This document shows positions 1-64,000 of a stretch of DNA of 64,000 nucleotides, one piece after another. A program made the position numbers and the translations under genes. Positions within the stretch are counted from its first letter, which is position 1. The number at the start of each line of letters is the position of its first letter. The notes under the pieces were generated by a model. That model was not told the DNA's origin. It did no database searches and was given only the letters and a program-made list of their open reading frames with translations. The DNA lies in the NCBI RefSeq assembly GCF_011044495.1, contig NZ_CP049143.1:7688001-7752000 (forward strand), given 5' to 3'. The stretch is from Roseimicrobium sp. ORNL1 (GTDB taxonomy: Bacteria > Verrucomicrobiota > Verrucomicrobiia > Verrucomicrobiales > Verrucomicrobiaceae).

Positions 1-612
1 ATGTACCTGAGCAAGATCAGCAAGGCCACGAAGGCCTTCATGGAGAAGTGGGAGGGTCTGGCCGGAGACTTGAGTTCGCTCGACCACAGCGATCAGGAGC
101 ATGTGAACAGCATGGGTGGGCAGGCCAGCAAGAAGGTGCAGAAGGTGCTGAACCAGTCGCCGCTGTATCATATCTACAAGATTGGCTCCGCGGAAATCCA
201 GCACCGTATTTCCAAGGCGGAGGATGGTTACGTTTCACTCTCCGGACGTTCCGTGCAGGCCATTCGTGCCACGCTGGATGGCGGCTTGGTGCGTGAAACG
301 CAAAAGCTGAATTCGCATCTGGTGTTCCTCACCATCGGCATTGCCGGCGGTCCGTACCTGGGACTGCTCGGTACGGTGATCGGGGTGATGATCACCTTCG
401 CGGTGATCGCGAAGTCCGGCGAAGTGGAGGTGAACTCCATCGCCCCCGGTATTGCCGGTGCGCTTCTGGCCACGGTGGCGGGTCTGGCGGTCGCCATTCC
501 GTGCCTCTTTGCCTACAGCTACATCAGCACCCGTATCAAGGACGCCATCAGCGACATGACGGTCTTCATTGACGAGTTCGTGGCGAAAATCGCCGAGGTG
601 TTCAAGGACTAA
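1..612 (+). CDS. exbB: MotA/TolQ/ExbB proton channel protein (5' truncated)
   Basis: Inner-membrane proton channel subunit that, with ExbD, energises a TonB protein. The visible 203 residues start in a cytoplasmic helical stretch (about 1-103). Two membrane segments follow, near 105-136 with the family signature GLLGTVIGVMITF and near 146-173. ExbB proteins have three membrane segments, and the first is missing here, so the ATG at base 1 is probably internal and the gene starts before the window. It is followed after 17 bp by exbD and then a tonB-like gene, which supports the assignment. TolQ or MotA-like function is possible, but the ExbD and TonB neighbours favour ExbB. Confidence 0.85.
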   Translation: MYLSKISKATKAFMEKWEGLAGDLSSLDHSDQEHVNSMGGQASKKVQKVLNQSPLYHIYKIGSAEIQHRISKAEDGYVSLSGRSVQAIRATLDGGLVRETQKLNSHLVFLTIGIAGGPYLGLLGTVIGVMITFAVIAKSGEVEVNSIAPGIAGALLATVAGLAVAIPCLFAYSYISTRIKDAISDMTVFIDEFVAKIAEVFKD

Positions 613-629
613 GTCAAGCCGCTACCACC

Positions 630-1028
630 ATGCAAGCTGACTCCGGCAAATCCTATGATGACATCAACGTCACACCCATGGTGGACCTCTACCTGGTGTT
701 GCTTCTGATCTTCATCATCATGACGACTGCCGGCGTGCAGGGCACCAAGGTGAATCTTCCCAAGGCGAGCTCGGCTTCCAAGATGGATGCACCCAAGAGC
801 CAGGCCATCACGGTGAATAACGAAGGCAAGGTGTTCCTGAATACCGTGCCGGTGTCTCTGGAGGAGCTGGAGCAGAAGCTCGCAGCGATCAAGGCGAAGA
901 CTCCCGAGTTTCCTGTGGTGGTACGCGGCGACAGCCAGACGCAGTACCAGATGATCATGAACGTCCTGGATGTTCTCGGTCGCTCCGGCATCAGCCAGAT
1001 AGGTCTCGCCACCCAGGCTCCGAAGTGA
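630..1028 (+). CDS. exbD: ExbD/TolR biopolymer transport protein
   Basis: A 132-residue partner of ExbB. The N-terminus is short and cytoplasmic. A single membrane segment (about 18-36) carries the motif NVTPMVDLYLVLL, with Asp19 at the place of the protonatable aspartate of ExbD/TolR. The rest (40-132) is the periplasmic domain. It lies 17 bp after exbB and 24 bp before the tonB-like gene, so the three are probably co-transcribed. There is no Shine-Dalgarno-like sequence before the ATG; the upstream bases are CCGCTACCACC. Confidence 0.9.
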   Translation: MQADSGKSYDDINVTPMVDLYLVLLLIFIIMTTAGVQGTKVNLPKASSASKMDAPKSQAITVNNEGKVFLNTVPVSLEELEQKLAAIKAKTPEFPVVVRGDSQTQYQMIMNVLDVLGRSGISQIGLATQAPK

Positions 1029-1052
1029 GGCATCCATTCCCGATTCTGCCTC

Positions 1053-1910
1053 ATGAGTGACGGCCCTGACATTCTCGAAGTACGGCGCGACGGCCATGAA
1101 AAGCGTCGCCCGGTCGAGCATGACGTGCGCTCCGAGGCCAAGCCTGCGGAGAAAGCGCCGAGGCCTGCGCATGCACCTATTAAGCGGGCACCGGTCGAGG
1201 ATGAGAAAGAGGACGGCTTCTTCGCCAAACACAAGATCAAGCTCATCATCGGCATCGTCGTCGCTGGCTGTGGAGCCTACTTCGCCTTGCAGACGGGTGG
1301 CCCGAAGGAGGCTTCCAAGCCGGCGCCCAAGGAGCGCATGTTTAGCATCGCGCTGCCTCCGCCTCCACCCCCACCTCCCCCACCCCCGCCTCCGCCGCCG
1401 AAGATTCAGCAGCCGAAGGAAGAGCCTGAGGAGAAGATGGTGGAACAGACTCCGGTGAATGAACCGGAGCCCGAGCCCGCACCTGCGAAGATGGATGAAC
1501 CTCCGCCCGCAGCGCTGGGTACGAATGTTCAAGGCAGCGGTCCGCCGGATGGTTTTGGACTGGCGTCCGGCCGTGGTGGTGGTGGTGGCATCGGCGGAGC
1601 CGGTGGTCTGGGTCGTGGTCGCGGCGGCAGCAAGTATGGCTGGTATGCCTCACAGGTGCAGAGCCGCATCGCCGAGGCCATGCGGCAAAACTCCCGCACG
1701 AAGAGCGCCAGCATGAGTGTGCAGGTGCGCATCTGGGCGGATGCCAATGGATTGGTGACGCGCGCGACGATTGCCGGCAGCAGCGGCGACGCGGAGCTGG
1801 ATCGCGCCATCCGTGACGAAGTTCTCACCGGGCTGCGTTTGCAGCAGCCGCCTCCGGCAGACATGCCCATGCCAATCGTTCTGCGTCTCAGCGCGCGCCG
1901 CCCAGGCTAG
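1053..1910 (+). CDS. TonB-like energy transducer
   Basis: A 285-residue protein with TonB architecture. It has a charged cytoplasmic N-terminus (1-60), one membrane segment (about 61-80) and a run of fifteen prolines (102-116). A Pro/Glu-rich periplasmic spacer, a Gly/Arg-rich stretch (about 170-195) and a C-terminal TonB-like fold (about 200-285) follow. The C-terminal part reads like TonB family members, with VQVRIWADANGLV and a conserved LDRAIRDEV helix. It would transmit proton-motive force from ExbBD to an outer-membrane partner. The downstream porin and TpsA genes make that partner an open question, because no TonB-dependent receptor is in the window. The N-terminal extension before the membrane span is longer than in classical TonB. 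Confidence 0.85.
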   Translation: MSDGPDILEVRRDGHEKRRPVEHDVRSEAKPAEKAPRPAHAPIKRAPVEDEKEDGFFAKHKIKLIIGIVVAGCGAYFALQTGGPKEASKPAPKERMFSIALPPPPPPPPPPPPPPPKIQQPKEEPEEKMVEQTPVNEPEPEPAPAKMDEPPPAALGTNVQGSGPPDGFGLASGRGGGGGIGGAGGLGRGRGGSKYGWYASQVQSRIAEAMRQNSRTKSASMSVQVRIWADANGLVTRATIAGSSGDAELDRAIRDEVLTGLRLQQPPPADMPMPIVLRLSARRPG

Positions 1911-1940
1911 CCCTGCTGCCCCACTCCCCCAAGTTTCATC

Positions 1941-4004
1941 ATGCTTGTTGTCGTTACAAAGTTCCTTCGCAAACATCTCCCAGTCCTGATCGCAGGCCTG
2001 CTTGCCACCCGGGCTTCCGGTATCGTGGCGCAGGAAAGAGTGCGTACCGCTTTGCCGGTGAAACACGGGAGCGATGTTCTGGTCGCCGCCAATGCCACGT
2101 CTCCTGCCGGCTCCGTAGGCCCGACGGCGGCAAAGAAAGAGAGCGCCGCTCCTGCTACGACGCCGGCGCGTGCGGCAACAACGACAACAGCACCTGCTCC
2201 CGCGCCTGCCAGCGCAACGGAGGCCGCTGCTGCTCCCACGCCTGATGACCATTCCGCCCTGTTGTTCGACACGGCACAGCCATTGGCTTTGAATGCTCCG
2301 GGCGCTGATCCCGAGCCTGTGCCGGAACCCCTTGCGGCGCCACGTTCCGCCCCTGCGGGCCCCTCGCAAAATGTCACCATCAATCTGATCAACCGCCTGG
2401 TGCAAAAGGGCATCCTCACCCATGCGGAAGCGCAGGAGTTGATCACCCAGGCGGAAGCCGATGCCGAAGCGGCCAAGGCGAAGGAAGCCGAAGCCGATGC
2501 CATGGCCGTGGATGGCGACACCGTGCGCGTCACGTATGTGCCGGAGAACGTGAAGGTCGAGATCCGCGAGCAGCTTAAGGACATGGTGCTCTCCCAGGCG
2601 CGTGACGAAGGCTGGGCCGCACCTCGCACCATGCCGGATTGGGCCACACGGTTTAAGTTCTTCGGCGATGTGCGTCTGCGTTATGAAGGCGTCTTCTTCC
2701 CGGATGGCAACGACAACACCGGTTCCTTCCCGAACTTCAACGCCATCAACACCGGTTCACCCTTCGATGTGGCCGGCACTGTCTTCTCTCCCCAGCAAAA
2801 CGTGGATCAGGAACGCCAGCGTCTGCGTCTGCGCGCCCGTCTTGGTGTGGACGTGAATCTGGAAGAAGGATTCTCCGGCGGCATCCGCATCGCCACTGGC
2901 GAGAGCAACAGCCCTGTTTCCACCAATCAAACGTTGGGCGGATCCGGTGGCAACTTCAGCAAGTACTCCCTCTGGCTCGACCGCGGGTTCTTGAAGTACG
3001 AATACGGCGGCGGGCATGACTGGAGCATCGCCTTCCTCTTTGGCCGCTTTGACAATCCCTTCTTCACCACCAGCCAGATCCTCTGGGATGAAGACGTCGG
3101 ATTTGACGGTGTGGCCGCGCAGCTCAAAGTGCCGATCACCGAGAGTCTCTCGGTCTTTGCGAACGGAGGCGCGTTCCCCATCTTCAATACCGACTTCAAC
3201 TTCTCGTCGAACCAACCCGCGAAGTTTGAGAGCGAGGACAAGTGGCTCTATGCCGCGCAGGTCGGCATTGAGTTCAAGCATGACAAGGACTTCGCTGCGA
3301 AGGTGGCGGCCGCCTATTATGACTTCAATTCTGTCGAAGGTCGCCTCTCTACTCCTTATATCCCGCTGACGACTTCCGACGCCAGCGACTCGGATAACAC
3401 CCGTCCCTCGTATGCGCAGAAGGGCAATACGTACCGCCCGATTCGCGACATCATCCCGAGCGCGCTCAACGACTTCGGCACCAGCAAGCAGTTCCAGTAC
3501 TTCGGTCTGGCCACACCGTTCAAGGTTGCTGCGTACTCCGCACGGCTTGACTTCAATCACTTCGAGCCCTTCCAGGTTTCTCTTCTGGGCGAGTACGCGA
3601 AGAACATGGACTTCAATGGCGAGTCCATCAATGAAGTCGCGGTGAACAATCGCGGTGCGGTGCCCGTGGATGACTCGGGCATTCCCACCGGTGTCGGCGA
3701 GTTCGAAGGCGGAGACACCGCGTGGAACGTCGGCCTCATCGTCGGCAACGCGGTGTTCCAGGAAGCCGGTGACTGGAATCTCAGCGTTGGTTATCGCTAC
3801 GTGGAGTCGGATGCCGTGGTGGATGCGTTCACCGATTCTGACTTCGCCGTCGGCGGTACCAATGTGAAGGGCTACACGCTTGGCGCCGCTGTCGCGCTTT
3901 CGTCTCGTGTCAGCGTCAGCCTGCGCTGGATGGGCGCCACGCAGATCGCCGGTCCGCCGCTCAAGAGTGACGTCGTGCTCTTCGACCTTTCCGCAAAATT
4001 CTAA
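1941..4004 (+). CDS. Putative outer-membrane porin
   Basis: A 687-residue exported protein. A signal peptide (about 1-31, ending near SGIVAQ) is followed by an Ala/Pro/Thr-rich region (about 45-130). A short helical region (about 145-215, NLINRLVQKGILTHAEAQEL) resembles the periplasmic N-terminal segment of the putative porin family (Porin_5-like). The rest is rich in alternating aromatic/polar strands, as in a beta-barrel, and it ends in the hydrophobic/aromatic pattern VVLFDLSAKF typical of outer-membrane proteins recognised by the Bam machinery. It lies 30 bp after the tonB-like gene and 2 bp before the next gene, so it is probably in one operon. The substrate is unknown. Confidence 0.8.
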   Translation: MLVVVTKFLRKHLPVLIAGLLATRASGIVAQERVRTALPVKHGSDVLVAANATSPAGSVGPTAAKKESAAPATTPARAATTTTAPAPAPASATEAAAAPTPDDHSALLFDTAQPLALNAPGADPEPVPEPLAAPRSAPAGPSQNVTINLINRLVQKGILTHAEAQELITQAEADAEAAKAKEAEADAMAVDGDTVRVTYVPENVKVEIREQLKDMVLSQARDEGWAAPRTMPDWATRFKFFGDVRLRYEGVFFPDGNDNTGSFPNFNAINTGSPFDVAGTVFSPQQNVDQERQRLRLRARLGVDVNLEEGFSGGIRIATGESNSPVSTNQTLGGSGGNFSKYSLWLDRGFLKYEYGGGHDWSIAFLFGRFDNPFFTTSQILWDEDVGFDGVAAQLKVPITESLSVFANGGAFPIFNTDFNFSSNQPAKFESEDKWLYAAQVGIEFKHDKDFAAKVAAAYYDFNSVEGRLSTPYIPLTTSDASDSDNTRPSYAQKGNTYRPIRDIIPSALNDFGTSKQFQYFGLATPFKVAAYSARLDFNHFEPFQVSLLGEYAKNMDFNGESINEVAVNNRGAVPVDDSGIPTGVGEFEGGDTAWNVGLIVGNAVFQEAGDWNLSVGYRYVESDAVVDAFTDSDFAVGGTNVKGYTLGAAVALSSRVSVSLRWMGATQIAGPPLKSDVVLFDLSAKF

Positions 4005-4006
4005 GC

Positions 4007-4780
4007 ATGAAAACGCCGCACCGCCGACTTCTGCTCGTGATTGTGCCGTTGCTGCTCATCACGGGATCACTCCCTGCTCAACAGGATATGAAGGCCATCG
4101 AGGCCACCATGGGACGCATGCGTGATGCCCTGCGCAACACCATGATCCAATTGCAAACGGCACAAGCCGAGAACGCTGCCTCCCAGGCCAAGCTTGTGGA
4201 GGCAGAGAATAAGATCGTGGAACTCAACGCCAGGATCACCTCCCTGACCAAACAAGCGGATGCCGACAAGGCAAATGCCACCCGTGTTGCGAAGGAGCAA
4301 GAAGCCAGGATCGGCACGCAGGCCACGGAGTTGGCGGCTCTCAGTTCCAACCTGGAAAAGTGGAAGGCTGGCTACAAGCAGGCCGCTGATGTCGCGAACC
4401 AAACGGAAAGCCGGCGCGCGAAATCCGCTGCCAAGGTGATCGTGCTGGAACGCCGTGTGGCGGATCAGCAGGTGAAGAACCAGGAACTCTACAAGCTCGG
4501 TCTCGAGGTGCTCACGCGGTATGAAAAATTCGGACTGGGCACTGCGATTGTTCGTCGTGAACCTTTCACCGGCATCGCTCGTGCGAAGTTTGAAACGCTC
4601 GTCCAGGACTATTCCGACAAGCTGGCCGATGGCCGCATCAAGCCCGAAGACGCGGAGAAGTCCGCCAGTGCCGCAGCGGCTGCTGCTTCCGCTGCGCCAG
4701 CATCGGCTCCCGTGCCCGCGACTCCTTCGGAAAAGCCTGCTGAGAAGCCTGCCGCATCCGCACAGAAAGGAAAGTCATGA
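4007..4780 (+). CDS. Periplasmic coiled-coil protein of unknown function
   Basis: 257 residues. A signal peptide (1-24, cut near SLPAQQ) precedes a long charged coiled coil (about 28-150). A conserved-looking block follows at about 151-205 (ELYKLGLEVLTRYEKFG, then EPFTGIARAKFETLVQDY), and the tail from about 215 is low-complexity Ala/Pro/Lys. No enzyme motif was seen. The start is 2 bp after the porin stop and the stop overlaps the next start (ATGA), indicating translational coupling. The location between a porin and a PPIase upstream of a huge secreted protein suggests a periplasmic chaperone or scaffold for export. That is inference. Confidence 0.7.
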   Translation: MKTPHRRLLLVIVPLLLITGSLPAQQDMKAIEATMGRMRDALRNTMIQLQTAQAENAASQAKLVEAENKIVELNARITSLTKQADADKANATRVAKEQEARIGTQATELAALSSNLEKWKAGYKQAADVANQTESRRAKSAAKVIVLERRVADQQVKNQELYKLGLEVLTRYEKFGLGTAIVRREPFTGIARAKFETLVQDYSDKLADGRIKPEDAEKSASAAAAAASAAPASAPVPATPSEKPAEKPAASAQKGKS

Positions 4781-5673
4781 AGACGCCTCTCTTTCTCCTG
4801 ACGCTCGTGCTGTTGCCTGCCGACTTCCTCTTGGCAGCACCACCCGCGGATGATCTGGTGCTCGGAAGCGTGGCCACGCATCAAGTACAGCTCAAGGATG
4901 TGCGCGCCTCACTCGCAGCGCTGCCCAGATATGAACGTGAGTCGGCGATGCAGGATCCGGCACTGCTCCAGCAGATGGTCCGCTCACTCCTCGTGCAGAA
5001 GCTCGTGCTCGAACGCGCTGCGAAGGAGAAGTGGGACCAGAGTCCCGAGATCACCGCGTATGTCGCGCGCATGAAGGAGACAGCGATCTCGGAAAGCTAT
5101 CTGCAATCCGCCTGCGCTGTTCCCGACACGTTTCCAAACCAGGAAGAACTTGCGGCCGCGTATGAGATCAGCAAGCCGGCGCTTCTGGTGCCGCGCAGCT
5201 ACCGTCTCGCGCAGGTCTTCATCGCGAATGCGAAGGATGCCAAGCCGGGTGAGCCAGAGAAGAAGCTCGATGAAGTGCGCAAGATGCTCACTGCTCCAGG
5301 TGCTGACTTCGCAGCTATTGCGACCGCTCACAGCCAGGAAACCAACAGCGCCTCGCGTGGTGGAGAGATCGGCTGGCTCACAGAAAATCAGATCCAGCCC
5401 GCCATTCTCGCACGTCTCCCCGCGCTCTCGCTCAATGCGATCTCCGAGCCCGTGCGGTTGGATGACGGCTGGCACATTTTGAAAGTCCTCGATGTCCGGG
5501 AAAGCTTCACGCCGACACTCGATCAGGTAAAGCCCCGGCTCATCAGCCAGATGCGCACAGAAAAGGCACGGGCCAATACCCAGGCATATCTCGCCGAACT
5601 CGTCCGTGAGAACCCCGTGGCCGTCAATGAGGTCGCGGTTTCGCAACTGGCCAATCCCCCCACGAAAAAGTAG
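4777..5673 (+). CDS. Parvulin-type peptidyl-prolyl cis-trans isomerase (PpiC/SurA-like)
   Basis: 298 residues. A signal peptide (1-20, ending LLA) is followed by a helical SurA/PrsA-like N-terminal domain (about 25-135). The parvulin domain (about 139-241) has the family blocks SYRLAQVFIA, GGEIGWL and DDGWHILKVLD. It would assist folding of exported proteins in the periplasm. The start overlaps the stop of the upstream coiled-coil gene (ATGA), and an AAGGA stretch 6 bp before the ATG is the only clear ribosome site in this operon. It sits immediately upstream of the 3944-residue secreted protein, so that protein or the porin is the likely client (inference). Confidence 0.88.
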   Translation: MKTPLFLLTLVLLPADFLLAAPPADDLVLGSVATHQVQLKDVRASLAALPRYERESAMQDPALLQQMVRSLLVQKLVLERAAKEKWDQSPEITAYVARMKETAISESYLQSACAVPDTFPNQEELAAAYEISKPALLVPRSYRLAQVFIANAKDAKPGEPEKKLDEVRKMLTAPGADFAAIATAHSQETNSASRGGEIGWLTENQIQPAILARLPALSLNAISEPVRLDDGWHILKVLDVRESFTPTLDQVKPRLISQMRTEKARANTQAYLAELVRENPVAVNEVAVSQLANPPTKK

Positions 5674-5690
5674 CCGACTCACCCGCCCAC

Positions 5691-8600
5691 ATGCGTCACT
5701 CGGAAACCCTGAATTCTGCAGGTGTGCGGCGTCCTGCGGGGCGCCTAGCGCTAGGGAGCACCGTAGCTTGCGCGATTCTCATCGTGGGGACGGCCGCCAC
5801 GGTGCATGGCGGTGACATTCTGCGGGGTGGCGCGGCGAAGCCCAATGCCAGGCGTGCGGATGCCGGTGATCAAGCGACCGCCACCGCTGCTGCGCAGGCG
5901 CGCGCGAATGCGAAGGATGCCCTTTCCCGCACAACACAGGCGCTCAATGCCGCGAAGGCCATGCAGGCCGCAGCCCGGGCTGCCGCTGCAGCAAGAGGCG
6001 CCAACAATCTCGGACCGGATCCCAGTCATCCCGGCTTGATGCTGCCGGATGTGCCGAACGGACTTGCCGTGGGCGGCCTTCAAGTGGAGCCGGGTGGCGG
6101 ATGGTCCGGCGCGAATCTTCCCACGCAGTCGAGCAGCGGTGGCAAGGTGCGCGTGACGGTGAAGCAAACCGAATCCCAAGCCCTGCTCAACTGGCGCACC
6201 TTCAATGTCGGTCGCGACACCAACCTGCATTTCGATCAAAGTGCGGGCGGCGCGGACGTCGGAAAATGGATCGCGTTCAACAAGGTCAACGACCCCTCAG
6301 GTTCGCCTTCACAGATCCTCGGTTCCATCACGGCACCCGGCCAGGTGTACATCATCAACCAGAACGGCATCATCTTCGGTGGTACCAGCCAGGTGAATAC
6401 ACATGTGCTCGTTGCCTCTTCCCTGCCCATCAATGGCACCTACGACAGCAATGGCCGACTGATCGCTGATCCCACGAAGAACACGTTGATCACGCGTGGT
6501 CTGCTTAACAATCCGGATGCGCACTTCCTCTTCTCCGCATTCGCCCAGGCGGCTGGAACGAAGGGGCCGACGGAGGGCTTCACCCCGCCACCACTTCCCG
6601 CCAATGGCAAGATCGGAGATGTGACCGTGCAGTCAGGTGCGCAGATCGTCGCGCCCACCACCGCTGCGAACGTCGGTGGCCGGGTGGTGCTTGTCGGTGC
6701 CAACGTGAACAATGCCGGCACCATCTCCACGCCGGACGGTCAGACGATCCTTGCGGCGGGTTTGCAGGTTGGCTTTGACGCCCACCGCAGCAGCGATCCC
6801 AGCCTGCGTGGCCTGGACACGTTTGTGGGTGCCGTGAAGGATCCCGATCCGCAATCGACGATGCCAGAATACGCTGGGACCGTCACGAATACGGGGCTCA
6901 TTGAAGCTCCCCGTGCGAATGTGACTCTCGCGGGCAAGACTATCCGGCACTACGGCGCGATTGAAAGCTCCACGTCTGTTTCGCTGAACGGACGTGTTGA
7001 TTTCGATGCGAGCTACGAGGCGATCAGCAACACGGCCTACAATCCCATCACCAATCCGAATATCGCACCGTTTCTCAGGCGCTCTACCGGTGTGGTGGAG
7101 ATGGGCTCCGGCAGTCTGGTGAGCATCCTCCCTGAGTGGTCGAGCGCGGAAGCGGTGGTTGGCACTCAACTGGCATTACGCTCCCAAGTGAACATTCGCG
7201 GCAAGGTGGTTCATCTGGCTTCAGGATCCTCTATCCATGCGCCGAACGCCCTTGTGGCCATCAGTGCCGGTGTTTGGGACTTCACCCAGGGCCAAACATC
7301 CGCGACCAACCCATTCGTGTATTTTGGTGGCCAGATCTATCTGGATCGCGGCGCCATGATCAATGTCGCCGGTTCCACGGACATCAGCGCACCACTCGCA
7401 CAGCACATTCTCACGGTGGAGTTGCGTGGCGCCGAGCTCGCCGGTTCACCGTTGCAGAGGAGCAGTATCTTCCGCCAGTTGGGGCAGGACAATCCTGATA
7501 TCACGGTCGACCTGCGCCAGACTGGCGTGTACAACGGCCGCACCTGGTATGGCACCCCGCTTGCAGACCTCAGCGGCTACCTTGGCTTGATCCAGCGCAC
7601 GGTGGGAGAGCTTACGATCGCAGGCGGCTCGGTCAGTTTGAATGCCGGCGGGTCCGTGGTGGTGCAGAACGGCGCGGTGATCGATGTCTCGGGCGGGTTC
7701 ATCAACTACCAAGGTGGTACAGTGAAGACCACGCGTGTGATGCATGCGGGCTACCTCATGGAAATCGCGGACGCCACGCCCGACATTGTTTACGACGGCA
7801 TCTTCACCGGGCTCTTCTCCGAAGTGCACGCGCGCTGGGGCATCACCAACACGTATCGGATTCCCTGGATGTCAGGCGAGCACTATGAGCAGCCCTACGT
7901 CCAAGGGGGTAATGGTGGCAGCCTCGCGATGGCCGCATCCGCCATGGCGGTGGATGGGGTGCTGCGTGGCGCCACGGTGGCAGGTCCGCGCCAGCGTGAG
8001 GTGTTGCCGCAGGGCAGCGAACTCACCTTCGCTTTCAAGAGCCAAAAGGTCAGCGTGCTGGAAAACTATCCTTTTCAGTCGCCCACTCCCCCCGCCATTA
8101 CGTTCCAGGAGAACACCGAACAAACTCCTGTGGGCGCTTTTGGCCTGGATGCCTCTGGCAATCCGCTGCCCCTGCCTGCGGATCGCGTTGCTCGATTCCT
8201 TGTCTCGCCTTCAATCTTTACCACAGGAGGTTTTGCCAGTCTTACAGTGGAGAACCCAGATGGAGATGTCACCATACCTGCGGGCGTGGACATAGTTGCC
8301 CCGGCCAAGGGCTCGCTGAAGATCACCGGAGCAAACGTGATCGTGAATGGCTCTGTCACCGCGCCGGGCGGCCTCGTCTCCCTGCTGGCGTACAACATTT
8401 CTCCCTCGGTGAGGCAGGGCTTGCAATTCCAGGACCCGCTCCCGCAGACTTCTCCCCCGCCAAATCCAGACCGCGGGCAGGTGACCCTCGGACCATCGGC
8501 AGTGCTGGACACTGCGGGACTGATTGTCGACGACCGCCTCAGCGCTTCCGCACCGCTCTCCAAACCACTGGTGACAAATGGCGGCACGGTAAACATCACC

Positions 8601-11600
8601 GCCTATGCAGCTGAACTCTCCAGCGGAAGTGTGATCGATGTTTCCGGCGGTCTCGCTGTGAGCAGCACGGGCACGCGAACGTATGGCAATGCCGGTAGCA
8701 TTGTCATCAAGACGGGCCAGGATCCGGGGCTGCTCTCCGTCGTTGGCGGCAAGCTCACCTTGGGCTCCGAGCTGAGGGGATACTCCGGGGCAACCGGCGG
8801 TTCGCTCTCCATTCAGGCACTGCTGATCCAGATCGGCGGCAGGGCACTGCATGAGGATACCTTGCTGTTCCAGCCTGAGTTCTTCAGTCAGGGTGGCTTT
8901 GTCAAATTCAGTCTCACAGGAATTCTTGGCGACGATGGTGAGGACATCCCGCCCGTTTATGTGGCACCGGGCACCAAGATCGAACCAGTGGCGCTTAGCC
9001 AGGTAGCAGTGCTCAATCCTTCAGACTCGCATGATGCCCAATTCATCACGGTACTGAAGCCAGAAGGCCTGCGTTCGCCGGTGAGCATCTCGCTGAATGC
9101 GCCGACATTGAGAGATTCTCTCAATTCGAAGATCATCCTTTCGGTGGGCAATCTCGTATTCGGCAGTGGAGCGTCCATCAAGACGGACGCACTGGGTTCC
9201 GTGTCCCTGACAGGCGGTACTGTGGCGGTGTTCGGTTCCATCGAAGCACCTGGGGGCACGATCAAAGTGACTGGTGAGAGCCAGTACCCCGTGTCCATTC
9301 CAAGCGAGGCAGCGACGGATGCGTTCGTGACGGTCTATCTCGCCCCGGGCAGCCTGCTTTCCACCAAAGGCAAAGTCCTTTACACGCCGGATCAGTTTGG
9401 GCGCACCACTGGCAGCGTGCTTCCGGGTGGCACTATCACGGTCGGTGGCAACATCGTGGCTGCCGCCGGCGCTGTGCTGGATGTCTCCGGGACGAGCGGT
9501 GTGTTGGATTTCCATCCCTCGCAGCTCGGGCTCAACTACTACAAAAACGGCCCGCTGGTACTTCCTATGGTGCCAGCCACCAGCGGTATCAATTCTCCGC
9601 TCTTCCAAAGTCTCGGAGTGCCAACGCGCGTGGACAGCGATGGCGGCACCATGAACTTCGACGGCGCGGAGATCCTCTTTGTCGACGCCACATTGAAGGG
9701 CAAGGCTGGCGGCCCCCGTGCCCTCGGTGGAAGTCTGTCCGTGACCACCAAAGTTTTGGAGCCTACAGGCGTGCAATGGTCTGATACCGACATCACCCTT
9801 GTGGTGACCCAGCATGGTCCTACGCTGCCTGTTCCGTTCGCTCCGGGTGAGTCGGCCATCGGGAAGGCCATCCTTGCTGCCGGGGGCGTGCCCATGCCCT
9901 ACACTTCCACCAGAAGGTATTTCGCGGTGGAGGACTTTCTTAGTGGAGGCTTTGACTCGCTTACCCTCGGTGGAAACATCAGGTTCTCTGGTCCGATTGA
10001 TATTCATGCCCGTGGTTTCCTGAAGGTCGGCTCCGGCGGGGTCATCAATGCTGACTCCGTGGTGAACTTGTCGGCACCCTATGTTCGTATCGGCCAGCCC
10101 TTTGTTCCGCCGCTGCAACCCGAGCAGCAGAGCCTGACTTTCCTCTTTGAGCGCAGCGACGCTACCGGAGCCAATCCCACGGAGTACAATCCCCTTCCGA
10201 CTTGGGGTACAGGAAGGTTGCATGTCACTGCGGACACACTCGATATCGGCACACTCTTGCTGCAGGGCATTGGGGAGGCGAGATTGACGTCCAGAGGAGA
10301 CGTCCGCGGCAATGGCGGACTTGAGATCGCGGGCAATCTCATTCTACAGGCCGGTCAGATCTATCCGACTTCCGGAGCGAACTTCACCATTGTAGCTCAT
10401 GACTACACCGCGCCCGATGGTCCCCATCAGGGCAGTGTGACCATCCTCAGCATGGGCGCGCAGAGCACACCCCTTTCCGCAGGCGGGGTGATGAGCATCT
10501 ACGCTTCGAACATTCATCAAGGCGGGGTGCTGCGCGCTCCGATAGGCACCATCAATCTCGGTTGGGATGGCACAGGCACGGCGCCGCAGGGCCTCATCAG
10601 CGGAACGAGTACCCAGGTAGTGCCTGTGACACAGCAACTCACGCTCGCTGCAGGCAGCGTCACCTCCGTGTCCGCCGTGGATGGCATCACGCGGGAAGAA
10701 TTGTTAATCCCCTATGGATTCAGCCCGGATGGCAATACGTGGGTGGATCCCTTTGGCATTGATATCACCGCCGGCGGGGTACCTGCCAAGACCGTCAATC
10801 TCTCCGCACGCAGCCTCACCACGGAGACCGGATCCCTTATCGATATCAGCGGTGGCGGCGACCTCTTTGCCTACCGGTACGTTCCGGGGAATGGAGGACC
10901 GACGGATATTCTCGGATCCACCGGAAGTTTTGCGGTCATCCCCGGATATAGATCGAACTTTGCGCCGTACGCTCCCTTCAACTCGACGAACAGCGACGAC
11001 AACCTCGCTGGAGGTGAGAGCGGCTATGTCAACGACACGCTCACGGTCGGCGATCGCGTATACCTGAATAGCAGCCCCGGTCTGAAAGCAGGGGTGTACA
11101 CACTGCTGCCGGCACGCTACGCGCTGCTGCCGGGCGCTTTCCTCGTCACCCCGACAAAGGGCAGCCCCATCGGTACATATACCAATGCGGATGGCTCCAG
11201 TTATGTTGCCGGTTATCGATTCAACGACTTGAACTCGGATCGTGTCCTCTCTCCGAAGTACTCCCGCTTCGAAGTGGCGCCGTCGTCCACGTTCCTGCAG
11301 CGTGCGGAATATGAGGGGTATGTTGCCAGCACCTTCCTCCGTGAGGGCGCGCTGGCCGTGGGTGCCACCGTGCCCCGGCTGCCGCAGGATGGTGGTTACC
11401 TGCTCCTGCAGGCCAGCCAGGCCATGCGACTGGATGGCAATGTGAACGCACGCGCCGGGAACGATGGTCGCGGTGGTCTGATCGATATCAGCAGTGTACT
11501 TGATATCGTGATCAATGACTCCGGTACCGGTGGCGGCCCTGGAGCATTGACCCTCAGTGCCTCCAAGCTGTCGAGTTTCGGTGCGGAGAGCCTGCTGGTC

Positions 11601-14600
11601 GGTGGCTTTAGAACATTCAGTGACACTGGGACCACCGTCACGGTGCGTACGGGCAATCTCACGCTGAACAATCCCGGCGGCGCACTGACAGGACCTGAGA
11701 TCATCCTGGCCGCGAACAAGAATCTGACACTGGCGCCGGGCTCATCGATTGTTCAGTCCGGAACGTTGACATCCGCGGATGCCTTGACCGTGCTGGGCGC
11801 GCTTGAGTTGCATACGGTGGGTGAAGCGATTCAATTCTCGCGCGGCGGCACACCGATCAGCTTCCCGAGGGGCACCCCGGGCAACAACCGCATCACGTCC
11901 ACGGTGGGTGGCACCATCACGGATGCTAATGGCACGACTACCACGTTTGCTGCCAATACTCCCACGACGGTGGCGGCTGGCAGCACAGTCACGTTGAATG
12001 CCGCTGGCACCATCAGCTTTGCCAGCGGCACAGGCGGCTCCATACCGATCTCAATTGGCGATGGCGCTTTGGTGCGCGTGAGCGCAGATCCTTCCGCAGT
12101 CACTTCGCGCGGGGCAGTGGCCTCCTCCACGCAACCCAATCTGGTTGTCGGTGCCGGGGTGAACCTCAGTGGCGGTAGCATCACATTGGATTCCACTTAT
12201 GCCACCGCGCTTCACCCGAGTGCCATGCTCACGGGCGAAACCATCAATCTGAACAGCGGGCAGATCAGCATCCAGTTGAACAATCCCGGGGCGTTGCAAC
12301 CCACGGTGGGCCTCGTTCTTTCCGGCAATGCGTTGAATTCCCTTCGTTCCGCCAAGACGCTTTCGCTGCTGAGCTATTCCTCACTCGATCTCTACGGCAC
12401 CGGCCAGTTCTCCACGGAGGGCAAGCTCGCGCTTCATGCGGCGGAGATTCGCGGGTTCAACCAGGGTGCGGGCACCGTCTCCTTCGGAGCCTCCTCCATC
12501 CTTTTGGACAACTCCGCCAACGTTCCTGCCACCGGCACGGCCGGCGCGGCTTCGGGAACCTTGGAGTTCAATGCAGGTGTCATCCAGATCGGTTCCAACA
12601 CCATGCTCGTGAACCGGTACGCATCCCTGGTGCTCAATGCGAGCGACGAGCTTCTTTTCGCGGGAACCGGCGGCCTCACGGCTCAGCAGAACGTCACGGT
12701 GAATACACCAGTTGTCAGTGCGACCCGCTCGGCCGTGCAATCGTTGACTGCGGGCGGTGCACTGGTGATGCAGCGTACCGGCGTCGCCTCGGACATCACT
12801 GCGGGATTGGGCGCGACCCTCGCCCTGCAGGGCACGAGTGTCCTGGTGAATAGCGATATCACCCTGCCGAGCGGTCTCCTGTCCATTCGTGCCACCACGG
12901 GCAATCTGACTGTGGGAGGCCGCCTGGATGTCGGCGGTACTGCGCAAAGATTTTATGATCTGGTGAAATACACCGATGCGGGTGAGATCACTCTCTCTGC
13001 GGACGCGGGTGCTGTATCCGTTTTGGCTGGCGCCGTGATCAATGCCTCGGCGAACCCCGGTGGTGGTGATGCCGGCAGGGTAACCATCAGCTCGCCCACG
13101 AGCACGCTTTCCATTGACGGCCAGTTGCTCGGGGTCGGCGGCACTGGTGGTCGCAGCGGCACGCTGGTGCTCGACGTGGGGCGTCTGGATGGTGGCTTGC
13201 TGAGTAGCATCACGCCCATGCTGGTGGGCTTCAACGAGGCTCGTTCGATTCGCGACCGCCTTGATACCACCGTGACAGTTGATGGTGTCACCGTGGTGCG
13301 GAACTTTGTCCTGTCCGCGGATTCCGGCTCCATTGTGGTCACGGGAACGGTGGATGCCTCAGGAGTGACAGGGGGATCCATCGCGTTGCGTGCTTATCAA
13401 AGCGTGATCCTGGAGTCGGGTTCGCTACTGGATGCCAGCGCGCAGACCTTCAGCAATGCAGGCAAGGGTGGAGCCGTCTATCTGGAAGCAGGCTCCCAGA
13501 AAAATGGAGTGATCGCAGGGGGCACGACTGCTCCCACGGGTTGGGTTGATATACGCACTGGATCCACCATTGATCTCTCCGTCGCAGGGAACACGCCAGC
13601 CAGTGCTTCTGTCGGCTGGCTTACTGGCACGCTGCATCTTCGCGCGCCACAGATTGCAACGGTTGCCAATAACTTCAGCTCCGTCAACGACGTGGCCGTG
13701 CGGACCATCAATGGCTCCATCATAGGAGCGTCGAGCATTCTTGTGGAGGGCTATTGGCTGTTCGATATTTCAAACGCAGCCGGCGCCACCATCACCACTG
13801 CGGTGCAAAACAACGTCCGCACCAATGGCAATGCCCTCGTTGGTGTCGCAGGGTCTCCGGCCGCCGGATACAATGCGATGTTCAACCGCATTGTGGGGAG
13901 CAATCCGAACAACATTGCGCCGCTGCTGATCATCGCACCCGGCGCGGAAATCATCAATCGACTGGGTGACTTGACCCTCGGCACTTCCACCAGCACGTCG
14001 ACTTCTGACTGGAATCTCGGAAACACCACCGCGGGACAGCGATTCCGTTTCGGTCCCAAGGAGGCACCCGGTGTGCTGACGTTGCGTGCCTCTGGAAACC
14101 TGGTGCTTTTCAACACCATCAGCGATGGATTCATCTCCAATCTCTACTATGCCCCGGACGGTTTGGGTTCGGTTTTGGGTCTTCTGCCGTATAATCCAAA
14201 CCTGCCGCTCAATCTGCAGTCCTGGAGCTACCGGTTTACCGCCGGATCGGATGTTCAGGCCGTCGATTTCCACCAGGTACGCCCCCTTGCAAATGTAGCT
14301 GCCACTTCGGGCTCGCTGCTGCTCGGCAAGAATGGTGGTGCGAACACGGCCGCTGGTGGCAACAATGCCTTAACGAGCACCGCTATTGGGAACCCCACCA
14401 CCAGCGCCTATAAGTACCAGGCGATTCGAACCGGAACGGGAACCATCGATATTGCTGCGGCCCGAGATGTGCAGCTACTCAACCAGTTCGCAGTGATTTT
14501 CACTGCAGGTGTTCAAGTGGCGGATCCTACGATGGGCGGCACCTTTGATATTCCGGTACCGGCGATATCAGACGTCCCCCCGGGAAATCTTGGGGTCATT

Positions 14601-17525
14601 CAGCAGCCTACCCCGTCGCCGGTGCAGTACACGATGGCTGGTGGTAGCATTTCGATTTCCGCGGGCAATGACATCACTCACCTGACCCGGAGTAACGCAA
14701 CGACGTTGATTGCGGATTCCTCGAGAGAGATGCCCACCAACTGGCTCTACCGGCGAGGTGCCGTGGATCCTCTCACGGGTCTTTTCACGGAATCCCACTT
14801 CGGCGAAATCGCGTCCACCACATGGTGGGTGGATTTTACGAACTTCTTTGAAGGTGTGGGTGCGCTGGGGGGTGGGGACATCACGATGATAGCAGGGCGT
14901 GACGTGAGCAACGTCGATGCCCTTCTGCCGACGAACGCACGCATGCCAGGCAAGACGACCAGCGGCGACGCGATCGCTCCCAATGCCAGCGCGCTCGTGG
15001 AACTGGGTGGTGGCGATCTCAATGTCCGGGCAGGCCGCAATATCGACGGTGGGGTCTATTATGTAGAACGGGGCACCGGTACGCTTTTTGCCAGCAAGGA
15101 AATCACCACCAACAGCACACGCTCGCCATCGCGAGGCGTTACGAACGGCAGTCTGACCAATCCTGAAGTGTTCACTTCAGAAACGTGGCTTCCTACCACC
15201 TTGTTCGTGGGCAAAAGCACGTTTGATGTTTCTGCGCGGGGCAATGTGCTGCTTGGTCCCGTGGCAAATGCGTTCCTGATGCCACAGGGCTACAATAACT
15301 CATTCTGGTACAAGACATACTTCTCCACCTACGCTCCGGACAGTGGTGTGGAGATCTCCTCAATTGGTGGGACCATCAATCTCCGCAAGGCAGTGACGTT
15401 GCCCAGCACATCGCAAGCGGGTAGTTTCCCCGTGCTCTATCAGTGGTTCACAAAGGAACTGCTCCTGGTTACGTCAGGGACTATTTCCGCATCCAATGCC
15501 CAGCCCTGGTTGCGTCTGTCTGAGACCAGCGTAGTGCCATTCCGCACAGTCATGGATCTCATGGCGCCGAACCTCAAGGTGACCGCCTTCTCCGGGGACA
15601 TCAATACGGTGGGGAATTTCATCCTCAGTCCGTCGCCGACGGGAACGCTTGAGTTCGTGGCCGCGGGCGCCATCGGTGGCATGCGTCCCACGGGGAATGT
15701 GACCCTCTCTGGGGTCACTACAAAGCTTTGGTCTCCTACCCAGATCAATGTCTCGGATTCGAATCCGGCATCCATCTTCAGCATTACCCAGCCGTTTGCT
15801 TATCAGAATCTCTTTGCCACAGCTCAGGCTGGGGGCATCCGCCAGACAGATGCCTCGTTCCTGAATAGTTTTAATGATCGTTTTGAGGAGACCGGTTCCA
15901 GTACTGGCGGCGCCGCGGTGCTCCAATTCAAACAGGCGCTTCACACTCCCGGCATTCTGCATAAAGGTGATCCCAACCCCGTTCGCTTGTATGCGGGCAG
16001 TGGTGACATTTCCGCCGTCACGGTCTTCTCTTCAAAGGCTGCGAAGGTGTTCGCTGGCAGGGACATCACGGATGTGGCCCTCTATATTCAGAACACGGAT
16101 GTGGAGAATATCAGCGTCATCGCTGCAGGACGTGACATCGTGGCCTACAATCCCAGCGCGCCTGCGCGCCTACAGGCCACGGCACCGGGCAATCTCCCGA
16201 ACTTCGGGGTCGTGCCGCTGGCTGGTGACCTGCAGATCAGCGGGCCGGGAACACTCGAAGTGCTTGCCGGCAGGGATCTTTCCCTGGGCTCAGGCGCGGT
16301 CAATGCGGATGGTACTGGTGCTGGCATCACCAGCATTGGAAATGCTCGCAATCCCTACCTTCCGTTCGAAGGAGCCAATCTCATCGTGGGGGCCGGCCTC
16401 GGCGGTTCCTTCGGGCTCTCCGACGGCACTCTGGATATCGAAACGTTCATTTCAGAGGTGCTGGAGGGTCCTGAGGGCGCGCGCTACTTCTCCGAGCTTG
16501 CAGCTACCTCGAATGGCACGGCTATCACCGATGTGGACTCGCTGAGCGAGCTTGAAGATGAAGAGAGGGCGCGCATTGCGCTGAATCTGTTCTTCCTCGC
16601 CCTGCGGGATGCGGGACGCGACTTCGAGATCAATGGAAACTACGACGCGGGTTTTGCGGCCGTCGACGCGATGTTCCCCGACTCGGGAAGTGCCACGGGT
16701 GACATCCACACGTTTTCACGTGACATCCGCAGCAAGAGCGGCGGCAGCATCAGTGTGCTCGCACCCGGTGGCGGGTTGGTGCTTGGCAGCAGCATTCTGG
16801 GAAACCCGTCGGTCCCGCCTGGCGTGGTCACAGAGTCTGGCGGCTCGATCAATATCTTCACGCATAACAGTGTGGATGTGGGCATTTCACGAATCTTCAC
16901 GCTGCGCGGCGGGAATATCATGATCTGGTCTTCCACCGGAGACATCGCGGCGGGCTCGTCGGCGAAGACGGTGCAATCCGCGCCGCCCACGCGTGTGCTC
17001 ATCGACCCCCAGAGCGCGGACATCACCACGGACCTTGCCGGTCTCGCGACGGGTGGTGGTATCGGGGTGTTGGCCACAGTAAAGAATGTGCCTCCGGGTG
17101 ACGTGGACCTCATCGCACCGGTCGGCACCGTGGATGCGGGTGATGCGGGTATTCGCGCCACGGGTAACCTGAGCATCGCGGCTGCGACCGTCTTGAATGC
17201 GAGCAACATCGCCGTGGGAGGTGCCAGCTCAGGCACCCCTTCTGCTCCGGTGGTAGCGGCTCCGAATATCGGTGGGCTCACCTCCGCTTCAAACACGGCG
17301 GGTGCCGGCACTCAAAGCGCCGCGCAGACCGCTGCGCCGCGTCAGGAGGCACCCATGGCAGATGCAGTGCCGTCCATCATGGTGGTGGAAGTGCTCGGTT
17401 ATGGCGGCGGCTCCGGCACCGGCGATGAGGAAGACGAAGAAGAGAAACGCCGCCGCCGCGCACTTGAGACACAGGAGAGTGCCGCGGATCAAGCGCCTGC
17501 GCCCTCGCCAAATCCCACTCGCTGA
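5691..17525 (+). CDS. Giant filamentous-haemagglutinin-like TpsA exoprotein
   Basis: A 3944-residue two-partner-secretion substrate. A signal sequence (about 1-40, ending near VHG) and an Ala-rich linker precede the TPS/haemagglutination-activity domain (about 105-285). That domain has LLNWRTFNVGRDTNLHF and YIINQNGIIFGG, a variant of the NPNGI signature. A very long beta-helical body follows, with repeated Gly/Asn/Val-rich turns such as GSVIDVSGG. A DUF3739-like region (about 2960-3400) contains STTWWVDFTNFF and GGGDITMIAGRDVSN. The C-terminus has an acidic-basic block (GDEEDEEEKRRRR) and no toxin domain, PEP-CTERM signal or autotransporter barrel that I can recognise. The only cysteine I noticed is in the signal peptide. 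The cognate TpsB is probably the product encoded at 18892-20577. Confidence 0.9.
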   Translation: MRHSETLNSAGVRRPAGRLALGSTVACAILIVGTAATVHGGDILRGGAAKPNARRADAGDQATATAAAQARANAKDALSRTTQALNAAKAMQAAARAAAAARGANNLGPDPSHPGLMLPDVPNGLAVGGLQVEPGGGWSGANLPTQSSSGGKVRVTVKQTESQALLNWRTFNVGRDTNLHFDQSAGGADVGKWIAFNKVNDPSGSPSQILGSITAPGQVYIINQNGIIFGGTSQVNTHVLVASSLPINGTYDSNGRLIADPTKNTLITRGLLNNPDAHFLFSAFAQAAGTKGPTEGFTPPPLPANGKIGDVTVQSGAQIVAPTTAANVGGRVVLVGANVNNAGTISTPDGQTILAAGLQVGFDAHRSSDPSLRGLDTFVGAVKDPDPQSTMPEYAGTVTNTGLIEAPRANVTLAGKTIRHYGAIESSTSVSLNGRVDFDASYEAISNTAYNPITNPNIAPFLRRSTGVVEMGSGSLVSILPEWSSAEAVVGTQLALRSQVNIRGKVVHLASGSSIHAPNALVAISAGVWDFTQGQTSATNPFVYFGGQIYLDRGAMINVAGSTDISAPLAQHILTVELRGAELAGSPLQRSSIFRQLGQDNPDITVDLRQTGVYNGRTWYGTPLADLSGYLGLIQRTVGELTIAGGSVSLNAGGSVVVQNGAVIDVSGGFINYQGGTVKTTRVMHAGYLMEIADATPDIVYDGIFTGLFSEVHARWGITNTYRIPWMSGEHYEQPYVQGGNGGSLAMAASAMAVDGVLRGATVAGPRQREVLPQGSELTFAFKSQKVSVLENYPFQSPTPPAITFQENTEQTPVGAFGLDASGNPLPLPADRVARFLVSPSIFTTGGFASLTVENPDGDVTIPAGVDIVAPAKGSLKITGANVIVNGSVTAPGGLVSLLAYNISPSVRQGLQFQDPLPQTSPPPNPDRGQVTLGPSAVLDTAGLIVDDRLSASAPLSKPLVTNGGTVNITAYAAELSSGSVIDVSGGLAVSSTGTRTYGNAGSIVIKTGQDPGLLSVVGGKLTLGSELRGYSGATGGSLSIQALLIQIGGRALHEDTLLFQPEFFSQGGFVKFSLTGILGDDGEDIPPVYVAPGTKIEPVALSQVAVLNPSDSHDAQFITVLKPEGLRSPVSISLNAPTLRDSLNSKIILSVGNLVFGSGASIKTDALGSVSLTGGTVAVFGSIEAPGGTIKVTGESQYPVSIPSEAATDAFVTVYLAPGSLLSTKGKVLYTPDQFGRTTGSVLPGGTITVGGNIVAAAGAVLDVSGTSGVLDFHPSQLGLNYYKNGPLVLPMVPATSGINSPLFQSLGVPTRVDSDGGTMNFDGAEILFVDATLKGKAGGPRALGGSLSVTTKVLEPTGVQWSDTDITLVVTQHGPTLPVPFAPGESAIGKAILAAGGVPMPYTSTRRYFAVEDFLSGGFDSLTLGGNIRFSGPIDIHARGFLKVGSGGVINADSVVNLSAPYVRIGQPFVPPLQPEQQSLTFLFERSDATGANPTEYNPLPTWGTGRLHVTADTLDIGTLLLQGIGEARLTSRGDVRGNGGLEIAGNLILQAGQIYPTSGANFTIVAHDYTAPDGPHQGSVTILSMGAQSTPLSAGGVMSIYASNIHQGGVLRAPIGTINLGWDGTGTAPQGLISGTSTQVVPVTQQLTLAAGSVTSVSAVDGITREELLIPYGFSPDGNTWVDPFGIDITAGGVPAKTVNLSARSLTTETGSLIDISGGGDLFAYRYVPGNGGPTDILGSTGSFAVIPGYRSNFAPYAPFNSTNSDDNLAGGESGYVNDTLTVGDRVYLNSSPGLKAGVYTLLPARYALLPGAFLVTPTKGSPIGTYTNADGSSYVAGYRFNDLNSDRVLSPKYSRFEVAPSSTFLQRAEYEGYVASTFLREGALAVGATVPRLPQDGGYLLLQASQAMRLDGNVNARAGNDGRGGLIDISSVLDIVINDSGTGGGPGALTLSASKLSSFGAESLLVGGFRTFSDTGTTVTVRTGNLTLNNPGGALTGPEIILAANKNLTLAPGSSIVQSGTLTSADALTVLGALELHTVGEAIQFSRGGTPISFPRGTPGNNRITSTVGGTITDANGTTTTFAANTPTTVAAGSTVTLNAAGTISFASGTGGSIPISIGDGALVRVSADPSAVTSRGAVASSTQPNLVVGAGVNLSGGSITLDSTYATALHPSAMLTGETINLNSGQISIQLNNPGALQPTVGLVLSGNALNSLRSAKTLSLLSYSSLDLYGTGQFSTEGKLALHAAEIRGFNQGAGTVSFGASSILLDNSANVPATGTAGAASGTLEFNAGVIQIGSNTMLVNRYASLVLNASDELLFAGTGGLTAQQNVTVNTPVVSATRSAVQSLTAGGALVMQRTGVASDITAGLGATLALQGTSVLVNSDITLPSGLLSIRATTGNLTVGGRLDVGGTAQRFYDLVKYTDAGEITLSADAGAVSVLAGAVINASANPGGGDAGRVTISSPTSTLSIDGQLLGVGGTGGRSGTLVLDVGRLDGGLLSSITPMLVGFNEARSIRDRLDTTVTVDGVTVVRNFVLSADSGSIVVTGTVDASGVTGGSIALRAYQSVILESGSLLDASAQTFSNAGKGGAVYLEAGSQKNGVIAGGTTAPTGWVDIRTGSTIDLSVAGNTPASASVGWLTGTLHLRAPQIATVANNFSSVNDVAVRTINGSIIGASSILVEGYWLFDISNAAGATITTAVQNNVRTNGNALVGVAGSPAAGYNAMFNRIVGSNPNNIAPLLIIAPGAEIINRLGDLTLGTSTSTSTSDWNLGNTTAGQRFRFGPKEAPGVLTLRASGNLVLFNTISDGFISNLYYAPDGLGSVLGLLPYNPNLPLNLQSWSYRFTAGSDVQAVDFHQVRPLANVAATSGSLLLGKNGGANTAAGGNNALTSTAIGNPTTSAYKYQAIRTGTGTIDIAAARDVQLLNQFAVIFTAGVQVADPTMGGTFDIPVPAISDVPPGNLGVIQQPTPSPVQYTMAGGSISISAGNDITHLTRSNATTLIADSSREMPTNWLYRRGAVDPLTGLFTESHFGEIASTTWWVDFTNFFEGVGALGGGDITMIAGRDVSNVDALLPTNARMPGKTTSGDAIAPNASALVELGGGDLNVRAGRNIDGGVYYVERGTGTLFASKEITTNSTRSPSRGVTNGSLTNPEVFTSETWLPTTLFVGKSTFDVSARGNVLLGPVANAFLMPQGYNNSFWYKTYFSTYAPDSGVEISSIGGTINLRKAVTLPSTSQAGSFPVLYQWFTKELLLVTSGTISASNAQPWLRLSETSVVPFRTVMDLMAPNLKVTAFSGDINTVGNFILSPSPTGTLEFVAAGAIGGMRPTGNVTLSGVTTKLWSPTQINVSDSNPASIFSITQPFAYQNLFATAQAGGIRQTDASFLNSFNDRFEETGSSTGGAAVLQFKQALHTPGILHKGDPNPVRLYAGSGDISAVTVFSSKAAKVFAGRDITDVALYIQNTDVENISVIAAGRDIVAYNPSAPARLQATAPGNLPNFGVVPLAGDLQISGPGTLEVLAGRDLSLGSGAVNADGTGAGITSIGNARNPYLPFEGANLIVGAGLGGSFGLSDGTLDIETFISEVLEGPEGARYFSELAATSNGTAITDVDSLSELEDEERARIALNLFFLALRDAGRDFEINGNYDAGFAAVDAMFPDSGSATGDIHTFSRDIRSKSGGSISVLAPGGGLVLGSSILGNPSVPPGVVTESGGSINIFTHNSVDVGISRIFTLRGGNIMIWSSTGDIAAGSSAKTVQSAPPTRVLIDPQSADITTDLAGLATGGGIGVLATVKNVPPGDVDLIAPVGTVDAGDAGIRATGNLSIAAATVLNASNIAVGGASSGTPSAPVVAAPNIGGLTSASNTAGAGTQSAAQTAAPRQEAPMADAVPSIMVVEVLGYGGGSGTGDEEDEEEKRRRRALETQESAADQAPAPSPNPTR

Positions 17526-17577
17526 TTTTTTTTCAGTCATCCCCCTGTTCTGATTCACCCTCACCTCTCTCTGCGTA

Positions 17578-18489
17578 ATGCATCATTCAGCCTCTTTCAT
17601 GAAGCATTCGAGCCGCACGCGGTTCACGTCATTTGTGGCCGGCGCCTGGTTGCTCGCACTGGGCATGGCTACCCTGCCCGGCTCGGACTTTTCTTCCGAA
17701 CTCAAGAAAGCCGAGGCAGGCGACGCCGAGGCTCAATTCCTCACTGGCCGGTCCTATGATCGTGGCGAGGGTGTGTCGCAGGATTATGCGAAGGCCCGCG
17801 TGATGTATGAAAAGGCAGCCGCGCAAGGAAACGCCAAGGCCATGAACAATCTCGGAGCCTTGCACCTGAACGGGCGGGGGGTGCCGAAAGATGAAAAAGC
17901 GGCCATGGAGTGGTTTAAGAAATCAGCGGAGAAAGGCGCAGACCGGGCTCAGTTTACTTTGGGAGTTTGTCTCCAGGAAGGACTGGGGATGAAACGCAAT
18001 TTGCCGGCAGCGGTGGAATGGTTCGAGCGTGCAGCGAAGCAGGGGAATGTGGACGCCCAGCGTCGGCTGGTGGAGCTGTTCTATGATGGCGCGGAGGGTC
18101 TGGAGCGTGACTACGCGAAAGCCGCCTCCCTTGTGAGGCCCCTCTCGGAAACGGGGGAACCCTGGGCCATGAACTTCCTGGGGGCCATGTACGAGTTTGG
18201 CTATGGAGTCGAAAAGGATGACAGCGCCGCCCTGCAATGGGTGCGCAAGGCCGCGGAAAAAGGCGACGGTAGGGCGCTCTTCAATCTTGGTTCACGCTAT
18301 GCCTCGGGACATGGAGTGCCGCGAGATATCCTCCAGGCATGTGTCCTGCTCGAGCTCAGCTCGAAAAAAGGGGAGAAGATCGGAGTGGCTTTGCTCGCCG
18401 AACTCAAGCCCACGCTGACACCTGAACAGAAAGAAGAGGTGAAGCGTCAGGTGGATGGAACTCCGGCGATCTTCAAGACTTCTCCGTGA
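17578..18489 (+). CDS. Sel1-repeat (TPR-like) exported protein
   Basis: 303 residues. A hydrophobic signal or anchor (about 16-34) is followed by six to seven Sel1 repeats (about 47-285). Typical units are AEAQFLTGRSYDRGEGV, AKAMNNLGALHLNGRGV and GRALFNLGSRYASGHGV. Sel1 repeats form alpha-solenoids that bind protein partners. An in-frame ATG eight codons later (17599) would give a more compact signal peptide and is a good alternative start. The gene begins 52 bp after the TpsA stop, so it may be expressed with it. Its partner is unknown. Confidence 0.82.
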   Translation: MHHSASFMKHSSRTRFTSFVAGAWLLALGMATLPGSDFSSELKKAEAGDAEAQFLTGRSYDRGEGVSQDYAKARVMYEKAAAQGNAKAMNNLGALHLNGRGVPKDEKAAMEWFKKSAEKGADRAQFTLGVCLQEGLGMKRNLPAAVEWFERAAKQGNVDAQRRLVELFYDGAEGLERDYAKAASLVRPLSETGEPWAMNFLGAMYEFGYGVEKDDSAALQWVRKAAEKGDGRALFNLGSRYASGHGVPRDILQACVLLELSSKKGEKIGVALLAELKPTLTPEQKEEVKRQVDGTPAIFKTSP

Positions 18490-18500
18490 ACCAGAGTTCC

Positions 18501-18535
18501 GGGGACCTCGCCACTTTTGGTTGGTGAGGTTCCCC
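18501..18535 (+). terminator. Stem-loop after the Sel1 gene
   Basis: Thirteen paired bases: arm GGGGACCTCGCCA at 18501-18513 and arm TGGTGAGGTTCCCC at 18522-18535, with one bulged T and one G-T pair, around an 8-nt loop. It begins 11 bp after the Sel1 stop. No T-tract follows, so it could be a weak terminator, a 3'-end stabiliser, or a leader structure of the small gene at 18578. Confidence 0.45.
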
Positions 18536-18577
18536 GTCCGACGGCTGCATTTCCAAAAGCAGAGTTATCAGCATCCC

Positions 18578-18856
18578 ATGACCCATACCGCTCCCATGCA
18601 ATCCGGCACGACTCCAACGCCTGATGGCAAGGATCCAGCATCACCAAAGTCGTTGCCTTCTCCGGATGGTGCCAACAAGAAAACCGTCCGCCCGCGAAAG
18701 AGGAGAAAAATCAAGATCCAGCCGCGCCGCGACAAGACCGTCTGGGAAGCCGCCCCCAACGGCATTGATCATGCCATCCTCCTGGTGGGGCTGGGCATCT
18801 TTGTGTCGCTCGTGCTCTTCGCCATCTTCCGGGTGATGATGGCTTCGCATCAATAG
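18578..18856 (+). CDS. Small single-span membrane protein, unknown function
   Basis: 92 residues from the ATG at 18578. The open frame extends further upstream, but that part overlaps the Sel1 gene and the stem-loop and is Arg-rich, non-typical sequence. The N-terminal half is Pro/Lys/Arg-rich (a PRKRRKIKIQPRR block near 45-57). It is followed by one hydrophobic span (about 65-88, ILLVGLGIFVSLVLFAIF) and a very short tail. No family was recognised. The basic stretch before the span predicts an N-in topology. Confidence 0.55.
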   Translation: MTHTAPMQSGTTPTPDGKDPASPKSLPSPDGANKKTVRPRKRRKIKIQPRRDKTVWEAAPNGIDHAILLVGLGIFVSLVLFAIFRVMMASHQ

Positions 18857-18891
18857 CAGCGGCAAGTCACTGACGGAAGGAAGCCAGAAGG

Positions 18892-20577
18892 TTAGAAATC
18901 CGTCCAGACGCGGAAGCTTACAAAAACTTCCCCTTCCTCCGTGGTGCCTTGTTCGATGAGCGGATATGCGACATCGACCGATCCATTCAGCGTACCGAAC
19001 AGTCTCAGGCGGCTCCCGAGGCCCACGCTCGCGAGTTCGAAGGTGTCCTCTTGATCCGGCAGTGGTTCGCGCAGCCAGAGACTGCCGCCTTCCACGAAGC
19101 CATAGACCCGCCACTCGTTCACGCGTTGACCGTGCTCTTCGCGATCGGTGCCGATGAACGACGGAGACTGCAGCTCCAGAGTACCGAAGAGGCCACTGTC
19201 CCCCAGCGCCGTGGACTCCAGATAGCCACGCACCGTGCCGAGACCGCCGCCCGCATACTGCTCGCTGTTGATGAGCGGCGAGTCGGCAATCTGGCCCTGT
19301 ACCTTTCCAAAAACACGGAAGCCGCGCGGCAGGTCATGCTGGTGGGAGACGTCACCGCGGAAGTAGATGAAGGCGCCATCTGCGAGGTAGCGCTTGTTGT
19401 CGAACTCAAAGGGATCGCTTCCGGTGCCACGCACGTGGAAGGTCACGTTGGTGTTGAACTCGGTGAAGCTCTTCTTGTCCTTGCCCAACCAGGAGCCGCC
19501 ATAGTTGATGCTGATGGGCCAATACTGGATGGGGGTGGAAAAGGTGTCGTCCCCGACCACCACGTCTTCATCAAAATTCTTCCAGTCCAGGCCGAAGCTG
19601 AGGGACTGATAATAGTTGCCGAGAGAGGGCAGCGTCACCAATCCCCGGACTCCCAGAATCTCACCTCGGCCAGCCACAGCAGCGCCACCGAGGGTGGAAA
19701 CATCGCTGTCCTGCTTGGTCCCCATGAACATGAGGTTGAGGTTCTCCATGCCGGGTACACGGGTAATGTAATAACCGGAGTACACGGTGGCATCCTCCGG
19801 CCGCTCGGGCGCGACCTGGAAGCTCGCGCCAATCGAGTGGCCGAGCTGCCAGAGGTTGCCGTAGCTCAGGGAGGCATTCAAGCGCAGAGGCACGGTGTCC
19901 GGGCTGTAGCGGTTGTTGAGTTCGATGCTTCCGTGCAGCGGCAGTGTATCTTTCACGTTCAGATCCACGTCCACGGTTCCAGGTTCCACGCCGGGACGGA
20001 GCTCTGGGGAGACCTGGCGATCGGCCGATTGCATCTTCACCAGGTCGTTGGGTACCTGGTTGAAGTCAGGAACTGTGCCTTCCGCCAAGGAGGGTGCCAT
20101 GCGCTTGATATCGCTCGGCAGGAAATAACGCGCGCCGTGCACTCTCAGGCGGCCGACCTTGTTTTCGACGACGCGCAGCACGATGATGCCTTTCGCCGCC
20201 GATTGCTGAGGCACTTCAACAGATACGGACTGGAGCCCCTTGTCGTGGAATGCCGTTTCCAGGGCAGCACGTGCGGCTTCCACATCCTCCACGGTGCGTC
20301 CGGGACCCAGGAAGGGATAGACGGCTTTTCCAATCTCCGCAGCGCCAAGTTTCTTGGAGCCCTGCACCCGGTACTCACGGATGTAGACTGTGGGCTGGGC
20401 ACTGGCGGTGGTGTCGGCAGCCGGTGCCTGCTCTGCGGCAGGCGCCGGCTGTGCGCCATGGATGGAAGAGGGTGCCGCGCAGAAAGCAGTGAAGAGGCAG
20501 CCTGCGATGCCGGCCACCCGAAGAGCCGGGCCTGGGTGCAGGCGGAAGATTGCCTGCCGGGATTTAGGGAGAGACAT
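18892..20577 (-). CDS. TpsB/FhaC/ShlB-type outer-membrane two-partner-secretion transporter
   Basis: 561 residues. A signal peptide (about 1-42) and Ala-rich linker precede two POTRA domains (about 63-139 with VYIREYRVQGSKKL, and 141-209). A 16-strand-type beta-barrel follows (about 215-561), ending in an aromatic residue (FRVWTDF) as outer-membrane proteins do. The end of the first POTRA (IIVLRVVENKVGRLRVHGARYF) matches the ShlB/FhaC pattern. It exports TpsA exoproteins, and the only candidate substrate in the window is the giant protein at 5691-17525. It is on the opposite strand to that gene and so has its own transcription. Confidence 0.9.
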   Translation of the reverse strand: MSLPKSRQAIFRLHPGPALRVAGIAGCLFTAFCAAPSSIHGAQPAPAAEQAPAADTTASAQPTVYIREYRVQGSKKLGAAEIGKAVYPFLGPGRTVEDVEAARAALETAFHDKGLQSVSVEVPQQSAAKGIIVLRVVENKVGRLRVHGARYFLPSDIKRMAPSLAEGTVPDFNQVPNDLVKMQSADRQVSPELRPGVEPGTVDVDLNVKDTLPLHGSIELNNRYSPDTVPLRLNASLSYGNLWQLGHSIGASFQVAPERPEDATVYSGYYITRVPGMENLNLMFMGTKQDSDVSTLGGAAVAGRGEILGVRGLVTLPSLGNYYQSLSFGLDWKNFDEDVVVGDDTFSTPIQYWPISINYGGSWLGKDKKSFTEFNTNVTFHVRGTGSDPFEFDNKRYLADGAFIYFRGDVSHQHDLPRGFRVFGKVQGQIADSPLINSEQYAGGGLGTVRGYLESTALGDSGLFGTLELQSPSFIGTDREEHGQRVNEWRVYGFVEGGSLWLREPLPDQEDTFELASVGLGSRLRLFGTLNGSVDVAYPLIEQGTTEEGEVFVSFRVWTDF

Positions 20578-20657
20578 GCGGTGCTTAGCGCGAGACAGAC
20601 TGCTATCTGCCGTTGGCGACCAGGGGTCTCAACCGCCCGAGTATGACGTTTCCGTAA

Positions 20658-20686
20658 CGCATCCCTGCACAGCCAGCGTGGATGCG
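20658..20686 (-). terminator. Candidate stem-loop between hypothetical gene and tpsB
   Basis: Seven-base arms CGCATCC/GGATGCG flank a 15-nt loop, 38 bp past the stop of the minus-strand gene at 20724-21638. The stem is short and there is no good T-tract, so this is a weak call. Confidence 0.3.
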
Positions 20687-20723
20687 GGGAATACCGGCGT
20701 CATCATTCGCTGACCGGCTGCTG

Positions 20724-21638
20724 TTACCGCTGCATCTCCGACTCCTTTTTCATGATCGCGGCGCGCGTCAAATTGTTGTGAGCGGCCCAGCCATGCCGTG
20801 CCCGGAGTAGCTGATCTGCCTTCCACTGGGCGGCTCGCCAGTTCTGCTCGTACTGGGGATCTTCAACATCTTGATTCGGTCCTCCGAGGTCCTGAACAAA
20901 CTTTTCCTGAATTTGATGGAGAGAAGCGAGCTGTTCCGGTGATGCTTCGACTACTCCGGGAGCGATGTACTTGAACTGTTCCCCAGGCCTGACCTTCTGC
21001 CCAGGCTCGGCGGGTGTGATGTCCTGGAAGCTGAGGTCTTCCATGGCGGCCGGATAGCGCACGGGTGGAGTGGCATCCTGCATCTGGCTTTGTCCTTCCG
21101 CCACCGCGGGTGATTCAAGTCCAGGAGCGGATTGCATCAGCTTGCTGACCGCCAGCTCGATTTCCCGTTCGAGTTTACGGATCTGGGCGGCAAAGTATTC
21201 CTGACGTGAGACACCGCGCGGAGGGCTCCAGTCAGAAGAGCGCAGGATGCGACGCTCCAAGTCAGCCCGCTTTGGAGCCAGTTCTGCCCTGAGCTCGCCT
21301 GAAATGATATCCTTGATGGTGCCTTCAGGACAGGCGACGCCGCGAAGACGCGAAATGTACGTGGGATAGTCGGCGGCTTCGAGCTGACTCCATTGGAACT
21401 TCCCGGCAGTGGACAATGCAGGAGCCGTAGGCTGTACCGCCAGTGGTGTGGCGGGAGCGGGAGTTGGGGCTGGAGAAGCCGGTGCGAGGGAGCTGGCCTT
21501 CACGGCAAGAGGAGCGTCCTCTTCACGGAAGAACTGCACGTACAGCCCCCAGCCTAATCCGGCCAGATTCAAGCCCACGGATGCTGCAAGGAAGGTCCAC
21601 AGTGGTGTTTTGCCGGGGCGCTTGTCGGTGCGTTTCAT
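20724..21638 (-). CDS. Membrane-anchored hypothetical protein
   Basis: 304 residues from the ATG at 21638. The frame opens 31 codons earlier, but that part crosses a terminator hairpin and lacks a signal-like start. Lys/Arg-rich residues 1-11 precede one membrane span (about 12-34). A Pro/Ala-rich linker (45-78) follows, then a soluble part with FQWSQLEAADYPTYISRLR and ACPEGTIKDIISGEL, then charged helices. This WSQLE...CPE...I block recurs, as I recall, in exported hypothetical proteins of Verrucomicrobia and Planctomycetes. The function is unknown. Confidence 0.7.
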   Translation of the reverse strand: MKRTDKRPGKTPLWTFLAASVGLNLAGLGWGLYVQFFREEDAPLAVKASSLAPASPAPTPAPATPLAVQPTAPALSTAGKFQWSQLEAADYPTYISRLRGVACPEGTIKDIISGELRAELAPKRADLERRILRSSDWSPPRGVSRQEYFAAQIRKLEREIELAVSKLMQSAPGLESPAVAEGQSQMQDATPPVRYPAAMEDLSFQDITPAEPGQKVRPGEQFKYIAPGVVEASPEQLASLHQIQEKFVQDLGGPNQDVEDPQYEQNWRAAQWKADQLLRARHGWAAHNNLTRAAIMKKESEMQR

Positions 21639-21685
21639 GAGGGGTCCCTCGATTAATAACACAACGCTGCTCGTTTTTCGAAGAA

Positions 21686-21715
21686 GGGCTGTTGCGGAAG
21701 ATTCCGCAACAGCCC
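21686..21715 (-). terminator. Perfect 14-bp hairpin terminator of the PstS-like gene
   Basis: The arms at 21686-21699 and 21702-21715 are exact reverse complements (GGGCTGTTGCGGAA) separated by 2 nt. It lies 42 bp after the stop of the minus-strand gene at 21758. On the minus strand it is followed by TTCTTCG, a weak T-rich stretch. Confidence 0.65.
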
Positions 21716-21757
21716 CGTGGATATCAATCAAACAACCTGAATGCTCAGGAGTTTGCT

Positions 21758-23068
21758 TTAGTACGCTTCGTTCACGATGATGCCGCCGTCAGCCTGGCGC
21801 GAGACGCGCATGGAGCTGAGCTGAAGGCCGGAGGTGCCGGGCAGTCCGTCGAGAGCGGTGACGAGCTGTGCCGCGAGGGCTTCAGGACCAGTGGTCACGT
21901 CAGGGCGGGTCATGAGGTGCAGGTAGCCCCACAGGGAGTAGAGGCCATTGCGCACGTTAGCGGCGGTGTAGGTCACGCCATTGTACTGGCACTGCACCGC
22001 GCCGTCGAGGGCGGCGGTGACGCCGTCCGCCACGCCGAGGTAGCTCAGGTAGTAGCAAGGAGTGCGACCACCCTGGCTGAGACCGACGGTCGTGGCAGCT
22101 ACATAACCAGCCACAATGCCGCCGCTGTTGGCGCCACCGTTGCCGCTGTTCGTGTGGGCAGCAGCGTTCTGACCGCCGCGGAGAGTACCGTCGGTGATAA
22201 GGCCAGTGCTCGATGCTGCGTTGCTCAGCGTGAAGTGAGTCGAGTCAATCACGGTGGCAACTTTGGTGCCCGCAGGAACGATCGATCCGCGAATGGGCTG
22301 ATTCACAATCAACGCCGTGGTCGTTGCGGTGTGCGTCACGGTGATGCCATCGCCAGCGATGTTGACACCGTTGATCGCCACGTTGGCGCCGGTCAGCGTC
22401 GGGGTGTACTGCACCAGGGAGCTGAACGCACCCACGCCGGTTTCCGCCATCGTGGTGATACGGGTGCCGGAACCATTGTCACGGCCGCAAGCCACCACGC
22501 CTTTGCCTTCATCAGCGGAGTTGCCTGTGAACAGCGCCAGAGGCATGGTGCCGACGATGTAGAGGTACTGCGCGAGCTGGGGCGTCACGTTGGTGATCGG
22601 AGAGCCTTCGCTCGTGTAGAACAAGAACGGCAGCACGATGGTCGTGAAGTCATTCAGGGTCACCGCGCTGAAGTTGGTCGAGCTCTGGAACACGTCGGAG
22701 AACGTGATGTCAGCCGCATGGTTGAACGTGGGCGTCGTGGTCGGGTTTTCGGTGGTGCCACCGATTGCCGTCATGAACGCAACGTTGCTGTTGTTCACCA
22801 GGGAGCCAATGCCCGTGGCCGAACCGGACCAGGAGCAATAGACGTTGTACGTATCACCGTTGAATGTGCCGCCGGTGAAGTTGGCCTTGCTGGCGCTGCC
22901 AATCGCCGCGTTGTCCTTGGTGATGGTTGCACCAGGAAGGGAATTGGTGAGGGCGGTGTGGACTGAAGAACGACCGGCGGTTGAGCCAGTGATATAGACA
23001 TTATAGGTTGCAGCCTGGGAAACCGTGGCGATCCCAAGTGCAAGAAGTGTAAGCAACTTAGATTTCAT
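21758..23068 (-). CDS. PstS-like periplasmic-binding-fold exported protein
   Basis: 436 residues with a clear signal peptide (1-19, ending SQA). The mature start TYNVYITGSTAGRSSVHTAL resembles the phosphate-binding-protein (PBP type 2, PstS-like) opening, where a GST-type turn contacts the ligand. Near 200, RDNGSGTRIT matches the second ligand-binding turn of that fold. A large Ser/Thr/Asn-rich insertion with tandem-like turns sits in the middle. No PstC/PstA/PstB genes are nearby, so it is probably not part of an ordinary Pst transporter. It lies 57 bp downstream of the PEP-CTERM gene, in the same direction. Confidence 0.65.
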   Translation of the reverse strand: MKSKLLTLLALGIATVSQAATYNVYITGSTAGRSSVHTALTNSLPGATITKDNAAIGSASKANFTGGTFNGDTYNVYCSWSGSATGIGSLVNNSNVAFMTAIGGTTENPTTTPTFNHAADITFSDVFQSSTNFSAVTLNDFTTIVLPFLFYTSEGSPITNVTPQLAQYLYIVGTMPLALFTGNSADEGKGVVACGRDNGSGTRITTMAETGVGAFSSLVQYTPTLTGANVAINGVNIAGDGITVTHTATTTALIVNQPIRGSIVPAGTKVATVIDSTHFTLSNAASSTGLITDGTLRGGQNAAAHTNSGNGGANSGGIVAGYVAATTVGLSQGGRTPCYYLSYLGVADGVTAALDGAVQCQYNGVTYTAANVRNGLYSLWGYLHLMTRPDVTTGPEALAAQLVTALDGLPGTSGLQLSSMRVSRQADGGIIVNEAY

Positions 23069-23125
23069 GGAATGAAGTAGAATGAGGAATATGTCTGGAG
23101 CTAAAAGTCCTGGAAGTGCAGGAGC

Positions 23126-23998
23126 TTAGGCGAGCGCAGGCACACCCGTGACGCTCGCGCGCCGGCGGCGCAGGAGCGGAAGGGCGAGACCGAACGCGAG
23201 GAGCAGTGCACGACTGGGCTCGGGCACAGCGGCAACTCCGGGGGTAAGGCCGAAGGTGACAGCACCCGTGCTATCGATGCGGAACGTACCTTCATAGGTC
23301 ACACCGGTCGTGGTGGCGCCACCTGCGAGAATACGATAGAGGTCCAGAGCGTTGCCGGGATAGTCGATGCCGGTGGCATCAGCTCCCTGAACCTGCACTG
23401 GCTGGAACACCTGGAACACGAGGTTGCTGGTGCTGGTGCCGAGCATGGCATCGGACCAGTCTACTGCCGCGCCGGCCTGGAGTGTGTTATCCCAGACGAC
23501 AGCGTTGCTGTTGCCCGTTGCGGAGTTCTGCAGAATGAACTGGTTCTGCAGCGTCTGCATGCGTCCTGCCGCGATCGAGCGGTTGCTCGAGTTCACGGAG
23601 TAGAGGGCGGACTGTGTATCAATGGTCGTCTGTTCCTTGGAGAGGTAAAACGTGCCAGAGGTATCGCCGTTGAAATCGGATCCGCTGTTCGATGGGTTGC
23701 CGGCTACAGCCCACTGGAGGCTGGAGTCGTTGTACCAGTTCGCGCCGAAGGTGTCGCTCAGGAGGGTCCCGAGGTTGCCGACGTTGACGGAGAAAGCGGA
23801 GGAGGCATCACGATAGAGTGATGCCTGACCGATGTTGACGACAACATCCTGACCGACTCCAGCTTTTTTGAAGCCGAGAAGAAGGTCACCTTGAGTATAG
23901 GTGACCGGTGACTGCGCGTGCGCAGACGGGGCCGAGAGGGCCGTGACGACAGCCACTGCGAGAGCAGCGAGCGTGTAGAATCCGTGCCGAGTTTTCAT
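23126..23998 (-). CDS. PEP-CTERM sorting-domain protein
   Basis: 290 residues. A signal peptide (1-29, ending AHA) precedes a Ser/Asn/Gly-rich surface-type body. The C-terminal sorting signal has VPEPSRALLLAFGLALPLLRR: the PEP motif, a hydrophobic span, then an Arg cluster. In PEP-CTERM systems an exosortase (EpsH) processes such proteins during export linked to exopolysaccharide. No exosortase is in this window. A tail of about 11 residues follows the Arg cluster, slightly longer than usual. Confidence 0.85.
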   Translation of the reverse strand: MKTRHGFYTLAALAVAVVTALSAPSAHAQSPVTYTQGDLLLGFKKAGVGQDVVVNIGQASLYRDASSAFSVNVGNLGTLLSDTFGANWYNDSSLQWAVAGNPSNSGSDFNGDTSGTFYLSKEQTTIDTQSALYSVNSSNRSIAAGRMQTLQNQFILQNSATGNSNAVVWDNTLQAGAAVDWSDAMLGTSTSNLVFQVFQPVQVQGADATGIDYPGNALDLYRILAGGATTTGVTYEGTFRIDSTGAVTFGLTPGVAAVPEPSRALLLAFGLALPLLRRRRASVTGVPALA

Positions 23999-24230
23999 AT
24001 GATGGAGTTACTGAAGTATGGGGGAGGGATAGCCAAATCGGCTGCGGTGTGACCCGCAACCGGGGGCCATGTATCGCGAGTTTCCCTTCGTACGCACTCC
24101 GCTTTGGGGAACGATTTCGTCACCATCAAGACGTCGAAAGTTTGCTTGCGTCAGCCACTGTGCGCCTGTGAAAATCGACTCGTCGTCGGCCACCGTCGCG
24201 CCCCCCGTTTTGGCGGGGGACGGAGGTGTT

Positions 24231-27125
24231 GTGACTGCGCCCATCGTTTATCTTTCTGCGCGCGGTCAGGACACGGTGTTGGTAGCCGCGGTGGTGAAGG
24301 CGCGTCTGGAATCGCAGGGATGTCTCGTGTGCCAGGGTGGTCCGGAGGTGCGCTCCCGCTCGCAATGCGCACGGCACTACGGACCGCTTTTGCAGGACTG
24401 CGATGTGTTCATCCAGCTCATCGGCGTGGACCCCGGACCACTGATATCCAGCGAAGACGATGATGGCTTCTGGTCACTGCAGATCTGGGAGTCGAGGGAA
24501 GCCGCCAAGCGCAAAAAACCTGTACGGCATTTCCTTCTCAACGATGACTTTTGCCGGGCGATACTGCCGGCCCCCGAATGCCCATCCCACTTGCTGAAGA
24601 AGCAGGCGCGCCATCGCCAGAAACTCGCGAGTTCACCGGCAAAGGTTCGCCAGGTGCGGGATGTGGATGAGCTGCTGCGCGTGCTTCCTGTCATCCGGCT
24701 GGCGGGTGAGTCTTCGGAGGATGCTTTTGCTCGTGGCGCCGTCGGCATGCGCTCGGAAGCCGGCGGAATCGGCGGGACGAATCTGACAAATTCGTCACCA
24801 TTATTTCCACCCGTCCCGGGGCCCGCCGATCATCCGGGCATGGCGCCGACGGTGGAGGCCGTTTCGATTGAAAACGACAAGCCCCAGCTTTCACTGCAAA
24901 AGGCGCCGGTTACATCCGAGCCTGTCAGCAATGAAACAGATGCGGCAATTGCGGCACTGCTTTCCGCGGAGCTGGCAGATGAGGCATCTGCCCCAGCGGT
25001 AGTAGAGAGCGACGTGCAGGCGGCGGTTGAGAACCTCACTCCGGTTATAGCATGCATCCCCGCACCGGTGATCCCACCGTTCCCGGCGATTCAGTCTTCA
25101 CCAGAGGGCGGCGAGGTCGATGTAAGCGAGGGAGCGGTCGCGAATGGCGATGGGGTGACCGAAGTCTCCTCCAAGGCATCACCGGGGATTGTCTCATGTC
25201 CCGCGTTGGTAAACGAACCGTCGGTCGATATCGCGGCTTGGGAGGAGGACGAGGATGAAGAGGAAGACGATCCGTTGCCGGGCTCCAAGCCCACCTTCGT
25301 CACGAACCCGAAAGAGAAGGTGACCGCGGAGAAAGTGGACGAAGCTTCATCCGGGAAGAACGCGTCTGCAGTGGTCTCTGTACCGGGAGGACTGGCCCTG
25401 ACGACTACGAAGGATGCCACAGCTGAAAGTGCTGATGAGGAGGAAGAGTCAGATGAGGAGGAGGATCCGCTGCCGGGGTCGAAGCCCACATTCATCACCA
25501 GCTTGAAGGAGAAGGTGGTCGTGGTAGAAGCGGGTGATATTTTGTCCGAGATGTCCACGGCTGTGGTGAACTTTGCGCTAGATGGCCAGTTCCCCATCCC
25601 GACAAATCACCAAGCGACTGAAAGCCCTGACGAGGAAGAAGATGAGGATGAGGAGGCGCCCCTGCCAGGGTCCAAGCCCACCTTCCACACGAGTTTGAGG
25701 GAGAGAGTGGTTGCGGAAGAAACGGATGACGCGTCATCCGAGGATTTCGCACCTGCTGAGCTTGCCCCTGTACAGAAGGAGAGAATCGAAATCGAAGCCC
25801 GGCCCCTGGGTCGCGTTGAAATTGTAGCCCAAGCACCGATGAAATTGGAATTGTGCCGCACGTTGGGACATCGAGTGTCTGTGCGTCCTTCGGCGCTGGA
25901 ACGTCGTGGGCTGCCGCGCCGTGGAATCCCAGCATGGATGACGAAGCGACCGCTGGATGATGACAAGTTGCCCGTGAATCCCGTGCCGGGAGAACGCGCT
26001 TACACAACCGCGCCGGAACCGAAGAAGCTGGGATTCGACGATGGTTCTGAGCAACCCATCACGCAGACGCTGATCCTTCCGAACAAGGCGACCTTCAGGA
26101 AGTATCTGCACCATCGTTTTCTTATCTTCCGCATCACGGACTCGGTCGCGGTACGCCGCCGCTTGGGTGAAGCTTCGAAGAGAAGGCCAGGCATGGCCAT
26201 TGCGACTGTCCTTGGGGTGCTCGTCTTGTTGGGATTGTTGACGAAGTTCGCGGTGGATTTCCTGGATATCGGGGGCCGCACCACGGTCGCCTCGTCTTCC
26301 TCCACGGATCCTGCACTGGCTGCTCCGAGCAGACTTGATCTCACCACCGCCGCCCGGAATCCAAACACAGTGGCAAAAAAGCAATCCAAGCAGGCCACTA
26401 CCTCGCAGCCTGTGGCAGAGGAAGAGCCCTCCTCGGCTGCTGAAGTTGCGATGGTCGCCCCTGCTGCTACTGCTGCAGCGGTGAGCGCGAAGGCTGGCTC
26501 CGATTCGACTTCCAGCCAACCGGACAATCTGCCGAAGTCTCAGTCGCCGTCTTCGACGGTGGCAGTACAGGCCTCAGCGGCGGGATCCATGCCTGATGCT
26601 CCTGCCTCCAATGCAACCGTACCCGCGAGCACGAGCTTGAATCTCGATGAGCGGCAGCAGGCCCTCGAAAGCGCGCTGGAGGAGGCCATCCTCGCCATGC
26701 GCAGCAGGAGCAAGCCCGAATTGTATGTCCGCGAGAACGAGGCGAAAATCATCGAGCTGCAACGGAACATCCAGGAGCTGATTCCTGTTCGCAGCGGACA
26801 TGGCTTCAGCGGAAGTGCGCAATCACTGGCTCTTTCCCGCTGCCTTGCCAGCGTCCAGCTCCTTGGAGGAAGACGCCAGGCGGCGCGCAACGTGCTGCTG
26901 GATCTCCTGGATACCGTTGCCTCCACACGGTCTGCAAGCGACCCTGAGATCCGCCTCACCAAACACCTGCTGCGTTTGACTAACGCCAAGGCGGCGGAGT
27001 CGGGCCCTTCCCTCGGTGCGCAATTGCCCCTGACTCCGAAGGAAATGGAAACCATGCTGGCCAGATTCATTGCCGATCCGCAGTGGGAACCTTCCTCGGG
27101 TGAAGTGGCTGCAGGTGGTAATTAA
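24231..27125 (+). CDS. TIR/DUF4062-like single-span protein with acidic tandem repeats
   Basis: 964 residues from the GTG at 24231, which has GGAGG four bases upstream. The frame opens at ATG 24069, with another GTG at 24168, but the extra 54 residues look non-coding. The N-terminal domain (about 3-155) has IVYLSARGQDTVLVAAVVKA, CDVFIQLIGVDPG and KKPVRHFLL, a pattern like TIR/DUF4062 flavodoxin-type folds. An acidic region follows with three repeats of about 65 residues, each carrying a Glu/Asp run then PLPGSKPTF. There is one membrane span (about 655-680), then a Ser/Ala-rich linker and a helical C-terminal domain (about 800-955). Topology suggests a cytoplasmic TIR-like head and an external C-terminus. 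The function is unknown. Confidence 0.7.
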   Translation: MTAPIVYLSARGQDTVLVAAVVKARLESQGCLVCQGGPEVRSRSQCARHYGPLLQDCDVFIQLIGVDPGPLISSEDDDGFWSLQIWESREAAKRKKPVRHFLLNDDFCRAILPAPECPSHLLKKQARHRQKLASSPAKVRQVRDVDELLRVLPVIRLAGESSEDAFARGAVGMRSEAGGIGGTNLTNSSPLFPPVPGPADHPGMAPTVEAVSIENDKPQLSLQKAPVTSEPVSNETDAAIAALLSAELADEASAPAVVESDVQAAVENLTPVIACIPAPVIPPFPAIQSSPEGGEVDVSEGAVANGDGVTEVSSKASPGIVSCPALVNEPSVDIAAWEEDEDEEEDDPLPGSKPTFVTNPKEKVTAEKVDEASSGKNASAVVSVPGGLALTTTKDATAESADEEEESDEEEDPLPGSKPTFITSLKEKVVVVEAGDILSEMSTAVVNFALDGQFPIPTNHQATESPDEEEDEDEEAPLPGSKPTFHTSLRERVVAEETDDASSEDFAPAELAPVQKERIEIEARPLGRVEIVAQAPMKLELCRTLGHRVSVRPSALERRGLPRRGIPAWMTKRPLDDDKLPVNPVPGERAYTTAPEPKKLGFDDGSEQPITQTLILPNKATFRKYLHHRFLIFRITDSVAVRRRLGEASKRRPGMAIATVLGVLVLLGLLTKFAVDFLDIGGRTTVASSSSTDPALAAPSRLDLTTAARNPNTVAKKQSKQATTSQPVAEEEPSSAAEVAMVAPAATAAAVSAKAGSDSTSSQPDNLPKSQSPSSTVAVQASAAGSMPDAPASNATVPASTSLNLDERQQALESALEEAILAMRSRSKPELYVRENEAKIIELQRNIQELIPVRSGHGFSGSAQSLALSRCLASVQLLGGRRQAARNVLLDLLDTVASTRSASDPEIRLTKHLLRLTNAKAAESGPSLGAQLPLTPKEMETMLARFIADPQWEPSSGEVAAGGN
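25241..25745 (+). repeat. Three tandem 65-codon repeats within the TIR-like gene
   Basis: The PLPGSKPTF codons occur at 25272-25298, 25467-25493 and 25659-25685, spaced 195 and 192 bp. Each copy is preceded by a Glu/Asp run and followed by a Lys/Glu/Val-rich stretch. The copies are similar but diverged at the DNA level, so the repeat is old and kept at the protein level. Confidence 0.85.
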
Positions 27126-27187
27126 TGAGGGCGCTATACTAGGCCAGGTGACGCGCTGTCTTGGAGCGCTCGGTGTTATGTTGTGTA

Positions 27188-27216
27188 GCCTCCATCCTCC
27201 GGGATGAGAGGCTTTT
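27188..27216 (+). terminator. Intrinsic terminator after the TIR-like gene
   Basis: A ten-base-pair stem (GCCTCCATCC with GGATGAGAGGC, one bulged A, 4-nt loop) is followed by TTTT at 27213-27216, 60 bp after the stop. The rest of the 207-bp gap up to 27333 holds nothing else recognisable. Confidence 0.55.
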
Positions 27217-27332
27217 CCATGTCCGCAAGATACTTCAAGGATGGTGGCTGCGTAGGAACTGAATGGTGATGCGTCTTCATCGGCCACAGCCGGGCGCTAC
27301 CGCTACTACTCCAGTTCCACTTCTTCTATTTT

Positions 27333-28208
27333 ATGAAGGCATATGCACGCTCCCTTCTGGCACTCCTGATCCTGGCATTACCGCTCGCCGCTGAAGAAGT
27401 GGCGTCTACGGTGAAGCGTGACATCCCTTACGCAGAGCCTGCTCTTGAACGCCAGGTGCTGGACGTGTATGTACCTCCCGGTGCGAAGAACCTGCCTGTC
27501 GTCATCTGGATCCATGGCGGTGGCTGGCAGACTGGAGACAAGTCCAGCGTGCAGGAGAAGCCGAAAGCCTTTACCGCAAAGGGCTTCGTATTTGTGTCCG
27601 TGAACTACCGGCTGCTTCCGCAGGTGGCCATGGGAGACATCATCCGAGATGTCGCGAAATCTGTTGGTTGGGTGCATCAGCACATCGTGGAGCACGGCGG
27701 TGATCCGAAGCGGATCTTCATCATGGGGCATTCCGCCGGCGCCCAGCTTGCGGCGCTGCTCTGCACGGATGAAAAATACCTGAAGGCGGAGGGCGTTTCC
27801 TTTGCAGACGTGAAGGGAAGTGTGCCGGTGGATGGCGATACCTATGACGTGCCGGAGATCATTGCCGTGGCTGCGGCGCGCAGGAAGGCGGAAGGCAAAC
27901 CGGACCCGAAGTTTGGCCATCGTGAAAAATTCGGAACCCCGGAGCAGCACGTCGAGTACTCCGCGATCACGCATGTGGCCAAGGACCGTGGCATCCCGCC
28001 TTTTCTATTGCTGCATGTGGCAGATCATCCAGACACCACCGCGCAGGCTCAGCGCTTTGGCAAAGCGCTGAAGGAGGCAGGCGTAGTCACCACCGTCTTC
28101 GGCGCGTCGAATACAAACCACACGAACATCAATGCGAATCTCGGTGTGGAGGGAGATCCTTCAACAAAAGCGCTGTGGGAGTTTGTGGACGCGTGCCTGA
28201 AGAGGTGA
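27333..28208 (+). CDS. Alpha/beta-hydrolase, esterase/lipase (BD-FAE-like)
   Basis: 291 residues. A signal peptide (1-20, ending PLAA) indicates export. The fold markers of the carboxylesterase/BD-FAE group are present: the oxyanion-hole motif HGGGW at 61-65 and the nucleophile elbow GHSAG at 132-136 (Ser134). A late histidine in [10 protein letters not shown] would complete the triad. It probably hydrolyses esters on a carbohydrate or small substrate in the periplasm. It stands alone between a terminator and a convergent gene. Confidence 0.85.
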
Positions 28209-28239
28209 CGCGGCGTTCAGGCGCGGCCAGATCGGGGCA

Positions 28240-29091
28240 TTACTGAGAGAACACCTGCACGGAGACATGCATGTGGCTGAAGGCGCCGGATGACCCGGAC
28301 CATGAACCAGAGAGTGGGGAGGCCTTTTCATGCTCACGGGCGACGCCCACGGAGACGTGCTCAGAGCCAGCGACCTTGTTATTGGTGGGGTCGAAGCCAC
28401 GCCATCCCGCACCCGGGATGTAGACCTCCGTCCACGCATGAGTGGCCCCGTGCTGGCCCTCTCCCATGAGGATGTATCCGGTGACAAATCGGGAGGCCAG
28501 GCCAAGATGGCGGGCCGCTTCCATCATGAAGACGGCGTAGTCCCGGCAGGAGCCAGTGCCCAAGGCAAGCGTACGGCAGGGCACCTGCACCCCGGCCTCC
28601 TCACGACGCACGTACTGGAAGGACTCGAAGATTGCCGTGTTGAGTTTGTTCAGCAGATCAAGCGTGGGGACGAGTTCGCCGGGCTGGTAAATCCTCGTGA
28701 GCCAGTCCATCACGGCACGTCCATCGTGAGGGTAGCTGGGAACACGGTAGGGGATGATCTCGATCTGTTCGTGCGCGCCATACTGGAAGGGGAAACTCTG
28801 CGCGGAAGGATCGACGACACCCTTGCGTTGTTCGTCGTCATAGATGGTGACAAGGCAGTCGCTGAACACCCGGAGTCGATCCGCAGGTTCTTCGAAATCG
28901 ATGACTGCGATCGAGTTGCCATAGATGTCGCGCAACCAGCGCACGGAAGACTTCGGAAACGCCTCCGACTGGCCTTCTTCGATGTGGAGGTCGTGCCCTT
29001 CGCGTGGGCGCAGCATGGCAAAGTGCCGGCCAAAGGAAACGGGTTCATGATAGAAGTATTCCGTTTCGTGGATGATCCGGAGACGGTGCAT
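28240..29091 (-). CDS. Transglutaminase-like cysteine protease-fold protein
   Basis: 283 residues without signal peptide. The N-terminal region (about 1-100, RIIHETEYFYHEPVSFGRH) is the bacterial transglutaminase-like N-terminal domain. The core (about 140-240) carries the triad: Cys182 in GSCRDYA, His218 in ATHAWTEVY and Asp234 in GFDPTNN. Such proteins are predicted peptidases or amidases rather than true transglutaminases. It is the last gene of a minus-strand run after gltS and glsA (gap 60 bp). Confidence 0.88.
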   Translation of the reverse strand: MHRLRIIHETEYFYHEPVSFGRHFAMLRPREGHDLHIEEGQSEAFPKSSVRWLRDIYGNSIAVIDFEEPADRLRVFSDCLVTIYDDEQRKGVVDPSAQSFPFQYGAHEQIEIIPYRVPSYPHDGRAVMDWLTRIYQPGELVPTLDLLNKLNTAIFESFQYVRREEAGVQVPCRTLALGTGSCRDYAVFMMEAARHLGLASRFVTGYILMGEGQHGATHAWTEVYIPGAGWRGFDPTNNKVAGSEHVSVGVAREHEKASPLSGSWSGSSGAFSHMHVSVQVFSQ

Positions 29092-29151
29092 AGGTGACTT
29101 TCGTTGAAGTTTGAGAAGTAGGGACTGACCATTCCAACCCGAAAGCTGGTG

Positions 29152-30150
29152 TCATGCTCCGTCCGCATAGGGACGGGAGGAGAATAAATTGAGACCGAGA
29201 CAGGTGGAAAGATGGCGGGCGGCAAGCTGTCCCCGTACGCTGTTGCCCGCTTCATCCAGCGGCGGTGAAAACGTTCCCAGGCCGCCCTTGCCTGGAGCGA
29301 CGGTGATCATGCCTCCTGCGACACCGCTCTTTCCTGGAAGCCCGGTCACGTACAACCAGTCGCCGGAGTTCTCATACAATCCCGCGGTGACCATCACGGC
29401 GAGTACGTGCTGGCAATGCACGGCATCAATCACCGCTTCACCGGTGAGGGGATTCACACCGCCGTTGGCTAGTGTGGCCGCCATCACCGCAAGGTCACGC
29501 GCGGTCACATTGAGCGAGCACTGCCGTGTGTAGATGTCCGTTGCTTCCGTGGGGTCGCAGTAGATCTTCTGGTAGCTTTGCAGGAGCGTCGCGATCCCCT
29601 GGTTCCGCTGGTTGGTGGCCGTTTCGGATTGGTAGACCTCCTCATCGAGCGACAACTCCCGACCTGCGAAGCGGGACAGCCCGGTGCGCAGGAAGTTCCA
29701 TTTGTCCTCTGCAGTATCCCCGGGTGCGAGGCTGGCAGCGGCGATGGCTCCTGCATTCACCATGGGATTCGTCGTGCCGTCTCCGGCGCGTTCGATGGCG
29801 AGCACTGAGTTGAAAGGCAGACCGGTGCTGTTGGCCCCGAGTTTCTCCCGGGCATCGTCTTCTCCCAGTGCCTGGCAGATGAGTCCGAAGACAAATGGCT
29901 TTGACACACTCTGAATGGAGAACTCCACGAGGGAATCGCCTGCTTCGTGGACGTCCCCGGAAACCTCCGTCAGGCAGATGCCGAAATGATGGGGAGAAGC
30001 AGACGCGAGCGCTGGAATGTAGTCGGCATTCTTCCCATCCGTGACATCACGGAACATGTCGTAGGTTTCTTCGGTCAGTATTTGCACACGGCTGGCCGGC
30101 GGGAGATGGCCCGTCGAAACAGCATCTGACACGTGAGGGTGGAAGGGCAT
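29152..30150 (-). CDS. glsA: Glutaminase A
   Basis: 332 residues, the usual length with a modest N-terminal extension. It hydrolyses L-glutamine to L-glutamate and ammonia in the cytoplasm. It has the serine-dependent beta-lactamase-like core, with FSIQSVSKPF giving the Ser81-x-x-Lys84 catalytic motif. Further glutaminase blocks are NPMVNAGAIA, YQSETATNQRN and GLPGKSGVAGG. It lies 51 bp downstream of the glutamate symporter gene on the same strand, a sensible pairing of glutamate uptake and production. Confidence 0.95.
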   Translation of the reverse strand: MPFHPHVSDAVSTGHLPPASRVQILTEETYDMFRDVTDGKNADYIPALASASPHHFGICLTEVSGDVHEAGDSLVEFSIQSVSKPFVFGLICQALGEDDAREKLGANSTGLPFNSVLAIERAGDGTTNPMVNAGAIAAASLAPGDTAEDKWNFLRTGLSRFAGRELSLDEEVYQSETATNQRNQGIATLLQSYQKIYCDPTEATDIYTRQCSLNVTARDLAVMAATLANGGVNPLTGEAVIDAVHCQHVLAVMVTAGLYENSGDWLYVTGLPGKSGVAGGMITVAPGKGGLGTFSPPLDEAGNSVRGQLAARHLSTCLGLNLFSSRPYADGA

Positions 30151-30201
30151 GGTGTATCAGAAAATGTGTGTGTACCGATCGGGCCTTTGCTGGCCAAGTC
30201 A

Positions 30202-31395
30202 TCAGCGGAACCACGAGATGAATTGCTGGATCACGATGGCGTTGCTGATGTCCACGAAGAATCCGGAAACCAGGGGCACGATGATGAATGCTCTGTGGGC
30301 CTGCCCATACTTCTGGGCCACGGCGGTCATGTTCGCCATGGCGGTGGGCGTTGCCCCGAGGGAAATGCCGCCAAATCCCGCGCTGATGACCGCGGCCTCG
30401 TAATCCCTGCCCATCACCCGGAAAATCACGAACAACGCAAAGACGAAGGCGAGGGCAAACTGGGCGGCCAGCAGCGCGAGTATTGGCCCTGCGACACTGG
30501 CGATGGTCCAGAGCTGCAGGCTCATGAGTGACATCGCCAGAAATACGCCCAGGGAGACATCAGACACGAGAGCAAGCGGGCGGGAGCCTGCCGGCCAGTT
30601 GCCCTTGTAGAAACGTGGCACCGTATTGGTGAGAATGATCGCACCAAAGAGCGAGCAGACAAACAACGGAAGACTAATATCCAATTTCGCCAGACCACCC
30701 TGGATAAGATTACCCAAAGCCAGACTGATGTTCAGCCAGAAGAGCGTGCCAAGGAGACTGAAATAGTCGATGTCCTGTGGCTTTGTCCCATGCGCGACGC
30801 CCACATCAGGCTGTTCGATGACCTTGGGCTGCAATTTGTGCCTCGTGATGAGGCTGCGCGCAATGGGTCCACCCATGAGCGAGGAAAGCACCAGCCCCAC
30901 CGTGGCACACGCGATGCCAATCTCGCCCGCGTTCGAAATGCCGAGCTCATTCACAAACGTGGGTGTCCAGGCGATCGTGGTGCCATGACCTCCGAGCAGT
31001 GAAACGGAGCCACCCACAACCCCGACCAGCGGATTCAGTCCCATCAGCGAGGCCACGGCGACACCCGTGAAGTTCTGCAGAAACATGAAGCCGATGGTGA
31101 CGACAACCAGAATCGCAAGGGGCCGGCCTCCCGCGCGAAGCGTCTTGAAATCAGAGTTCAGCCCGATGGCCGCGAAGAAATACAGAAGTAGAAAATCTCG
31201 GGTCGCCAGATTGAAGCTCACCTGGACGTCGGCGAAGACGTGAAGTGCCGTGGTGATCAGGCAAACAAGCAGGCCGCTGGTCACCGGCTCGGGAATGTTG
31301 AACTCGCGCAGCAGAGGAATTTTGCTCGTCAGCCACTTGCCCAACGCAAGCACGAGAATGGCCAGGTTGAAGGTGGTAAAGCTCTGGAGTTGCAT
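30202..31395 (-). CDS. gltS: Sodium/glutamate symporter
   Basis: 397 residues, a polytopic inner-membrane protein of about ten segments. GltS family blocks are present, such as GGHGTTIAWTP and FGGISLGATPTAMANM, with the two conserved Gly/Ser-rich re-entrant regions. It imports L-glutamate with sodium. It is the first gene of the minus-strand gltS-glsA-transglutaminase run. The 257-bp space upstream is shared with the divergent sigma factor gene. Confidence 0.93.
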   Translation of the reverse strand: MQLQSFTTFNLAILVLALGKWLTSKIPLLREFNIPEPVTSGLLVCLITTALHVFADVQVSFNLATRDFLLLYFFAAIGLNSDFKTLRAGGRPLAILVVVTIGFMFLQNFTGVAVASLMGLNPLVGVVGGSVSLLGGHGTTIAWTPTFVNELGISNAGEIGIACATVGLVLSSLMGGPIARSLITRHKLQPKVIEQPDVGVAHGTKPQDIDYFSLLGTLFWLNISLALGNLIQGGLAKLDISLPLFVCSLFGAIILTNTVPRFYKGNWPAGSRPLALVSDVSLGVFLAMSLMSLQLWTIASVAGPILALLAAQFALAFVFALFVIFRVMGRDYEAAVISAGFGGISLGATPTAMANMTAVAQKYGQAHRAFIIVPLVSGFFVDISNAIVIQQFISWFR

Positions 31396-31486
31396 GGCTT
31401 GCGGGGCATCACGCTCGTTCTTTACCCATGATTGGAATGAACCAACCGCTCCACCGCTCCAGAGGATATCCGGTCACAGTGTGCGG

Positions 31487-31527
31487 ATTGTATCACCTCC
31501 TGGAACAAACTCCACCCCGTAGTGGAG
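31487..31527 (-). promoter_or_regulatory. Weak candidate promoter region for gltS
   Basis: On the minus strand there is a TACAAT hexamer (31487-31492), but no convincing -35 at 16-18 bp. An imperfectly placed hairpin, CTCCAC/GTGGAG (31510-31527), overlaps the expected -35 zone. The remaining sequence of the 31396-31652 gap shows nothing else I can name. Confidence 0.22.
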
Positions 31528-31652
31528 AAGGAGGATTCTTGAACCTTTCTTCTGTTCGCGTGCCGGTGGCAGGATGGTGGCTTGAGCCCGGGTTCGGCTG
31601 AGCATCAACTTTTTTCGGTAAGTCGGCGGGGGCAGCATACATACCCGGTGTG

Positions 31653-32210
31653 ATGGACGATTCCAGCCGGCACGAACTTTCCCCACCGCTCTCTTCGGAG
31701 CGGCAGGAAGAGTTTGTCGCCCTGCTCAATGGCGCCCACGCACTCCTGCTGCGGTATGTGCTGTCACTCGTGGGAAACCGGCACGATGCCGAGGATGTCC
31801 TGCAGCGCGCCAGCGTGGCGATGTGGCGGCGGTTTGGCACGTTTGAGCCGGGCACGGACTTCATTGCCTGGGCTACCACCGTGGCATTTTACGAAGTGCG
31901 AAATTTTCAGCGCGTCACCGGCAGATCCCGACTGGCCTTTGATGATGAGCTGATGCAAACGCTCGCCGCCGAACGCGCCATGCAAGTGCGCCAGTGGAGC
32001 GCGCGGGCGGAAGCGCTGGAGGTCTGCGTGGAAAAGTTGGATCCGGCAAGCCGTGACTTGGTGGAGGCCATCTATACTCAGGGACAGGCAATCGATGCGG
32101 TCGCCCGGCAACAGGGACGAGCCGCTCAAACCATGTACAACAAACTGAATTTCATCCGTCGTGCACTCGCCGAGTGTGTGCAGCGTCGGATGGCGGAGGC
32201 CGCATCATGA
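31653..32210 (+). CDS. ECF-type RNA polymerase sigma factor (Rhodopirellula/Verrucomicrobium family)
   Basis: 185 residues from the ATG at 31653; a GTG directly before it is also in frame. Region 2 (about 18-85) has RYVLSLVGNRHDAEDVLQ and FIAWATTVAFYEVRNF. Region 4 (about 120-170) has a helix-turn-helix reading GQAIDAVARQQGRAAQTMYNKL. This matches the Sig-70 group seen in Rhodopirellula and Verrucomicrobium. Its stop overlaps the start of the next gene (ATGA), which encodes a membrane anti-sigma-like protein. The pair is followed by a cytochrome operon. Confidence 0.9.
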   Translation: MDDSSRHELSPPLSSERQEEFVALLNGAHALLLRYVLSLVGNRHDAEDVLQRASVAMWRRFGTFEPGTDFIAWATTVAFYEVRNFQRVTGRSRLAFDDELMQTLAAERAMQVRQWSARAEALEVCVEKLDPASRDLVEAIYTQGQAIDAVARQQGRAAQTMYNKLNFIRRALAECVQRRMAEAAS

Positions 32211-33220
32211 GCAGCAACAACAGCAGCAGCGACTCAAACTCGAGTCCCAATGAATGGCATCGTCTTTTCAACGCGGCGCTGAATGACACAATCACCGCAG
32301 AAGAGACCTCTCAACTCACCTCCTTGCTCAAGTCCAGCGCAGAGGCGCGCCAACTTTGGTTCCTCTACAACGATAACGAGTGCACCCTCGCTGAACTCAA
32401 GAGCGCTCCGGCGCTGACTGCTCCCGTGCGGGAAGCTCCGGCTCGTGGATGGGCCCGCCGATGGAACCCGCTCGCAGCGGCAGCGGCTGGGCTGGTATTT
32501 GGTCTGTGCGGCGCTTCGCTGGTGTGGGGCTATGTGGGCTCGATGGCGCACCGGGTGACGACACTGCTCGCGGACAGCTTTGAAAGCGGACCCTCACCGC
32601 GAGTGACAGGCTTTCCGGTGAAGCCCGGTGTGTGGAGTGGCGACTTCTCGGAAGTGGTTGGCGAGTTCCATGGCGTGCGGCCTGAGGAGGGGCGGAAGAT
32701 GTTGCGCTTCCGACAGGCAGACTACGAAGGAAAGCCCGTGCGCGATGGCTACGTGGCTGACCTCTTCCGCCTGGTCGATTTGCGTGAGGAAGGTGTTACG
32801 GCAGGAGAGGCTTCGCTGGCGGTGGAGGCGCACTTTGCCGCGCTATCCCAAGGTGAACTGCAGGGACTGAACTGCGGCATGACGATCTATGCGCTCGATT
32901 CCCTGCCGCCGGAAGGCATGCGTGACGATTTGTTTCTGAAGCGCGTGAGTGCCGGTCTGACAGAGACTTCGGAGCCCGACTTTGAGCCGCGCATCCTGGC
33001 CAGTGCCACACGCAGCGAAAAGGCACCCAGCGATGGACGGACGTGGCGCCCGGTGCGTTCGGAGCTGCGGCTGCCCGTGGACTCACGCTATGCCCTCATT
33101 CATCTCCGCATGCACCTTCGTGGGTCGCATCGCGCGGAAGTGCCCAAGCCAGTCATGTTCGAGGGAGTGTTCCTCGATGACATCCGCGTGACGCTCACGC
33201 AGAGCCCTGCCCATCCTTGA
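32207..33220 (+). CDS. Membrane anti-sigma-like protein with external beta-sandwich domain
   Basis: 337 residues from the ATG at 32207, which overlaps the sigma factor stop; the frame opens 11 codons earlier inside that gene. The N-terminal part (about 14-66) is a short helical cytoplasmic region with ARQLWFLYNDNECTL, as in FecR/anti-sigma partners of this sigma group. One membrane span lies at about 88-110. The outside part (about 120-337) looks like a lectin or carbohydrate-binding beta-sandwich, with LADSFESG at the start and VFLDDIRVTL at the end. It likely holds the sigma factor and senses an external signal (inference). Confidence 0.7.
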   Translation: MSSNNSSSDSNSSPNEWHRLFNAALNDTITAEETSQLTSLLKSSAEARQLWFLYNDNECTLAELKSAPALTAPVREAPARGWARRWNPLAAAAAGLVFGLCGASLVWGYVGSMAHRVTTLLADSFESGPSPRVTGFPVKPGVWSGDFSEVVGEFHGVRPEEGRKMLRFRQADYEGKPVRDGYVADLFRLVDLREEGVTAGEASLAVEAHFAALSQGELQGLNCGMTIYALDSLPPEGMRDDLFLKRVSAGLTETSEPDFEPRILASATRSEKAPSDGRTWRPVRSELRLPVDSRYALIHLRMHLRGSHRAEVPKPVMFEGVFLDDIRVTLTQSPAHP

Positions 33221-33234
33221 TTGCCTTGCCTGCT

Positions 33235-35949
33235 GTGAAGTCTTCGCATTCTTTCTTCCACTGCTTTCTTCGCGCCGCATTGTTTGCCTCGCTCGTGCTG
33301 GGTGTCGCCGCATTCGCTGAAGAACCAAACTCCGCAGCGATGTCGGAGAAGCATCGTGCTCTCTTCCAGGGGCACTGCACCTCCTGCCACAACGCGGATA
33401 AACAGAAGGGCCACTTCCGTGTGGACGACCTGCCCTTCACCATCAAGACGGTGGAGGACGCAGAGCGCTGGCAGAAGGTACTGAATGCCATGAATGCGGG
33501 GGACATGCCGCCCGAAGATGAGAAACAACCGGAGTCCACGGCGAAGACCGACTTCCTCGATGACCTCTCGCATGTGATGGTTGCGGCCAGACGCCAGTTC
33601 AGTGATCAGAATGGCGTGATCACCATGCGCCGTCTGAACCGGCGGGAGTATCGCAATACCATTCGTGAACTGCTCGGTGTGGAGATCAACGTGAGCGAGT
33701 TGCCCACGGACACGGGCTCAGGTGGGTTCGACACGAACGGCGTGAATCTCTTCATGTCGGCAAATCAATTCGAGCAATACCAGTCACTCGGGCGTGAGGC
33801 ACTGACGGAAGCCATTGCCTGGAATGCTGCAGCAGGAGAGCAGCGCAAGATGCGTTACGAGGCAGAGACCTTCACTCCGGTAATCGAAAAGTTCGTGGCG
33901 TATCAACTCGATGCACGCGAGCGGGCGCAGCGCTGGATTCAGGCCGTAGATGCAGCCGCAGCGAAGCCGGAGAATGCAGAGGTAGTCGCGGTCGTGCGCA
34001 AGACGGTGAAGAACGACAGCCTCTTCCGCCGTGAGTGGGCGAAAATTCCCGGTGCACCCTCGCCCCGATCCTTTGGTTTCGACAAGAAAGGCGAGAACGA
34101 CGCAGACCTCGCCAACGATTCGCTCCGCGCGGGCTGGCTGGAGTATCATCAGTACTATCTACGCCAGCCGGCACTGGATCGCGGCGCCTATCTCGGACCG
34201 GAGACGCGGCATCCCGCGGAGTTGAATCTGAAATCCGTCAATGTGCTCGTGCCCTTCAACTGGCCTGTGGGGAACTACATCGTACGCGTGCGTGCGGGTG
34301 TGGCAAAGGACACACCTCCGGAGCGGCGGTTCCTCGATTTTGGCATCAATGCCCGCCAGGGTCCGGTCCTGGCGACACGCGAGATCACCGGCACCATTGA
34401 TGAGCCGCAGATTGTCGAGTTCCCGCTCACGCTCACGCGCGGCAACAGTGACCACGATACGCGCACCATCTACTTCCGTGAGAAAGGCGCGTGGGATACG
34501 AACGAGTCCGGAGGCAAGCGACGCAGTGAAGCCGTGGCGCGCAACGGCATTGGACCGGAGCTCGTGATGTGGATCGACTGGGTGGAGGTGGAGCGTGTGT
34601 CGGCTGGGGGCAAGCCCACACCGCCAGGCCTTGCCGCGCTGGGCATTCCGCTTGATGACAAGTCCCCTGCTCCAAGTGCAGGTGATCTTCGCGCTTCGCT
34701 GGAGCGTTTTGCCACGGAGGCCTTCCGCGGCAATGTGCCAACGTCGAAGTATCTCGATAGTCTCCTTGGTATCTATGACATGCGTCGCAAGCTGGGAGAC
34801 AAGCCCGGTGCCGCGCTGAAGGAAACACTCTCCGTGGTGCTGGCCTCGCCCATGTTCCTCTATCTTGCCGAGCCCTCGGTAGAGGCGGAACATCGCCCGC
34901 TCACCGCGCCTGAGCTGGCTTCGCGTCTCTCCTATTTCCTCTGGAGCGCGCCCCCGGATGCGGAGCTGCGCGCGCTCGCAAAGAGCGGTGAGATTCTGAA
35001 GTCCACAGTGCTCGCGGCGCAGACCGGTCGGCTGCTCGAGGATCCACGCTCGGATGCCTTTGTGCGCGCTTTCATCTACCAGTGGCTCGGCATGGATCGC
35101 TTCGACTTCTTTGAGATCAATCGCGTGAAGTATCCGCGCTTTGACAATGGAACGAAGCTTTCCGCGCGTGAAGAGGTGTATGCCACGTTTGACTACTTGC
35201 TGCGGCACAATGCGAGCCTGCGTGATCTGCTGAAGTCGGACTACGTGATCATCGACCGCGTGCTGGCGAACTACTATGGGCTGGCGGGCGTGCAGGGCTC
35301 GGGCTTTGAAAAGGTGAAATTGCCGCCCGATTCACCGCGAGGGGGATTGCTCGGCATGGCCGCGATTCATTTCATGGGCAGTAATGGCGAGAACACGAGT
35401 CCGGTGGAGCGTGGCGCCTGGGTGCTGCGCAAGCTGCTCGATGATCCGCCGCCTCCTGCGCCACCGAATATTCCCGCGCTGACGCGACTGGCAGGCAAGG
35501 CACTCACTACGCCCGATCGGCTGCGCATGCATCAGGAGGACCCCCAGTGTGCCAGCTGTCATCGCAAGATTGATCCCGTCGGCATGGGTCTGGAGAATTT
35601 CGATCCCGCAGGCCAATGGCGCACGGCGGACAGCTATCAAGCCGTCGCTGCGAACGGGAAGCCTGATCCGAAGTTGAAGATCGACTGGAGCATTGATGCC
35701 GCGGCGACCTTCCACAAGGGAAGCTCCTTCCGCAACTATGGTGAATTCCGCGAGATCATCGCCGGTAAGTCAGACAGCTTCGCCCACGGCTTCAGCAAAG
35801 CCCTGTTTGAATACGCCATGGGCCGTCCTCTTGGCTTCCGCGATGAACCCGTCGTTGCGGGCATCGTGAAGCGCGCAGAGACGAAGAACTACGCCGTGCG
35901 CGAGTTCATCCAATCCATTGTCGCCACAGCCGAATTTCGCACCAGGTAG
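33235..35949 (+). CDS. DUF1592-family c-type cytochrome (PSD/PSCyt3 cassette)
   Basis: About 904 residues from the GTG at 33235, chosen because it gives a compact signal peptide (VKSSHSFFHCFLRAALFASL). TTG at 33217, overlapping the upstream stop, is an alternative. A cytochrome-like heme motif CTSCH is at 48-52. The order of a planctomycete-type protein follows: DUF1587 (RRLNRREYRNTIREL), DUF1595, DUF1592 (LASRLSYFLWSAPPD), DUF1588 (a second heme motif CASCH, then KIDPVGMGLENFD) and C-terminal DUF1585. It is probably a periplasmic redox enzyme of unknown substrate, and the DUF1552 protein downstream is its usual partner. Confidence 0.9.
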   Translation: MKSSHSFFHCFLRAALFASLVLGVAAFAEEPNSAAMSEKHRALFQGHCTSCHNADKQKGHFRVDDLPFTIKTVEDAERWQKVLNAMNAGDMPPEDEKQPESTAKTDFLDDLSHVMVAARRQFSDQNGVITMRRLNRREYRNTIRELLGVEINVSELPTDTGSGGFDTNGVNLFMSANQFEQYQSLGREALTEAIAWNAAAGEQRKMRYEAETFTPVIEKFVAYQLDARERAQRWIQAVDAAAAKPENAEVVAVVRKTVKNDSLFRREWAKIPGAPSPRSFGFDKKGENDADLANDSLRAGWLEYHQYYLRQPALDRGAYLGPETRHPAELNLKSVNVLVPFNWPVGNYIVRVRAGVAKDTPPERRFLDFGINARQGPVLATREITGTIDEPQIVEFPLTLTRGNSDHDTRTIYFREKGAWDTNESGGKRRSEAVARNGIGPELVMWIDWVEVERVSAGGKPTPPGLAALGIPLDDKSPAPSAGDLRASLERFATEAFRGNVPTSKYLDSLLGIYDMRRKLGDKPGAALKETLSVVLASPMFLYLAEPSVEAEHRPLTAPELASRLSYFLWSAPPDAELRALAKSGEILKSTVLAAQTGRLLEDPRSDAFVRAFIYQWLGMDRFDFFEINRVKYPRFDNGTKLSAREEVYATFDYLLRHNASLRDLLKSDYVIIDRVLANYYGLAGVQGSGFEKVKLPPDSPRGGLLGMAAIHFMGSNGENTSPVERGAWVLRKLLDDPPPPAPPNIPALTRLAGKALTTPDRLRMHQEDPQCASCHRKIDPVGMGLENFDPAGQWRTADSYQAVAANGKPDPKLKIDWSIDAAATFHKGSSFRNYGEFREIIAGKSDSFAHGFSKALFEYAMGRPLGFRDEPVVAGIVKRAETKNYAVREFIQSIVATAEFRTR

Positions 35950-35969
35950 TCCTTCAAGTCATCACTCCC

Positions 35970-37265
35970 ATGAACACGCCATCCACCCGCCGCCACTTCC
36001 TCCGCTCGAGCACTGCACTCATTGCGTTGCCGGTGCTGGAGTCCCTCGGGTTCCGGCGCTTCGCTTCGGCGGCGGCTCCGACAGCAGCACCGAAGCGCCT
36101 TGTTTTTCTTGGCTTCGGCTGGGGCATCACGGATGAAACGTGGTTTCCAAAGATCAGCGAGCCCGGTGCCGGCTACGCGCTGCCTCAGGGACTGCAACCT
36201 CTCGCACGGCATAAGGCGGACTTTTCCATCGTGCAGGGACTGTGGAACAAGTACAGCTCGGACGGTCACTGGGGCAGCACCATGTGGCTCACCGGTGCCA
36301 ATCGTTATGCACAGGCAGGGCAGACCTTCCACAACAGCATCTCCGCGGATCAGGTGGCCGCAGCGAAGTTCGGTCTGCAGACACGCTTCTCTTCGCTGCA
36401 ACTGAATGCCGCGGAGGAGAGTGACCGCTCGGGACACGGTCCGGGACTCTCACTCGCGTGGGACGTGAGCGGCAAGCCCATTGGTGGGCAGAAGGGACCG
36501 CTGGAAGCCTATCACCGCCTCTTTTCCCGGGACAACACGCCCATCGAGCAGAAGAAAGCCATGCTCGCACAGAAGCGCAGTGTGCTCGATACCGTGCGTG
36601 AGAATGCCAATACGCTGAAGCGTGGCCTCGGAAAGAACGACAACGCCAAACTGGAGGAATACTTCCAGGGGATCCGCGATATCGAAACGCGTCTCAGCAA
36701 GGATGAGCAGTGGTTGGAGGTGCCTCCTGCCACAGCGCCCATTCCCGAGCCCAAGCCTGGCCTCGCAGGGCGCGAAGAGATTCGCCTGATGTATGACATC
36801 ATGGTCGCCGCGATGCAGACGGACAGCACACGCGTGCTGACGTATCGCCAGCCCGTGAGCACGCTGCTCACGAGCATGGACATCAAGGTCGCGCCGCATG
36901 ACATGAGTCACTACCACTCGACCATGGGCGAGAAGCTGGATGCCTCACAGCGCCGTGACATCGCACAAAGCGAACTGCTCGCCGGATTCATCGACAAGCT
37001 GAAGGCCACCAAGGAAGCAGATGGCACGCGACTCTTCGACAACGTGGCCGTGGCCTATGGAAGCAACATCCGCACGGAGCACAGCCTCGACAATTGCCCC
37101 ACCCTCCTGACCGGCGGTGGCGCCGGGGTCAAGCTGGGGCACAACATCGTCGTCTCGAAGGACACGCCGCTGTGCAATGCCTGGCTCACCCTGCTGCATG
37201 GACTGGGCATTGAAGCGGAGCGGCACGGCGACAGCTCGGGTGTGATCAAGGAGATGATGGCTTAG
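35970..37265 (+). CDS. DUF1552 Tat-exported protein
   Basis: 431 residues. The N-terminus has a Tat-like signal (TRRHFLRSSTALIALPVLE), so it is probably exported folded. The body matches the DUF1552 family, with RLVFLGFGWGIT early, GMQ/DSTR-type segments (MQTDSTRVLTY) and SHYHSTMGEKLDASQRRD late. Members are almost always paired with DUF1592 cytochromes, as here (gap 20 bp). Biochemical function is not established; an alkaline-phosphatase-like fold related to DUF1501 has been proposed. Confidence 0.88.
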   Translation: MNTPSTRRHFLRSSTALIALPVLESLGFRRFASAAAPTAAPKRLVFLGFGWGITDETWFPKISEPGAGYALPQGLQPLARHKADFSIVQGLWNKYSSDGHWGSTMWLTGANRYAQAGQTFHNSISADQVAAAKFGLQTRFSSLQLNAAEESDRSGHGPGLSLAWDVSGKPIGGQKGPLEAYHRLFSRDNTPIEQKKAMLAQKRSVLDTVRENANTLKRGLGKNDNAKLEEYFQGIRDIETRLSKDEQWLEVPPATAPIPEPKPGLAGREEIRLMYDIMVAAMQTDSTRVLTYRQPVSTLLTSMDIKVAPHDMSHYHSTMGEKLDASQRRDIAQSELLAGFIDKLKATKEADGTRLFDNVAVAYGSNIRTEHSLDNCPTLLTGGGAGVKLGHNIVVSKDTPLCNAWLTLLHGLGIEAERHGDSSGVIKEMMA

Positions 37266-37285
37266 GGAGCTGCGAACCTTGTTCA

Positions 37286-37315
37286 TTGACGGCTGAGGCA
37301 GTCGTGGGGCAGAAT
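37286..37315 (+). promoter_or_regulatory. Candidate sigma-70 promoter of mgtC
   Basis: TTGACG (37286-37291), an 18-bp spacer and CAGAAT (37310-37315) lie 66 bp upstream of the GTG at 37382. The match is five of six at -35 and four of six at -10. Confidence 0.35.
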
Positions 37316-37381
37316 CCGGTCGTATGATCAGGGAGGAGCCTTCACGGAGGTCCGCATCATTCAATCTTGAGGTCTGACGTC

Positions 37382-38083
37382 GTGAACTGGATTACGCAAA
37401 GCTACTGGCACCTTCTCGAACCCGCCTGGGCCGGTATCGTGCTGACGCTTGCTTCCATGGTTGCCGGCGGCGTCATCGGCAGCGAGCGGGAGCGCCGTGA
37501 CAAGCCTGCCGGGATGAGGACCCTCATTCTGGTCTCCTTGGGCGCCGCGGTTTTCACCATGAGTTCGTTCGCGTTTGTGACCACTACCGGAGACTCAGGC
37601 CGGGTGGCGGCGCAAATCGTCACCGGCATCGGCTTCCTTGGCGCTGGGGTGATTTTGCACTCTCGCCGCTCCGTGGTAGGCGTGACGACTGCGGCGACCA
37701 TCTGGGTGACGGCGTCGGTTGGGCTCACGGTGGGTGCTGGTTATGCCATCCCGGGGATCGCATTGAGTGTCGTGGTCCGGGCAGTTCTGGATCTGGTGCA
37801 CCGATACGAGCGGAAGTTTCTGGACCACGTGTGCACGTGGCAGGTCCGCATCATCTTCCAGAGCCATCAGGGGAAGACTCAGGCCAAGCTGCAGCGGCTC
37901 CTGAGCGCCTATCACATCCAGTCTTCCTACAGCCAGTGGACGGTGCTTGATGCGCATCGCGGCCAGCTCGAACTGGACGTTCCAATCCCTGAGCGCAAGA
38001 TGCACGAAGTCGCCGGTGAGATCGCCGATCTTGCCGAAGTGGAAGCCATCGAAGATCGAACCACCATCTCCCCTGAAGAGTGA
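37382..38083 (+). CDS. MgtC/SapB family membrane protein
   Basis: 233 residues from the GTG at 37382; a TTG five codons earlier is also possible. Four to five membrane segments fill about 10-140. The family signature GGVIGSERERRDKPAGMRTLILVS spans the first cytoplasmic loop (written here only in part: IGSERERRDKPAGMRT), and GIGFLGAGVIL follows. The C-terminal cytoplasmic domain (about 145-233) is ACT-like. MgtC proteins help survival at low magnesium. It sits between two convergent DUF1592/DUF1552 pairs and has no obvious link to them. Confidence 0.88.
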   Translation: MNWITQSYWHLLEPAWAGIVLTLASMVAGGVIGSERERRDKPAGMRTLILVSLGAAVFTMSSFAFVTTTGDSGRVAAQIVTGIGFLGAGVILHSRRSVVGVTTAATIWVTASVGLTVGAGYAIPGIALSVVVRAVLDLVHRYERKFLDHVCTWQVRIIFQSHQGKTQAKLQRLLSAYHIQSSYSQWTVLDAHRGQLELDVPIPERKMHEVAGEIADLAEVEAIEDRTTISPEE

Positions 38084-38098
38084 TCTACGCTCTTATTT

Positions 38099-39382
38099 TT
38101 ACGCCAGCTCCAATCCCTTCATTGTCGTGGTGCCACTGGAGAAGGAACCCGCTTCGATGCCCATGCGTTGAATGAGCGAAACGTAGAGATTGCTCAGCGG
38201 ATGGTTGTGCTTCCGATCAAAAGCGAGGTGCTGGCCATGCTTGAAGCCGCCGCCCGCGAGAAGCACGGGAAGGTTGTCGTTCGAGTGCGCGTTGGCACTG
38301 CCCATGTTGGTGCCGTACAGCACGGAGGATTGATCCAGCAGGGTGTGTCCCTGTTCGCCGGTCTGGCGTAGGCCGGTGAGGAAGGCGGCGAGATCGTGAA
38401 ACTGCGCGGACTCGATGCGGCGGAGTTCGTCGAGCTTCTCCTCGCGATTGCCGTGGTGCGTGAGTTCATGCGTATTGGACTTCACGCCGGGAATGGTGCG
38501 TGCCGTGATGCCCGCCAGACTGGCGCATACGGTCACGATGCGGGTGCTGTCCGTCTCCAGCGCGAGACGCACCAGATCAAACATGACACGATTGCACTTC
38601 GGCAGATCGTTGCGGTCGCCGATCTCCTCGGGCTTCGGCGTTTTCACCACCGGCTTGGGTTGATTCACCCAACCTTCCGCGGCAGCGAGACGGTGTTCCA
38701 GTTCGCGCACGCTGGTGAAGTATTGGTCCAGTCGCTCACGATCTGCCGCGCCCACTTCGCGCTCCAGTCTCTTTGATTTCTCGCGCAGACTATCGAGCAG
38801 ACTGCGGTCATCCTTGAGCCGTTGCACGGCCAGGGCTTTCCCTTCGGCTGTGTCTTCGATGAAGAGCTGCTGGTAGAGCTTCAGTGGGCTGCTCTGCGGT
38901 GGAATCATCGAGCCGCTGCGCGTCCAGGAAAGGCTGAGGTTGTCCGAGCCAATCATGAGGGCCAGCGAGGGGAAACGCGTTTCGCTGCCCATCTTCTCCG
39001 CCATGAACTGGTCGAGAGAGACGCTGTTGCGGAAAGAGCCGCGACTTGCCCCGGGTGCGCCTGTGAGGAACGACTTCTCCGCGGCATGCCCACCATCCAC
39101 TCCCGGCAGTGACACACCGGAGAAGACCGTGAGGTCATTGCGATGCTCCTTCAGGATCTCCAGATAAGGCGTGCTCTCGTAGTCGCGACCCGCCGTGGTG
39201 GGAAAGAACTGATCCGGCAGGATGCCCATGTTCGTCATCATGCCGATGAAGCGGCGCGGCGGCGCGGGCGTGGCCGCACCGAGGCGTGGCATCATCGCCT
39301 CCAGGAAGGGCAGAGCCAGCGCAGCGCCGGTGCTGCGCAGGAAGGTGCGGCGCGAGAGCGGGGAACGGAGGGCGATGTTCAT
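38099..39382 (-). CDS. DUF1552 Tat-exported protein (second copy)
   Basis: 427 residues with a Tat-like N-terminus (SRRTFLRSTGAALALPFLE). Family blocks match the copy at 35970-37265: RRFIGMMTNMGI, ALETDSTRIVTV and THELTHHGNREEKLDELRR. It lies 16 bp downstream of the second DUF1592 gene on the same strand. It is a paralogue, not a recent duplicate, since the sequences are strongly diverged. Confidence 0.88.
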   Translation of the reverse strand: MNIALRSPLSRRTFLRSTGAALALPFLEAMMPRLGAATPAPPRRFIGMMTNMGILPDQFFPTTAGRDYESTPYLEILKEHRNDLTVFSGVSLPGVDGGHAAEKSFLTGAPGASRGSFRNSVSLDQFMAEKMGSETRFPSLALMIGSDNLSLSWTRSGSMIPPQSSPLKLYQQLFIEDTAEGKALAVQRLKDDRSLLDSLREKSKRLEREVGAADRERLDQYFTSVRELEHRLAAAEGWVNQPKPVVKTPKPEEIGDRNDLPKCNRVMFDLVRLALETDSTRIVTVCASLAGITARTIPGVKSNTHELTHHGNREEKLDELRRIESAQFHDLAAFLTGLRQTGEQGHTLLDQSSVLYGTNMGSANAHSNDNLPVLLAGGGFKHGQHLAFDRKHNHPLSNLYVSLIQRMGIEAGSFSSGTTTMKGLELA

Positions 39383-39398
39383 GGGTTCTGGAAGAGGA

Positions 39399-42038
39399 TT
39401 ATTTCATGCCGAAGAGTTCGCTCTGGATGACCTCCAGCAGCAGGCTCTGCACGCCGTAGTGGGAGCTCTTGGTTTTGGCGACGATGGCATCCACGCGATC
39501 ACGATCCGCGAAGCTGATGTCCGCGCCGGTGGCATACGTGATGAGGTGGCTGGCGAACGCGTGTGCGAGGCGTTCCGGCTGCGAGGCGAGAATGGAACGC
39601 AGTTCATTCACGTCCTTGAAAGGTCGCCCATCCGGCATTTCACCGGAGCAGACCACGGGGGCAGCGGCGTGGTATTCGATGCCCCGCCCATGCATTACCG
39701 GGCGTGTCTTCGCGTCGCCCGTGAAGCCTGCAGCGCGGTATTGCTCACGCCAGCCGCCCATCACATCGAAGCTCTCCAGCGCGAAGCCATAGCCATCCAT
39801 CTTCTGGTGGCAGGCGGCGCAAGTGGCGTTGCGCTTGTGCTTGTCGAGCTGTTCACGAATCGTCGTGGTGCCACGCGTGTCGGGTTCCACGGTGCCCGCG
39901 TCCGCAGGTGGAGGCGAAGGGACGATGCCCAGCATCTTCTCCATGACGAAGGCGCCGCGTTTCACGGGTGAAGTCGTGGTGCCGTTAGCCGTGGTCTTCA
40001 TCACCGAGGCCATGGTGAGGAATCCACCGCGCGGGCTGCCCTTGGGCAATGCGACACGTTGGATGTCCCAGCCACGCACGCCGTCGATGCCGTACACATG
40101 CGCGAGGGGCTCGTTGAGATATGCGAAGTCGGATTGGACGAGGGTGTTGATGCCAAGGTTGTTCTTCAGCAGGTCGGTGAAATAAGCGCGCGCCTCCATC
40201 AGCATTGCATCCTGCAGCCAGGGCATGAACTCCGGATACATCTTGCGGTCTGGCTGCGTGGCTCCGATTTCGCGCAGCATCAGCCATTGTCCCAGGAAAT
40301 CCTCCACGAAGCGCTGCGAGCGTTTGTCCGCCAGCATGCGCTTCGCTTGCGCGAGTAGCACATCGGGCTGCGAGAGTTTTTTCTGATCCGCCAGAGTGGA
40401 GAGTTCCTCATCAGGAAGGGTGTTCCAGAGGAAATAGGAGAGGCGCGATGCGAGGGCGTAGTCATCGAGCTTGCCTGCTGGCTCGCGTATGAAGAGGAAC
40501 TCCGGCGAGGTGAGCGCTTCGCGGTACGCCGTGCGCATGGCATCCTCGAAAGCAGCGCCCGCATCGAGTCGTGTTTTCACCTTGGCGGTGTACTCGGCGA
40601 CTTCGGCATCCATCACCGGTCGACGGAAGGCCTTGCGTAGGAAGGCGCGGAGGAGGCGTTCCGCATCAGCCGTGGGATTCTTGGACTCCACATAGACGAT
40701 GGGTCGATTCTGCCCGCGCTCGCCGTAGATATCCGCTGGCTCGGAGCGGGGATTGCCGCGAGGCCAGACCTGCTGCGTGGGTTTGGGAATGCCGAGCTCT
40801 TGCGTCCAGACCTTCACCGGCAGATCGCCGAACAATGCGCGGTGACTCGCCGGCGGCCATTGGTCGTTCAGCGGTCCTTCGATCTCGATCCACTCCACGG
40901 CGATGCCGGGAACATTCCACATGGGACCGATGACATCCTTGTTCGGACCATGGGCATAGTCGCGCACATTTTCCAATGAGGCGCCAATGATGCGGATGAA
41001 GTCATCATGCGGATGGTTCATGCCGCCGCCTCGCTCCAGCCACGCTGTGACTTCGCGTGTCGCGGCTTTATTCGGAGGCAGGTCCACGGTGCCGTGGTGC
41101 TCGCCTTTCTGGTACACGCCCCAGCCCAGGGCACCGTGGCGTTCCGTGGGCACCACCTGCTTGCCATCCCAGCCGAAGCTGTAGCCGGAGACGCGCAGAT
41201 TGTACCAGCCGGTCACGTAGGGCTGGATCTTTGTCATGGGGGTGCGGTAGTCCGCGTCTTCATGGCGGAAGAGGCCCACGGCGGTGGCCTTCGGTTCCTC
41301 ATCCGTGATGTGATAGGGTGTATCCGCAACGAAAGTCTCATCCCGCTTCATGCCCACGAGACCGATGGCCGTCTTGTTCTGCACAGCCTGGGAAATGGAG
41401 CTTTCGCATTGCGTGCCCTTGTGGTGCACGGGATCCCAGGGCCGGTAGTGGTACTTGAGTGTTGGTGGGGCCTCCGGCGTGGGGCACAGCGCCGCATTGA
41501 GCGCCTTGTCCACCGCGGCGAGGTAGGACTCCATGTGCACAAAGGAGATATCCAGCGCGCCGGAGAGCCGGTCGAAGCCGTGGGACTTGCCATCCTCGGG
41601 CAACGAGTCCTTCAGCTTCAGCGCCGGCATGGAAAGCAGGTCGCGGATTGAGTTCTCAAACTCCACCCGATTCAGCCGGCGCAAGCGGGAGCGACCGTCG
41701 CGTAGCTCGCGGGCGGCATCGGCCTTGCGCAGTTCAGCGGCAAGGGATTTCAGCGCGGGGGCAGCCTCACTTGCGGCTGGCCGCGGTTTCTTGGCGGGCG
41801 GCATTTCACCCGATTGCACGCGGTCGTGCACCTTCACCCACGCGGAAAGCGCCTTGGTGTCATTGAGCTCAAACGAGAGGGCGGTGAGATCGAGTTCGCC
41901 CTTTTTGGTCTCGGCATCATGGCATTCCACACAATGCTGGTCGAGGAACGCCTTCACCGTCGGGTCAGGGACAGCCGCTGAGTAGGCCGCCTGAAGAGGG
42001 AGGAGGGAGATGAGGGGGGCAAAAACAGCGAGACGCAT
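39399..42038 (-). CDS. DUF1592-family c-type cytochrome (second copy)
   Basis: 879 residues from the ATG at 42038, which gives a signal peptide (MRLAVFAPLISLLPLQAAYS); the frame extends 17 codons upstream without signal character. Heme motif HCVECH occurs near residue 35, with a second, CAACH, near 755. DUF1587 (RLRRLNRVEFENSIRDLL), DUF1592 (ASRLSYFLWNTLPDEEL), DUF1588 (after CAACHQKMDGYGFALESFD) and DUF1585 (THLI-type end) lie in the usual order. A central insertion of about 180 residues is absent from the copy at 33235. It probably forms an operon with the DUF1552 gene. Confidence 0.88.
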   Translation of the reverse strand: MRLAVFAPLISLLPLQAAYSAAVPDPTVKAFLDQHCVECHDAETKKGELDLTALSFELNDTKALSAWVKVHDRVQSGEMPPAKKPRPAASEAAPALKSLAAELRKADAARELRDGRSRLRRLNRVEFENSIRDLLSMPALKLKDSLPEDGKSHGFDRLSGALDISFVHMESYLAAVDKALNAALCPTPEAPPTLKYHYRPWDPVHHKGTQCESSISQAVQNKTAIGLVGMKRDETFVADTPYHITDEEPKATAVGLFRHEDADYRTPMTKIQPYVTGWYNLRVSGYSFGWDGKQVVPTERHGALGWGVYQKGEHHGTVDLPPNKAATREVTAWLERGGGMNHPHDDFIRIIGASLENVRDYAHGPNKDVIGPMWNVPGIAVEWIEIEGPLNDQWPPASHRALFGDLPVKVWTQELGIPKPTQQVWPRGNPRSEPADIYGERGQNRPIVYVESKNPTADAERLLRAFLRKAFRRPVMDAEVAEYTAKVKTRLDAGAAFEDAMRTAYREALTSPEFLFIREPAGKLDDYALASRLSYFLWNTLPDEELSTLADQKKLSQPDVLLAQAKRMLADKRSQRFVEDFLGQWLMLREIGATQPDRKMYPEFMPWLQDAMLMEARAYFTDLLKNNLGINTLVQSDFAYLNEPLAHVYGIDGVRGWDIQRVALPKGSPRGGFLTMASVMKTTANGTTTSPVKRGAFVMEKMLGIVPSPPPADAGTVEPDTRGTTTIREQLDKHKRNATCAACHQKMDGYGFALESFDVMGGWREQYRAAGFTGDAKTRPVMHGRGIEYHAAAPVVCSGEMPDGRPFKDVNELRSILASQPERLAHAFASHLITYATGADISFADRDRVDAIVAKTKSSHYGVQSLLLEVIQSELFGMK

Positions 42039-42047
42039 TCGGGCTGG

Positions 42048-42053
42048 ATAATA
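42048..42053 (-). promoter_or_regulatory. -10-like TATTAT close to the DUF1592 start
   Basis: On the minus strand TATTAT ends 9 bases before the ATG at 42038, so a transcript from it would have almost no leader. No good -35 was found at 16-18 bp. Confidence 0.25.
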
Positions 42054-42101
42054 CGGACGTCCCCGGCGTTCCTTAGCCCAGCCCTGCAAACTCTGCGGTG
42101 C

Positions 42102-42791
42102 TCACTGCCCGCCCGACGCACTGCGTCGGCGGTCCAGCATGGTTTTCAACGTGGTGAGGTAGCTCCGGGTCTGTTCGCTTTTCCCCGTTACGCCCATGTT
42201 GTTTTCATGAATGCGCCGCTGGTAGAGCACTTCGCCAAGCACGGTGTGACGCAATCCGGCCTCCATCGCTCGCGCATACCAGTCCACGAAATCGTGACCA
42301 TTGCCGAACTTCCCCACGCGGCGCACGGCATCCGTGCGGAAGAGTCCGCCTGACTTCGCAACTCCCGGCAGCACGTCGATGACCCGCTCTCCCTCCGCAG
42401 TCGAAACAAAGCGCTCGGCCTGGCAGAAGACCATGTCGAGGGACGGATCTGCGGTGAGCGCCGCGAGTTGCGCAGAGGTCTTGTGCGGCAGCCAGCGGTC
42501 GTCGTGATCCAGGAAGGCGACCAGCTCGGTCTGCACTTCCTCGAGTCCATGATTGAGCGTGTCTGCCAGACCACCGTGAGCCTTGCGCACTACATGGACA
42601 TCGGGGAATCGGGCTTCCACAAAGTCCGCGCTGCCATCCGAAGGGCCGTCCTCCACCGCGATGATGCGACTCACTGGTACCGTCTGCGCCTGAATACTCT
42701 GGATCGCCTCCGCTACCAGCGGCACCGCCTTGTACATCGGAATGATGACGCTGATGCCCGAGGATGAAGTGATGAGGACGCGTTCGATCAT
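42102..42791 (-). CDS. Family 2 glycosyltransferase
   Basis: 229 residues from the ATG at 42791; the frame opens upstream inside the preceding gene, but only this start gives the canonical GT-A opening. GT-A fold markers are ISVIIPMYK (residues 13-21), the nucleotide-binding EDGPSDGS and the DxD-type metal motif FLDHDDRW. No membrane span was seen. It transfers a sugar from a nucleotide-sugar to an unknown acceptor. It is the last of four co-directional genes (PqqD-like, HPr-kinase-like, GT4, GT2) with gaps of 13 bp or less. Confidence 0.88.
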   Translation of the reverse strand: MIERVLITSSSGISVIIPMYKAVPLVAEAIQSIQAQTVPVSRIIAVEDGPSDGSADFVEARFPDVHVVRKAHGGLADTLNHGLEEVQTELVAFLDHDDRWLPHKTSAQLAALTADPSLDMVFCQAERFVSTAEGERVIDVLPGVAKSGGLFRTDAVRRVGKFGNGHDFVDWYARAMEAGLRHTVLGEVLYQRRIHENNMGVTGKSEQTRSYLTTLKTMLDRRRSASGGQ

Positions 42792-42804
42792 GGAGGTGAT
42801 GCAA

Positions 42805-43944
42805 TCACAGAACTGAGGTGTGGATAGGTGGCGTTGCCCCGCTTGCTTCACGGTACCACTGCAGATGCTTTTCCAGATACGAGCGATAACCAAACCGGGC
42901 CTCGGCAAGCTGGCTGGCTTGCTCACCCATGGCACGCAGTTTCACTGGGTCATCCAATAGTGATGCGATGGCGCTTGCCAGCTCCTCCGGATTCTCCGGT
43001 TCCACCAGCAGACCGGACACACCCTCTTCCACCACTTCAGGCACGCCGCCCACACGAGAAGCCACTACTGCGCGTTGCATGACTGCTGCTTCGAGACATA
43101 CGATGCCAAATGGCTCCTGCCAGCGGGAGGGCAGCAACACCAGCGTCGATTGATTCACCATGGCAGGCACCTCGTCATTTGGCACGCCACCGTGGAAGTG
43201 CACACGCCCGCTCAAGCCAAGCTTGCGACACAGTGTTTCCAGATTCGAGCGCTCCGTGCCTTCTCCCACCACCATCATCCGCACGTGCGACCAATGCTCT
43301 GGCAACAGTGCCAGTGCATGCAGTGCCACGTCGAATCCCTTTTCAGGTGCCAGCCTTCCCAGACACAGAAGTACCGGCGGATCCCAGGGAAGTTCGCAAG
43401 GCGGTATGGTCGGAGAGTGAACGCTGTTGGGCAACAGATGCATCTTCCCCGCGGTCTCCGGCACCGCGGAGGGAATGCCCTCCAGCAGCACACGATTTGC
43501 GGCAATGATGAGTGCTGACTCCCGCAGCAGTCGCAGCGTGGAGGCACCGCCTTGCAGCACGGTATCCAGTGGCGTTTGCAGGGTGGTCACCACTGGCAGT
43601 GCAGGAGCGCGGTTGGTCATCTGCAGCAGCATCACCAGAGGACCTGCGAGAAAGAAGTGATGCAGGTCTGGCGCAAAGTCCTCGCGGATCTTTTTCACCT
43701 GCTGGCAGAGGTGATGAAGCCGACGCGGATCGCGGCTCTGCAAGGTCTGCACGAAGTCGATGCGATGAATCTCCGCGCCATGATGCATCTCCTTGTCCGG
43801 CAGGTCCAGCGCATGCCGGTTGGTGAGAATGGCGCAGGCGTGCCCCTCGCGCACCAGTGCTTGAGCGAGCTGGCTCACGAGGATCTCCACCCCACCCACG
43901 TGAGGGAGAAAGATTTCGCACCAGAACAGAATCCTCATGCCCAT
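42805..43944 (-). CDS. Family 4 (GT-B) glycosyltransferase
   Basis: 379 residues. The N-terminal half opens with the GT4 pattern MRILFWCEIFLPHVGGVE, where the GG loop contacts the acceptor. The C-terminal half has LGRLAPEKGFDVAL (sugar-nucleotide domain) and the E-x7-E motif in EPFGIVCLEAAVM. The product is probably a cytoplasmic retaining glycosyltransferase for a polysaccharide or glycoconjugate. It starts 12 bp after the HPr-kinase-like gene ends. Confidence 0.92.
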   Translation of the reverse strand: MGMRILFWCEIFLPHVGGVEILVSQLAQALVREGHACAILTNRHALDLPDKEMHHGAEIHRIDFVQTLQSRDPRRLHHLCQQVKKIREDFAPDLHHFFLAGPLVMLLQMTNRAPALPVVTTLQTPLDTVLQGGASTLRLLRESALIIAANRVLLEGIPSAVPETAGKMHLLPNSVHSPTIPPCELPWDPPVLLCLGRLAPEKGFDVALHALALLPEHWSHVRMMVVGEGTERSNLETLCRKLGLSGRVHFHGGVPNDEVPAMVNQSTLVLLPSRWQEPFGIVCLEAAVMQRAVVASRVGGVPEVVEEGVSGLLVEPENPEELASAIASLLDDPVKLRAMGEQASQLAEARFGYRSYLEKHLQWYREASGATPPIHTSVL

Positions 43945-43956
43945 ATCCGTGAAGGC

Positions 43957-45048
43957 TCAGACTTCGTTGGCGCGATTGAGGATGTTCCTCACGGCAGGCG
44001 CTATCTCTTCCGTGCGTGTGCCCAGCAGCAGACGGAAGCAGGGCAGGCCACGCAGCACCGCGGCCATGTCGCGGAACGCGGAGCCATCATCCGGCGAGAA
44101 TTGGAACATGGTGCTGGAGGTCAATGCTCGCAGGGCCATGGCGGGTGGAAGTGGTTCGAAGGTGGTATGCTCCGTGCCTGTCACCTGGGGCACAATCACC
44201 GCCCGCAGCGGCAGGCTGGGCTTCACCTGTGAGGGGAAGTGCTCGTGCATGAAGATCAGAGGCTTGTCGAACGCATCCGGCACAGGGTCCACTGATCTCG
44301 CGGCGAGTTCGGGGAAACGCAGGAAGTGATCGCGATGCAGTTTCCCGCTGCTGTTCAGGCAGTGCACCTGCGGCTCCTCTCCAGCCTGCACGAGGCAGAA
44401 GTCATCACTCAGGAAATGCATGCCTGCGAGGACGCAGAGCAGGGACGTGGTCGACTTGCCGGAGCCGCCCTTGCCCGCGATCAGTGCGGCCCCTGCATCC
44501 GTCCCGACAGCGCCAGCATGCACGAGCCGCAGGCCTTGGGCTTTCGACCACCAGTGCATCAGCGTCAGGAATGGTGCCGCGCGGAAGAAGGTGGGTAGTT
44601 GTCTGGCGTCCTTTGTCCAGAAGACCGCCTTGCGCTCCGCCACGGAGTACATGAAGAACATCACGCCCTCTTCATAGGCGTGCACGCGAAAGGCTTCTCC
44701 ACCAGGTGGCAGCACGAGACGCACGGTACCGGAGAGTTCTGACCACGCCCACGGCAGCTCCGGAGCGCTCACGCCGCTTTCCGTTTCGTCCCACGCGAGG
44801 ATCTCCAATGCGGGTGCTGCATCGTCATTCTCACCAGAAATCATGTGAGCCCACGCGGGAGCGAGCGCTGAGGCAAGCTGTTTGCCTGCGATGCTCAGGC
44901 GCACGTGATGCCCCGCCAGCGTGTAGGACTGGGCAACGACGCCCGTGCGCTCGCTCGCGTGAGCAGATGCGCTGCACAACCGCTGGAAGCAGTCTTCCAG
45001 AAGGCGGTGAACCCGCACGTGGTCTTCGGCAGGAGCTGCCGGCATCAT
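43957..45048 (-). CDS. HPr-kinase-like P-loop protein
   Basis: 363 residues from the ATG at 45048, which overlaps the stop of the PqqD-like gene (ATGATG). The frame is open for 109 more codons upstream, but that is the PqqD gene read in another frame. The C-terminal half has a Walker A motif GKGGSGKST (192-200) in the setting of HprK kinases (VHAGAVGTDAGAALIAGKG) and an acidic FLSDDFCLV strand (212-220). The N-terminal half is not recognised. Related kinases accompany PqqD-like proteins in lasso-peptide and polysaccharide loci, and some phosphorylate a peptide substrate. Confidence 0.8.
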   Translation of the reverse strand: MMPAAPAEDHVRVHRLLEDCFQRLCSASAHASERTGVVAQSYTLAGHHVRLSIAGKQLASALAPAWAHMISGENDDAAPALEILAWDETESGVSAPELPWAWSELSGTVRLVLPPGGEAFRVHAYEEGVMFFMYSVAERKAVFWTKDARQLPTFFRAAPFLTLMHWWSKAQGLRLVHAGAVGTDAGAALIAGKGGSGKSTTSLLCVLAGMHFLSDDFCLVQAGEEPQVHCLNSSGKLHRDHFLRFPELAARSVDPVPDAFDKPLIFMHEHFPSQVKPSLPLRAVIVPQVTGTEHTTFEPLPPAMALRALTSSTMFQFSPDDGSAFRDMAAVLRGLPCFRLLLGTRTEEIAPAVRNILNRANEV

Positions 45049-45491
45049 GCGCGCTCTTCGGTGACGGCGCGCAGCGGCCAGCCGACCTGCACATCCACAT
45101 CGTGAATCGGATCGATCAGCAGCAGGTCCTGCATGTCCAGATGGCTCTCGAAGATCGGCGCCGTGTAGGCAGCACTGATGGCAGGTAGAGTGAGATCCGA
45201 AGTGGAGGTCTCTCCTGCATTCGTGTTTGTGTTTTCCACCAAGAGGCCGCCGTCTACGAGTTGTGCCACGAAGGTGCGCACATCGGCTTCCAGAGTCGGC
45301 GACGCATCCGCATAGGAGTGGTGCATCGCCTGCACGACCTGCACTTCGCTGCGTCCTTCTACCAGCAGCTTCCACATCTCCACACCCGTGCCGCGGATGC
45401 TGTGGTAGTGGCCATTGCTCAAGTTGATGGCCAAAACTTCCTCATCGAAAATTTCGGCGCTCGCATCGGGTTCATTCAATCGATAAATCAC
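45045..45491 (-). CDS. PqqD-like (RRE) protein with conserved-looking tail
   Basis: 148 residues from a GTG. Residues 1-87 form a PqqD-type winged-helix carrier, with LAINLSNGHYHSIRGTGVEMWKLL in the core (shorter key part: NGHYHSIRGTG) and a helical VRTFVAQLVDGGLLV end. PqqD/RRE domains bind leader peptides for modifying enzymes. A linker leads to a 40-residue tail (about 108-148) with DMQDLLLIDPIHDV and GWP, which is more than a carrier needs. It is the first gene of the four-gene minus-strand run, and its stop overlaps the kinase start. Confidence 0.8.
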   Translation of the reverse strand: MIYRLNEPDASAEIFDEEVLAINLSNGHYHSIRGTGVEMWKLLVEGRSEVQVVQAMHHSYADASPTLEADVRTFVAQLVDGGLLVENTNTNAGETSTSDLTLPAISAAYTAPIFESHLDMQDLLLIDPIHDVDVQVGWPLRAVTEERA

Positions 45492-45523
45492 GGGAGTCTT
45501 TTTTGGGAGTTCGTTTGGGGAGT

Positions 45524-45561
45524 TTGACCCCTTGCATTCACCGGACCAGAATTCTATAGAA
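45524..45561. promoter_or_regulatory. Candidate promoter/operator between PqqD-like and nucleotidyltransferase genes
   Basis: Plus strand: TTGACC (45524-45529), a 17-bp spacer and CAGAAT (45547-45552) point towards the gene at 45667. A second choice is TTGCAT (45532-45537), 17 bp, TATAGA. A perfect 10-bp palindrome, TTCTATAGAA (45552-45561), lies in this zone and could serve both directions. The rest of the 175-bp gap shows nothing named. Confidence 0.35.
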
Positions 45562-45666
45562 ACTCACTGCGAGCTGCAAAAATCCCCCCGCAGCCGTGGT
45601 CAGGCAACACCTGCGGTGCAGTGAAGTGGACTCGCTTCGCTGCAAACGCGGGTAACGCCAGACGCC

Positions 45667-47307
45667 ATGATCCCTATCAACAACTTCGCGCCGGTCTCCA
45701 CACGGCTGCCTGGCGGCTGCTGGCCCACGCCCGCACAGACGTTGTTGCTGCGTGCGTGCCTGTTGGAGCCTGGGGCAGCGGTGAAGGCCTGGGAGCAGTG
45801 GACACGCACGCACGACTTCGAAGCGATTGACTCGGGTTCCTTCCGTCTGCTCGGGCTCGCACATCGTCATCTCACCCAGGCGGGTGTTTCCGGGGCGCTC
45901 ATGCCCCGGCTCCAGGGCGTGTACCGCCGCTTCTGGACGGCCAACCAACTCCTACTGGGTCGCAATGCCCCAGTCCTGAAAAGCCTGACCGAGGCGGGCA
46001 TTCCCCTCATGCTCACGAAGGGGGCGGCGCTCACGGTTTCTGTGTACCGAGACTACGGCACCCGCCCCATGGACGACCTCGATCTCATGGTGCCGAGAAG
46101 TCATGCGCTTCGGACCATGGAGGTGCTGGAGGGATTGGGCTGGGAGCCCGAGGTGCAACACTCCAAGGAGCTGCCCGAGACCCTGCACGCCTGCCACCTC
46201 CGGCGGGATCGGCTTGGCATCATCGATCTCCACTGGAGGCACTTTCACCTCGCGGTGCCAGAGGCGTTGGATGCTGCCATCTGGGAGCGCTCGATGACCT
46301 GCAGCTTCCACGGCATCGAAGCGAGAGTGCCTGACTACAGCGATCAATTCCTGCGCGCCTGCGAACACGGCGTGCGATACAACATCGTGCCGCCCTTCCG
46401 CTGGCTGGCGGATTGTTTTCAGCTCTGGAAGGTATCCGAAGGGAAGCTCGACTGGGAACGCATCGCGGACGGAGCACGCCACACCGAATCCGTGCTGGCA
46501 GTGAAATGCACGCTGCGGTTCCTGCGAGATCAATTGGACGTCCCACTTCCGGAGGAGGCCTTTACACGACTGGAGAAAACACCCGTGACGTTCTTTGAGC
46601 GCGTGGAGTCCCGGCTGGTGCAGCGCCCCTGCCGCAGCTTGTGGGGCAAGCTGCCGCTCGATATCTCCTGGCATCTCCGCAGCACACGAGGGCAGCCATG
46701 GAGCGAGCGCATCTCCGGTTTCCGCACCTACTTCCGCCACTCGAACAATCTCACACCCGGCCAGTTCACCGCGCACCACCGGGCGCAGGCGCAGCGCTGG
46801 GTGCGTTGCTGGCTACCCTACCATCTGCGCCGCATCCCGCGTCTCTTGCAGCGCGCTGAGCCCGGCGGCGTGCGATCCTTTGCCGAGGAAACGCTGTGGG
46901 GTTTCCATGAGATAGAACCCTGCGGTCACCGCCTCATGCGCTGGTCGCTGCCCACGGCCTCGCTTGGTCTCACCCTTGGCAGGGGGAAGGCTTTCAAGAT
47001 CCTCATCGACACCGGCAAGCTGCGCGCCTGGACCTCCGACCTTTCCCGGCATCTCACCTTCAAGCTGGATGGCGAGCTTATTCCACCAGCACAGGTGAAG
47101 GGCAAGCAGGGCATCCTCACCATCCGTCTCTACGCCCTGGAATCGCCCGAGCCAGGGCAGGGTTCGCGTGAAGCTCGCCTCTCGTGGGAATGTGAACCTG
47201 CCAGCATCTCCGGCGAGACCCGGCCTCTGGGTTTGCCTGTATTTGCATTGACGGTGCGCACTCTGAAACCTCAGGCCGCTGAGGCGGTGGTCCTTGCCCA
47301 GGTCTGA
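45667..47307 (+). CDS. Nucleotidyltransferase-family protein (NTP_transf_5-like) with C-terminal beta-rich domain
   Basis: 546 residues. The nucleotidyltransferase core (about 95-330) has the family markers MLTKGAAL (115-122) and YGTRPMDDLDLMV (130-142, metal-binding DDLD), followed by IIDLHWRHFHL. A C-terminal module (about 405-546) begins WGFHEIEPCGHRLMRW and is rich in beta-strand patterns, as in sugar-related modules. The NTP_transf_5 family is often encoded beside PqqD-like and HPr-kinase-like genes, as here on the opposite strand. Substrate unknown; a role in modifying a peptide or sugar product of this locus is inference. Confidence 0.8.
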   Translation: MIPINNFAPVSTRLPGGCWPTPAQTLLLRACLLEPGAAVKAWEQWTRTHDFEAIDSGSFRLLGLAHRHLTQAGVSGALMPRLQGVYRRFWTANQLLLGRNAPVLKSLTEAGIPLMLTKGAALTVSVYRDYGTRPMDDLDLMVPRSHALRTMEVLEGLGWEPEVQHSKELPETLHACHLRRDRLGIIDLHWRHFHLAVPEALDAAIWERSMTCSFHGIEARVPDYSDQFLRACEHGVRYNIVPPFRWLADCFQLWKVSEGKLDWERIADGARHTESVLAVKCTLRFLRDQLDVPLPEEAFTRLEKTPVTFFERVESRLVQRPCRSLWGKLPLDISWHLRSTRGQPWSERISGFRTYFRHSNNLTPGQFTAHHRAQAQRWVRCWLPYHLRRIPRLLQRAEPGGVRSFAEETLWGFHEIEPCGHRLMRWSLPTASLGLTLGRGKAFKILIDTGKLRAWTSDLSRHLTFKLDGELIPPAQVKGKQGILTIRLYALESPEPGQGSREARLSWECEPASISGETRPLGLPVFALTVRTLKPQAAEAVVLAQV

Positions 47308-47360
47308 CCGGCCGAGTCCGAAAATATATCGAATGAAAGAGCCGAATCCTGGCTTCGTAG

Positions 47361-47376
47361 AACTGGCATACCAGTT
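47361..47376. promoter_or_regulatory. Dyad operator candidate for the GntR regulator
   Basis: AACTGG-CATA-CCAGTT is an exact inverted repeat with 6-base arms, centred 47 bp before the ATG at 47416. Its inner core, TGGCATACCA, resembles FCD-type GntR operators (TnGTnnnACnA class). Confidence 0.45.
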
Positions 47377-47415
47377 TGATTCCAACTCGACTTTCCGGCA
47401 TTCCACCCCAAACCC

Positions 47416-48084
47416 ATGGCATCCCTGCCCTCCCCCTCCCCTTCCCGTCTCCAGTCGCGCGCGTACGCGGAGCTGCGGCGGCTCATTGCCTCTGGCGAGT
47501 TCCCCCCCGGCACGTTCCTTTCGGAGCGGCAGCTCGCAGCCCAGTTCGGCATGAGCAAGACGCCCATCCATGTGGCGCTCGAGCGGCTGGAGGCGGAGGG
47601 TTTTGTCACCATCTCCGCACAACAGGGCATTGTGGTGCGCGGCATGAGTGTGGATGACATTGTGGACCACTACGAGCTGCGTGAAGCGATTGAGTGCTGG
47701 GTGGTGCGGCGCATCGCCGGGAAGCTTAATGCCGAGCAGCAGGGTCAGCTTCGTGAGAACATCACCCGCCAGGAAGCTGCGCTGAAGGAGTGGGACCTGA
47801 ACTCCCTCATGCACCTCGACGAGCAGATGCATTTCCTGCTATGCTCCTACCTCAACAACAAGGAGATCATCACGACCATGGAGCGCCTGCGTGACAAGAT
47901 CCATCAGGTCATCCTGCGCGTCACAGACACGGACAGCAAGCGCCCGACTGAGAGCGTGGCCGAGCATGTGGAGATCATCAACGCGGTACTGGCCGGCGAG
48001 GGCAATCGTGCTGCGGACTTGATTGTTGGGCACCTCGAAGCCGGCAAGCGCCGCATCCTAAATCCGGAACGATTCGCCAGATAA
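47416..48084 (+). CDS. GntR-family transcriptional regulator, FCD subgroup
   Basis: 222 residues. The N-terminal winged helix-turn-helix (about 8-75) has AYAELRRLIASGEFPPGTFL, then LAAQFGMSKTPIHVALERLEAEG (key part GMSKTPIHVALERL). The FCD ligand domain (about 83-215) has YELREAIECWVVRRIA and late histidines (H in AEHVEIINAV and GHLEAGK) typical of metal/carboxylate sensing. The stop is 5 bp from the next ATG, so it probably regulates its own operon with the cytochrome and DUF1501 genes. A dyad 40 bp upstream suggests autoregulation. Confidence 0.92.
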   Translation: MASLPSPSPSRLQSRAYAELRRLIASGEFPPGTFLSERQLAAQFGMSKTPIHVALERLEAEGFVTISAQQGIVVRGMSVDDIVDHYELREAIECWVVRRIAGKLNAEQQGQLRENITRQEAALKEWDLNSLMHLDEQMHFLLCSYLNNKEIITTMERLRDKIHQVILRVTDTDSKRPTESVAEHVEIINAVLAGEGNRAADLIVGHLEAGKRRILNPERFAR

Positions 48085-48089
48085 AGATA

Positions 48090-50552
48090 ATGAGGAATTT
48101 CGCCGCCAGCGCGGGTGTCTGCCTGCTCACGATCACGCTTTCGTTCCCCCTCGGGGCAGCGGAGGCGACTGGCGTTGGCGTTGCTACTGGTGCGGTGGAT
48201 TTCACCAAGGAGGTGCAGCCCATTCTGCAGCAGCATTGTGTGAAATGTCATGGACCCAAGGAGCAGAATGGCGGCCTGCGGTATGACGACAAGGTGGGTG
48301 CGTTCGCTCAGGGAGATTCTGGTGGTCACGCCATCGTCCCAGGAAAGCCGGAAGAGAGCGAGCTGCTGAAGCGCATCACCTCCACACACAAGGAAGAGCA
48401 AATGCCGCCCAAGGGTGCGCGACTCAGTGCGACAGAAGTAGAGACACTGAAGGCGTGGATCACTTCGGGCGCTCAGTGGCCCGAGCAGGTGGTGGCGGAG
48501 ACGCCGAAGAAACCAGGCAGTGATCATTGGTCCTTCCAGCCGATTACCAATCCCACGCCACCGCCTGTGAAGGATGCCGCATGGCCACTGGCGCCGCTCG
48601 ATCGGTTCATCCAGGCCACGCGCGAGGCGGCCGGGCTCACACCTGCGTCTGATGCCGAGCCCATCGCGCTGATTCGTCGCGCCACGTATGATCTCACGGG
48701 GCTGCCTCCCACGCCTGCGGAGGTGAAACAATTTGTCGATGCCTGCCAGAAACCCGGAGGCACACCTGCCGCGTTCAACGCACTGGTGGATCGCCTGCTG
48801 GATAACCCGCGCTATGGCGAACGCTGGGGCCGTCACTGGATGGACTGGGTGCGCTATGCCGACACGGCTGGGGACAACTCGGACTATCCCATTCCGCAGG
48901 CCTATCTGTATCGGAACTACATCATCCAGGCCTTCAACGAGGACGTTCCCTACAATCGCTTCATCACGGAGCAGATTGCCGGAGACTTGCTGCCCGCGAA
49001 GACGCAGAAGGAAAAGAACCGCCAGACCATCGCCACCGGCTATCTCGCCATGGCACGCCGCTTTGGCTCCCTGGTGGAGCGGTATCCCTGGCATCTCACG
49101 ATTGAAGACACGCTGGACAACATGGGGCGCACCATGATGGGGCTCACCTTGAGCTGTGCCCGCTGCCACGATCACAAGTTTGATCCCATCTCCACGCGCG
49201 ACTACTATGGGCTCTACGGTATCTTCGCCAGCACGCGCTATCCGTTCCCGGGCCTCGAACTCTTCAAGACGCAGCGCGACTTCGTGCCACTCATCCCGCA
49301 GGAAAAAGTGAAGAAGGTGATGGAGCCCTATCAGGCGAAGACCGACGAGCTCACGAAGGAACTTGAGCGCCTGCTCGCAGCGTGTGAGAAGAAGACGCTC
49401 GAGAATGCGGCCAAGGAAGGAGAACGCTCGCTGGAGGAGCAGCGCAAGGCGAAGAGTGAACTCGATGGCATGCTCTTCACCGCCCGCACGGCAGGCGAAG
49501 CCCTGGCAGATTACTTGAAGATCACGCCGGTCATTCCCACGGCGTATGCCGTGCAGGATGCGAAGCCGGTGAACGCGCGCGTGCAGATGAAAGGCGAACC
49601 TGATCGTCTTGGCGCAGAAGTACCACGTCATTTCCTTGAGGTGCTCGGGGGGCAGACGCTGCCGGACGAGGCGAAATCGGGCAGCGGCAGACTGGAGCTG
49701 GCGAAGTGGATCACGGATGAGAAGAATCCTCTCACCGCCCGCGTCATTGTGAATCGCGTGTGGCAGCGGCACTTCGGCACAGGTCTGGTATCGAGCACGA
49801 GTGACTTCGGCTTGCGCGGTGAGAAGCCGACGCATCCCGAGCTTCTCGACTGGCTGGCGGGCGAGTTCATGCGCAGCGGCTGGTCCTTGAAGCACCTGCA
49901 CCGGCTCATCATGACCTCACGCACCTACCAGCTCTCCAGCAAGGATGTGGAGGACAACGTGGCAAGTGATCCGGGGAACAAGCACTACTGGAAATTCAAC
50001 CGCCAGCGGCTCGATGCGGAGTCGCTACGCGACACCCTGCTCTACGTCAGCGGCGGACTCGATACCACGCCGCAGACGAAGCCGTACGCTTTCCCTCCCT
50101 CGAAGGAATGGGGCTACACGCAGCATCATCCTTTTAAGGACGATTATCCGAGCAGCAAGCGCAGCGTGTATCTCATGACGAAGCGCCTCACTGCAAAGAG
50201 TTACTTCCAGACCTTCGATGGCGCGGATCCCAATGTGTGCACCAGCGCCCGCGACAGCTCCGTCACCGCACTGCAGGCACTCTACTTTGTGAATGACAAG
50301 TTCCTGCATGAGCAGGCGGATCGCTTCACGAAGAAGATCGTGAAGCAGTCCCAGGATGACGAGCAGCGCCTCAACAGTGCCTTCACCGCCATCCTCTCCC
50401 GCCTGCCGGAGGAGGACGAATACCCCCTGATGCTGGGTTATGTGAATGAGATGCGCCAGCGCATGTATCCAGATGCGAACGGTGATTTGCAGGCGTGGAC
50501 CAGCCTGGTGCGCACACTCTTCCGGTTGAATGAATTCATGTACCTTGATTGA
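48090..50552 (+). CDS. PSCyt1/DUF1549/DUF1553 planctomycete-type cytochrome
   Basis: 820 residues with a signal peptide (about 1-24). PSCyt1 with one heme site, QQHCVKCHGPKEQ, lies near 50. The DUF1549 (PSCyt2) domain follows (about 165-375), with LIRRATYDLTGLPPTPAE, RYGERWGRHWMDW and TLSCARCHDHKFDP, which carries a second CxxCH. A charged coiled-coil hinge (about 410-460) precedes DUF1553 (PSD1, about 535-790), with NPLTARVIVNRVWQRHFG. Its usual partner, a DUF1501 protein, starts 33 bp downstream. Substrate not known; a periplasmic carbohydrate-related redox step is often suggested. Confidence 0.93.
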   Translation: MRNFAASAGVCLLTITLSFPLGAAEATGVGVATGAVDFTKEVQPILQQHCVKCHGPKEQNGGLRYDDKVGAFAQGDSGGHAIVPGKPEESELLKRITSTHKEEQMPPKGARLSATEVETLKAWITSGAQWPEQVVAETPKKPGSDHWSFQPITNPTPPPVKDAAWPLAPLDRFIQATREAAGLTPASDAEPIALIRRATYDLTGLPPTPAEVKQFVDACQKPGGTPAAFNALVDRLLDNPRYGERWGRHWMDWVRYADTAGDNSDYPIPQAYLYRNYIIQAFNEDVPYNRFITEQIAGDLLPAKTQKEKNRQTIATGYLAMARRFGSLVERYPWHLTIEDTLDNMGRTMMGLTLSCARCHDHKFDPISTRDYYGLYGIFASTRYPFPGLELFKTQRDFVPLIPQEKVKKVMEPYQAKTDELTKELERLLAACEKKTLENAAKEGERSLEEQRKAKSELDGMLFTARTAGEALADYLKITPVIPTAYAVQDAKPVNARVQMKGEPDRLGAEVPRHFLEVLGGQTLPDEAKSGSGRLELAKWITDEKNPLTARVIVNRVWQRHFGTGLVSSTSDFGLRGEKPTHPELLDWLAGEFMRSGWSLKHLHRLIMTSRTYQLSSKDVEDNVASDPGNKHYWKFNRQRLDAESLRDTLLYVSGGLDTTPQTKPYAFPPSKEWGYTQHHPFKDDYPSSKRSVYLMTKRLTAKSYFQTFDGADPNVCTSARDSSVTALQALYFVNDKFLHEQADRFTKKIVKQSQDDEQRLNSAFTAILSRLPEEDEYPLMLGYVNEMRQRMYPDANGDLQAWTSLVRTLFRLNEFMYLD

Positions 50553-50585
50553 GCTGACTTGAACTGACCTGAACGCCACGTCCGC

Positions 50586-51947
50586 ATGAACCAGTTCTCC
50601 CTCCAGCGCCGCACCCTTCTCCGCTCGCTCTTCAGCAGCTCTGCGTTGCTCATGCCCGGTGTGCTCTCCGAGTTGTGCGCCGCCTCGGAGGGAGGTGAAC
50701 CCCTCAGCCCGCATCGCCCGCACACGGAAGGAAGGGCGAAGCGCATCATCTTCATCTACGCGACGGGTGGTGTATCACACATTGATACCTTCGATCCCAA
50801 GTCCATGGCAAAGGGCCGCGATGGCACCGGCGAGGACAAGCTGATGGGCAACATCTTCGGTTCCGCGCGGAACAAGCGCTGTGGCACGGAGGTGAGCGAT
50901 ATCTTCCCCCATGTGCGTGGCGTCATGGATGAGATCTGCCTCATCCGCAGCATGAAGGCCTCCCACTTCGATCACTCGGAGGCCACGCTGGGCATGCACA
51001 CCGGGTCGCCGACCTTTGCGCGGCCCAGCATGGGATCGTGGGTGAGTTATGGTCTTGGCACTTTCAATCAGAACCTGCCCAGCTTCGTGGTGGTTGCACC
51101 CTTCCTGCCGTACGCCGGCACGCAGGTGTATGGCAGCGATTTCCTGCCCGCGTGCCATCAGGGCACACGAGTCATTCCAGGAGACAACCCGATTGCCAAC
51201 CTGCGCCCGCCAGGATCCACGAGGGATCTGCAGAAGCTGGAACTCGACCTCGTGGATCGCATGAACCAGCGGCACTTCGCTGCGCGTTCCCATGACACGG
51301 CACTGGCGGCGCGCATCAAGTCCTTCGAGACAGCCTTCCAGATGCAGCAGGCAGCACCGGAGGCCTTCGATGTGAAGTCGGAGCCCGAGCACATTCGCAA
51401 GCTCTATGGGCTCGATCGCACGCTGAAGGGCGCGGGCTCAGAGTTCGGCTGGCAGTGCCTCGTGGCACGTCGTCTCGCGGAGCGGGGAGTACGTTTTATT
51501 GAGCTCATCGACACTGGCTCGCGCCCCAATTGGGATTCCCACGGGGAGATGAAGGACCACGCCGCACTGGCCTACAATGTGGATCAACCCATCGCGGCAC
51601 TCATCACCGACTTGAAGCAGCGTGGCATGTTGGATGAAACCATCATCCTCTGGGCCACCGAGTTTGGCCGCACTCCGGCGCGTGAGGGCACGAACGGACG
51701 CGGGCACCATCGGGACTGCTTCAGCATCTGGCTCGCCGGTGGTGGCTTCAAGCCCGGCCACGTGCACGGCGCCACGGATGAGCTCGGCAAGTATCCCATT
51801 GAGAAGCCGGTGGAAGTGCATGACCTGCATGCGACCGTGCTGAACGAGCTCGGCATGGATCATGAAAAGCTCACCTTCCGCCATGCAGGCCGCGACTTCC
51901 GCCTCACGGATGTGCACGGGCGCGTGATGCAGGAACTGCTGGTGTGA
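50586..51947 (+). CDS. DUF1501 Tat-exported protein
   Basis: 453 residues with a twin-arginine-like start (LQRRTLLRSLFSSSALL). The DUF1501 family markers are present: IFIYATGGVSHIDTFDPK, ASHFDHSEATLGMHTG and the late block LWATEFGRTPAREGTNGRGHH. The family has an alkaline-phosphatase/sulfatase-like fold. It is the standard partner of the PSCyt1/DUF1549/DUF1553 protein encoded just upstream, and both are probably controlled by the GntR regulator. Confidence 0.92.
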   Translation: MNQFSLQRRTLLRSLFSSSALLMPGVLSELCAASEGGEPLSPHRPHTEGRAKRIIFIYATGGVSHIDTFDPKSMAKGRDGTGEDKLMGNIFGSARNKRCGTEVSDIFPHVRGVMDEICLIRSMKASHFDHSEATLGMHTGSPTFARPSMGSWVSYGLGTFNQNLPSFVVVAPFLPYAGTQVYGSDFLPACHQGTRVIPGDNPIANLRPPGSTRDLQKLELDLVDRMNQRHFAARSHDTALAARIKSFETAFQMQQAAPEAFDVKSEPEHIRKLYGLDRTLKGAGSEFGWQCLVARRLAERGVRFIELIDTGSRPNWDSHGEMKDHAALAYNVDQPIAALITDLKQRGMLDETIILWATEFGRTPAREGTNGRGHHRDCFSIWLAGGGFKPGHVHGATDELGKYPIEKPVEVHDLHATVLNELGMDHEKLTFRHAGRDFRLTDVHGRVMQELLV

Positions 51948-51964
51948 GGGATAGGCAGCTCGCG

Positions 51965-52411
51965 TCAGTGCGGCGCGAGCCAGTTGAAGGGCGCCCAGGG
52001 GAGATTGCGGAACACGGAGAACAGCATCACGATGACCACGAGCGCCCAGCTCAGGCGCTTCTGAAAATCCAGCCGGGCCTGGGTGTCCGGTGGTGAGGGG
52101 CGGTTGTGGATCCAGCGCCACGTCGATCGCGCGATCCACCAGAGCAGGAAAGGCAGCGCGATGACAAAGATGATGTTTTTCTTCAGCGCCCCGAGGACAT
52201 CACCGTGCAGCAGCGCGTAGGTGGCGCGCGTGGAGCCGCAGCCGGGGCAGTGCAGGCCGGTGTACTTGTGCATCATGCACGGGGGCGTGATCCACGAGGA
52301 GCCCGGGGGATTCTGATACAACGCTGTGGCGGCGATCACCATTCCGACGGTGATCGCCAGCACCAAGGCCACACGGGGCTTGAGCACCATGGCTTGCCAG
52401 TTTGCTTGCAC
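51965..52411 (-). CDS. DUF2752 membrane protein
   Basis: 148 residues from a GTG at 52411 that directly follows the stop of the upstream gene; ATG at 52390 is the alternative. Three membrane segments are visible (about 13-30, 75-95, 120-138). The family signature YTGLHCPGCGSTRATYALLHGD (key part CPGCGSTRA) follows the first. Function unknown. It is co-directional with the CD225/GYF_2 gene, an association I recall from Bacteroidota as well. Confidence 0.85.
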   Translation of the reverse strand: MQANWQAMVLKPRVALVLAITVGMVIAATALYQNPPGSSWITPPCMMHKYTGLHCPGCGSTRATYALLHGDVLGALKKNIIFVIALPFLLWWIARSTWRWIHNRPSPPDTQARLDFQKRLSWALVVIVMLFSVFRNLPWAPFNWLAPH

Positions 52412-52954
52412 TTACATGCCGGACGCCGCCTGCTGCGATGCCGCCATGAAATTTACGACAAACGCGATGGCGTTGGTGACCAGGCCGCAACCAAAGGCGA
52501 TCCAGCACCACATCTTGGCCTTCTCGGAGGAGGCCATGGCGCCTGCGACGTCACCGGCGGCGAGCTTGCTGTTCACCTGGGCGGAGAACACAATGGCCAC
52601 GATGCCGAAGGGAAGGCAGCAGCAGAGCGTGGAGAGAATGGACCAGACCAGGTAATTGGGAATCTTGGCCGCCGGGGCCATCGCGCCTCCCGGGCCGGGA
52701 ACGTAGGAAGTGGGCGCGGCGGACTGGGGAAGGTAGGATGGCGTTACGGGACCGGGCGCGGACTCTGACTGGTAGCTGGGCGTGATGGCGGCCGGAGCGG
52801 AGAACTCAGTGAAGTTGCTGGCCGGCTTCCAGTCGGCGGTGCCTTCCTTCCAGACGAGATCCGTGGGCAGGATTTCGCCAGTGGCGTACTTGGCCTTCAC
52901 TTGATCAAGAGTGAAGGGGCCCGTCTGTTGTCCGTTCTTTCCTACGTAGTACAT
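52412..52954 (-). CDS. GYF_2-CD225 (dispanin) membrane protein
   Basis: 180 residues from the ATG at 52954; an ATG 12 codons upstream gives an atypical start. The N-terminal GYF_2 domain (about 1-48) has MYYVGKNGQQTGPFTLDQV and LVWKEGTADW. A Pro/Ser/Ala linker leads to a CD225/dispanin module (about 105-170) with NYLVWSILSTLCCCLPFG and KLAAGDVAGAMASSEKAKMW, i.e. two membrane spans with a cysteine cluster. Dispanins include the eukaryotic IFITM proteins. The bacterial role is unknown. Confidence 0.88.
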   Translation of the reverse strand: MYYVGKNGQQTGPFTLDQVKAKYATGEILPTDLVWKEGTADWKPASNFTEFSAPAAITPSYQSESAPGPVTPSYLPQSAAPTSYVPGPGGAMAPAAKIPNYLVWSILSTLCCCLPFGIVAIVFSAQVNSKLAAGDVAGAMASSEKAKMWCWIAFGCGLVTNAIAFVVNFMAASQQAASGM

Positions 52955-53012
52955 GGCGCCAAAACAGCCGAAGAGCTGCGCCTTGTCCACAGCAAAGTTT
53001 GTTCCAATGAGG

Positions 53013-53039
53013 TTGCAATGGTGCGTGATTGCCTAAGAT
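53013..53039 (+). promoter_or_regulatory. Promoter-like block giving a leaderless GYF_2 transcript (copy 1)
   Basis: TTGCAA (53013-53018), 15 bp, TAAGAT (53034-53039), then 7 bases to the ATG at 53047. The same arrangement occurs before the paralogue at 53544. The 15-bp spacing is short for sigma-70. Confidence 0.4.
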
Positions 53040-53046
53040 CGTCGAT

Positions 53047-53472
53047 ATGGCCTACACGATTCAGCGTCAGACGGAGAAGCTCGGTCCTTTTGACCTGGCC
53101 CAGGTGCGTGTCATGGCCGATGCGGGTGAAGTTTCCGCCACGGATCTGGTGTGGGTGGAGGGGACCTCTGTACCCACCACGGTGGGCGCGCTCCTGCAGG
53201 GCGTGGAGGTGGCTCCAGCTCCCGCCGCCGCCCCTGTGTTCAAAAAGGGACCGGCGCTCACCTCCTTCTTCCTCGCCGCTGCCGGTTTGATTCCGGGAGT
53301 GGGTCTCTTCTGCGCCATTCCAGCCATTTACTTTGGTTTGAAGGGACTGAAGGCCACCCGGGCGGAGCCCCAGAGCCGGGAGCGCATGCATGCCATGGTC
53401 GGTGTGTGTGTCGGCAGCTTTCTGACGCTGATGTACCTGATCTTGATCCTCGCGTTTGTGATGAAGCGATGA
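53047..53472 (+). CDS. GYF_2-domain membrane protein
   Basis: 141 residues from the ATG at 53047; a TTG six codons earlier is unlikely. The GYF_2 domain (about 1-50) has YTIQRQTEKLGPFDLAQV and DLVWVEGTSVPTTV. Two membrane spans follow (about 70-92 and 112-137), separated by a loop with YFGLKGLKATRAEP, which resembles DUF4190. Partners may be proline-rich proteins, as for GYF folds. It is a close paralogue of the next gene, with about half the residues similar. Confidence 0.82.
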   Translation: MAYTIQRQTEKLGPFDLAQVRVMADAGEVSATDLVWVEGTSVPTTVGALLQGVEVAPAPAAAPVFKKGPALTSFFLAAAGLIPGVGLFCAIPAIYFGLKGLKATRAEPQSRERMHAMVGVCVGSFLTLMYLILILAFVMKR

Positions 53473-53509
53473 AGGGATGGCTCCGGCGGTTGTGATTTTC
53501 TCAATGCGG

Positions 53510-53536
53510 TTGCAATCACGCCGACGTGCCTATTGT
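53510..53536 (+). promoter_or_regulatory. Promoter-like block giving a leaderless GYF_2 transcript (copy 2)
   Basis: TTGCAA (53510-53515), 15 bp, TATTGT (53531-53536), then 7 bases to the ATG at 53544. The preceding CAATGCGG matches CAATGAGG of copy 1, so the control region was duplicated with the gene. Confidence 0.4.
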
Positions 53537-53543
53537 CTGATCC

Positions 53544-53975
53544 ATGGTCTACACCATCCAGCGACACACGGAGCAGTACGGTCCCTACGACATCACTCAG
53601 GTGCGCGCCATGGCGCAGACGGGCCAGCTCCTGGCCACGGACCTTGTCTGGCCGCAGGGGTCGAATACACCCACGACAGTCGCTGCCCTGCTGCAGGGCT
53701 TGCAGGGCGATGCGACCGGTGGTCTCATCCCATATAAGAATGGTCCTGCGCTCACGGCCTATTATCTTGCAGTGGCCGCATTGATTCCAGTCTTCGGATT
53801 TTTCTGCGCGATACCGGCCTTCTTTCTCGGGCTCAAGGGGCTGAAGAAAGCCAAGCTGGAACCGCACGTGCGTGGCCAGGTACACGCCTGGATCGGTGTC
53901 GTGGTCGGTGGATTGCTGACGCTCGGCTACCTGATTGGGATCGCCTTCATCGTGATTGCGCTGGTGAGGCGCTGA
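53544..53975 (+). CDS. GYF_2-domain membrane protein (paralogue)
   Basis: 143 residues. The GYF_2 domain (about 1-55) reads MVYTIQRHTEQYGPYDITQV and DLVWPQGSNTPTTV. Two membrane spans follow (about 70-92, 112-138) around the loop FLGLKGLKKAKLEPHVRGQ. It shares domain order, length and upstream motif with the gene at 53047, indicating a tandem duplication. The GYF surface usually binds proline-rich peptides. Partner not known. Confidence 0.82.
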   Translation: MVYTIQRHTEQYGPYDITQVRAMAQTGQLLATDLVWPQGSNTPTTVAALLQGLQGDATGGLIPYKNGPALTAYYLAVAALIPVFGFFCAIPAFFLGLKGLKKAKLEPHVRGQVHAWIGVVVGGLLTLGYLIGIAFIVIALVRR

Positions 53976-53991
53976 TTCTCACCGCCCGTCC

Positions 53992-54019
53992 GGCGCTGCG
54001 GTGTAGTGACCGCAGCGCC
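53992..54019. terminator. Shared hairpin terminator in a convergent gap
   Basis: A perfect 11-bp stem (GGCGCTGCGGT/ACCGCAGCGCC) with a 6-nt loop sits 16 bp after the GYF_2 gene and 32 bp after the stop of wrbA on the other strand. No T-tract on either side, so both genes may share a hairpin-type end. Confidence 0.55.
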
Positions 54020-54050
54020 ACGATCCTGGGCGCGAGTGCTGCCGGAGGCG

Positions 54051-54668
54051 TTACTTCGCCGCCACCTTCGCCGCTATCTGTGCGGTGTGCTTGCCCTGGT
54101 AGCGGGCGATGGCCAGTTCGTTTTCGCTTGGCAGGCGCTCACCTTGGGGACCCGTGATGGTCGTGGAGCCATAGGGGGAGCCACCGGTGATTTCCTTCAT
54201 GTTCAGCAGCTCCGGCGCGGCATAGGGTACGCCCACCACCACCATACCCTGGTGGAAGAGGAAGGTCTGCATGCTGATGAGCGTGGTTTCCTGGCCGCCG
54301 TGCTGGCTGGCCGTGGAGGAAAAGACGCCGCCCACCTTGCCCACCAGTGCGCCGGTGGTCCAGAGGGAGCCAGTGGCATCAAAGAAGGCCTGCATCTGTG
54401 CCGTGGCGCTGCCGAAGCGCGTGCCGGTGCCGAAGATGATGGCATCCGCTTCCCCGAGTTTCTTCGGATCCGCGATGGGCACATGGGCGAAGGCTTTCTT
54501 CGCCTCGGTGGCACCCATCTTGGCGATGATGTCGTCGGAGAGCGTTTCCTGCACCTGCAGGAGTTCCACTTCGGCACCCGCTTCACGTGCGCCGGCCGCG
54601 ATGGCCTCCGCCATGTGGTAGATGTGTCCGTACAGGCTGTAGAAGATTACTTTGACCTTGGTGCTCAT
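54051..54668 (-). CDS. wrbA: NAD(P)H:quinone oxidoreductase, WrbA type
   Basis: 205 residues from the ATG at 54668, the normal WrbA length; the frame extends 63 codons upstream through non-coding sequence. It has a flavodoxin-like fold with the FMN-binding loop KVKVIFYSLYGHIYHMAE, the family block GTGTRFGSATAQMQAFFD and the STASQHGGQETTL segment. It reduces quinones by two electrons, limiting oxidative stress. It lies 169 bp downstream of the sigma factor gene and so may have its own promoter. Confidence 0.95.
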   Translation of the reverse strand: MSTKVKVIFYSLYGHIYHMAEAIAAGAREAGAEVELLQVQETLSDDIIAKMGATEAKKAFAHVPIADPKKLGEADAIIFGTGTRFGSATAQMQAFFDATGSLWTTGALVGKVGGVFSSTASQHGGQETTLISMQTFLFHQGMVVVGVPYAAPELLNMKEITGGSPYGSTTITGPQGERLPSENELAIARYQGKHTAQIAAKVAAK

Positions 54669-54837
54669 GATGGAAGAGGGGGATGAAGGCTGTGTTTGGA
54701 TGGTGAGATTGTCAGCGCTGCGAAGTCGAAGTCGCGGCACGACGGAAATACGGCTGCGATTCCCCTTCGGTCGAGGCGAAACACGTTTCAAATAAGAGAT
54801 CGCGCAATCGCAATCCGTGCCGCCAGGATCTGCAGGC

Positions 54838-55581
54838 TCAACTGGCAAAGGAGGCAAACAGCGCCTGCAGTTCCTCCGTCACGGCGGAAGGATCGGCCAG
54901 CGTCTGGGCGATCTCGGCGCGCAACACTTCGCGATAACGCTGCCGCAGGCGATGCACTGCAACTCGTGCTGCGCCTTCGCTCATGCCCAATGTTGTTGCT
55001 ACTGTAGCGTAGGGAATCGCGCCCTTTTCCATGGTGAGGAAGGGTTTCAGGGCATCGAACAGTTCTGCTTTCTGTTCCGCAGCATGCTCGTCACGCAATC
55101 GGGCCACCACGCGCTCCAGAAGGGTCACGGCCCACGCGCGGTCATACTGGAGATCGGGGCTCAGCGTATCCACCACCTCGCACTGGTAGCGTTCATCGCC
55201 GCTCTCCCAATCCAGCGAGAGATGCACGGATCCCCCACCCCGCTTCTGCCGCGAGGCGCGGTCCCATTCGTTTGCCAGGAAATGTTTCAGCGCGGCCAGC
55301 AGGAAGGCGCGAAACTTCCCGCGCTCGCTGCTGAGTCCCTCAAGGGAATTCTTCTCCAGCAGGCGCGCGAAGAATGCCTGCGTGAGATCTTCCGCGTCTT
55401 CTTTGGTGTGGCCACGACGCCGCACATACGCATAGAGCGGGTACCAGTACGTGCGGCACAGTTCTTCCAGTGCCAGGTCAGACTCCGGTGTGCTGCGCTG
55501 TCCCGCGGCCAGCACCATGGTCCAGCGTGTGGTGGCGAACATGTCGCCGGGTGGAATGGTGTGCGCTCCGGTGGGCATCAT
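54838..55581 (-). CDS. ECF-like RNA polymerase sigma factor linked to a Ser/Thr kinase
   Basis: 247 residues, longer than typical ECF factors. Region 2 (about 35-110) has YWYPLYAYVRRRGHTKEDAEDLTQAFF. The middle is a longer linker. Region 4 (about 165-235) reads YATVATTLGMSEGAARVAVHRLRQRY (key part TTLGMSEGAARVAVHRLR). This length and pattern fit sigma factors encoded with protein kinases in Planctomycetes and Verrucomicrobia. Its start is 4 bp after the stop of the kinase gene, so the kinase is probably its regulator. An ATG one codon later is equally possible. Confidence 0.88.
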   Translation of the reverse strand: MMPTGAHTIPPGDMFATTRWTMVLAAGQRSTPESDLALEELCRTYWYPLYAYVRRRGHTKEDAEDLTQAFFARLLEKNSLEGLSSERGKFRAFLLAALKHFLANEWDRASRQKRGGGSVHLSLDWESGDERYQCEVVDTLSPDLQYDRAWAVTLLERVVARLRDEHAAEQKAELFDALKPFLTMEKGAIPYATVATTLGMSEGAARVAVHRLRQRYREVLRAEIAQTLADPSAVTEELQALFASFAS

Positions 55582-55585
55582 CAGA

Positions 55586-57901
55586 TCAGTGTGCGGAAGG
55601 GTAGTCGGGCGCGTTGGGATACAGGGACGGGGTCGTGAGCATCTTGTACCGGATCTTCACGTTGCGGTCACCGAGAGCCATGGGGAAGATTTCCAGCACG
55701 CCCTTGGTGCCGCGCCGGGTGACGAAGAAAAGCACTTCAGGTGAGAACGCCGTGGTCGCCATGAAGCCGCTGCTGCCATCCTGTGTGTATTGCTTGCGTT
55801 CCCAGTCCGCCTGACTCACAAAGCGTTCCACTTCCTCGGGCGTGATGTCATCCCATTTGAAGGTGCGTCCATTCACCGCGGGCTTCATGGCCACAGCCTC
55901 AATCAGGCGCAGAGAGCCATCGAGAGAGGACTGCATCACCACATCGCCATCGGCATCGCGCAGCCATTTCAGATTCTCTGGAGAAAGGATGGCTTCCCCA
56001 CGCTCAAACTTTTCCGAGACCGAACGGGGAGGAGAATACAGGTCGCCATTGCGAAAGGACAGAACAGAGGGAACACCCGGCCCTGGTGCCGGCAATACAC
56101 GCTCCATCGTGGGACCAAAGATGGTGGCAGCCGCATCACTCTCTGCTGGCATGGGTGCCCGCCAGTAGACGCTGACCACGCGGCCCACCACCGCTCCACT
56201 TGAAATGATGACGTCGGGCCGATTGTAGTGCGCGACCGTGAATTCATCGCCATGGACTGCTTTGACTCGGCCCACGCACACCACGCCCTGGTAGCGGTAG
56301 GCAATCAGATCTCCGCGGGAGAACCGAGTCGCGATCTTCCACACGAGCATGTGGCTGCCCTTGGGGATCTCCGGCGCGGCGGCATTCGTGGCAGCGCGGA
56401 AAGGCTCCACCAGGACCGTGCGAATCACGCCCCCGATCACGACGACCACGACCAGGGTGACCAGAGTTTTATGAAGGATGCGGCGGACGAGAGAGCGGCG
56501 ACGCCCGGATGACTCAGGGGTGGTTACGGGCGCGGGTTCCCATCGCCGCGCAATGAGCTCCGCAAACACTGCCAGCCCCATGAAGCCGAAGAATCCCAGG
56601 AACCCGAGCATCCACTCCCATCCTTCGATGAAGCCCAAAAAGCCGAGGAACCCAAGCCAGCTCAGGCTGAGGCACCACTGACCCCACTGGGTACGGAATC
56701 CCATCAAGCGATAGAGTTCCCGCCGGTGCTGGGCACTGGGTGAACTCGGAAGCGTGATGGGGGGCAGCACCGCGAGCACCGCACAGCCTCCCGCGAAGTA
56801 CCACCACCCCCTGAATCCCCAGGGATTGAAGAACACCATCAGGATGGCCACCAGAGGAACGGCCTTCCAAAGTTGCTCATTCAAGGTGATTTCGCGCTCT
56901 TGTTCTTGTTCCTGTTCCGGCTCTTCAGCTTCCGCGGCTTGTGGCGTGGATCTCACCGTCTCCACCTCGGTGCCAAATTCCGAGGCAGTTTGGTAGCGTA
57001 GCTCAGGTGCCTTCTCCAGGGCGCGCAGCACCACTTCATCCAGGCGCACATCCACCATGACCTTCCGTGAGGGAGGTTGGAATTTCCCGAGCGGCAGTTC
57101 ACCGGTGAGCAACTCGTAAAAGACCACGCCCAGTGAGTAGATGTCCGCACGGTGATCCACCTCCTGCGGACGCTCCACCTGCTCGGGCGCCATATAGTGC
57201 GGCGTGCCCATCACCTCCTGCGCGCCGGTCATGAACTGATCGTTCTCGGAGCGCTCCAGCAGCTTCGCGATGCCGAAGTCCGCGATCTTCACGCGGCCGC
57301 GCGTGTCCATCAGCACGTTCTCCGGTTTGATGTCGCGATGCACGATGCTGTTGTCATGCGCGAACTGCAGGGCATCACACACCTGGGGCACGATCTGGAG
57401 TGCCTCGCGTGGCGAGAGACGGCCGGCGCGCTCGAGCTGCCGGAGATTCACGCCATCCACGAACTCCATGATGATGTAGTTCCACCCCTCCACCTGGCCG
57501 AAGTCGTGCACGGCCACGATGTTCGGATGCACCAGCTTCGCCAGCGCGCGGGCCTCGCGTCCAAATCGCTCTGCAAAACCGGAATCCGTGCGCTGCGGGG
57601 CGAGGAGCTTCAGCGCCACAAAGCGATCCAGTGCCGGCTGGCGTGCCTTGTACACAGCGCCCATGCCGCCCCGCCCGATGAACGCGAGAATCTCCAGCTG
57701 CGGGAAAAGCCGCGCGACTTCCGCAATCGACGGTGGCTCGAAGGATGAGGCGCCGCCCCTGGTGGGTGCATCCGTCATGACGCCTTGCTGCAAGAGGCAG
57801 GCGGCACACAGGCCTTCCAGTCGGCCCGGAGGCAGCAGCGCGCCGCATTGCACGCATTTCTTCGCTCCCGGAGGGCTGCCTGATGGCGGTGATGTGTTCA
57901 T
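55586..57901 (-). CDS. Ser/Thr protein kinase fused to a signal-peptidase-I-like domain without catalytic residues
   Basis: 771 residues. A zinc ribbon comes first (C16, C19, C32, C35). The PknB-type kinase (about 70-320) is intact: GRGGMG loop 76-81, Lys98, HRDIKPEN 188-195, DFG 208-210 and APE 238-240. A Glu/Gln-rich linker leads to several membrane segments (about 343-380, 410-450 and 476-495). Residues about 497-580 (VEPFR, then KGSHMLVWK, RGDLIAYRY, GDEF) align by eye with signal peptidase I. The serine and lysine positions are Ala507 and Gly544, so it cannot be an active S26 peptidase. The C-terminal 190 residues are unassigned. It precedes an ECF sigma gene by 4 bp. Confidence 0.85.
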   Translation of the reverse strand: MNTSPPSGSPPGAKKCVQCGALLPPGRLEGLCAACLLQQGVMTDAPTRGGASSFEPPSIAEVARLFPQLEILAFIGRGGMGAVYKARQPALDRFVALKLLAPQRTDSGFAERFGREARALAKLVHPNIVAVHDFGQVEGWNYIIMEFVDGVNLRQLERAGRLSPREALQIVPQVCDALQFAHDNSIVHRDIKPENVLMDTRGRVKIADFGIAKLLERSENDQFMTGAQEVMGTPHYMAPEQVERPQEVDHRADIYSLGVVFYELLTGELPLGKFQPPSRKVMVDVRLDEVVLRALEKAPELRYQTASEFGTEVETVRSTPQAAEAEEPEQEQEQEREITLNEQLWKAVPLVAILMVFFNPWGFRGWWYFAGGCAVLAVLPPITLPSSPSAQHRRELYRLMGFRTQWGQWCLSLSWLGFLGFLGFIEGWEWMLGFLGFFGFMGLAVFAELIARRWEPAPVTTPESSGRRRSLVRRILHKTLVTLVVVVVIGGVIRTVLVEPFRAATNAAAPEIPKGSHMLVWKIATRFSRGDLIAYRYQGVVCVGRVKAVHGDEFTVAHYNRPDVIISSGAVVGRVVSVYWRAPMPAESDAAATIFGPTMERVLPAPGPGVPSVLSFRNGDLYSPPRSVSEKFERGEAILSPENLKWLRDADGDVVMQSSLDGSLRLIEAVAMKPAVNGRTFKWDDITPEEVERFVSQADWERKQYTQDGSSGFMATTAFSPEVLFFVTRRGTKGVLEIFPMALGDRNVKIRYKMLTTPSLYPNAPDYPSAH

Positions 57902-58015
57902 ATGCGTCCCTCAGAAGCAAATCTGGAAATACGTTACGCGATTTTTCTCCGTGGTATCCAGAGGGATTTCTTTCCAGTTGCGCGGCCCTGGGAATCCAAG
58001 CAGTAGCAGGCAGCA

Positions 58016-59011
58016 ATGCCCGTTCTCACCTCGCGACTTTCCTGGATCGATCTGATGCGGGGTCTTGCCGTGGTGGGCATGCTGGTCACGCATGTGATGA
58101 ATGCCTTTCTCCACCCAGTCTATGAGAACACGGGGTGGCGGCATGAGTTCAGTTCCTACAGTGGTCTGGTGGCGCCCTCGTTTTTCTGGATTGCCGGTTA
58201 TGTGCAGGGCCTGGCCATCCGTCGAGCGCACCGCGAACAGAAGCCGGTGGGTGGCTTCCACCGCTGGCACCGTTTGGGGATCGTCTTGCTCATCGGCTAC
58301 CTGCTGCATCTGCCGCTCGCATATTGGTTGAAGGGTGACTTCGGCTCCGAGAGCTGGAAGACCTTCCTGCAGGTGGATGCCCTGCAATGTCTCGCGGCGA
58401 GCCTCGCGCTGCTGCTGAGCATGGGCATTGCCGGAGTGCGATGGTTTGAGTTGCTGGTGGTAGCAGCCGGTGGATTGGCCGTGTTCCTGGCACCTCTGGC
58501 GGGCACGTGGCACACGGGATTCTGGTTTCTTGATGCGTGGCTGAATCACGACACCGGCTCGCTGTTCCCGCTCTTCCCGTGGTTTGGGTTTGCTGCCGCC
58601 GGTTGTCTGGCCAGCCGCTGGGAGCCCTCGTGGAAGTGGTTTGTGCCGCTTTCCGCATTGCTGGTTGCCAGCGGTTACATGTTTGAACCCAGTTCGTGGT
58701 CCTATACGCATCCGTCATTCTTTGCCGAGCGACTCGGTTGGGTGTGCCTCATCGCGGCGGTCATGCATGGCATGGCCAGGTGGTTCGCGCCGCAATGGCT
58801 GCTGCTGGCGGGGAGAGAGTCCTTGTTTGTCTATGTCTCCCACCTGCTGATTCTGTTCTCCATTCCCTTCACGGGAAAGACGCTCACGGAAGCCATTGGC
58901 CACACACTCTCGCCCTGGCAGGTGCTCCTTCTTTCGGTCGCGTTGGTGGTCGTATGCCTCTGGCTGGCCGCGCTCAATGAACGACGAAAGCGCCGTCTCC
59001 TGACAAAGTGA
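58016..59011 (+). CDS. HGSNAT-like (DUF1624) membrane acyltransferase
   Basis: 331 residues with about nine to ten membrane segments. The N-terminus matches the heparan-alpha-glucosaminide N-acetyltransferase catalytic family: RLSWIDLMRGLAVVGMLVTHVM, with the conserved His in the first span, then GLVAPSFFWIAGYV. Eukaryotic homologues acetylate glucosamine across a membrane. In bacteria the acceptor is usually unknown. It is followed after 111 bp by a GT39 glycosyltransferase, hinting at modification of a lipid-linked or envelope sugar (inference). Confidence 0.8.
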   Translation: MPVLTSRLSWIDLMRGLAVVGMLVTHVMNAFLHPVYENTGWRHEFSSYSGLVAPSFFWIAGYVQGLAIRRAHREQKPVGGFHRWHRLGIVLLIGYLLHLPLAYWLKGDFGSESWKTFLQVDALQCLAASLALLLSMGIAGVRWFELLVVAAGGLAVFLAPLAGTWHTGFWFLDAWLNHDTGSLFPLFPWFGFAAAGCLASRWEPSWKWFVPLSALLVASGYMFEPSSWSYTHPSFFAERLGWVCLIAAVMHGMARWFAPQWLLLAGRESLFVYVSHLLILFSIPFTGKTLTEAIGHTLSPWQVLLLSVALVVVCLWLAALNERRKRRLLTK

Positions 59012-59122
59012 CGGGATCGTCAATTGCACCCGTGGACGCGTGCCGCATGGAAGGCGTGCACCTGCCATGCCGGTCATTTTCACCCTCACCGTCCGCTGCC
59101 TGTTCGCGTGGCAGCGCTTCTC

Positions 59123-60952
59123 ATGAGCGCCCTCTGGTCCCGCCTGACCAGCCGCCACGCCTGGCTGGTGCTCCTCGCGCTGACACTGCTCCTGTATCTG
59201 CCGGGCACAGGATCCATCCCGCTGATGGATCGCGATGAGCCGCGCTTCGCGCGCGCCACGGCGGAGATGATGCAGCGGGGTTCGTGGGTCCTGCCGTATT
59301 TCAATTCCGATCCTGCCCAAACAGACGCGCAGAGAGTCGCGCTGATGAAGGAGGGACGCAGCGCGGTGGAAGTCGGCTTTCGTTTCGACAAACCCCCGCT
59401 CACCTACTGGTGGATGCGCCTGCATTTTCACCTGTTGGGATTCAATGAGCTCGCCGCGCGTATGCACTCGGTGCTTTCCGTGTGGCTGGTGGCACTGGTG
59501 ATCTTCCGCCTGGGGAACGATCTCGGGGGGCGCGCCGCCGGATGGTGGGGGGCGGTGGGATGGATCACATCACTCCAAGCTCTCATCCATGGACGGCTCT
59601 GCGTGGCGGACATGCCCATGGTGTTCTGCGTTTCACTGGCCATGCTGGCGCTATCGAAGATTCTGCTTTCACCCCCGGACAAGGCGCGGCCGTTCAGCAA
59701 GTGGTGGTGGATCTTGTGGGTATCACTGGGTCTCGGTTTCCTGGCGAAGGGGCCCATTGCCCTGCTGGTGCCCGCGCTCGCGCTCGTGCTGTACCGTGTG
59801 GCCTTCTGGAGAAAGCCGGTGCCGTGGGGCAAGCTGGGCCTCGGCGCTGGTGTGGTGCTGGCGCTGGCCATCGTGGCCGCGTGGGGCATTCCGGCTCTCG
59901 TTCAGACAGAAGGAAAATTCTGGAATGTGGGCATGGGTGAGCATGTGGTGAAGCGCGGTACCCAGGCATTCAACGGCCGCACCATCCTGCCTGGCTACTA
60001 CCTCATCAGCGCCTTCCTCAGCCTGCTGCCGTGGATGGTGTTCCTCCCCAGGATCTGGCGTCATGTGCGCTCCCACTGGGATGCCCCTCGTGCGCTGCTC
60101 GTGGCATGGTTCGCCGCCCCGCAGCTGATCTTTCTCTTCTACGCGACCCAGCTTCCGCACTACACCATGCCGGGCTTTGCAGGGTTCTTTGTGTTGCTGG
60201 GCCTGACCATGGCCGATGCGGAACAGAAGCGGTCAACCGTTCCGGCGAAGCTGGGCTCTTTCGGTGCTTCGTACCTTGGCGTGTTTGCCCTGCTGTCCGT
60301 GGGCATCATCACTGCGGTGTGGGTGGGCGGCCTGGTGCCACAACCGGCATTGCGCCTGATGATCACCAGCGGTGCCGTCATGTTGGGTGCGCTTGCCGCG
60401 TTGGGCGCGGCGGCGGTGTGGCGTCGCTGGACACTGGCCGGATTTTCGCTGGCCGCGCTGGTGTTCGGGCTCGCGGTGTTTGGTGCTTCGCTACGTTCCA
60501 TTCACCCGATCGTCCAGATGGCACCGGTGCTGCGCGGGCTTCCCAAGGAGTCGAATGCCCTCGCGTGGCAGTACACGGAGCCGTGCCTGGTCTTCTACTC
60601 GGACCATCCCTGGACCATGCTCTCCAAGATCGATCGTGTCCGCGAGCGCATGCAACAGCCGCGCACGGGCGTGGTCGTCACACAGATCTCCGAGTGGACT
60701 CTGGCCCACTGGTGGAAGTGCCTCACCAGTGCCACGAAAGACGAGCATCCGAAAGCGGCTCGCGATTTCCAGAAGGAAGTGGACGCCCTCACCCAGGCGG
60801 TGAGTACGGACTACGACTGGACGGATTCCAGCGGCTTCAACGCCGCCCGCAGCAGTTGGGTCACCGTGCGGGTGTTTGTGCGGAAGTCGCCGCCGAAATC
60901 TTCAAGAGCGGAGCTCACTGCCACTGCTCAAGACGACGGCGCCAAGCGGTGA
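59123..60952 (+). CDS. Family 39 (ArnT/PMT-like) membrane glycosyltransferase
   Basis: 609 residues from the ATG at 59123; the frame opens 33 codons earlier but without membrane character. There are about ten to twelve membrane segments. The first periplasmic loop has the GT39 motif PLMDRDEPRFARATAEM, where the DE pair is catalytic, and FRFDKPPLTYWWM. Such enzymes use polyprenyl-phosphate sugars on the periplasmic face, as ArnT does for lipid A. A soluble C-terminal part (about 490-609) follows. The 3' end overlaps the convergent PAP2 gene by 51 bp. Confidence 0.9.
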   Translation: MSALWSRLTSRHAWLVLLALTLLLYLPGTGSIPLMDRDEPRFARATAEMMQRGSWVLPYFNSDPAQTDAQRVALMKEGRSAVEVGFRFDKPPLTYWWMRLHFHLLGFNELAARMHSVLSVWLVALVIFRLGNDLGGRAAGWWGAVGWITSLQALIHGRLCVADMPMVFCVSLAMLALSKILLSPPDKARPFSKWWWILWVSLGLGFLAKGPIALLVPALALVLYRVAFWRKPVPWGKLGLGAGVVLALAIVAAWGIPALVQTEGKFWNVGMGEHVVKRGTQAFNGRTILPGYYLISAFLSLLPWMVFLPRIWRHVRSHWDAPRALLVAWFAAPQLIFLFYATQLPHYTMPGFAGFFVLLGLTMADAEQKRSTVPAKLGSFGASYLGVFALLSVGIITAVWVGGLVPQPALRLMITSGAVMLGALAALGAAAVWRRWTLAGFSLAALVFGLAVFGASLRSIHPIVQMAPVLRGLPKESNALAWQYTEPCLVFYSDHPWTMLSKIDRVRERMQQPRTGVVVTQISEWTLAHWWKCLTSATKDEHPKAARDFQKEVDALTQAVSTDYDWTDSSGFNAARSSWVTVRVFVRKSPPKSSRAELTATAQDDGAKR

Positions 60953-61807
60953 AGGGGAAGTCACGGGGACAGGGAGGACACCCTCCGTGGGTTCCATGTC
61001 CTGCAGTTGCTCCTCCTCTTCCTCCGTGGGGCCATCCGGTCCATCGCCAGCACGGATGTGTCTGGTACGTCGTACCGCCAGACCCAAAGGCACGCCGAAG
61101 AGCACCGCCAGCCAGATGGCCACGGCCACGTCCGAAGGGTGATGCTGGTTGCCATACATGCGCGCCCAGCACACGCCGCCGGCCGCGATCAAGGCCGGCA
61201 CCCCCACGGGCGGCATGGCCACCGCGAGGGGAATGGCTGAGCCAAACGCCGTGGCCGTATGACCAGAGGGGAAGGAATTGTAGTTCCATCGCACCTGTGG
61301 ACCGTAGATGCCGTCCCTCACACCATCGCGCTCGATGGCGCGCGGACGTGGCCGCCCCACCGTGAAGCGAAACACATTGGCCACCGCGCCGGCGAAAATC
61401 GCGCACAGCATGCTCGCCACCGCGAGCCGCTGGAAATAACGCGAACGGAAGGCGCGCCCTCCGAGCCAGAGACCCACGACGAGCACGAGGTTGTATCCGG
61501 CGAAGTCACCCCACTCGCCGATGTCTCCGGAGAGATCCTTCAGGTCCTGGCGCAGCTCCTTGTTGGGGACATGCTTCAATTGCAGCGCGCGCAGCACTTC
61601 GCTGTCCTTCGGCAGCAAAAGGAAACCGATGGCGAGGAGCACGAACAACGTGATGGCGATGATCAATCGCGCACGACGACGAAAGGTGCCTGCCATGTGT
61701 TTGCATAGCAGGGTGATGTCCGGCCACATTTTCATGGTGGTCGGCAGGCGACGGCGTTTTCTCCGCCGCACTATCTTCACGAGGGGAGAGTTCATGATCT
61801 CCCCCAT
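60902..61807 (-). CDS. PAP2-family membrane phosphatase
   Basis: 301 residues from the ATG at 61807; ATGs at 61795 and 61735 are alternatives. About five to six membrane segments. The three PAP2 motifs are seen: FRFTVGRPRP (an Arg where Lys is usual), SFPSGHTA and RMYGNQHHPSDV. It removes phosphate from lipid phosphates, possibly undecaprenyl diphosphate, and this would suit the adjacent polyprenyl-phosphate-using GT39. The acidic C-terminal tail (PTEEEEEQLQ) is unusual. The last 51 bp overlap the GT39 gene on the other strand. Confidence 0.88.
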   Translation of the reverse strand: MGEIMNSPLVKIVRRRKRRRLPTTMKMWPDITLLCKHMAGTFRRRARLIIAITLFVLLAIGFLLLPKDSEVLRALQLKHVPNKELRQDLKDLSGDIGEWGDFAGYNLVLVVGLWLGGRAFRSRYFQRLAVASMLCAIFAGAVANVFRFTVGRPRPRAIERDGVRDGIYGPQVRWNYNSFPSGHTATAFGSAIPLAVAMPPVGVPALIAAGGVCWARMYGNQHHPSDVAVAIWLAVLFGVPLGLAVRRTRHIRAGDGPDGPTEEEEEQLQDMEPTEGVLPVPVTSPSPLGAVVLSSGSELRS

Positions 61808-61819
61808 ATGAAACGCAAA

Positions 61820-61842
61820 CCCTCCGGTGAACCACCGGAGGG
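61820..61842 (-). terminator. Hairpin terminator after actP
   Basis: A perfect 10-bp stem (CCCTCCGGTG/CACCGGAGGG) with a 3-nt loop, 89 bp after the actP stop. The minus strand continues TTTGCGTTTC, a broken T-tract. A second small stem (CCGCGC/GCGCGG) lies at 61881-61894. Confidence 0.6.
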
Positions 61843-61931
61843 CTGCAACATCTACGCCATGTGAAGTTCCCGGCACACTTCCGCGCTTGCGCGGTATGAA
61901 CGAGAACCTCGCTTTCGCGATTAAAATCCGA

Positions 61932-63551
61932 TCAATGCGAGGAAGCCTTTTCCGCGCCGAGGCCGGTCTGCGCGCGGACGCTCAGCTCGGTGAACTTCGC
62001 TTCCGCATCTGGATCGCGTGCGGAGAGCAGTGTGCCCAGCCAGGCGCCAAGGAATCCGAGCGGGATGCTCACGATGCCGGGATTCTCCAGCGGGAAAGGA
62101 GCGGTCTTGGCATCGAAGAGTCCATTCTTGCTCAGGAGGATGAGCACAATGGAGGCGACGAGACCCACGCCCAGGCCTGAGACGGCGCCCGTGGTATTGA
62201 AGCGCTTCCAGAACACGGAGAAGAGAATCACCGGTAAGTTGGCGGAGGCAGCCACCGAGAACGCGAGGCCCACCAGCATGGCCGCATTCACACTGGAGCC
62301 CAGCTTGATGGCTAGACCGATACTGACCGCTCCCACGAAGAAGGCGGTGATACGGGCCACGCGTACTTCCTCACCCACGGTCTTCTCTTTGCCGTGGTGA
62401 ATCACGTTCGTGTAGAAGTCGTGTGCGAAGGAGGTGCTGGCGCTCATCGTCAGACCGGCGACCACCGCGAGAATGGTGGCGAATGCGACGGCGCTGATGA
62501 AGGCGAAGAACATTTCACCACCCAGGACGTGGGCCAGTGTGGGCGCCACCATGTTTCCATTGGGAAGGCCCTTGGCATCCAGCGGGATGTGTCCTGCGGT
62601 GACTTCAGCAGGGATGCTGGTGATCTTGAGCAGGGTGGCCGCGCCAAAACCAAAGAACGTGGTGAGCACGTAGAAGACACCGATGATGGCCGTGGCCCAC
62701 ACCACGCTGTTGCGCGCAGTCTTTGCGTCCGGCACGGTGTAGAAGCGCACAAGGATATGTGGCAGACCGGCGGTGCCCAGCACGAGACCCAATGCCAGCG
62801 AGATGAAGTCCCAGTGTCCCCAGGGATTGGCTTCCGTATGGCCAAATTTCATGCCCGGGTCGAGCAGGTTCACCGGAGGTTTCGTGCCGGCGTAGTCTGC
62901 CTTCGAAACGTGCTCGAAGAAGGTGGCAAAGCTGAAGTCATGCTTCGCAAGAACCATGTAGCTCAGTGCGAAGGCGCCCCCCATGAGGAGGATGGCCTTG
63001 ATGATCTGCACCCACGTGGTGGCGAGCATGCCGCCGAAGACCACATACACCAGCATGAGAACACCCACCCCGATCACCGCGGGAGCGAACGGCACCCCGA
63101 TGAGCTGCTCGATGATCCCTCCTGCGCCTACCATCTGCGCGATCATGTAGAAGGTGGAAACGGTGAGCGTGCTCAGCGAGGCCATGGCGCGCACCGGGCG
63201 CTGCTTCATGCGGTAGGCCAGCAGGTCTGCCATGGTGTACTTGCCCGCATTGCGCAGCGGTTCGGCGACCAGCAGGAGCACCGTCAGATACGCCACGAGG
63301 AATCCCACGGAGTACATGAAGCCGTCGTAACCCTTGAGGCAGATCATGCCGGAGATCCCCAGGAAGCTGGCGGCACTCATGTAGTCACCAGCGACGGCAA
63401 GACCATTCTGCCAGCCGGTGATGGAGCGGCCTGCGGCAAAGTAGGCGGCCGAACCGGTCGCCTTTCTCGCACTGAAATACGTGATGACGAGTGTGAGCGC
63501 CACGAAGGCGAGGAACATCCCCAAGGCTGGGGTGATGGTAAAGGCGAGCAT
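61932..63551 (-). CDS. actP: Cation/acetate symporter (sodium:solute symporter family)
   Basis: 539 residues with about 13 membrane segments. The SSS-family core includes YFAAGRSITGWQNGLAVAGDYMSAASFLGI (key part GRSITGWQNGLAVAGDYMSA) and MVGAGGIIEQLIG, typical of ActP. It imports acetate and other short carboxylates with sodium. It starts 3 bp after the DUF485 gene, which is the standard actP companion. No acetyl-CoA synthetase gene lies in the window. Confidence 0.95.
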   Translation of the reverse strand: MLAFTITPALGMFLAFVALTLVITYFSARKATGSAAYFAAGRSITGWQNGLAVAGDYMSAASFLGISGMICLKGYDGFMYSVGFLVAYLTVLLLVAEPLRNAGKYTMADLLAYRMKQRPVRAMASLSTLTVSTFYMIAQMVGAGGIIEQLIGVPFAPAVIGVGVLMLVYVVFGGMLATTWVQIIKAILLMGGAFALSYMVLAKHDFSFATFFEHVSKADYAGTKPPVNLLDPGMKFGHTEANPWGHWDFISLALGLVLGTAGLPHILVRFYTVPDAKTARNSVVWATAIIGVFYVLTTFFGFGAATLLKITSIPAEVTAGHIPLDAKGLPNGNMVAPTLAHVLGGEMFFAFISAVAFATILAVVAGLTMSASTSFAHDFYTNVIHHGKEKTVGEEVRVARITAFFVGAVSIGLAIKLGSSVNAAMLVGLAFSVAASANLPVILFSVFWKRFNTTGAVSGLGVGLVASIVLILLSKNGLFDAKTAPFPLENPGIVSIPLGFLGAWLGTLLSARDPDAEAKFTELSVRAQTGLGAEKASSH

Positions 63552-63554
63552 GGA

Positions 63555-63881
63555 TCAGTCCTTGATAACGGAGTTGAGCAGTTCGGCGTTCATCTTGTCC
63601 CAGCGCCGCGCCGCGCGGACGTACAGGCCGCAAATGACCCAGGTCATGACGAATTGGGAGAGGGCGAAGAGGTAGGCCCAGTTCACCTTGCCCCACACGG
63701 GCTTCTTCATCAGTTCAGGGAAGAACCCGACCAGCACCGGCAGTGCCATGTAATACACCATGAAGAAAATGGTGGCCGGGATGATGAAGCGGAGCTTGGC
63801 ACGCTTCAGCTCCGCAAAGCCGGGATGCTGGGCAATTTTCTCCCATTGTCCCGATGGTATTGGGTTGGTCTCGGCTGGCAT
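63555..63881 (-). CDS. DUF485 membrane protein (YjcH-like)
   Basis: 108 residues from the ATG at 63881; an upstream start is poor. The family pattern is clear: HPGFAELKRAKLRFIIPATIFFMVYYMALPVLVGF, here reported by its key part RFIIPATIFFMVYYM, followed by a second span with YLFALSQFVMTWVICGLYV. It is the small partner of the acetate permease gene, 3 bp downstream. The exact role is not known. The 119 bp beyond, up to the window end, hold no feature I can name. Confidence 0.92.
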   Translation of the reverse strand: MPAETNPIPSGQWEKIAQHPGFAELKRAKLRFIIPATIFFMVYYMALPVLVGFFPELMKKPVWGKVNWAYLFALSQFVMTWVICGLYVRAARRWDKMNAELLNSVIKD

Positions 63882-64000
63882 GGCGCGGAGACTAGAGAGT
63901 CCGCGCCATGATGGCAAGGCGTGAATTGATTGGTTCTGCGGGAACCTTTTTCCCTATGATGCTGCAGGGCCGCCGGGGCCGGGCCGCTGGGGAGGACCCG

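Follow-up and report, generated by a model that had tools for sequence, protein, structure and literature searches.

Lasso-peptide clusters of the paeninodin/pseudomycoidin type contain a module of three genes encoding a PqqD-type RiPP recognition element (RRE; B1), an HprK-like kinase and a nucleotidyltransferase (NTase) that leads to hexose addition; for pseudomycoidin, PsmK phosphorylates and PsmN puts hexoses on the phosphorylated residue (reviewed in PMC9266682). The same families, as a discrete RRE, an HprK-like kinase and an NTP transferase without a cyclase, make up the linear polyphosphorylated peptide (LPP) clusters described from Bacillota by Popov et al. 2026, in which LppA is encoded as a precursor of its own alongside an SpI-type peptidase (PMC13381572). 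According to these authors, lasso and LPP RREs bind a leader motif of the YxxPx[V/L] type, usually in trans, and both LPP and paeninodin clusters also occur near capsule loci; they describe the NTP transferase as uncharacterized and could not establish what LPP clusters finally produce (PMC13381572). Fusions of an RRE with a PF00535 (GT2) glycosyltransferase, product unknown, are reported in the papers on RRE-Finder and on the structure-based tool that succeeded it (PMC7470986, PMC12710340).

An earlier note on the DNA analyzed here, from Roseimicrobium sp. ORNL1, had pointed to the occurrence of the PqqD–HprK–NTase triad in lasso-peptide clusters, which agrees with what is described for the paeninodin/pseudomycoidin type (PMC9266682) and extends to LPP clusters (PMC13381572). 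Compared with the former, the ORNL1 cassette lacks a macrolactam synthetase, a B2 peptidase and a separate precursor (PMC9266682). At the family level it contains the LPP component set, and tailed systems of its kind resemble LPP clusters in often having an MsbA-like exporter, in lying near glycan loci and in their YxxPx[V/L]-like leader motif; they differ in carrying the leader-like motif on the RRE itself, in the near-constant presence of GT2s and in their spread over many phyla, and neither a separate precursor nor a peptidase was detected in them (PMC13381572). Unlike in the RRE-GT2 fusions, the RRE and GT2 of ORNL1 are separate proteins accompanied by a kinase and an NTase, and the accessible text of the two papers makes no mention of a conserved tail (PMC7470986, PMC12710340). 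The cassette is not a lasso cluster; it is a new version of the RRE/HprK/NTase module that phosphorylated lasso peptides and LPPs share, one in which precursor and RRE are apparently a single protein. Its form, with glycosyltransferases and without a cyclase, is a distinct type, as had been suspected from the sequence. Assignment to the lasso or LPP clusters was rejected because the separate precursor and B2 peptidase are absent and there is no cyclase at the locus.

A divergent five-gene cassette

All five genes of the cassette were found, and all are intact (Table 1). In the window, meaning the whole 64-kb stretch of DNA that was analyzed, the genes flanking the cassette look unrelated. The tight packing of the four minus-strand genes with one overlap, remarked on in the earlier note, was confirmed: gaps of 13 nt (GT2/GT4) and 12 nt (GT4/HprK) are followed by a 4-nt ATGA overlap between the HprK and PqqD genes. 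So was the divergent orientation of the NTase gene, which is separated from the PqqD gene by 175 nt with one promoter-like match on each strand (2 found where shuffled sequence would give 0.1, judged by fit to the consensus alone). A longer alternative GT2 ORF, reaching 42935, would overlap GT4; translation more probably begins at the ATG at 42791. Since the divergent order was seen again in four relatives, and HprK, NTase and a GT occurred together in 68/85 loci, the grouping of these genes is not due to chance.

Table 1. Features of the ORNL1 cassette (positions in the window)
Feature	Position	Strand	Basis
GT2 glycosyltransferase, 229 aa	42102..42791	(-)	PF00535 3.2e-21 (Pfam)
GT4 glycosyltransferase, 379 aa	42805..43944	(-)	PF00534 2.3e-43 (Pfam)
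HprK-like kinase, 363 aa	43957..45048	(-)	NCBIfam HprK_rel_A 37.6 bits
PqqD-family RRE protein (RRE domain and C-terminal tail), 148 aa, GTG start	45045..45491	(-)	PF05402 4.1e-12
RRE (wHTH) domain, residues 3-86	45234..45485	(-)	AF2 pLDDT and Foldseek
Leader-like motif YTAPIF, PqqD residues 109-114	45150..45167	(-)	register and predicted strand
Tail segment DMQDLLLIDPIHDVDVQVGWP, nearly invariant, PqqD residues 119-139	45075..45137	(-)	entropy, alignment
NTP_transf_5 nucleotidyltransferase, 546 aa, divergent	45667..47307	(+)	PF14907 4.5e-34 (Pfam)
NTase C-terminal beta-sandwich, residues 399-533	46861..47265	(+)	structure comparison of model
Divergent intergenic region, two promoter-like matches	45492..45666	.	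consensus match only

The PqqD protein is an RRE with a C-terminal tail, scoring 46.7 bits against PF05402 (cut-off 23.4), and it is the one RRE over the cut-off in the whole ORNL1 genome. Its AF2 model (mean pLDDT 86; >90 across most of residues 1–90) resembles the lasso RRE TbiB1 (5v1v; Z 12.1, rmsd 2.1 Å, 87 residues), and Foldseek matched the RRE domain to the TbiB1–leader complex with an E of 2e-5. Lasso RREs are the nearest RRE structures to this protein.

By library models, the kinase is weakly HprK-like, falling below the cut-offs of both Pfam PF07475 (13.5 bits, cut-off 33.3) and NCBIfam HprK-related kinase A (TIGR04352; 37.6 bits, cut-off 200), and comparison with PDB sequences returned nothing useful. 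The Walker A motif and following Asp pair of an HPr kinase-like P-loop kinase are nevertheless present: the GK of the P-loop G197-K198-S/T is kept in 85/85 homologues, D215 in 82/85 and D216 in 84/85. The NTase belongs to NTP_transf_5 (PF14907, 118.6 bits, cut-off 31.2), a family for which a literature search found no papers, and its catalytic-type residues G119, R133, D137 and D139 are near-invariant among homologues. Residues 94–288 of its model resemble MenT1 (Z 14.2, rmsd 2.7 Å, 177 aligned), and the fold is also like FKRP and ANT(2'')-Ia; identity between residues 85–300 and such LicD/FKRP and ANT(2'')/MenT nucleotidyltransferase-fold enzymes is just 8–18%, and the fold gives no substrate. 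Its C-terminal beta-sandwich is similar to a GH146 accessory domain and CBM35 (Z 8.0–9.7, rmsd 2.9–3.3 Å, 107–112 aligned); most of the shorter NTases in other phyla (ORFs of about 350–420 aa) have no room for it. In the GT2, D97/D98 are invariant in 79 homologues, while several other family-conserved positions deviate in ORNL1.

The C-terminal tail of the RRE protein

The tail (YTAPIFESHLDMQDLLLIDPIHDVDVQVGWP) looks like a leader peptide in its architecture, with an RRE-binding motif of the form [F/Y/W]xxPx[L/V/I/F] followed by a nearly invariant DMQ-LLL-DPIHEV…GWP segment. The pattern [FYW]xxPx[LVIFMA] occupies the same register in 44/52 type-A tails, and type-B tails (n=32) have the leader motif without Pro. 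Weighted entropy was 1.03 bits for the tail segment versus 2.42 bits for the RRE domain. The tail was also the better conserved part in 25 sequences picked out with a pattern for the domain alone, without use of the tail pattern (mean identity 69% for the tail, 34% for the RRE and 9% for the linker), all of which have D127 and H/Q130. Across tails, D127, P128, H130, G137 and W138 are near-invariant. A literature search for DPIHEV and similar motif strings found no papers.

In the AF2 model, the leader motif region forms a strand at residues 113–117 (pLDDT about 93; 93 for the block 111–120), which must pair with the RRE because all other strands sit within that domain. The motif is predicted to dock in cis on its own RRE, the partner strand being deduced. 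Alignment of the tails revealed no conserved Ser/Thr/Tyr, and in 10/52 type-A tails Ser/Thr were absent after D119, so that a Ser-specific HprK-type kinase cannot act alike on all of them. The lack of a conserved Ser/Thr argues against simple Ser phosphorylation of the tail. A tail HMM run against 37,616 ORFs of the loci, short as well as long, matched PqqD proteins only, with no free-standing tail copies, and a narrow DNA pattern found no second leader+D motif in the ORNL1 genome.

Tailed RREs and their partners

The tailed cassette is not peculiar to ORNL1 and is widespread: when each species was represented by a single genome, scanning yielded 80 tail-bearing loci across many phyla. Among the 85 non-redundant tail-bearing loci used for locus statistics, an HprK-like kinase is present in 83, a GT2 in 78 and an NTP_transf_5 nucleotidyltransferase in 70. 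Relative to tail-less RREs (a set from a single phylum that mixes several RRE types), GT2 was found within 4 kb of the RRE in 76/85 tailed versus 1/36 tail-less loci (p 7e-21), and HprK in 81/85 versus 21/36. RREs in a one-phylum scan were bimodal, 6 loci matching to profile position 133–142 and 37 stopping at 84–97. Glycosyltransferases dominate the loci, and an ABC exporter lies near about a third of them. No small-ORF family recurs beside tailed RREs, nor does a peptidase belong to the gene set. A possible RRE-GT2 fusion in one locus (L076) is not claimed because the join holds undetermined residues (XX).

In an initial, crude search for YxxP ORFs the signal equalled the control (18/36 each). 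Under strict criteria, chosen after this pass was seen (ATG start, 28–90 aa, motif near the N-terminus, outside long ORFs), free-standing YxxP precursors adjoined the RRE in 9/37 tail-less versus 2/85 tailed loci, the latter being background level. Near the ORNL1 locus we detected no credible separate YxxP-leader precursor and no small ORF with the LppA pattern YxxPxVLxHQxIxFETxxS; the tail itself has YxxPxF without HQxIxFETxxS. The gene list shows no macrolactam synthetase (asparagine-synthetase-like C protein) at the locus and no obvious archaeal-type SpI peptidase among the neighbouring genes, and the B2 leader peptidase PF13471 has no match over the cut-off in the ORNL1 genome. The earlier statement that macrolactam synthetase, peptidase and precursor genes are missing is therefore correct for separate genes at the locus, and it overlooked the leader architecture of the PqqD tail. 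A separate peptide gene may be absent because the tail resembles the peptide that RREs normally hold.

Possible roles of the tail

Our preferred reading, to which we assign a probability of roughly 0.45, is a phospho-glycosylation system built around an RRE with a precursor-like peptide of its own. The motif YTAPIF would dock in cis in the peptide groove of the RRE, so that the DMQDLLLIDPIHDV...GWP segment would be presented to the enzymes (HprK-like kinase, NTase, GT2 and GT4). By analogy with pseudomycoidin, a phosphate-linked sugar would be initiated by kinase and NTase and extended by the GTs; we infer this chemistry, the role of the tail as its acceptor or primer, and the product, which the ABC exporter, where present, could export. 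More tentatively, such cassettes may form an undescribed cross-phylum class in which RRE and precursor are one protein and the kinase, NTase and GT2s build a phosphate-linked glycan on its own DPIHEV...GWP tail, perhaps at a residue not previously seen modified by such an enzyme family. Genome mining by RRE looks for a free precursor next to the recognition element, and systems that have the precursor-like sequence in the RRE's own tail would be discarded as lacking one. The near-invariant tail provides a simple search handle, and the protein a single target on which the action of HprK-like kinases and NTP_transf_5 enzymes could be probed. Should the tail prove to be a glycan primer, it would represent a new way of starting a bacterial glycoconjugate.

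The extreme conservation of the tail suits a binding motif equally well as a substrate. It is quite conceivable, if short of probable, that the tail is a cis pseudo-leader and docking motif, filling the groove of a scaffold RRE while DPIHEV...GWP recruits the kinase, NTase or GT2s to act on, for example, a glycan or lipid-linked sugar. This would fit the near-invariant tail residues with no conserved hydroxyl among them, the very tight association of tailed RREs with HprK and GT2, the likeness of the NTase fold to ANT(2'')-Ia and to the glycan-acting phospho-polyol transferase FKRP, and the CBM-like C-terminal domain of the ORNL1 NTase. By itself, however, it leaves the leader-type motif ahead of the segment unexplained, and no other acceptor gene recurs among the small ORFs, although a glycan acceptor would need none.

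We consider it improbable that the substrate is a separate precursor encoded elsewhere in the genome, with the tail as an autoinhibitory plug that the true leader would push out. RRE grooves do normally take leaders in trans (PMC13381572), and tail-less relatives with HprK and NTase have YxxP peptides nearby, but precursor-like ORFs beside the 85 tailed RREs do not exceed background, the narrow DNA pattern gave no other leader+D copy in ORNL1, and the conservation of the tail far exceeds what a plug needs.

Less likely still is an ordinary capsule or exopolysaccharide decoration cassette with the PqqD and HprK homologues as regulators, which would account for the dominance of GTs and recalls the capsule loci near LPP and paeninodin clusters (PMC13381572); the gene lists, however, show no apparent Wzx/Wzy-type flippase/polymerase set in the cassette or its recurring neighbours, and the flanking genes of the window do not look related. 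A capsule pathway was rejected on these lists, and we found no fully described one that includes the triad, the finding that would have spoken against the earlier proposal of a new type. Finally, decay of a lasso or LPP cluster through loss of cyclase, peptidase and precursor is hardly credible: despite the common RRE, HprK and NTase families and the structural proximity to lasso RREs, PF13471 is absent above the cut-off in 28/39 host genomes or records and likewise in ORNL1, GT2 partners are rare in tail-less loci, and the tailed form is a distinct class across phyla with its motifs intact.

A five-gene cassette in the window

The earlier note had proposed a compact peptide- or sugar-modification locus, and its gene content was borne out: all five genes are real and closely packed, with the nucleotidyltransferase (NTase) gene 175 nt from the minus-strand genes. 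The kinase scores below the cut-offs of its nearest family models (Pfam and other library models) and is named HprK-like because its P-loop and Asp pair are conserved. The single-contig host genome (7.96 Mb) holds one PF05402 match above cut-off, one match to the cassette kinase and one PF14907 match. Elsewhere in the window, one open frame of 3913 codons (5784-17525, plus strand) is called as a single gene.

Genes of the cassette, by position in the window
Gene	Coordinates	Strand	Remarks
PqqD protein	45045-45491	-	GTG start; firm Pfam support
HprK-like kinase	43957-45048	-	4-nt overlap with PqqD; conserved P-loop and Asp pair
GT4 glycosyltransferase	42805-43944	-	firm Pfam support
GT2 glycosyltransferase	42102-42791	-	firm Pfam support
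NTP_transf_5 nucleotidyltransferase	45667-47307	+	firm Pfam support

The kinase was absent from the one other species of the genus searched and matched in only 11 of 240 genomes of the order; such a patchy distribution is what horizontal transfer of the cassette would give. Four relatives (L015-L018; L-numbers denote loci in other genomes, with their own coordinates) share the order NTase < > PqqD-HprK-GT4-GT4-GT2, GT2 being reversed in three, and more distant loci of the order keep the PqqD, HprK, GT2 and NTase set in shifting order.

A conserved tail on the PqqD protein

The PqqD protein consists of a RiPP recognition element (RRE; residues 3-86), a variable linker and the C-terminal end YTAPIFESHLDMQDLLLIDPIHDVDVQVGWPLRAVTEERA, a tail type that recurs in distant homologues. 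Scanning with the PqqD alignment (one genome per species) gave 80 loci labelled Verrucomicrobiota, Kiritimatiellota, Bacteroidota, Planctomycetota, Chloroflexi, Acidobacteria, Actinomycetota, Nitrospirae, Delta-, Alpha- and Gammaproteobacteria, Cyanobacteria, Firmicutes and others, many of the records being MAGs with possibly wrong labels. Tailed loci also come from isolates (Verrucomicrobium BvORR106, Kiritimatiellota B12222, Pararoseomonas, Ruminococcaceae AB4001) and a complete Crinalium plasmid. One of the two scan patterns lay inside the tail; circularity was checked on the 25 sequences found only by the domain pattern, although these too had passed a tblastn filter with the tailed query. 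D127 and H/Q130 were present in all 25, and the tail averaged 69% pair identity, compared with 34% for the RRE and 9% for the linker. Against 289 genomes of the phylum, a whole-length profile gave bimodal match lengths: six loci reached profile position 133-142 (125-160 bits), whereas 37 stopped at 84-97 (<57 bits).

Of 52 type-A tails, 44 place [FYW]xxPx[LVIFMA] at an identical distance ahead of D119. The 32 tails of a second type come chiefly from gut Gastranaerophilales and Clostridia; they carry F at -9, usually lack the Pro and share LLLADPIHEV...GW with type A. Lasso and linear polyphosphorylated peptide (LPP) RREs bind [Y/W]xxPx[L/V/I/F/A] in leaders, and the residues after it extend the RRE sheet by one strand (PMC13381572). 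AlphaFold2, run on a 79-sequence alignment (mean pLDDT 86; RRE fold >90), predicted a strand at 113-117, with pLDDT ~93 over block 111-120, dropping to about 63 across residues 121-148. As all other predicted strands lie in the RRE domain, this one must pair with it, a deduction from strand assignments rather than coordinates. The model matches TbiB1 and TfuB1, both solved with leader peptides. From motif register, predicted strand and fold matches, the tail reads as a leader motif docked in cis, its conserved segment probably presented outward. The PqqD tail at L026:6590-7012 (minus strand), WEYDPPQLTKCGDLETLILSGE, beside HprK and NTase, has a lasso-leader-like YxxPxL without the DPIHEV segment and is possibly an intermediate form.

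Partner genes and enzymes

Within 6 kb of the tailed RRE in 85 non-redundant loci, we found HprK in 83 (in 75 on the same strand and within 300 nt), GT2 in 78, NTase in 70 and GT4 in 21; HprK, NTase and a GT were all present in 68. In equal ~4 kb windows, tailed loci and 36 tail-less loci from the phylum scan had HprK in 81/85 versus 21/36, NTase in 58/85 versus 14/36 and GT2 in 76/85 versus 1/36 (p = 7e-21, indicative because the two sets are not equally broad taxonomically and the tailed loci supplied the GT2 profile). RRE-HprK-NTase is thus a general module, and GT2 accompanies the tail. A gene class represented by an ABC exporter recurs in 31 of 87 loci, and the Crinalium locus also encodes an ABC-transporter protein. 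Gastranaerophilales loci such as L099:8479-10017 (among L088-L109) encode, immediately upstream of the tailed RRE, a fusion of an HprK-like kinase with a second, degenerate RRE domain (PF05402, residues 399-460).

Structural matches of the predicted NTase core (residues 94-288) are MenT1 (Z 14.2, rmsd 2.7 Å, 177 aligned), TM1012, LnuA, ANT(2'')-Ia and FKRP. Because the groups that these enzymes transfer may be nucleotidyl or phospho-polyol, the reaction does not follow from the fold. In the Roseimicrobium clade, an extra C-terminal beta-sandwich (CBM35/GH146-like, Z 8-9.7) suggests carbohydrate contact.

Role of the tail and separate precursors

The enzyme module is already known. In LPP clusters, Ser3 of the peptide is polyphosphorylated by the kinase LppK, and the final product could not be identified (PMC13381572); in pseudomycoidin, PsmK phosphorylates Ser and PsmN puts one or two hexoses on it (PMC9266682). 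Most economically, the tail would be a precursor in cis, acted on by kinase, NTase and GTs (probability about 0.45). The main objection is that the tail alignment holds no conserved Ser/Thr/Tyr and that 10 of 52 type-A tails lack Ser/Thr beyond D119; if the tail is the acceptor, the modified residue is therefore unusual or variable. A close rival, somewhat less likely, makes the tail a cis pseudo-leader and docking motif gathering the enzymes round another acceptor. LPP and phospholasso systems supply the leader in trans; set against these, both readings would be new. We found no description of the cis leader-RRE architecture, conserved tail or constant GT2 partner in the literature searched, which mostly excluded subscription papers, so an earlier description is possible.

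Within 2 kb of the RRE, precursor-like ORFs (small ATG ORFs with [YW]xxPx[LIVM] near the N-terminus) lay in 9/37 tail-less loci (control motifs 0-2) and 2/85 tailed ones (controls 0-4; p = 3e-4), under criteria tightened after a cruder pass had not told signal from control. The loci contained no free-standing copy of the tail and no further recurring small-ORF family. At L027:6114-6293, a free-standing precursor-like ORF with YESPKL lies directly upstream of a tail-less RRE, about 5.7 kb from an HprK-like ORF. Near tail-less RREs with HprK and NTase, L142:5213-5704 has two tandem precursor-like ORFs (MKKTYKKPEIRKVKLVPSEAVL...) and L123:5345-5954 repeat-rich ones (KKIYQSPVLYSLNAKM..., then TG-type repeat units). 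Two order relatives (L023:8154-9455, L028:2837-5649) carry a related variant, in which genes for a large repeat protein and a small one of 52-59 aa precede GT2, a PqqD-like protein lacking the tail, and HprK; L023 has NTase as well. The small protein begins with a twin-arginine-like stretch, ends in a conserved ...PLF...LEPI and could be the substrate of this variant.
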